IMG/VR virus record: IMGVR_UViG_3300027779_000139
Span: 1-26,030 of that record
Source: a virus
Direction: 5' to 3' (one strand)
DNA: 26,030 bases
Below, in pieces: positions 1 to 26,030 of the stretch (its first letter is position 1; each line of letters opens with the position of its first letter). Position numbers and translations under genes: made by a program. The notes under the pieces were generated by a model, which made no database searches, had not been told where the DNA came from, and saw nothing but the letters and a program-made list of their open reading frames with translations.

Positions 1-891
1 AATACAACTACTCCTAGTTTAAGTGGATCATCCTGGCCAACTCCAACACAGCCCACTGCAGGACAGACTATAGGACATTATTATACAAAGGGTGCAAATA
101 ATTACATTTATGATAATCATTATAGAATTGATACTGTAACTGTAAATAATGGATCTAATACTTGGGTGGCTACTACTCGTACAGATGTATCGTCATTTGT
201 GTGTCGATATAATTTTGCACAGAAACACATATATGAGGCAGGAGGTACAGCAAATTCTACAATGAATGCTGATGTACAATTTATACGTGATACGGTAGAT
301 GACTTACAATCGATTGATGCGTTCCGTGATCCGATTGTCACAGGAGCACAAGCTGGAGGTAGTGGAATAAGTGATGTAGTATTTGATACTTATATGAATG
401 TAGCTACAGAAGCGGATTTGGCATCGTTATCTACATCATTGACAAATTTTCGTAATACTCTTACTGCTCAAGGACGAACAGGATCTAATAATGGGAATTC
501 TGGAAAGGGGTCATCTATAACTTATGCGAATACTACATGGGCGGTTTTTCATACTGAAGTAGGAACGTTTGGTAGTAATTGTGGAAAGAGGGTAGCGGAA
601 ATAGATGCTCGTATTGGTGTACCAACTAGGGCGGGTACTAGATCTACATCTCGTGGAGTACCACCAGCAATTTATGTGTCAGCGATACCATCATCAAATA
701 CAACAAATGGTCAAGTACCCTATGGTAGAGCTCTTTATAATAATATAAACTATCTATTGGGAAAAGATCTAAACTTGTTAGGAAAATTAATTGGAGATGT
801 ACAATCGTTAAGTTCTCAAATTAATTTAGTAAAAAGAGATAGAAATAAATTTGAAATGTTAAATGGTAGAGATAAGGAATATAATGTCTGA
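1..891 (+). CDS. Probable virion structural protein, 5'-truncated by the window edge
   Basis: The frame is open from the first base of the window to the TGA at 889-891, giving 296 visible codons with no convincing start. A GTG at 166 is in frame, but coding-like sequence continues upstream of it, so the true start lies outside the window. The visible protein is rich in Thr, Ser, Asn and Gly. It begins with a Pro/Thr-rich stretch followed by YYTKGANNYIYDN, and its last 60 residues look helical (YNNINYLLGKDLNLLGKLIGD, then a Lys/Arg-rich tail). No catalytic motif or membrane segment is visible. Its last 8 bases overlap the next gene, which suggests translational coupling. I do not recognise the family. 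A structural role is inferred from composition and from its position upstream of the baseplate wedge genes. Confidence 0.6.
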   Translation, partial: NTTTPSLSGSSWPTPTQPTAGQTIGHYYTKGANNYIYDNHYRIDTVTVNNGSNTWVATTRTDVSSFVCRYNFAQKHIYEAGGTANSTMNADVQFIRDTVDDLQSIDAFRDPIVTGAQAGGSGISDVVFDTYMNVATEADLASLSTSLTNFRNTLTAQGRTGSNNGNSGKGSSITYANTTWAVFHTEVGTFGSNCGKRVAEIDARIGVPTRAGTRSTSRGVPPAIYVSAIPSSNTTNGQVPYGRALYNNINYLLGKDLNLLGKLIGDVQSLSSQINLVKRDRNKFEMLNGRDKEYNV

Positions 892-1066
892 AGAAACTCC
901 TAAATGGGAAAAGACATCTCCAAACAGAGGAGATATGCAAAGTTTATTAAAGAATACGAAAAAATTTGCTGAGATGTATCTGAAAATTGTAGAAGAAAAA
1001 AAAACAGAGTGGGAAAATCATTTAGAAGCTCAAATAGAAAAAGATAAGCAAGGATCAAATGGCTGA
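884..1066 (+). CDS. Small charged hypothetical protein (60 aa)
   Basis: Sixty residues starting MSEETPKWEK. I chose ATG 884 because AAGGA lies 6-7 bases upstream, whereas the in-frame ATG at 863 has no recognisable ribosome binding site and would lengthen the overlap with the preceding gene. The protein is strongly charged. Residues about 18-55 (LLKNTKKFAEMYLKIVEEKK and on) should form one amphipathic helix, possibly a coiled coil. It overlaps the upstream gene by 8 bases and the downstream gene by 8 bases, so the three genes form one translationally coupled set. The function is not recognised. A small structural partner or assembly factor for its large neighbours is possible but is only inferred from the coupling. 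Confidence 0.6.
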   Translation: MSEETPKWEKTSPNRGDMQSLLKNTKKFAEMYLKIVEEKKTEWENHLEAQIEKDKQGSNG

Positions 1067-3089
1067 ATGGAAAAAATGGACAATAGCAGATGCTGGTACA
1101 ATTAAAGACATTGCTGACCAAGCTAAAAAACTAGCTGAAGGACTTAAAACGGCGTCTGACCTCGCTGTAACTGCAGCTACTGTGACAAAGTGGATAGCAG
1201 AACTTGAATCTATTAATCCATTTATAAAAGCATTAGAATTAATTGCTGATGAACTAATTAAAGCTATTCAAGATACGAGAAATGCTGGATACTATTATCT
1301 CCTTGTTGATCCTTATTCTGGAAGACCTAATGTTACACCAACTAATACAAAAGTTAAGGGGTTTGAACAGTGTAGGAATAGTTCCGGATCACGATTATAT
1401 TGGAATCCTAACTCTGAAAATCCAGAAGCTACAATAACAACAATTGTTCCAGGATCTGGAGATCCAAAGATGGAACCTAAGTTAACAATACCACGAAAAA
1501 TAGTAGTGGGTGGATATAATCCATATGTGGATCAAATGATTGATCCTTTTAATACCATGACTCCGTATCCAACATATTCGGCGAAAAAGGTAGTTGAAAC
1601 TATAGTAGAAGCATTTCAAGATGAAGGAGATGTTGCAAAATATAAAGCAAAGGATGGGGAGTTTAAGCATGGAAAACCTGATACTGGTGACATAGTATTT
1701 AATGATGAAGGTGTAGCGTTTACTGGATGGGATAGGGACATAAAATTCGGATTACAATTATGGAATATGGGTGCTATGAAAGCGGACGGGACAGACCACG
1801 ATATTCCAGCCAGGAAAGATGGAGGATGGAAAAGTGATAGGGAGGAAATTAATATTAAAATCCAATCAGGACGACCAAATGCGCAAGGGTCTTCAGTTGA
1901 AATTGAAAAAATAACCTATGGAGGAAATACTTTAAAGATTGAAACTGGAAGTTCAGCTCTAGTATTTATTATAGCTGCTCCATCGTATAAAGTGTTCGCA
2001 GAAAGTATGCAAGCTTTTGCGAAATTATTTTCAGATATTCCAGATTTCAAGGATGAATCTGTTCAAAATATTATGGATCATTATAATGACATTTTTGTAA
2101 CACCAAAAGCACAAGTAATCAATATGACTATGTGTGATTCAAAATATGGATTATTCGCAGTAGGAGATGTTATAAGAGGAGAGCGTGGAGGATTGGGTCA
2201 AATAACAAAAGTAGACAAGGTAGTTGTAACTTCAATGGTTGCTATGATGAATTATACACTAACAGATGATCTGGGAAACGTAGAATTGAAATATGAAGAA
2301 GTTGATTCGAATAGTAGTGGACGATATAAAGATATGGAAATAACACTAACTCCTATTGCTACCGCAGAGGCGTCAAATATAGAAAGTTGGGTTATAAATG
2401 ATGCGGTGTATGAACAGCAAGCTAGAGGTACTTGGGGATCTGCTGCTGAAAATTATCCAAACTATCAGATTAAGGGTCAAGATACTATGACTTATCCAGG
2501 TGATCGTACAAGGAGTGGAGAGAAGAGAAAATTGAGAGGAGAAATAACGAAAAGAATATATCCAAAATATGGTACAGTGGCTTTAGAAAAATTAGAAATT
2601 CCATTAGACTCTGTATCACCAGATTTTAGTGGAATTCAAATGAGTCAATGTATTCCAATGTGGAATACATTTTTTGACCTATTGGAAAATTTTGTAGTGG
2701 GAGTAAAGGGGTATATTAGTACACCAACACAATTTATTCAAGATCAAATTGATATGCTTAAGAGAGTTGTAAAAGAATTAGAAGATATGATAAAGACTAT
2801 TGAAAAGTTTTTAAAATTCTTCTCTATAGATTTATCCAAAATGGGAATATATGCTATTCATGTAAAAGGTAATACAGGGGGAAATGCTGGGCTAGCATCT
2901 GCCATTTCAAATGCCGATGGTTTACCAACAGGTTTAGATTATGCTGCTGGTATTGTATTTGTTGGGATGGACGTTGGAGGACAAAATTTACTTGATCTAA
3001 CTTTAGCAAAACTTATAATGCCAAACGCGTCAAGTACAGGATTACAAGTTACAGATTCAAATGCAAATAATACTTTAATGGAATTATAG
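1059..3089 (+). CDS. Large uncharacterised tail/baseplate-type structural protein (676 aa)
   Basis: Starts at ATG 1059 inside the end of the 60-residue gene, with AAGGA four bases upstream. Residues about 10-75 are helical and hydrophobic (ADQAKKLAEGLKTASDLAV, then ELIADELIKAIQD), followed by GYYYLLVDPYSGRPNV. A middle part of mixed beta character includes PYPTYSAKKVVETIVEAF and a DVIRGERGG loop. The C-terminal third has a long helix (about residues 555-590, DMLKRVVKELEDMIKTIEKF), then GIYAIHVKGNTGGNAG and YAAGIVFVGMDVGG. I see no signal peptide and no enzymatic motif. Placement directly upstream of gp25 and gp6 makes a tail or baseplate role likely, and large proteins of this kind occur near baseplate genes in other big myophages. 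I cannot name the family with certainty. A tape-measure protein is unlikely at this length and without longer repeats of helix. Confidence 0.6.
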   Translation: MAEWKKWTIADAGTIKDIADQAKKLAEGLKTASDLAVTAATVTKWIAELESINPFIKALELIADELIKAIQDTRNAGYYYLLVDPYSGRPNVTPTNTKVKGFEQCRNSSGSRLYWNPNSENPEATITTIVPGSGDPKMEPKLTIPRKIVVGGYNPYVDQMIDPFNTMTPYPTYSAKKVVETIVEAFQDEGDVAKYKAKDGEFKHGKPDTGDIVFNDEGVAFTGWDRDIKFGLQLWNMGAMKADGTDHDIPARKDGGWKSDREEINIKIQSGRPNAQGSSVEIEKITYGGNTLKIETGSSALVFIIAAPSYKVFAESMQAFAKLFSDIPDFKDESVQNIMDHYNDIFVTPKAQVINMTMCDSKYGLFAVGDVIRGERGGLGQITKVDKVVVTSMVAMMNYTLTDDLGNVELKYEEVDSNSSGRYKDMEITLTPIATAEASNIESWVINDAVYEQQARGTWGSAAENYPNYQIKGQDTMTYPGDRTRSGEKRKLRGEITKRIYPKYGTVALEKLEIPLDSVSPDFSGIQMSQCIPMWNTFFDLLENFVVGVKGYISTPTQFIQDQIDMLKRVVKELEDMIKTIEKFLKFFSIDLSKMGIYAIHVKGNTGGNAGLASAISNADGLPTGLDYAAGIVFVGMDVGGQNLLDLTLAKLIMPNASSTGLQVTDSNANNTLMEL

Positions 3090-3121
3090 TAAATCAATTT
3101 TTTAAATGAATGTGTAAAGAA

Positions 3122-3128
3122 CTAAATA
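3122..3128 (+). promoter_or_regulatory. Possible late promoter element CTAAATA before gp25
   Basis: The 54-base gap 3090-3143 contains CTAAATA, which differs from the T4 late element TATAAATA in its first bases. CTAAATA-type late elements have been proposed for marine T4-like phages. It lies only 15 bases from the gp25 start codon, so a transcript starting about 6 bases downstream would barely include the AAGGGA ribosome site at 3133-3138. This proximity is the main reason for doubt. The rest of the gap is AT-rich and I see no hairpin in it. Confidence 0.35.
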
Positions 3129-3143
3129 GTATAAGGGAATAAT

Positions 3144-3536
3144 ATGGCTGTAAAACACGGAAAAGATTACGTAGATTTCGACATGGACTTCACTCCTCAT
3201 CCTGCGCACGGAGATCTATCGCAAGTTAAAAAAAATAATGTTATTAATCGGTCTATTAATAATATAATGAAAACAAATGCGTATGAAAGATTATTTCAAC
3301 CAGATGTTCAAGGTGGAATATCAAATTTGCTATTTGAAAATTTTGGTCCCTTAACTGATTCAAGATTACAATCAGCTATAAAACATGCAATTAATACGTA
3401 TGAACCTAGAGCCATTGTTAAGAAAGTAAACATAACACGGCTAGAAGATGATAACGCATATCAAATCTACATTGAATATCAACCGGATAATAGTTCGGAA
3501 ACAGCAAGTACAGAAGTTTACTTGGAAAGGGCATAA
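3144..3536 (+). CDS. 25: Baseplate wedge protein gp25
   Basis: A 130-residue protein close in length to T4 gp25 (132 aa). The core aligns without difficulty: LLFENFGPLT (residues 62-71) matches T4 LFENMTPLT, and NTYEPRA (84-90) matches the T4 YEPR signature. The SINNIMKT segment matches the T4 SLLGIITT region. gp25 belongs to the gpW/gp25 family, which includes sheath-baseplate components of contractile tails and type VI secretion systems. It sits in the inner wedge near the central hub, where it starts sheath assembly. The start has AAGGGA 5 bases upstream, behind a 54-base non-coding gap. It is followed after 5 bases by gp6, its structural partner in the wedge, so the two are surely co-transcribed. 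The N-terminal 20 residues (DFDMDFTPHP) are specific to this lineage. Confidence 0.93.
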   Translation: MAVKHGKDYVDFDMDFTPHPAHGDLSQVKKNNVINRSINNIMKTNAYERLFQPDVQGGISNLLFENFGPLTDSRLQSAIKHAINTYEPRAIVKKVNITRLEDDNAYQIYIEYQPDNSSETASTEVYLERA

Positions 3537-3541
3537 AGAAG

Positions 3542-5425
3542 ATGGCTAGTACAGAAGGAAAACTTAATGTATCAGAATTAGATTTTACTCAAATTAAAGA
3601 AAATCTAATAGGCTTCATGCAAAACCAAGCTGAATTTGTTGGTTATAATTTTAGAGGTTCATCCTTTGATGTTCTTCTTGATGTGTTAGCATACAATACA
3701 CACTATAATGCTTATTATGCAAATATGGTGGCTAATGAAATGTTTTTAGATTCCGCTACACTTAGAAATTCAGTAGTTGCGAGGGCGAAACACTTAGGAT
3801 ATTTACCGAGGTCAGCAAAGGGATCAAAAGCGTATGTTAATCTTACAATTACCCCGGCTGATGATCCTGCGGTCATAACTATTCCAAGAAATTCTAAATT
3901 TCAGGGAAGTGTTGATGGTATTAATTATATTTGGTGTACATCTAATGCTCATGCTATCAATATTAATGCTAACCTTATCTACACAGCAACTAATGTTGAA
4001 CTCACTCAAGGAATTCCAGTTTCATTTAGATATACAGCCGCAACTGCAGATGTAGATCAAAGATATCTTTTTCCTAATGCGAACGTTGATACAGATACTA
4101 TGACTGTAACAGTTCAAACTTCAGCTACTGAATCAGCATCATTTGCATATGCTTTAGCAAATGATATTACTACTGTTAATTCTACCTCTAAAAGTTATTT
4201 TTTAGATGAAGCAGATGATGGTTTATATGAAGTACAATTTGGAGATGGTATATTAGGGAAAGAAATATCAAACGGAAATATTATCACATTATCAGGTTTG
4301 ATAACAGATGCTAATGCAACTAATGGATGTAAATCCTTTTCTACCGTAACTGATGTTGGAGGATATTCTAATGTTAAAATATCTACAGTCTCAGCAGCAG
4401 GTGGGGGTGTACCACCCGCCGATATAGAAGAAATTAAATTTCAAGCTCCCAAAAGCTTTGATGCACAAAATCGTTGTGTTACAGTTTTTGATTATATAAG
4501 TTTAATTAAGAGAGATTACCCAAATGCTCAATCAGTAGTAGCTTGGGGGGGAGAAGATAACGATCCACCTATCTATGGAAAAGTTTATGTAGCAATTAAA
4601 CCAAGAATAGGTTCTACTCTATCTACCGCCCAAAAAGAAGCAATCGAAAAATCAATATTAGCTAAACGTAATGTTGTTGGTGTAACTTCTGTAGTTGTAG
4701 ATCCAGATTATATGTATTTGAAAGTTGATACTACAGTAAAATATGATTCAGCCTTAACATCTAATAGTGCGGCCGAACTTAAACAAACTATAACTTCAGT
4801 AGTTCGAAATTTCGGTGCGAGTAATTTAAAAGATTTCGATCAAGCATTTAGATATTCTAATTTAGTTAAATTAATAGATGAATCAGAAATTTCTATTAGA
4901 AGTAATCAAACTGCTGTTTCAATAAAAAGGTTTATGTATCCACTACTAGGATATACAGCAGCATATACTTTAAAATTTTCAAATGAAATATATCACCCGT
5001 CAAATACTTTTTGGGGATCGATATCAAGTAGTAAATTTTCTTATCGTGATCTCGCGAATACTGTATGGGCTGATTGTAGGTTTCAAGATGAAAATGGATA
5101 CATTCAAGCGTATAGAAAATTTGGTCTAGATAGAATTCTTGTTGCAAATAATATAGGAACAATTACTTATTCAACTGGAGAAATAAATCTTACTGGATTT
5201 AAACCAGAAGCTATTGGAGCAATCGAAACAGGAAATACAGAATTTATGACAGTTTCGATTATACCCGCATCCTCTGATGTTAAACCTGTGCGAGAACAAA
5301 TTATATTAATGGCAGATGAAGATGTTACTGTTAGTATGGTAGATGATACACCTTCAGGAACGTATATATCGGGAGTGCATAGCAAGACCGATGGTTCAAC
5401 ACTCCGCACCGGATATGAGAAATAA
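3542..5425 (+). CDS. 6: Baseplate wedge protein gp6
   Basis: A 627-residue protein, against about 660 in T4. The N-terminus is clearly homologous: FTQIKENLIGFMQNQAEF (residues 15-32), then FRGSSFDVLLDVLAYNTHY (37-55), corresponding to T4 FAEIKQNLIEWLNGQNEF and LNVLCDLLAYNTLY. LRNSVVARAKHLGYLP follows as T4 LRSSVVQAAQDNGYLP. The middle carries YEVQFGDGILGKEIS, like the T4 FYFGEGEIS segment. Further on, GGGVPPADIEEIKFQAPKSF, then QNRCVTVFDY, correspond to T4 GDPEDIERIREL and QQRCVTATDY. gp6 forms the dimers that close the inner baseplate ring and clamp gp25 and gp53; it is related to the J-like/TssF-type wedge proteins of contractile machines. The gene ends with two consecutive TAA codons, the second directly abutting the next ATG. 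No truncation or frameshift is visible. Confidence 0.94.
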   Translation: MASTEGKLNVSELDFTQIKENLIGFMQNQAEFVGYNFRGSSFDVLLDVLAYNTHYNAYYANMVANEMFLDSATLRNSVVARAKHLGYLPRSAKGSKAYVNLTITPADDPAVITIPRNSKFQGSVDGINYIWCTSNAHAININANLIYTATNVELTQGIPVSFRYTAATADVDQRYLFPNANVDTDTMTVTVQTSATESASFAYALANDITTVNSTSKSYFLDEADDGLYEVQFGDGILGKEISNGNIITLSGLITDANATNGCKSFSTVTDVGGYSNVKISTVSAAGGGVPPADIEEIKFQAPKSFDAQNRCVTVFDYISLIKRDYPNAQSVVAWGGEDNDPPIYGKVYVAIKPRIGSTLSTAQKEAIEKSILAKRNVVGVTSVVVDPDYMYLKVDTTVKYDSALTSNSAAELKQTITSVVRNFGASNLKDFDQAFRYSNLVKLIDESEISIRSNQTAVSIKRFMYPLLGYTAAYTLKFSNEIYHPSNTFWGSISSSKFSYRDLANTVWADCRFQDENGYIQAYRKFGLDRILVANNIGTITYSTGEINLTGFKPEAIGAIETGNTEFMTVSIIPASSDVKPVREQIILMADEDVTVSMVDDTPSGTYISGVHSKTDGSTLRTGYEK

Positions 5426-5428
5426 TAA

Positions 5429-8400
5429 ATGGCTGAAAAGAAAATAAAAGATAGAAAGGATATTTCAACGTTAATAGAAACTCTAGTGCCGGAGTTTATA
5501 ACAGCGGAACATCCGAAGATGAAAATCTTCATCGAAAAATATTATGAGTTTATGGAATCCCATCAAGTTTATTTTGAGGGAATTAGTTTCAATGAATATA
5601 AACTTGTACAAGAAGGTATCGATGACGCTTCAATAGAACCAGACTATTGGATTTTTGAAGATGAGATTAATACAAAATTGATGCCGGATGGTGATCCTAA
5701 TGAATTCTATGATCCAAAAGTTTTAGAAGCTGCAATAGTAAATCATCGTATCCAATTAGAATCACAACGTGATACCTCAAAAGATAATGAATTACAATTT
5801 ATAATAGGTGAAACTGTTTATGGTAATACTACCGATGCAGAAGCGATTATTACTGGTGTATCAGGAAACACTATTGCCTTTTTAAAACCTACCACTAATA
5901 CAAATTTCACATACGGCGAAGAACTTACAGGAGTTGATTCTCGTGCTTGGACAACCTTTGCTAATGGTGTTTTAGCTGGTATTTTTCCAGAAGGGTCTAT
6001 AGAAGGATTTCGTTCAAGAGGAGCAATTGCCGCCACAAAAGAATTGGTGGATTTGCAAGATATTGATAGAACGGTAGAAGGTCTTATTGATGATTCTTGG
6101 AAGAAAGAATTTTATACTCATGTTCCCAAACAAACCGTAACGGACAGGAGAAAACTTCTTAAGCAAATGAAAGAAGTTTATCGATCAAAAGGTGGAGAGT
6201 CTTCTTATGATTGGTTATTTAGATCTCTTTTTAATTCTCAAGATGTAGATTATTATTATCCTAAAGATGACTTGATGAGATTGTCTGATGGTAAATGGAT
6301 AAAAGATAAAACCGTTAAAATTTTGACGGATACCGCAAATAATATTCATTTATTTGAGGGTAAGACACTCAGAGGATTAACATCTAATGCAACAGCAATA
6401 GTAGAAAAAACTATTACCAAAACAGTTGGTGCAGTTCAAGTTACTGAATTGTATTTGTCTAAAATTGTTAAAGGTACAGACCGGCATGGAACTTTAGGAT
6501 ATTTTCAAACATATGAAGCGGTTTCAACTGAACCAGATGCGAATAATGATATAGCTATTGGATTTTGTTCAGGAATCGTAGAAAATGTAACTATTGAATA
6601 TGGAGGTAGTAACTATGCACTTGGAGATGAACTAATATTTGTCGCTGGTGGTGGAGCAGAGGCTAAAGCCGAAGTTACTGAACTTGTAGATGATATACTT
6701 AAAGGATTTCGTTTAGTAGATTCTGGTGATGGATATTTTGTAGGAGATACTTTAGATTTTATTGATGGGGGCACTGGTGGTGCTGGTGCAGCTGCAACTG
6801 TTGGTACTATTATTCCCACAGGATCTGTTTTAAAAAATTCTAATCTACTTTCTGGTGTATCTTCATTAGCGATTAATTCCAATAATGTTATCAGGCCATT
6901 ATATTCTAATTCCTCCTTGACTTTCACTGCTGGAATTAAAGAATCTTCCGGTAAAGTATGGGGTTCTACAGGGCCATTTTTTAACTCACAATTTTTTTCA
7001 GTAGGTGATCTTCTCAAAATACAAAAACATATTAAGAGTACTGAACACTTTACTGCTACTGGTGTTGGAACTACACTGACTCAAACAGGAACTACTGTTA
7101 CTCTTTCAAATCCAGTTAGTCCAGAAGAAGCTATAAACATGATTGGTGGTAAAATTGTTTATGCAAATAGTAATAATAATATTATTGCTGGACAAGGAAA
7201 TACTACTACACTTTATACTGTAGATACACATACAATTGGTTCAGCTCAAAATTTTGATATTTATTATGGTGATGATTCGGTTCAAGGTACGGTTATAGGT
7301 GCGAATAGTAGTCTTGTGTTGTACACTCTTAGTTCGATGTCTTATGATGAGAATTTTGGAAATCAAACTATACACAATTTCGCAAATAATGATTCGGTTA
7401 TTTTATATGACACTAAAAAGAATAGACTTCATGGAGCACTAAATGCCAATGCTAGTGATGCAGCATTAACACATACTGGACATACTTTTGATATAGGTAA
7501 CACACCAGCAAATGTCACATCAACTACAACAATTAATATAGGTGATGATTTTAGAGTGGGTGGAGGTTATGTTTCACAACAAGTTAATACATCTTATAAC
7601 GTAGCTCCTGTATTAACTTTTACTAAACATGACTATGGTTCTATTAACACTCTTGCTATTACCAATGGTGGTCTTGGTTATAAACGTTTACCGTTAATTA
7701 CGGTTGCTAATAACTTTATGATGAGTTTATCGAACTCATTAGAACACACAGGTTCTAACAATTCCTTGCTTAATGTAAACTTACATTCTTTTGATACAGG
7801 AACAATTACTCAATTAGGACAAACTCTTACATTAAGTGGTGGATTATTTCCTGAAGTAGATTCAAATTTATTACACATAACATACGCAAATGGTGCTGAA
7901 AATTATATTACTACTGTAACTAATACTACATCATTAGAAATGGCAAATACTGCAGACATTAGTTCAGCAGTTTCATATAATCTTACGTACATGGCTGGTG
8001 CGAATACCTTTCCACATCATGCTCTTATCTATAATGATGATTATTCCGCAAGAGGATTAGTTTTAGATTTTATTGATGAACCCTCTAAATTTACATTTCC
8101 AAGAAGTACGGGTACAGTAAATGAAGGAACATATGTAGAAAAACCTGGACAAACAGGTTATATGAGAAAGGTAATTGCAAATGGTAATACCACTCTCCGT
8201 GTAGATATGACCACTAGTCAAGATTTCTCTCCCGCAACTACTTTTCTACGAGTAGAGGGTTGGGGATCAGCGGCTGGTGAATTTGAAAGACTTCTTTTCG
8301 AAGATGGCTCTGCTATTTACCCAGAAAATTCCATAAGTTTCGTAGTACTAGAAGATGACTTCAGTCTTTTAACTGAGGATGGAAATCGTATATATGGCGA

Positions 8401-11400
8401 AGATGTTAGTAGTGATAGAATTACTGCTCATGATGCATTGGTTTCAACAACATATGCAGAAGGAACATTTACACAATCTAATAATATTATTACTGGAATT
8501 TCTACTATATTCCCCAATGAACTAGTACGTGGTACTTTTTCATATGTTGATAGTGAAGATGTAGTTACTGGTACATCTATCATAACAGGATATACCAACT
8601 CGACTTCTATTATTGTTGAAGATTCTAACACAATACCTTCAGCAGCAAGTTATTCTATTTCGTATAATCCCACAATTGTTTATGGTACTAATACGGCTGT
8701 CACAGCAGTAGCAAGTGGAACAGGTAATAGAACAGTAACAGTAACCGAAGCTGGTCACAAAAAAACTGGTGTCAATAAAATTAAACTCATAGGTTCCGAG
8801 AAAGAAATATTTAATGGAACTTATACAATCGATTCCATAACTTCAAATACTTGGACTTATACTCTTCCTGAAGACACTTCAGATCAGCCAGGTACAGGAC
8901 TCTCTGCTAAATTTGTACTTACCACATATCTTGACAATGCCAATGCGGCTGTTATGGATACTTCATTAAAAGGTAATAATGCTATTATTGAAGTTGCTAG
9001 TATTGCGTCTGGATCAATCAAAGCATTAGCAGTTACAGATGTTGGAGCGGGATATTCTTCTAAACCTAGAGTTACTAATCCATCAGGTGATAATAATGCT
9101 TTACTAACAGCTGTTATTGGTGCATTTGCTCAATATCCTGGAAAATATTATGGTACACAAGGAAGACTTGATGATGCACCTAGAATACAAGATAGTAGAT
9201 ATTATCAAAGTTTTTCTTATGTTTTAAAAGCACCTGTTGATACTACATCATATCGTGCTCACGTAGATAGGTTAGTCCATCCAGCTGGAATGAAGATGTT
9301 TGGAGAGTTGGCAATAAACCTTGAAGTTTCTGTAGAACTTTTTAAATCGGGGGTACATGCTGGATCTGATGGTACTCCAAGAGATGTAGATAATTATGAT
9401 GACTCAGGATATGAATTAGGTCGACCAGATTATTTACATCTTCATACTCCACGATTTCATCCTATTATTTTGACGCGTCAGCAACAGTTTAATATGGAGG
9501 TGAAAGAATATTTCCAACCAGAAGTAGAGATTTTTACAGCTGATGCACCACATCATGCAATGGATGGTAGGTTAGATGTTTCAGATGATGTGAACATGTT
9601 GAGAGAAGATTTTAGAGATGTTCAAACAATGGTACGTACTATTGCTCCTCAACTATCTTATATAATGAATGATGCTTTAGGAAATGATGAGCAATATGAA
9701 ATAGGTGAAGTGGTATATCAAGGAGCTTCATATTTTACTAGAGCGAGACAAGCTGAAGTTGCTGGTTGGAATCATGCAACTAAAACACTAACCCTTATTA
9801 ATCAAGTTCCTCTTGAGGATTTTGTATTAAATGTAAATATCAAAGGTTATATTTCAGGATCAGATTATCCGATTCTTGAAGAAAATACTTTACCGTGGGG
9901 TACGATTACAGAACTAGAACACGATATTCAATTGGGTGATACGGTACAAATTACTAGAGCAACTGAAGATTATTGGAATGGTGAATATGTAGTTCAAACA
10001 ACCCCCACCACTAATACTTATACTGTCTTTTTGGGGAGAGGTGATCCTGGAGAAAATGCTACCGCCACCGCGCAAACTGCACCAAGTGGAGGATCTTGGT
10101 TAAAAGTTGAAACGAAAAAATTAGCTGATCCTTTCCGTGCTAGTTCTATCAATTATAATTCCCCCTTTAATGGAAATATTCTTTATGAACTTAATGATGG
10201 ATTGTATGGTCAAATTCTTTTAGAATCTGGTGGATCATTCCTTTATCCTAAAATACAATTTCCTGAAGCTGATTCTGGGACAGTTTCCATTGACATGAGT
10301 TTTAGTAGTGATCTTCTATTGGAAGATCATATTAATCCAGATACAGGAAATCATGAAGATGGATATGTTTTACATGAAGCACATGGTGAATCCGTAGGAA
10401 TGGGTCCTACAAGATATATGGCTTTGGAAGATGATACAGAGGGAATTCAATGGAGTTATGAACGTGGTCTTCTTGGTCATGAAACTCTTAGTATTCCTTA
10501 TATGGAAACAACCATAATATCAACGAAAGTTGAATCTTTGAGAGAGGGTATTTTAACAGAGGATAATCTAAACAATATTGTATATGAAGATGTTCTTAAT
10601 ACTGTTTATATTCCAGGAATGGAACCCGAATTAATTCCAGCAACAAGAATGGTTGTTGAGAGTCCTCCTGTAAATTTCAATTTTGGTGAAGTAGAATACA
10701 ACCTTGCAGATTCCATAGGTTGGCATTTGATGATGGAAGATGAAGATCACTTTATAGCAGAAGGTGATGAGACGACTGACGTATTGTCAAGATTTCTCAC
10801 AGAAGAAGGGCAACTCAGACAAGGAGCTTTGGACGTAGAGATTCACCTTTTTGATCAAATGGGATATCATTTGATGATGGAAGATGATTCACACTTAATG
10901 GTTGAGGGTGATGAAACTACAGATTTAGCTAGATTTCTTACAGAAGAGGGACATGTTAAAAAACCATTTGGAGAAGTTCAATTCAACATTCCTCTACAAG
11001 TCAACAAGTATGATGATGAACAATTAGCCTTAGAAAATACTAATCATCCACGAAATTGGGGAGAATATCATTATGGAGATTATTTTGAACAGAACGAACT
11101 CTTAGAATTTGAAACAGCTTCTGGTGGTGGTATCGTTGGACTTAATTATATTCCAAATTCTATTCCTTGGGCTCATCATGAACTAGAATATGTTTTAGAT
11201 GCAAATCTACAGAGTGAATTAATTTCAACAGAACATGAATATGAAATTCAACGTGAAACTTCACTTGCATGGCAGTTGTTATTTGAAGATAGCGATGTGA
11301 TGGTTATGGAGAGAAATCCAGCACAGAGTAATACGGCTCTAATTTTGGAATTTCAAACTCAGAGAACAACCTCACTTAAAAAGATGGTTATAGACAGATC

Positions 11401-12823
11401 AGGTATTTATGCTGATAACCCAATGCGAGTTATGACAACACAAAATCTCATAGATCCTTGGACTCCTAGAGTTTTTCATAACAGTACTCAAATAATTGAT
11501 TGGGCAGATAGAACAATAGGTCAAATGGCTTTTGGGTTACAAGTGGGTCGCCCTAGAGGACCAGCAAAGAAATATCCAACTGGTAAATATTCTCAACATC
11601 GATTACTTAATAGTGGTGCTGATGTTTTTGATCAACAAAATGGCCAAGTAAATAGTATACCTTTTCTTGGTACAGGTGTTGTTGGTGCACAAATTAATAT
11701 GAATGATCTTGATCGTATTGGAAATTTTAATCAATATTGGGAACAAGTATCAGATCATATTTCTTGGTCTTTTGATGGAACGATGGGTTCGTTGCATGGT
11801 GCAAAACTAGTTCAGGCTGGAAGAGTTAATGTTCCTGGAGCTTATTTTCCATTGGGTACAGAGAGTACAAGTGAACTTATAATTTTAGAATCAGCTTCAG
11901 GCGGTGATGATATTCTTATTGGATCTTTTGACTACCGTGCTGAAATTCATCACAGTACACCAGCCGCTAACAATCAATTTCGTTCTACTCCTAGTTTTAA
12001 AGTTGTTAAGGAACACGAAACTTCTGAGAGCGATATCTCAATACAGAAATTGGTTACTGAAGCGGGAGAACATTTTCAATTAGAAGACGCATCAGGAAGA
12101 ATTCTTCTTAGTGGTGCTATGGCAATTAGAGCGGCATATTCAAACTTTACTACACTAGCGGGTATGGCGGGTCAAATTACTATGTTACCAAATAATACAG
12201 CGGTGACGGGTACTAACACATTATTTTCATCTCAACTTGCAACAGGTTCTGTATTTCAAACTTTTGAAGAAAGTGTGATATTAGAGGATGATGAAGGCAT
12301 AGTGATGGAATCCAATGAACGAATCATGCATGAAGATATTACTATGGATTTAATGGTTGAGTTTGACAATGATCAACCCTTATCTTTTTATGAAAGTACA
12401 CCTATGGATCAAGTTAAATGGTTTATGGCTACTGAGGAGACAATCTTTACGTACGCTGGATGGAAAATTGATCAAGGTAGTGGTTGGGACCAAGAAACTA
12501 AAACAGATACGCCAGGATCTTTTTGGTTGTGTGGAGAAACTTCAAATACAGAGGAAGAAATAGGATTAGAAGTAAATACTCCAAACCCAGGAGGACTCAA
12601 TAATAGAGTACTTGTGGCGGAAAATACTTGGTGGCAAGAAAATATAATTTGGGAAGATACCACTAAAATGTTATTATCAGATGCTGCTGAATATAAAGTG
12701 GCATCAATTACTAATGATACACAATTAACAGTAACACGGTCTGGTATGGATGGAACAGGATCTGTACCTTTTTGGAAGCAAACAACCGAGGCGGAAGTAA
12801 CTGCCACAGTTTCAGGTCTATAA
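5429..12823 (+). CDS. 7: Giant gp7-like baseplate wedge protein (2464 aa)
   Basis: Occupies the T4 gene 7 position between gp6 and gp8 and shares gp7 C-terminal landmarks. VYRSKGGESSYDWLFRSLF (about residues 250-268) resembles T4 FYSTKGIEASYKFLFKVLY, and HVDRLVHPAGMKMFGEL (about 1278-1294) resembles T4 VIRFVHPVGFGF. In T4, as I recall it, these landmarks are roughly 130 residues apart; here they are about 1000 apart, separated by beta-rich repeated modules. About 1170 further residues follow the second landmark. T4 gp7 is 1032 aa. The N-terminus (PEFITAEHPKMKIFIEKYYEFM) is a common opening for this protein in marine T4-like phages. gp7 links the inner wedge to peripheral baseplate parts. The start abuts the gp6 stop with a weak ribosome site, suggesting coupling to gp6. 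Acidic LLED-like motifs recur through the C-terminal half. Identification is strong by landmarks and synteny; functions of the added regions are unknown. Confidence 0.85.
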   Translation: MAEKKIKDRKDISTLIETLVPEFITAEHPKMKIFIEKYYEFMESHQVYFEGISFNEYKLVQEGIDDASIEPDYWIFEDEINTKLMPDGDPNEFYDPKVLEAAIVNHRIQLESQRDTSKDNELQFIIGETVYGNTTDAEAIITGVSGNTIAFLKPTTNTNFTYGEELTGVDSRAWTTFANGVLAGIFPEGSIEGFRSRGAIAATKELVDLQDIDRTVEGLIDDSWKKEFYTHVPKQTVTDRRKLLKQMKEVYRSKGGESSYDWLFRSLFNSQDVDYYYPKDDLMRLSDGKWIKDKTVKILTDTANNIHLFEGKTLRGLTSNATAIVEKTITKTVGAVQVTELYLSKIVKGTDRHGTLGYFQTYEAVSTEPDANNDIAIGFCSGIVENVTIEYGGSNYALGDELIFVAGGGAEAKAEVTELVDDILKGFRLVDSGDGYFVGDTLDFIDGGTGGAGAAATVGTIIPTGSVLKNSNLLSGVSSLAINSNNVIRPLYSNSSLTFTAGIKESSGKVWGSTGPFFNSQFFSVGDLLKIQKHIKSTEHFTATGVGTTLTQTGTTVTLSNPVSPEEAINMIGGKIVYANSNNNIIAGQGNTTTLYTVDTHTIGSAQNFDIYYGDDSVQGTVIGANSSLVLYTLSSMSYDENFGNQTIHNFANNDSVILYDTKKNRLHGALNANASDAALTHTGHTFDIGNTPANVTSTTTINIGDDFRVGGGYVSQQVNTSYNVAPVLTFTKHDYGSINTLAITNGGLGYKRLPLITVANNFMMSLSNSLEHTGSNNSLLNVNLHSFDTGTITQLGQTLTLSGGLFPEVDSNLLHITYANGAENYITTVTNTTSLEMANTADISSAVSYNLTYMAGANTFPHHALIYNDDYSARGLVLDFIDEPSKFTFPRSTGTVNEGTYVEKPGQTGYMRKVIANGNTTLRVDMTTSQDFSPATTFLRVEGWGSAAGEFERLLFEDGSAIYPENSISFVVLEDDFSLLTEDGNRIYGEDVSSDRITAHDALVSTTYAEGTFTQSNNIITGISTIFPNELVRGTFSYVDSEDVVTGTSIITGYTNSTSIIVEDSNTIPSAASYSISYNPTIVYGTNTAVTAVASGTGNRTVTVTEAGHKKTGVNKIKLIGSEKEIFNGTYTIDSITSNTWTYTLPEDTSDQPGTGLSAKFVLTTYLDNANAAVMDTSLKGNNAIIEVASIASGSIKALAVTDVGAGYSSKPRVTNPSGDNNALLTAVIGAFAQYPGKYYGTQGRLDDAPRIQDSRYYQSFSYVLKAPVDTTSYRAHVDRLVHPAGMKMFGELAINLEVSVELFKSGVHAGSDGTPRDVDNYDDSGYELGRPDYLHLHTPRFHPIILTRQQQFNMEVKEYFQPEVEIFTADAPHHAMDGRLDVSDDVNMLREDFRDVQTMVRTIAPQLSYIMNDALGNDEQYEIGEVVYQGASYFTRARQAEVAGWNHATKTLTLINQVPLEDFVLNVNIKGYISGSDYPILEENTLPWGTITELEHDIQLGDTVQITRATEDYWNGEYVVQTTPTTNTYTVFLGRGDPGENATATAQTAPSGGSWLKVETKKLADPFRASSINYNSPFNGNILYELNDGLYGQILLESGGSFLYPKIQFPEADSGTVSIDMSFSSDLLLEDHINPDTGNHEDGYVLHEAHGESVGMGPTRYMALEDDTEGIQWSYERGLLGHETLSIPYMETTIISTKVESLREGILTEDNLNNIVYEDVLNTVYIPGMEPELIPATRMVVESPPVNFNFGEVEYNLADSIGWHLMMEDEDHFIAEGDETTDVLSRFLTEEGQLRQGALDVEIHLFDQMGYHLMMEDDSHLMVEGDETTDLARFLTEEGHVKKPFGEVQFNIPLQVNKYDDEQLALENTNHPRNWGEYHYGDYFEQNELLEFETASGGGIVGLNYIPNSIPWAHHELEYVLDANLQSELISTEHEYEIQRETSLAWQLLFEDSDVMVMERNPAQSNTALILEFQTQRTTSLKKMVIDRSGIYADNPMRVMTTQNLIDPWTPRVFHNSTQIIDWADRTIGQMAFGLQVGRPRGPAKKYPTGKYSQHRLLNSGADVFDQQNGQVNSIPFLGTGVVGAQINMNDLDRIGNFNQYWEQVSDHISWSFDGTMGSLHGAKLVQAGRVNVPGAYFPLGTESTSELIILESASGGDDILIGSFDYRAEIHHSTPAANNQFRSTPSFKVVKEHETSESDISIQKLVTEAGEHFQLEDASGRILLSGAMAIRAAYSNFTTLAGMAGQITMLPNNTAVTGTNTLFSSQLATGSVFQTFEESVILEDDEGIVMESNERIMHEDITMDLMVEFDNDQPLSFYESTPMDQVKWFMATEETIFTYAGWKIDQGSGWDQETKTDTPGSFWLCGETSNTEEEIGLEVNTPNPGGLNNRVLVAENTWWQENIIWEDTTKMLLSDAAEYKVASITNDTQLTVTRSGMDGTGSVPFWKQTTEAEVTATVSGL
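7060..8670 (+). repeat. Three diverged copies of a ~70-aa beta module in the gp7-like protein
   Basis: Within the region between the two gp7 landmarks, three segments share one pattern. Copy 1 is at about 7060-7270 (TGVGTTLTQTGTTVTLS ... IGSAQNFDIYYG), copy 2 at about 7790-8000 (DTGTITQLGQTLTLSGG ... ISSAVSYNLTYM), and copy 3 at about 8455-8670 (AEGTFTQSNNIITGIS ... IPSAASYSISYN). Each opens with a G-T-x-T-Q motif. Each then has a Pro-containing loop, a beta hairpin with an I-T/T-S stretch, and ends I-x-S-A-x-x-Y/F-x-I/L-x-Y. They are protein-level repeats; DNA identity between them is low, so the duplication is old or the modules were acquired separately. Confidence 0.6.
10718..10951 (+). 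repeat. Direct repeat encoding an acidic LMMED...EGDETTD motif
   Basis: Two copies, 10718-10810 and 10862-10951, start 144 bases (48 codons) apart inside the gp7-like gene. The first encodes HLMMEDEDHFIAEGDETTD then RFLTEEG, the second HLMMEDDSHLMVEGDETTD then RFLTEEG. At DNA level the copies share runs such as CATTTGATGATGGAAGATGA and many third-position differences elsewhere, so this is a tandem duplication that has been diverging under protein-level constraint. Confidence 0.85.
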
Positions 12824-12858
12824 TCTTATAAAAGAAGTTGTATAAATATAATAAGATT
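12822..12858 (+). repeat. 8-bp inverted repeat bracketing the gp8 late promoter
   Basis: AATCTTAT at 12822-12829, overlapping the last two bases of the gp7-like stop codon, is exactly complementary to ATAAGATT at 12851-12858. The 21-base loop contains the TATAAATA element at 12841-12848. The stem is very AT-rich, with one G-C pair, and no T-run follows, so it is a poor intrinsic terminator. It may be chance or a weak structural signal. Confidence 0.4.
12841..12848 (+). promoter_or_regulatory. T4-type late promoter (TATAAATA) upstream of gp8
   Basis: An exact match to the eight-base T4 late promoter element, in the longest non-coding gap of the window (12824-12914), 66 bases before the gp8 start codon. 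This leaves room for a leader of about 60 bases with a strong ribosome site. T4-like late promoters have no -35 element and are read by host polymerase carrying gp55, with gp33 and the gp45 clamp. The remainder of the gap is AT-rich with no small gene visible. Confidence 0.8.
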
Positions 12859-12899
12859 GGAAGATTTGAAAAATTCACATTAAACTTTAAATATAATTC

Positions 12900-12907
12900 A
12901 GGAGGAG
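12900..12907 (+). promoter_or_regulatory. Strong ribosome binding site for gp8
   Basis: AGGAGGAG, seven bases before ATG 12915, is the longest Shine-Dalgarno match in the window; most other genes here have only AAGGA or AGGA. It fixes the gp8 start at 12915. Confidence 0.85.
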
Positions 12908-12914
12908 CAATAAA

Positions 12915-14564
12915 ATGCCTGCTATAGTAACCAATAAATTTAGGATTCACAATGCAAAACAGTTTGTAGAGGCATTCAATGAAGTAGCTACTACATCTGG
13001 TGACGCAATGGTTGATTCCAGTGGGTTGCTTCAAACCAATATGTATCTTTTTATTGGTAAAGTTACCCCTTGGGCTGATGATACCCAACCACCCACACCA
13101 ACCGATTCAGTATCTAATACAGTTTATGATCACTGGCGTGATATGATCGCCGCTAAACGTATTGGCTCGGCTGATGTTAGTCATGTTGTTCCACGATATA
13201 ATTGGACATCAGGACAAAATTATTTCGCATATACACATGCAAATAATACTTTATTCGATCAAACCTTTTACGTTATGACTGATGATTATAATGTATATAA
13301 ATGTTATGCTAATAATAATGCTGGCGGAACATCCACAACTAAACCTTCGGGAACAGGAACTGCTTATATTACCACAGGCGATTCTTACAAGTGGAAATTT
13401 ATGTATCAAATCTCAGCTTCACGAGCACTTAAATTTGTAACTCCTAGTTATATGCCGGTACAGCGTGTACGTAAATCAAATACGGCAATTGCAAATACCA
13501 CAGATTCTTCACAACAGTATGCTGTTGAAATCGCGGCTAATACCTCCGGTAATGGTGCGGTTGAAGTATCACATGTTACAGCAGGTGGTACAGCTTATAA
13601 ATTTGAAACTGGTGCTGTACAATCTGGATATGTTGAAACTGGTACTACTTGTAAAATTGTAGGATCGGGTTTAGCAACAGATGATATCGTGGATAACGAT
13701 ATTTTCTTTACTTCAGATGCTGGTAGTGGATCTACTGGATTAGGTGGAAGAATTACAGATTATCAATCAGCTACTCAAGTAGTTACTTGGACTCCTGCAC
13801 TTGCGGGATCTGTAACACCAGCTGATGCTGATGGTTATTCTATTGGTCCAGCTGTTACAATTACAGGTGATGGACACGGAGCAAATGTACGAACTACAAA
13901 TGCTGTATCCGGTGTAATTGGTAATATTGTTGTTGTGGCTGGTGGTAATAATTATGGAAACGCAGTTGCTACTATTTCAACAAATTCTGGTAGTGGTGGA
14001 GTTATTACACCTGTTATCGGTCCACGAGGCGGACACGGTGATGATGCGGTTGAGGAACTTGGTGGATTTTTCGTCATGGTCAATAGCCGATTAGAATATG
14101 GTGAATCTGGTAACTTTACTACAAACAACGATTTCCGTAAAATTGGACTGTTAGCACAACCATTATATGCTAATGGTGATATTTCAACATCAACAATAAT
14201 AGACCAAGCAGTAACACAGACAATTCAAACTTGGAATAGTACTGCATTTGCAGAAGACGAACTTGTAACTGGAACACTTTCTGGTGCAACAGGTAAAGTA
14301 GTTGACTTCAAGAGTAATACTACTATTCGATTAGTAGATGTAACTTTGGGAACAAGCACCACAGTAGGTTTTGATGGTATCGCAGGATCATTCCTGGCAA
14401 ACGAAACAATCACAGCACCAAGTGGAGCTCAAGCTAATACCCAAACTGTTGTTGGTGGAGATTTTGAGAAATTTTCCGGAGACATTCTTTATATTGAAAA
14501 TCGTTCACCAGTAACAAGAGCTGATGATCAAATAGAAGACGTAAAATTGATAATCGAATTCTAA
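12915..14564 (+). CDS. 8: Baseplate wedge protein gp8, enlarged
   Basis: Both ends match T4 gp8. At the N-terminus, PAIVTNKFRI (residues 2-11) corresponds to T4 RAIVTSKFRT. It is followed by YLFIGKVTPWADD, by TPTDSV and by VVPRYNW, matching T4 FITFGRSEPW, PYPTDSV and VIPRRDW. At the C-terminus, DFRKIGLLAQPL and GDILYIENRSPVTRADDQIE match T4 GFRQISIITNPL and GEMIYMENRPPIIMAMDQTE. DSYKWKFMYQIS matches T4 DGYVWEYLFEI. T4 gp8 is 334 aa, so about 215 residues are added, mainly between residues about 210 and 360 and about 430-520. The added parts include a GGNNYGNAVATI segment and an SGATGKVVDF segment. gp8 dimers connect the gp7/gp6 wedge to peripheral parts of the baseplate. The gene has its own late promoter and a strong ribosome site. 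Confidence 0.92.
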   Translation: MPAIVTNKFRIHNAKQFVEAFNEVATTSGDAMVDSSGLLQTNMYLFIGKVTPWADDTQPPTPTDSVSNTVYDHWRDMIAAKRIGSADVSHVVPRYNWTSGQNYFAYTHANNTLFDQTFYVMTDDYNVYKCYANNNAGGTSTTKPSGTGTAYITTGDSYKWKFMYQISASRALKFVTPSYMPVQRVRKSNTAIANTTDSSQQYAVEIAANTSGNGAVEVSHVTAGGTAYKFETGAVQSGYVETGTTCKIVGSGLATDDIVDNDIFFTSDAGSGSTGLGGRITDYQSATQVVTWTPALAGSVTPADADGYSIGPAVTITGDGHGANVRTTNAVSGVIGNIVVVAGGNNYGNAVATISTNSGSGGVITPVIGPRGGHGDDAVEELGGFFVMVNSRLEYGESGNFTTNNDFRKIGLLAQPLYANGDISTSTIIDQAVTQTIQTWNSTAFAEDELVTGTLSGATGKVVDFKSNTTIRLVDVTLGTSTTVGFDGIAGSFLANETITAPSGAQANTQTVVGGDFEKFSGDILYIENRSPVTRADDQIEDVKLIIEF

Positions 14565-14606
14565 TATATTATTGACAAATAAGAGTAAATTATTTAGGAA
14601 AAATAA

Positions 14607-17600
14607 ATGCCATTATCTACTAATTTTAATGTAACGCCGTATTATGATGATTTTGATGAGGCTAAAAACTATTATCGTATACTCTTTAAACCAGGGTATG
14701 GAATACAAGCGAGAGAACTAACTCAACTACAAACTGCTTTACAAAAGCAAATTGAATTGGTTGGAGCTCATAGTTTTAAAAATGGTAGTAAAGTCCTTGG
14801 CGGAGATATAACTTTAGATACCGATATTAAATCTCTTCAATTAGAGCTGCAATATTTGGGATCTAATATAAATGCCTCTTCCTTTATAGGAAAAACTATT
14901 GTTGGAGCCACTTCTAACGCCAGAGCGAGAGTAGTTACATCTCAAGCTGCAACTACTCTATTACAACCCATATTAATGTTTCATTATTTGGGTGGTGATA
15001 CTTTTGTTGACGGCGAAGTAGTACAAAATGAAGTTGTAGCTCCAGCAGTACCGGATTTTTCTGCAACAACTGTTAGTCTTGACGGTCCGTCCGCTACGTC
15101 TAATGCTGTTGCAAATGGTTCTATTGTTAGTATTGATAATGGTGTATTTTTTATTGATGGTAATTTTGTTCTTAATCCAGCAAATACTATAATTCTTGAT
15201 ACTGCTAATACTACACCTTCTGGTAGAATTGGTTTAGAAATAGCCGAAACAGTTAAAACGAGTGATGATGATAATACTTTACTTGATCCAGCAGATGGTT
15301 CTTTCAACTATGCCGCACCTGGAGCAACACGACTTTCTATAGCATTATCTTTAGTTAAAAAAGAGATCAATGTTACAGATCCAATTTCACGAGTCGCAGA
15401 TCCTAAATTTATACAATTATTAAAAATTATTAATGGAATTAAACATGAGAGTATTAAATATCCACCATATCTAGCGATTGAAAAAACTCTTACTAAAAAA
15501 TCCAATCAAAAATCAGGTGATTTTACTATAACACCTTTTAGTTTAAAACTAGATGCTCATAGAGGAATATCTGGTTTGACAGCAAATGCTGGTTTGGCTG
15601 GTACAACTCTATATGGTAATAATACACGATTTACTACAGAATTAAGCATAGGGGATAAACTTTATCTAGGATCTAATACTACAACATCTGAAGTTACTTC
15701 TATTGCGAATAATTCAAGACTGACAATTTCCTCTACACTTTCCGCGGCAACTGAAGGATTGAAAATTTACAATGAGTCTAAAATTCAAGCTGGATTGAGT
15801 TCCGGTAAGGCTTTGGTTGATGGGCAAGAATACGAAAGTGTTTCTACTCAATTTCTAGACATCAATAAGGGGCGTGATACTACTACAGATACCGGTTATA
15901 GTATGGGAATAGAAGTGGGTAATTATATTATGCTTGATGGAGTGAATAGTTTATTTGATGTTGGTTCACATGAAATCATTCATCTACATAATGCTAAACA
16001 CGCTAATGTTAATACAGCTGGTGGACTCCATCTCGGTAATACTTATTATCAAGCTACAATGATTGGTACTGCAAGAATTCGTAGTTTACAATGGGCTTCT
16101 GATTCTGGTAATACTACATATGCAGATTCCAATCACTCTAATTATAAAGCATATCTTTATGATATTGATACTTCTAATTCTGTTACTGGTACGGTTGGTG
16201 GAGCTAGTTCAAATACAAGAATAATTCAATTGTTCTCCAATTCATCTTCTTATGTAAATAACGTATATCAAGGTTCTACTATAACTGTCAATACAGTTAA
16301 TGGAATTGATACGACTAGTGATTTAAGATCGATAGATGATTATGTTGCAAATTCTACAGGACATTTTGCTACCGTCAATTCAGTATTTTCTCAAGCTACT
16401 ATTGCTAATAGTACTTATGCTATTGCATTTACTGTAGCGGATACTAAATCAATAACAGTTGCGACATGGCCAACAACAAATCTTGTTGATTCACAAGTTA
16501 CTATAAATTCTTATGCAGATATTTCTTCAACTGGAAAATATGGTGATAGTGATTCTGGTAAGACACTTCTAAGAGACACAAATATAAATTCATTGGTTTA
16601 TCCTCTACCACAAAGTCCTGTTAAGGGAACTGTAATAACAGCAAACACCGTACATTACCAGTTCAAACTAGTAGAGAAGAATCTCACTTCTTCTGCTGCG
16701 GGTAAATTGACATTAACTTTAGGTACTCCAAACTATGAATTTCTTCCTACAACAGGAACATTAACCACTAAACAAGCAAGAGAGAATATTATTGTAGTTG
16801 TTAAGACAACTGGATCTGCTCAAACATTTGTTAATTCATGTGCTACTGGTTTAAGTCTCCCAGGTGCAACAGGAACAAGACTTGTAGTAGCGGGAGAATG
16901 GTTAGATTTGGGTGCACGTGATGTATCGGGTGTTTCTGTAAGACCTGTTGTTGTTAGTGCAGATAAACACACTATAGAAATATATTGTAATACTTCTGCG
17001 ACTTTTACTGCAGATATTATCTATGCTGCATCTAGTTCAACAACAAGAAAAGAGCCTGGACCTAGAACTAAGTCTATGATTTCAGGTAATGGTTCTCATA
17101 TCGGAGCATATGCTGGTGGTCTCCCTACAACACATGTAGCTAGTGGACAATTTTATTTTACTACTCCTAATATAACTCAAACAAGTACAGATGAACTTGT
17201 AGTATCTGATGCATTTAATTTGACAAAAATTGTTGATTCAGGAGTAATTTCTGTTCCAGTAACGAATACTATGATGACGGCAACGGCCAATGATATTACT
17301 CACATGTATGAGTTTGATTCTGGACAAAGAGATAATTTTTATGATCATGCGAGAATTAAACTAAAATCTGGTTATTCAGGTCCTACTGGACAGACTATGG
17401 TTGTAGTGGATTATTTTGATTGGGATGGAGCTGTAGGTTATTTTTCAGTAGATTCTTATCCTACATCTGGTGCATGGAATCAATCGGATGTCGCATCTAC
17501 GAAAAAATTTAGTTATTCCACAATACCTGAATTCACTAGTCCTACAACAGGGGAAACTATAAAACTAAGGGATAGTATAGATTTACGTCCTCGAAGAGAA

Positions 17601-20600
17601 AATACATCTAACGATTTTAGAGCAAACACTGCTGCTCTTGAAGCAATACCAACTCCCATACCAAATGGTATTCTGACTACAGATGTTGAGTATTATTTAC
17701 CAAGAATAGATAAGCTATCACTAACCAAAGATAGAAAATTTAAAACTTTAATGGGTACACCTTCATTAAATCCTGTAGCACCTCCGGATGATGAAGATTC
17801 TATGACTCTCTATACTATAAATGTTCCAGCATATACATTTAGTCTTACTGATGTTTCTACACGGTATGTTGACAATAAATCTTTTTCCATGAGAGATATT
17901 GGAAAATTGGAAAGAAGAATTGAAAGACTAGAATATTATACTTCATTGTCTTTATTAGAAAAAGAAACAGCAGCACGGAACTTTACTACTACTGCGGCAA
18001 AAGATTCTCTATTTAATGAAAAAGGGGATTCATTTAAAAATGGAATACTAATAGATTCATTTAGTGGTCACTCTGTTGGAGATGTGTTAAGTGGTGATTA
18101 TAATATTTCAATAGAATATGCTACTAAGGAAATGCGTCCTGGATACAATTATGATAATCACAGGTTTACATATGATGAATCATATAGTAATAATGTAACA
18201 AAAACAGGGGATCTAATTACACTTCCTTATACAGATGTTGATTTTATACAACAACCTATGACAAGTAATACAGCAGTTGTAAACCCCTTTAACATTATTA
18301 ATTTTGTAGGAAACGTAAAAACATATCCAGAATCAGATGTGTGGTTTTCTCAAAATACTCGACCAGATATTATAACAAACTTAGAAGGTCAACACGACAA
18401 TTGGAAGTTGAGTAACAGGAATACAGGATTTGGTTCTCAGTATAATGATTGGGAAACGAATTGGCAGGGTATAGAAATAACTGAAGCTCCAGTACAAGGA
18501 ATGGAATCTAGAGGGAAACCCTTTGAGGAAAAAAGAACTACCTCAGAAGTAAATGATTCTAAAACACGGATTGGAATACTTCCTGTACCACCAGATGCTA
18601 TCCTTAGAACCGTAGGAAAAAAAGTTGTAGATACTACTGTTGTACCTTATATAAACGGACAACAATTACACTTTGTTGCACAAGGATTACGTCCTCTTAC
18701 AAATGTTTATTCGTGGTTTGGAGGAATTGACGCTGGAGCAAAAACACGACCAGCAACGATATTGACTCTTGGAAGTGTAAGTGGTGCATTTACAATAGGT
18801 GAAACACTTGTTGATGCTGCAAATAATCACAGTACAGTTTTACTAACAACAAATGTGGTTGCTAATGTGGCAACGGTTTGGATATCTAATGTATCGGGTA
18901 ACGTTTCATCCACTATGGGATCACCGTATGGCTCAGCAAATAACCTTACAATTGGTGATAGAGAAATTTTCTCTGATACTATTGGAGATTCTACTCATGT
19001 ATTTGCATCGGGTAATCTTATATCAGGAGTAACAAGTTCAACAACTGCTACCATTACACTTGCTCAAAAATATTCTCTTGGTACTGCAAATGGTATTATG
19101 AAAACAGATTCAGTTGGACGAATCGCTGGTGAACTTTTTATAGACGATGGTGCTTGGAGAACAGGTGATAATCTTCTTAGAATTACAGATAGTAGTTTAG
19201 ATAATGTTGCTGCTACAGTTGCAGTGGCTGAAACAAAATGGTCAGCTAAAGGATTATTAGATTCTCATCACACAGGATATGTTTCAACAAGAGAGATAAT
19301 TAATCGTAGGGAAGTTCCAAATGAAGAGACTCTTTTTTCTGATACTACTGTACGTGAAACTGAAAAAACAAATTGGTTAAATCCTATATCACAAACATTT
19401 TATGTTGATCCTAATATTTTTCCAAAAGGATTATTTTTAAGAAGTGTTGATTTATATTTTGCAGGAAAAGATTTATTCTTACCTGTAACAGTTCAACTCC
19501 GTCCTGTTGTCAATGGATTTCCAAGTACTTCTAAAATATTACCATTTAGTGAAGTAATGCTGAATCCAGATTCGGTGAATGTAAATTCAATAGCAAATTC
19601 AGCAAATTCATTAACCTATACTACATTTACATTTGAATCTCCGGTTTACTTGGCACCAAATGAATATGCACTTGTAGTTGGATCTAATAGTACAGATTAT
19701 ACATTACATTTAGCAGAAGAAGGTTATGTTGCTTTAGGTACTGATGATACTAAAATTTCTAAACCTACTTTTATCGGAACATTTTATAGACCACAAAACT
19801 CTGGGCATTGGGGAACCAACCTAGATGAATTTTTAGCATTTAGATTACGAAGAGCTGATTTTACAATAGGTACAGGTGGAAATATAAATTTTGCAAAGAT
19901 GGTTGTTCATGCAAATGGTGCTTATGGAGATTCAGCAAATACAGTAATAGATGATTTTAAGGTTAGTACATCGACGCTAGATTTTAGTGATACAAAGACA
20001 TCATGGGAATATGTAGCATCTAACAACTCCTTTACTATGGCAGATAATTTAGAAGCATCAGCAACTTATGTAAAGTTTACACCTAATCAAAATTATAAAT
20101 TAACAGATAGAAAAAGATTGGTTCATTCTTCCAATGGTACTTTTAGAGTAAAAACGGCAATGACATCTGCTAATACACATGTGTCTCCTGTAATAGACCT
20201 TGACCGATTAAACCTAACTTCAGTTCAAAATATAATTGATAATGGTGAACTATCTGATTCAGATATAACAGTAACGATAAGAGGATCAGGATATTCAAAC
20301 GTAGAACCACAATTTGCTACCGCTGCATTGACTGGAGGCGGAACAGATAATGTCGCTACATTAAATGTTCATGTTTCTGTAACAATGAATGTTAATTCAA
20401 ATTCAACTACAATGTCTAGTGGAAATACATCATATACTGTAGATGATGCTACTCCAGGAATATTTGTTGTGGGGGAAGCTGTAATGGCAAATACAGCCGC
20501 GGATGTTAATGCAAATAATAGTGGTATTTACGGAATTATCTCTAGTGTAACACACGTAGATGGAAACACATCAAAAAATACTTCTACTATTACTATTAAA

Positions 20601-21263
20601 ACTAATAACAATAATCAAGGTGTTTTTTCAAACGGTGTTTTACTTTGGGCGAATCCAAACGCACAAACTAATGCGGCAACTGGACTAGCAACATCATGTA
20701 GCAATACTAAAATGCAAGTATTAGTATCTAATGGTTATGTTTCAAATGTTGTAGTAGTTAATACAGGAACAGGATATACAGAAAATCCAACAATTAGTAT
20801 TACAGGATTAACCCCTGTTACAGGGTCGATTAATGCGGCAGTACAGTGTACAGGAGAAGAACGTGATAGCGGTGGACCGATAACATCAAAATATATTTCA
20901 CGAAGAGTCACACTTAAAGATGGGTTTGATGCTTCTGATTTGAAAGTAGTTTTGAGTGCATATAAACCAAAAGGTACAGACATTCATGTTTACTATAAAG
21001 CTAAGGCAGAATCTGATCCTCAAGAATTTGATTCTAAAAATTATACATTAATGGAACAAGAGACAAGTCCTGGAACAGTTTCAATTGGAAGAGATGATTT
21101 TCAAGAATTTATTTATAAAACAAAAAAAGAAACTACAGGGTACACATCAAACAATGCATTGTACGAAACTTTTAAAACTTTTTCGGTAAAAATATCATAT
21201 GTTGCTAATACTACATATGATATGCCGAGAGTAAAAGATATGAGAGCAATAGCATTGGATTAA
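14607..21263 (+). CDS. DUF4815-type giant baseplate/tail structural protein (2218 aa)
   Basis: The N-terminus, YRILFKPGYGIQARELTQLQ (about residues 23-42) followed by LQKQIELVGAHSFKNGSKVL, is characteristic of the DUF4815 family of large phage structural proteins. Other landmarks are DLRPRRENTSNDF (about 991-1003), the helical LERRIERLEYYTSLSLLE (about 1102-1119), and ISQTFYVDPNIFPKGLFLRS with VDLYFAGKDLFLPVTVQLRP (about 1592-1631). A C-terminal YKPKGTDIHVYYKAK ... MPRVKDMRAIALD (about 2119-2218) is also typical. Beta-rich GTGY modules sit near 1890 and 2050. No enzymatic motif is seen. It occupies the T4 gene 9/10 location but shows no resemblance to gp9 or gp10 that I can see. It is probably an outer baseplate or fibre-attachment protein. 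The start has AGGAA six bases upstream. The next gene begins one base after the stop, so translation is probably coupled. Confidence 0.82.
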   Translation: MPLSTNFNVTPYYDDFDEAKNYYRILFKPGYGIQARELTQLQTALQKQIELVGAHSFKNGSKVLGGDITLDTDIKSLQLELQYLGSNINASSFIGKTIVGATSNARARVVTSQAATTLLQPILMFHYLGGDTFVDGEVVQNEVVAPAVPDFSATTVSLDGPSATSNAVANGSIVSIDNGVFFIDGNFVLNPANTIILDTANTTPSGRIGLEIAETVKTSDDDNTLLDPADGSFNYAAPGATRLSIALSLVKKEINVTDPISRVADPKFIQLLKIINGIKHESIKYPPYLAIEKTLTKKSNQKSGDFTITPFSLKLDAHRGISGLTANAGLAGTTLYGNNTRFTTELSIGDKLYLGSNTTTSEVTSIANNSRLTISSTLSAATEGLKIYNESKIQAGLSSGKALVDGQEYESVSTQFLDINKGRDTTTDTGYSMGIEVGNYIMLDGVNSLFDVGSHEIIHLHNAKHANVNTAGGLHLGNTYYQATMIGTARIRSLQWASDSGNTTYADSNHSNYKAYLYDIDTSNSVTGTVGGASSNTRIIQLFSNSSSYVNNVYQGSTITVNTVNGIDTTSDLRSIDDYVANSTGHFATVNSVFSQATIANSTYAIAFTVADTKSITVATWPTTNLVDSQVTINSYADISSTGKYGDSDSGKTLLRDTNINSLVYPLPQSPVKGTVITANTVHYQFKLVEKNLTSSAAGKLTLTLGTPNYEFLPTTGTLTTKQARENIIVVVKTTGSAQTFVNSCATGLSLPGATGTRLVVAGEWLDLGARDVSGVSVRPVVVSADKHTIEIYCNTSATFTADIIYAASSSTTRKEPGPRTKSMISGNGSHIGAYAGGLPTTHVASGQFYFTTPNITQTSTDELVVSDAFNLTKIVDSGVISVPVTNTMMTATANDITHMYEFDSGQRDNFYDHARIKLKSGYSGPTGQTMVVVDYFDWDGAVGYFSVDSYPTSGAWNQSDVASTKKFSYSTIPEFTSPTTGETIKLRDSIDLRPRRENTSNDFRANTAALEAIPTPIPNGILTTDVEYYLPRIDKLSLTKDRKFKTLMGTPSLNPVAPPDDEDSMTLYTINVPAYTFSLTDVSTRYVDNKSFSMRDIGKLERRIERLEYYTSLSLLEKETAARNFTTTAAKDSLFNEKGDSFKNGILIDSFSGHSVGDVLSGDYNISIEYATKEMRPGYNYDNHRFTYDESYSNNVTKTGDLITLPYTDVDFIQQPMTSNTAVVNPFNIINFVGNVKTYPESDVWFSQNTRPDIITNLEGQHDNWKLSNRNTGFGSQYNDWETNWQGIEITEAPVQGMESRGKPFEEKRTTSEVNDSKTRIGILPVPPDAILRTVGKKVVDTTVVPYINGQQLHFVAQGLRPLTNVYSWFGGIDAGAKTRPATILTLGSVSGAFTIGETLVDAANNHSTVLLTTNVVANVATVWISNVSGNVSSTMGSPYGSANNLTIGDREIFSDTIGDSTHVFASGNLISGVTSSTTATITLAQKYSLGTANGIMKTDSVGRIAGELFIDDGAWRTGDNLLRITDSSLDNVAATVAVAETKWSAKGLLDSHHTGYVSTREIINRREVPNEETLFSDTTVRETEKTNWLNPISQTFYVDPNIFPKGLFLRSVDLYFAGKDLFLPVTVQLRPVVNGFPSTSKILPFSEVMLNPDSVNVNSIANSANSLTYTTFTFESPVYLAPNEYALVVGSNSTDYTLHLAEEGYVALGTDDTKISKPTFIGTFYRPQNSGHWGTNLDEFLAFRLRRADFTIGTGGNINFAKMVVHANGAYGDSANTVIDDFKVSTSTLDFSDTKTSWEYVASNNSFTMADNLEASATYVKFTPNQNYKLTDRKRLVHSSNGTFRVKTAMTSANTHVSPVIDLDRLNLTSVQNIIDNGELSDSDITVTIRGSGYSNVEPQFATAALTGGGTDNVATLNVHVSVTMNVNSNSTTMSSGNTSYTVDDATPGIFVVGEAVMANTAADVNANNSGIYGIISSVTHVDGNTSKNTSTITIKTNNNNQGVFSNGVLLWANPNAQTNAATGLATSCSNTKMQVLVSNGYVSNVVVVNTGTGYTENPTISITGLTPVTGSINAAVQCTGEERDSGGPITSKYISRRVTLKDGFDASDLKVVLSAYKPKGTDIHVYYKAKAESDPQEFDSKNYTLMEQETSPGTVSIGRDDFQEFIYKTKKETTGYTSNNALYETFKTFSVKISYVANTTYDMPRVKDMRAIALD

Positions 21264-21264
21264 T

Positions 21265-21495
21265 ATGGGAACAGAAATTCAAACAGATGACCCTAGATAT
21301 GTTAGAGATTTTAATTCTAAAGCATTATTGAGTACAGATCATCATGCGTTACAGAGTCACAGAAGAGATCGACTCTATTTTAAGAGTCAACAGAACGACA
21401 TAAATATAATGAAGACACAAATAGAACAACTCACTAAATTGGGTGATGAAGTAATTGAAATCAAAACACTTCTCCAAGAAATCGTCAGGAAATAG
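21265..21495 (+). CDS. Small conserved-type protein with C-terminal coiled coil (76 aa)
   Basis: Starts one base after the stop of the 2218-aa gene, so translation is probably coupled; no clear independent ribosome site is visible. The N-terminal half, RYVRDFNSKALLSTDHHALQ, resembles small proteins I recall from structural clusters of marine T4-like phages, which carry a similar R-D-x-x-S/T-K-A-L-L-x-T/N-D pattern. The C-terminal half (residues about 43-75, QNDINIMKTQIEQLTKLGDE and on) has heptad-like spacing of Ile and Leu and should form a coiled coil. Function is unknown. A small oligomerising linker between baseplate and fibre is conceivable, based only on position and predicted structure. 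Confidence 0.7.
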   Translation: MGTEIQTDDPRYVRDFNSKALLSTDHHALQSHRRDRLYFKSQQNDINIMKTQIEQLTKLGDEVIEIKTLLQEIVRK

Positions 21496-21507
21496 GAGCT
21501 ATAATCA

Positions 21508-22239
21508 ATGACAGTAAATGTTGAACTAACGGATACGTTTGGCGCATTCAAGAATAAGACGAATGAAATCGTAGCTATGACGCAATCTGGTGGAATGAAC
21601 CAAGCAATTAGAATTACTAATTCTACTAATTCTTCTAGTTCTACTACAGGATCAGTAGTAACATCTGGTGGTGTGGGGATAGCAAAGAGTGTAACGATTG
21701 GTGAAAATCTTACAATAGTGGGTAAACTCACTTCTTCAATAATTCCCTCTTTGGACAATTCTATTGATATTGGTAGTAGTAGTCTATATTGGCGAGATGT
21801 ATATACTAGAGGTATGAATGCAAACGTAGTAACAACCGCGGCAAGTTTAGTTGTTCCTGTGGGCGCTACAGGAGCTAGAGTTTCCTCACAAGGAGGAATC
21901 AGATTTAACACAACTACTACACTGTTTGAAGGTTATACTGGTGCCACTTGGACTCCACTTAATGGGGTTACTGATGCTGATGGTGATACTTATATAACGG
22001 CTGAAGCTACAGCTGATTCAGATGATTTAGAATTCTATACCGCTGGTGTAAGACGGATGTCAATAAACCAGGCTGGAATAGTTACTGTAGCAGATGGTAC
22101 TCAAGATTTTGATATTGCAAGTCATGATGGAACCAATGGATTAAAGTTAGGTGGAACGCTCGTTACAACTTCAGCTGCGACATTTAACAAAGTAGCAACT
22201 ACAGGTAAAGCAATTGCTATGGCTATTGTTTTTGGATAA
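21508..22239 (+). CDS. Fibre-like virion protein (243 aa)
   Basis: Built from modules common in marine phage tail fibres. TGSVVTSGGVGIAKSVTIGE (about residues 47-66) is a GGVGI-type beta repeat, and SIDIGSSSLYWRDVYTRG (about 84-101) is an LGSxxxxWRDVY module. GGIRFNTTTTLFEGYTGATW, then GVTDADGDTYITAE (about 130-165), is the iRyNt/fEGY/DGDTYI module. The protein ends TTGKAIAMAIVFG. No enhancin-like, lyase or intramolecular chaperone domain is visible, so it is more likely a short fibre, a collar or baseplate whisker, or a fibre-attachment protein than a complete receptor-binding fibre. The ribosome site AGGAG at 21494-21498 overlaps the upstream stop codon and selects ATG 21508. The downstream gap holds a late promoter. 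Confidence 0.72.
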   Translation: MTVNVELTDTFGAFKNKTNEIVAMTQSGGMNQAIRITNSTNSSSSTTGSVVTSGGVGIAKSVTIGENLTIVGKLTSSIIPSLDNSIDIGSSSLYWRDVYTRGMNANVVTTAASLVVPVGATGARVSSQGGIRFNTTTTLFEGYTGATWTPLNGVTDADGDTYITAEATADSDDLEFYTAGVRRMSINQAGIVTVADGTQDFDIASHDGTNGLKLGGTLVTTSAATFNKVATTGKAIAMAIVFG

Positions 22240-22247
22240 TATAAATA
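22240..22247 (+). promoter_or_regulatory. T4-type late promoter (TATAAATA) upstream of the 130-aa gene
   Basis: Exact TATAAATA beginning on the base after the stop codon of the preceding gene, 32 bases before the start codon at 22280. The ribosome site AAGGA (22266-22270) would be included in a transcript starting about six bases past the element. Confidence 0.78.
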
Positions 22248-22279
22248 AACTTGAATACACTTATTAAGGAAACAGATAG

Positions 22280-22672
22280 ATGGCAAACCCAAATATAGTA
22301 AATGTGACCAGTATATATGGTGAGAGCATAGGTGAAGCTCTGTCCGCGACGATCACTACCGATATATTGACAGTTACAACAGATAAACTTGTAAAAATAA
22401 ATTATATCCAAGTTGCGAATAAACATGCGACAGCCTCTACTGATGTTACTGTTGCTATTGTTAAGGCGGATTTTACTTCCGCTGGTGTGGGATCAGGAGA
22501 AGATAATGCTACAACAATATACCTTGCGTCCACAGTTACCCTTCCATCTGATGATATCTTGATTGTTTTAGACAAACCAATTTATCTAATGGAAGGTGAT
22601 GTTCTAGAAGGCGGTGATAGTCAAGCTACCGCAGATATTTTTATTTCATATGAAGTTATAAACGACGCGTAA
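22280..22672 (+). CDS. Small beta-sandwich-type virion protein (130 aa), paralogue of the gene at 25592
   Basis: A compact protein of alternating hydrophobic beta strands with no signal peptide, membrane segment or catalytic motif. KINYIQVANKHATASTDVTV, then PIYLMEGDVLEGGDSQATAD and a final FISYEVI, line up with IGLTVSNTTAAPIEVGVTL, KVVLQVGDSVKVISD and MSILEIT in the 110-aa protein encoded at 25592. It carries an extra 10-15 residues in the middle (SAGVGSGEDNA). The gene has its own exact late promoter and an AAGGA site 9 bases before the ATG. It precedes the large fibre gene by 17 bases. Role unknown: a decoration, adaptor or fibre-joining protein is plausible for a stand-alone beta domain in this location, but this is inferred. 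Confidence 0.7.
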   Translation: MANPNIVNVTSIYGESIGEALSATITTDILTVTTDKLVKINYIQVANKHATASTDVTVAIVKADFTSAGVGSGEDNATTIYLASTVTLPSDDILIVLDKPIYLMEGDVLEGGDSQATADIFISYEVINDA

Positions 22673-22689
22673 AGTAGGAACTAATTTAA

Positions 22690-25566
22690 ATGGCACGATA
22701 TAAATCTAATCGAGAAGTTACAAAAAATTTAATACCTACAATTGAGCCTAGATCACCAAGAGAGGGGGATCTATATTATAATGATGTTGATAATCAACTT
22801 AAAGTTTACAATGGTTCTAGTTGGGATTCACTTGCTCCTTCAAGTGCAACTCAACCAGTTGACGCAGATCTTACTGCACTTGCTGGACTAACATCTGCTG
22901 CTGATAAAGGTATTCAATTCACTGGAAGTGGAACTGCAGATACATTTGATCTTACTACAGCAGGTAAGGCACTATTAGATGATGCTTCTGCTTCTGCTCA
23001 AAGAGATACATTGGGATTAGGTTCAGCTGGGGTTGTGGGTTTTACAGATTTAACTTTGACGGGAAATCTTGTAGTAAGTGGAACAAGAACTGAGGTTAAC
23101 AGTACAAATATGACGGTTGTTGATCCGATTATCACTCTGCAAACTGCTTCTGGTGGCGGTGCATTAGGAACTGATACAAATAAAGATGTTGGTATAGCAA
23201 TGCAGTATTTCGGTGGTAGTGGTGGTTCCTCAGGTAGTTATATGTATTCTCTTACTAGTGGTTCAACTAATGCAGCTTCACCATCTGATAGAACAGGTCA
23301 AGTTCTAGCTGGAATGGCAGTCAGCGGAACAGGGGTTCCATCAGGAACAACAGTTGCGGCGATTGTAAATGGTTACAATTTTACATTATCAGCGGCGGCA
23401 ACTGCAAGTGGAACTCCTACTTTAACATTTACACCAACAGGAGGTGCTAAAACCGCGTTTCTAGGATTTGATGATTCCGCAACAAAACTTACCTTTGTAC
23501 CAGATGCGTCAATAATGAGTGAAGTTGTTTCTGGAACTGCTGGAACAATTGTAGCTGCACTTGAAGGAAATGTAACAGGTGATGTTACAGGTGCTTTAAC
23601 TGGAAATGCTGATACTGTTACAAACGGACTTTATACTACAAATTTAGGTTCTACTGTTCAAGCATATGACGCAGACCTTACCGCACTTGCTGGATTAACA
23701 TCCGCGGCTAATAAAGGTATTCAGTTTACTGGTAGTGGTTCAGCTGCAGTTTATGATCTTACTACCGCAGGTAAGGCACTTCTTGATGATGCTGATGCTT
23801 CTGCTCAAAGGACTACACTTGGACTCACAATAGGAACTGATGTACAAGCGGTTGGAGCAGGACCAACTGTAACCAAGGTAGCTAGTGGAAGTATATCTAA
23901 TGGTTCTAAGATTGGTATTAATACTAACGGGACTGTTTTTGCTATTTCCGCCACCGCCGCGGCAGCAGGTACAACTCCTTTGGACATAAGAAATACAGAT
24001 TATGAAGTTTTTGCTAGTCCAAACAGTCAAAGTGAACAAAATCACAAATCGGCGGTTGATCCAAATAATAAAACTAAAGTTGTTTATACTACCCGAGCAT
24101 CTTCCAATTCCTCTGGCTACGGTAGAGCTAGGGTTGGAACTATAGCAGCAGACAACACTATTACATTCGGGGCTGAATCAGCCAACTATGCTTCCAGTTC
24201 AGGAGCTCAATCAAACTATATTCAATTTGATCCTAATCAAGCGGGAGTATTTGTTATCATTTATGTAGATAAAGGTAACTCTAATATTGGAAAAGCAGTG
24301 GTTGGAACAGTAGCTAGTTCGGGAACAGGTACAACTATTGGAGCATGGACATCCCCAGTTATACATCAAAACAATTCCGTTAGGAAGGATGCATATTCCT
24401 CTGGCGGCGGGATGGAATTTGATCCAAATACTTCAGGCAAGTTCATCCATTGTTATGAACACGTACCAAATCCGGGGGCCGGAAATACATACGAGCTGGG
24501 ATGTCAAATTGGAACTTTATCAGGTACAACTGTAAGCTTTGGTACTGTAGCACATGCATTTGCAGCAACAAATAATGGCCTGGGTAGGTATCCGGTAATG
24601 AGGGTTGATCCCAATAATGCGGGTAAGTTTATTCTCATGTATAAAGATAAAGACAATAGTAATTATGGAACTCTGCAAGTCGGTACATGTAATTATGGTG
24701 CTGGTACTATTTCGTTTGGAGCTAAAACCGTATTTGAATCGGTAGAGATCAACCCAGAATATAATATCAACGGTACTGCAATGTGTTTCGTCCCACATAC
24801 CGATAAGACATTTACAATATGGTATAATAAGAGTAATTCAGGATATTGTAGAGTTTGTACTTGGTCTGGTACAGCAATCACTTCAGTAGGAACCGCAATT
24901 CAACATACAGCTAGCGGCTATGATTGTGATTGGATACAAGCACAAGCAGACCCAGATGATGCGGGAGAAGTTACTATTATGTGGCAAAGTGCACCTTATG
25001 ATGTTGGTTTTATGAAACAAGCTCATGTCAGTGGTACAAACATAACATTTGACGGGCCCAATTCTACTGGTGGAACTGAAACTACCTCTCAAATTCGTAT
25101 GAATGATCCTAGTGGGGGATCGTATGGTGTTCAGAATCTCAATTTTAATTATCTTGGTGACAGTACAAATAGATTTGTTGGAAGTTATTTTGACTATGAC
25201 AACGGTGACAAAATATATACTTTCATAGGATCTAATGGCATGCCCGCAACAGCTGCATCCACTACCCTCACGTTAGAGAACTTTATTGGTATTAGTAACG
25301 ATGCTTATTCCGATGGGGCGGCGGCAACCATCCAACTGACGGGTGCGGTTGATGATGCACAATCAGGTTTAACAGCTGGTCAAAAATACTATGTACAGAG
25401 AGATGGAACATTAGCATTAACTACAGATACAACGGTTGGTTCTGTCTATGCTGGAATAGCACTTTCTTCCAGTGAACTTTTAATTGGTGCGATAGATGGT
25501 CTTCTAGTAGGAACCGATGTTACTTCACCTGGAGATGTAATGGCACTTGCTATTGCATTAGGTTAA
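22690..25566 (+). CDS. Modular tail fibre with seven-repeat, probable beta-propeller region (958 aa)
   Basis: Residues about 15-55 contain SPREGDLYYNDVDNQLKVYN, a fibre module. DADLTALAGLTSAADKGIQF (about 58-110) is repeated at about 327-380. A TxVNSTxMTVVDPIITL module (about 120-176) is interrupted by about 75 residues, then resumes as TAFLGFDDSATKLTFVPDA. From about 455 to 860 there are seven repeats of 53-66 residues with the core D-P-N-x-x-G-x-F-x-x-x-Y, which suggests a seven-bladed propeller. The end (about 865-958) has ENFIGISNDAYSDGAA and LTAGQKYYVQRDG, a FIGI/YYVQ domain common at fibre C-termini, closing with GDVMALAIALG. It is probably a receptor-binding or long fibre protein, and the propeller is a candidate glycan-binding part. 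The ribosome site is AGGA at 22676-22679. Fibre identity is well supported; the propeller is inferred. Confidence 0.8.
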   Translation: MARYKSNREVTKNLIPTIEPRSPREGDLYYNDVDNQLKVYNGSSWDSLAPSSATQPVDADLTALAGLTSAADKGIQFTGSGTADTFDLTTAGKALLDDASASAQRDTLGLGSAGVVGFTDLTLTGNLVVSGTRTEVNSTNMTVVDPIITLQTASGGGALGTDTNKDVGIAMQYFGGSGGSSGSYMYSLTSGSTNAASPSDRTGQVLAGMAVSGTGVPSGTTVAAIVNGYNFTLSAAATASGTPTLTFTPTGGAKTAFLGFDDSATKLTFVPDASIMSEVVSGTAGTIVAALEGNVTGDVTGALTGNADTVTNGLYTTNLGSTVQAYDADLTALAGLTSAANKGIQFTGSGSAAVYDLTTAGKALLDDADASAQRTTLGLTIGTDVQAVGAGPTVTKVASGSISNGSKIGINTNGTVFAISATAAAAGTTPLDIRNTDYEVFASPNSQSEQNHKSAVDPNNKTKVVYTTRASSNSSGYGRARVGTIAADNTITFGAESANYASSSGAQSNYIQFDPNQAGVFVIIYVDKGNSNIGKAVVGTVASSGTGTTIGAWTSPVIHQNNSVRKDAYSSGGGMEFDPNTSGKFIHCYEHVPNPGAGNTYELGCQIGTLSGTTVSFGTVAHAFAATNNGLGRYPVMRVDPNNAGKFILMYKDKDNSNYGTLQVGTCNYGAGTISFGAKTVFESVEINPEYNINGTAMCFVPHTDKTFTIWYNKSNSGYCRVCTWSGTAITSVGTAIQHTASGYDCDWIQAQADPDDAGEVTIMWQSAPYDVGFMKQAHVSGTNITFDGPNSTGGTETTSQIRMNDPSGGSYGVQNLNFNYLGDSTNRFVGSYFDYDNGDKIYTFIGSNGMPATAASTTLTLENFIGISNDAYSDGAAATIQLTGAVDDAQSGLTAGQKYYVQRDGTLALTTDTTVGSVYAGIALSSSELLIGAIDGLLVGTDVTSPGDVMALAIALG
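22861..23820 (+). repeat. Duplicated DADLTALAGLT module in the fibre gene (two ~160-bp copies)
   Basis: Copy 1 is at about 22861-23020 and copy 2 at about 23668-23820. Both encode DADLTALAGLTSAA(D/N)KGIQF, then DLTTAGKALLDDA, then SAQRxTLGL. They share DNA runs such as GCAGGTAAGGCACT and AATAAAGGTATTCA-like stretches with many synonymous changes, so the duplication is not recent or has been recoded by drift. The unit is 807 bases (269 codons) apart. Confidence 0.85.
24050..25260 (+). repeat. Seven imperfect ~60-residue repeats (putative propeller blades)
   Basis: Repeat cores begin near 24056 (VDPNNKTKVVYTT), 24224 (FDPNQAGVFVIIYVD), 24416 (FDPNTSGKFIHCYE), 24604 (VDPNNAGKFILMYKD), 24786 (FVPHTDKTFTIWYN), 24945 (ADPDDAGEVTIMWQ) and 25141 (FNYLGDSTNRFVGSYFD). 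Most are followed by a Gly-containing turn, a VGT/IGT strand and a TISFG-like strand. Repeats 1-4 are clear; 5-7 are degenerate but keep period and order. Four short strands per unit and seven units fit a beta-propeller. Confidence 0.65.
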
Positions 25567-25568
25567 AT

Positions 25569-25576
25569 TATAAATA
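25569..25576 (+). promoter_or_regulatory. T4-type late promoter (TATAAATA) upstream of the 110-aa gene
   Basis: Exact TATAAATA in the 25-base gap 25567-25591, ending 15 bases before the ATG at 25592. The ribosome site AAAGGA (25576-25581) overlaps its last base, so a transcript initiated about six bases downstream would lose the site. The element may serve this gene with a very short leader, serve the following fibre gene, or be a non-functional match. Confidence 0.6.
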
Positions 25577-25591
25577 AAGGATTAAAAACAA

Positions 25592-25924
25592 ATGGCAAAC
25601 GCGTTTAAAAGAAAACTTCAAAGGCAAATTGGGACGAGTTTGACCGTAATAAATGCCTATACCGTTCCAGCTTCAACTGAAACTACAATAATTGGTTTGA
25701 CTGTATCAAATACAACTGCTGCTCCAATTGAAGTTGGTGTAACATTGAATGATGCAACTAATGATTATTATATCGTCAAATCTGCTCCAATTCCCGCCGG
25801 TGCTAGTTTGGTTGTCGTGGGCGGTGACCAAAAAGTAGTTCTTCAAGTTGGCGATAGTGTTAAAGTTATATCTGATACAGCAACATCCTGTGATGCAGTG
25901 ATGTCGATTCTAGAAATTACATAA
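25592..25924 (+). CDS. Small beta-sandwich-type virion protein (110 aa), paralogue of the gene at 22280
   Basis: Begins MANAFKRKLQRQIGT and contains TIIGLTVSNTTAAPIEVGV, then IPAGASLVVVGGDQKVVLQ, VGDSVKVISD and MSILEIT. From memory this combination, including VVVGGDQK and the LEIT end, recurs as a small uncharacterised protein in structural clusters of cyanophage-like and pelagiphage-like genomes. It is predicted to be all beta, one domain, without signal or membrane segments. The ribosome site AAAGGA lies about 10 bases before the ATG, and an exact late element lies just upstream. The next gene starts 8 bases after its stop. Function unknown; the alternating strands and location between two fibre genes suggest a virion adaptor or decoration protein. 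Confidence 0.75.
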   Translation: MANAFKRKLQRQIGTSLTVINAYTVPASTETTIIGLTVSNTTAAPIEVGVTLNDATNDYYIVKSAPIPAGASLVVVGGDQKVVLQVGDSVKVISDTATSCDAVMSILEIT

Positions 25925-25932
25925 GGAAATAA

Positions 25933-26030
25933 ATGAGTTATATCGGAACTGTAAGTCGCCCCGCTGTAAATAATATAATACCTGATAATAGTATTACTGC
26001 TGCTAAGATAGTTGATGGGGCTATTGTAGC
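25933..26030 (+). CDS. N-terminus of a further tail fibre-type protein, cut by the window end
   Basis: ATG 25933 follows AAGGAA (25923-25928) and opens a frame that stays open to the end of the window, 32 full codons. It reads MSYIGTVSRPAVNN, then IPDNSITAAKIVDGAIV. MSYIG openings and the SITAAKIVDGAI motif, usually tandemly repeated, are characteristic of fibre proteins in marine T4-like phages. Only the beginning is visible, so length, domains and completeness cannot be judged. Confidence 0.7.
   Translation, partial: MSYIGTVSRPAVNNIIPDNSITAAKIVDGAIV

Follow-up and report, generated by a model that had tools for sequence, protein, structure and literature searches.

We describe a tail-fibre protein of a marine T4-like virus whose distal part is predicted with confidence to form a seven-bladed beta-propeller, apparently inserted into a small domain of the phage cement-protein type. 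The window, i.e., the whole stretch of DNA that we analysed, has 26,030 bases and is a complete database entry; the repeats lie in its open reading frame 22690-25566 (+ strand), which encodes 958 amino acids. The best explanation that we can offer, and one that we consider probable, is that this region is a receptor-binding head at the fibre tip. The features of the protein and of the two genes before it are as follows.

21508-22239, + strand: gene whose product ends in AMAIVFG, with virion structural matches; first gene of a conserved cassette
22280-22672, + strand: 130-aa gene (MANPNIV...), found ahead of propeller genes in many other viruses
22690-23859, + strand: fibre shaft, aa 1-390 (PHROG and tblastn matches)
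22852-23037 and 23662-23829, + strand: tail-fibre motif duplicated in the shaft, aa 55-116 and aa 325-380 (PHROG)
23863-23952, + strand: putative split cement-like beta-domain, part 1, ASGSISNGSKIGINTNGTVFAIS, aa 392-421 (model strands; contiguous with part 2 in propeller-free paralogues)
24004-24015, + strand: predicted N-terminal closing strand, EVFA, aa 439-442, serving as the D strand of blade 7 (model strand 48-51)
24046-24216, + strand: blade 1, unit aa 453-509 (self-match, unit profile, model)
24217-24408, + strand: blade 2, unit aa 510-573 (self-match, unit profile, model)
24409-24594, + strand: blade 3, unit aa 574-635 (self-match, unit profile, model)
24595-24774, + strand: blade 4, unit aa 636-695 (self-match, unit profile, model)
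24775-24933, + strand: blade 5, unit aa 696-748 (unit profile, model)
24934-25128, + strand: blade 6, unit aa 749-813, with degenerate sequence (model strands 356-396, alignment with relatives)
25129-25260, + strand: blade 7, strands A-C, aa 814-857, with degenerate sequence (model strands 423-457, alignment with relatives)
25279-25491, + strand: putative split cement-like beta-domain, part 2, NFIGIS...YYVQRDGTL...ALSSSELLIG (Phage_cement_2, PF09956)
25492-25563, + strand: C-terminal tail ending in GDVMALAIALG, a helix predicted with low confidence (model)

The shaft matches two tail fiber families, phrog_2631 and phrog_36707, in two stretches each (E 1e-12 to 2e-13), and also resembles tail proteins of Rhizobium and Mycobacterium phages in tblastn comparisons. 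Upstream lie three genes with PHROG names of baseplate wedge proteins of T4-like phages (3144-3536, 3542-5425 and 12915-14564), which from the gene order we take to be of the gp25, gp6 and gp8 types; the protein encoded at 3542-5425 and the corresponding ones of Pelagibacter phages HTVC008M and Mosig are ~38% identical. Both sets of matches agree with an earlier note, made from the sequence of the window, which had placed a propeller near the end of a T4-like fibre.

The same note had counted seven consecutive repeat units, the first four being the most regular, and both statements hold. The units span aa 453-857 and are 57, 64, 62, 60, 53, 65 and ~45-50 residues long, and the best 25-residue self-match of the protein scores 75, far above 100 shuffled sequences (mean 31, maximum 44). 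A unit profile, which drew on modules from the fetched loci, the window's own module being one of ~125 sources, assigns 19-41 bits to units 1-4 as against 10.6 bits to unit 5, and barely hints at unit 6 (4.4 bits) and unit 7 (0.0 bits); we accept the last two because the alignment with relatives and the structural model both contain them.

Relatives nearly always have seven units or a multiple of that number. Among 71 modules delimited by the socket motifs described below, and thus independently of profile coverage, exactly seven unit matches are found in 56 and six or eight in 12, with the total length nearly always unchanged; the other three, with 11-14 matches over ~810-850 aa, are two modules each whose inner boundary was missed. 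Exactly seven matches also occur in 103 of 125 full-length modules (mostly six in the remainder), a set biased towards seven by its selection for full profile coverage, and double modules have 13-15 matches, double ORFs 14-15. A closed ring requires a fixed count, whereas neither a beta-solenoid nor a string of Ig domains would impose one. Doubled propellers, i.e., two times seven units in one chain, are seen in ORFs of five loci (L042, L061, L044, L052 and L056). An ORF at position 639 on the - strand of locus L098 encodes 2353 aa with 27 unit matches, approximately four times seven in one chain; its contig is binned as Euryarchaeota and may be viral.

The structure of aa 392-958 was predicted with AlphaFold2 using 113 aligned sequences. 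The best model has a mean pLDDT of 82.4 and a pTM of 0.79, and the five models are similar (pLDDT 79.5-82.4); the prediction rests on the alignment of relatives, since the single sequence gave a pLDDT of 42. The model contains 28 strands arranged in seven four-stranded blades (for example, blade 1: A 62-65, B 72-78, C 87-94, D 100-102; blade 7: A 423-430, B 437-444, C 450-457). The ring would be closed in the 1+3 "velcro" manner, the D strand of blade 7 being supplied by strand 48-51, which is N-terminal to unit 1; a strand-like stretch is present at this position also in the relatives of alignment A1. The earlier note had named an extended beta-solenoid or separate Ig-like domains as the outcome that would speak against its seven-bladed propeller, and the model is neither of these. 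It superposes on solved seven-bladed rings over ~300-335 residues, the best VIA-align match being the BP39L lectin (6gxr, Z 29.5, 3.2 A, 335 aa), followed by YncE (Z 28.8), Sec12 (Z 28.6) and PLL lectins (Z 27.3-28.5), with PHL lectins and WD-repeat rings also at Z 27-29; matches less than one Z unit apart are to be read as tied, and a common fold proves no function. All 50 VIA-align entries listed cover model residues ~37-464, and those that we recognised are propellers. PDB sequence searches, with the single sequence and with a profile, found no solved relative and no PLL or BP39L match; we dismissed the antibody, adhesin and minor-capsid matches that they returned as chance.

The region that follows the repeats had been described as a single FIGI/YYVQ C-terminal domain. 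Such a region is present, but it makes up only part of a domain, the first strands of which (aa 398-416) are found ahead of the repeats, in the stretch aa 392-421 (model strands 2-7, 16-19 and 25-27 have pLDDT ~91-96). Direct sequence evidence indicates that the two parts, to which we refer as the socket, form one putative cement-protein-like domain interrupted by the propeller. Complete relatives in A1 have ASGxxxNGxxVxLxxDGTV before the propeller and NFxGxS...YYVQxDGT after it, and a socket profile matches both parts in 130 cases; the parts are 343-403 residues apart in 127 of these and 732-752 residues apart, corresponding to two propellers, in the other three. In two propeller-free ORFs (L064 at 4899, 122 aa; L086 at 5574, 120 aa, ending at the contig edge) the parts are directly joined and the joined profile matches end to end with 138-140 bits. 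The uninterrupted gene in L064 is closely followed by one in which the propeller occupies the junction DGTVSVV / NLTSENYIG. Since both parts are contiguous in these paralogues, the propeller would be an insert in one domain.

Resemblance to cement proteins is seen with Pfam. In the natural protein part 2 matches Phage_cement_2 (PF09956) with E 0.0015 and 19.3 bits against a cut-off of 24; part 2 alone scores 23.9-24.1 bits and the joined parts 24.6-24.9 bits. We also rescanned artificially joined, C-part-only and shuffled-control sets of 16 sequences each, and the numbers of matches in these three sets were 12, 11 and 10 for PF09956, 7, 2 and 1 for XM1_gp53, and 5, 2 and 2 for PF22758. The gains from joining are only modest relative to the controls, so that the main support for a split domain comes from the propeller-free paralogues. 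The joined socket scores at or near the family cut-off of PF09956 and PF22758 (E217 gp24 and Pam3 gp6) but differs from phage cement proteins in that it is interrupted by ~430 residues of propeller and is carried on a tail fibre.

With the window domain alone as query, no relative was found in viral contigs. Relatives were reached with a degenerate DNA pattern of the unit core, followed by an alignment scan; the pattern found 12 viral contigs, among them a close relative of ~60% identity (L011), and the scan yielded at least 529 confirmed loci among 599 candidates, of which we retained the 80 best. The majority of relatives are stand-alone, shaftless proteins of ~490 aa, and the window differs from them in the fusion to a long fibre shaft. 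A search of 50,697 phage records gave three matches, i.e., Lentibacter phage ICBM2 twice and Marine virus AG-345-O18 (MH319759), a single-cell marine virus where the match is unannotated. The protein of Lentibacter phage vB_LenP_ICBM2 (gp49, NC_048671), annotated as hypothetical and ~28% identical to a typical relative, has four recognisable units and keeps the socket motifs; in the Foldseek search of a viral library the Lentibacter phage protein ranks fourth. Neither in the window nor in the relatives is the propeller covered by a family of PHROG or Pfam, and these databases give the relatives no useful name at present; matches to PRY, Agenet, Me-amine-dh and other Pfam families in single relatives were set aside as compositional noise by their appearance. 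A first scan of genome contigs found no relative, and a pattern scan of genome contigs found five MAG contigs. A contig from a Chlorobiota MAG (L099) has on its + strand, at position 2, an open frame of 1540 aa with 7-8 units and without the socket domain, whose C-terminus has, by eye, the look of a secretion-sorting domain; it is a possible case of cellular use of the repeat. A literature search, with most subscription journals outside its reach, found no paper on the propeller family or on a propeller inserted in a cement domain. To that extent the family, with hundreds of uncultured virus sequences, is undescribed.

The gene order around the propeller genes is conserved. Nine loci with readable order have the AMAIVFG ORF, then the MANPN ORF (120-130 aa), then one to three propeller ORFs, and the window follows the same order (21508-22239, 22280-22672, 22690-25566); a tenth locus has the MANPN ORF followed by propeller ORFs. 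Relatives of the 130-aa protein are found in 24 fetched loci. The propeller genes of a locus are one to three divergent paralogues. In L064 a homologue of the central tail fibre protein J lies upstream of the cassette, which indicates that the cassette occurs with siphovirus-type tails too.

Variation among relatives is concentrated on one face of the predicted ring. The strand order of a propeller gathers the AB and CD loops on one face, opposite the BC and DA loops. We compared 50 non-overlapping pairs of relatives, which are not fully independent in descent, with the loop classes set by hand from the model: the BC and DA loops differ at 53% of positions and the AB and CD loops at 28%, and the difference is in this direction in all 50 pairs. 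For ten closer pairs the dN/dS ratio is 0.38 for the BC and DA loops compared with 0.14 for the AB and CD loops, and a test of positive selection on these pairs found no ratio above 1. A diversity-generating retroelement was considered as the cause and rejected, no reverse transcriptase being found in 30 records, many of them fragments.

We infer from these results the following arrangement. The fibre shaft would carry the small cement-type beta-domain with the seven-bladed propeller inserted in it. Because entry is at the start of strand D7 and exit at the end of strand C7, the strand order suggests that the chain enters and leaves the propeller beside blade 7 on the conserved AB/CD face. The split domain would thus form a socket on that side, and the BC/DA face, with its seven copies of the loops, would point away from the phage; this exposed and fast-changing face is most likely the one to contact a molecule on the host surface.

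A different reading of the loop variation is that the propeller serves the fibre as a structural spacer or an assembly scaffold and that its loops vary through relaxed constraint only. The variable-face ratio is below 1, so that relaxed constraint could explain part of the difference between the faces, and structural seven-bladed propellers are known in the tail nozzles of T7-, SU10- and crass-like phages (PMC9509320, PMC10172136). We nevertheless consider this explanation unlikely, given that the propeller is distal to the fibre shaft, that the variability is confined to one face throughout the 50 pairs, and that one to three divergent paralogues per locus fit a recognition set better.

Somewhat less likely still is that the propeller is an enzyme (a sialidase, polysaccharide lyase or other depolymerase) that trims host surface polysaccharide at the fibre tip. 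Depolymerases are common at phage fibre tips, and Foldseek, with PDB matches ranked by E-value, lists sialidases and further carbohydrate-active propellers at the top. However, the Foldseek superpositions are poorer than those of VIA-align (rmsd ~7-18 A in most sialidase matches), and the VIA-align ranking favours lectins and scaffold propellers. Moreover, neither the window nor the 125 relatives have an Asp-box (SxDxGxTW), no enzyme family of Pfam was matched, and the residues that the repeat conserves (G, T, D, F) are structural ones, found again in each blade instead of making up a single site. A capsid position of the cement-type domain in the relatives, and possibly also in the window, with the propeller decorating the head and aiding adhesion to cells or particles, is very improbable: the split domain does resemble the capsid cement families PF09956, PF22758 and PF23982 and most relatives are without a shaft, but the window protein has one and lies among baseplate and fibre genes, and the copy in L064 comes after the tail-tip J homologue.

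A receptor-binding head at the fibre tip, the reading that we prefer, has precedents in known systems. Propellers have been reported in the phage receptor-binding proteins phi11 gp45, PRD1 P2 and phiKZ gp131C (PMC4901313), and beta-propeller lectins in the fibres of eCIS (PMC12923769). Staphylococcus phage phi11 gp45 likewise has a shaft, a propeller closed by an N-terminal strand, and C-terminal domains; unlike the window protein it has five blades and is trimeric, no cement-type split domain is reported for it and no sequence relation was found (PMC4901313). In phiKZ gp131C (4GBF), as cited in the same source, a seven-bladed propeller at the periphery of the myovirus baseplate is a proposed receptor-binding domain whose role is unproven (PMC4901313). 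The window protein, a tail fibre or baseplate-type protein with seven predicted blades, resembles it by description; no sequence match to the window propeller was found, and 4GBF is absent among the fold-search matches listed, which carries no weight against a relation. The lectins BP39L, PLL and PHL (6gxr, 5c9o, 5mxe) share the fold and the seven blades (VIA-align Z 27-29.5 over 313-335 residues) but have 6-8% identity and no sequence match. Tryptophan is important in PLL-type sites (PMC6943638); the relatives have a mean of 0.7 tryptophans per whole module and the window domain has 5. Phage propeller heads are thus already known from phi11 and phiKZ, and the socket-inserted propeller is a variant.

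The receptor-binding proteins of most marine phages are not known. A recognisable head domain of fixed architecture would make it possible to annotate candidate host-recognition genes in hundreds of contigs from uncultured viruses, and its variable face is a place where specificity could be tested. We tentatively propose, as somewhat short of an even chance, that the socket-inserted propeller belongs to a widespread, hitherto undescribed host-recognition cassette of ocean viruses, which occurs in fibre-fused, stand-alone, tandem and multi-propeller forms, has moved between T4-like and siphovirus-like tails, and diversifies on one face.

Several other observations concern the neighbouring genes. 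Two long ORFs lie upstream of the cassette on the + strand: 14607-21263 (2218 aa), which encodes a giant conserved protein whose first 1761 residues match phrog_358 with 1132 bits, and 5429-12823 (2464 aa), with mixed matches to baseplate-wedge, head-closure and virion structural PHROGs. Just downstream of the fibre gene, a 110-aa ORF (25592-25924, + strand) matches phrog_26609 and phrog_1276 and has relatives in nine fetched loci. The products of 21508-22239 and 22690-25566 have similar hydrophobic C-termini (GKAIAMAIVFG and GDVMALAIALG), possibly a docking or assembly tag, and an AMAIVFG-like end is found in 20 ORFs of the fetched loci.
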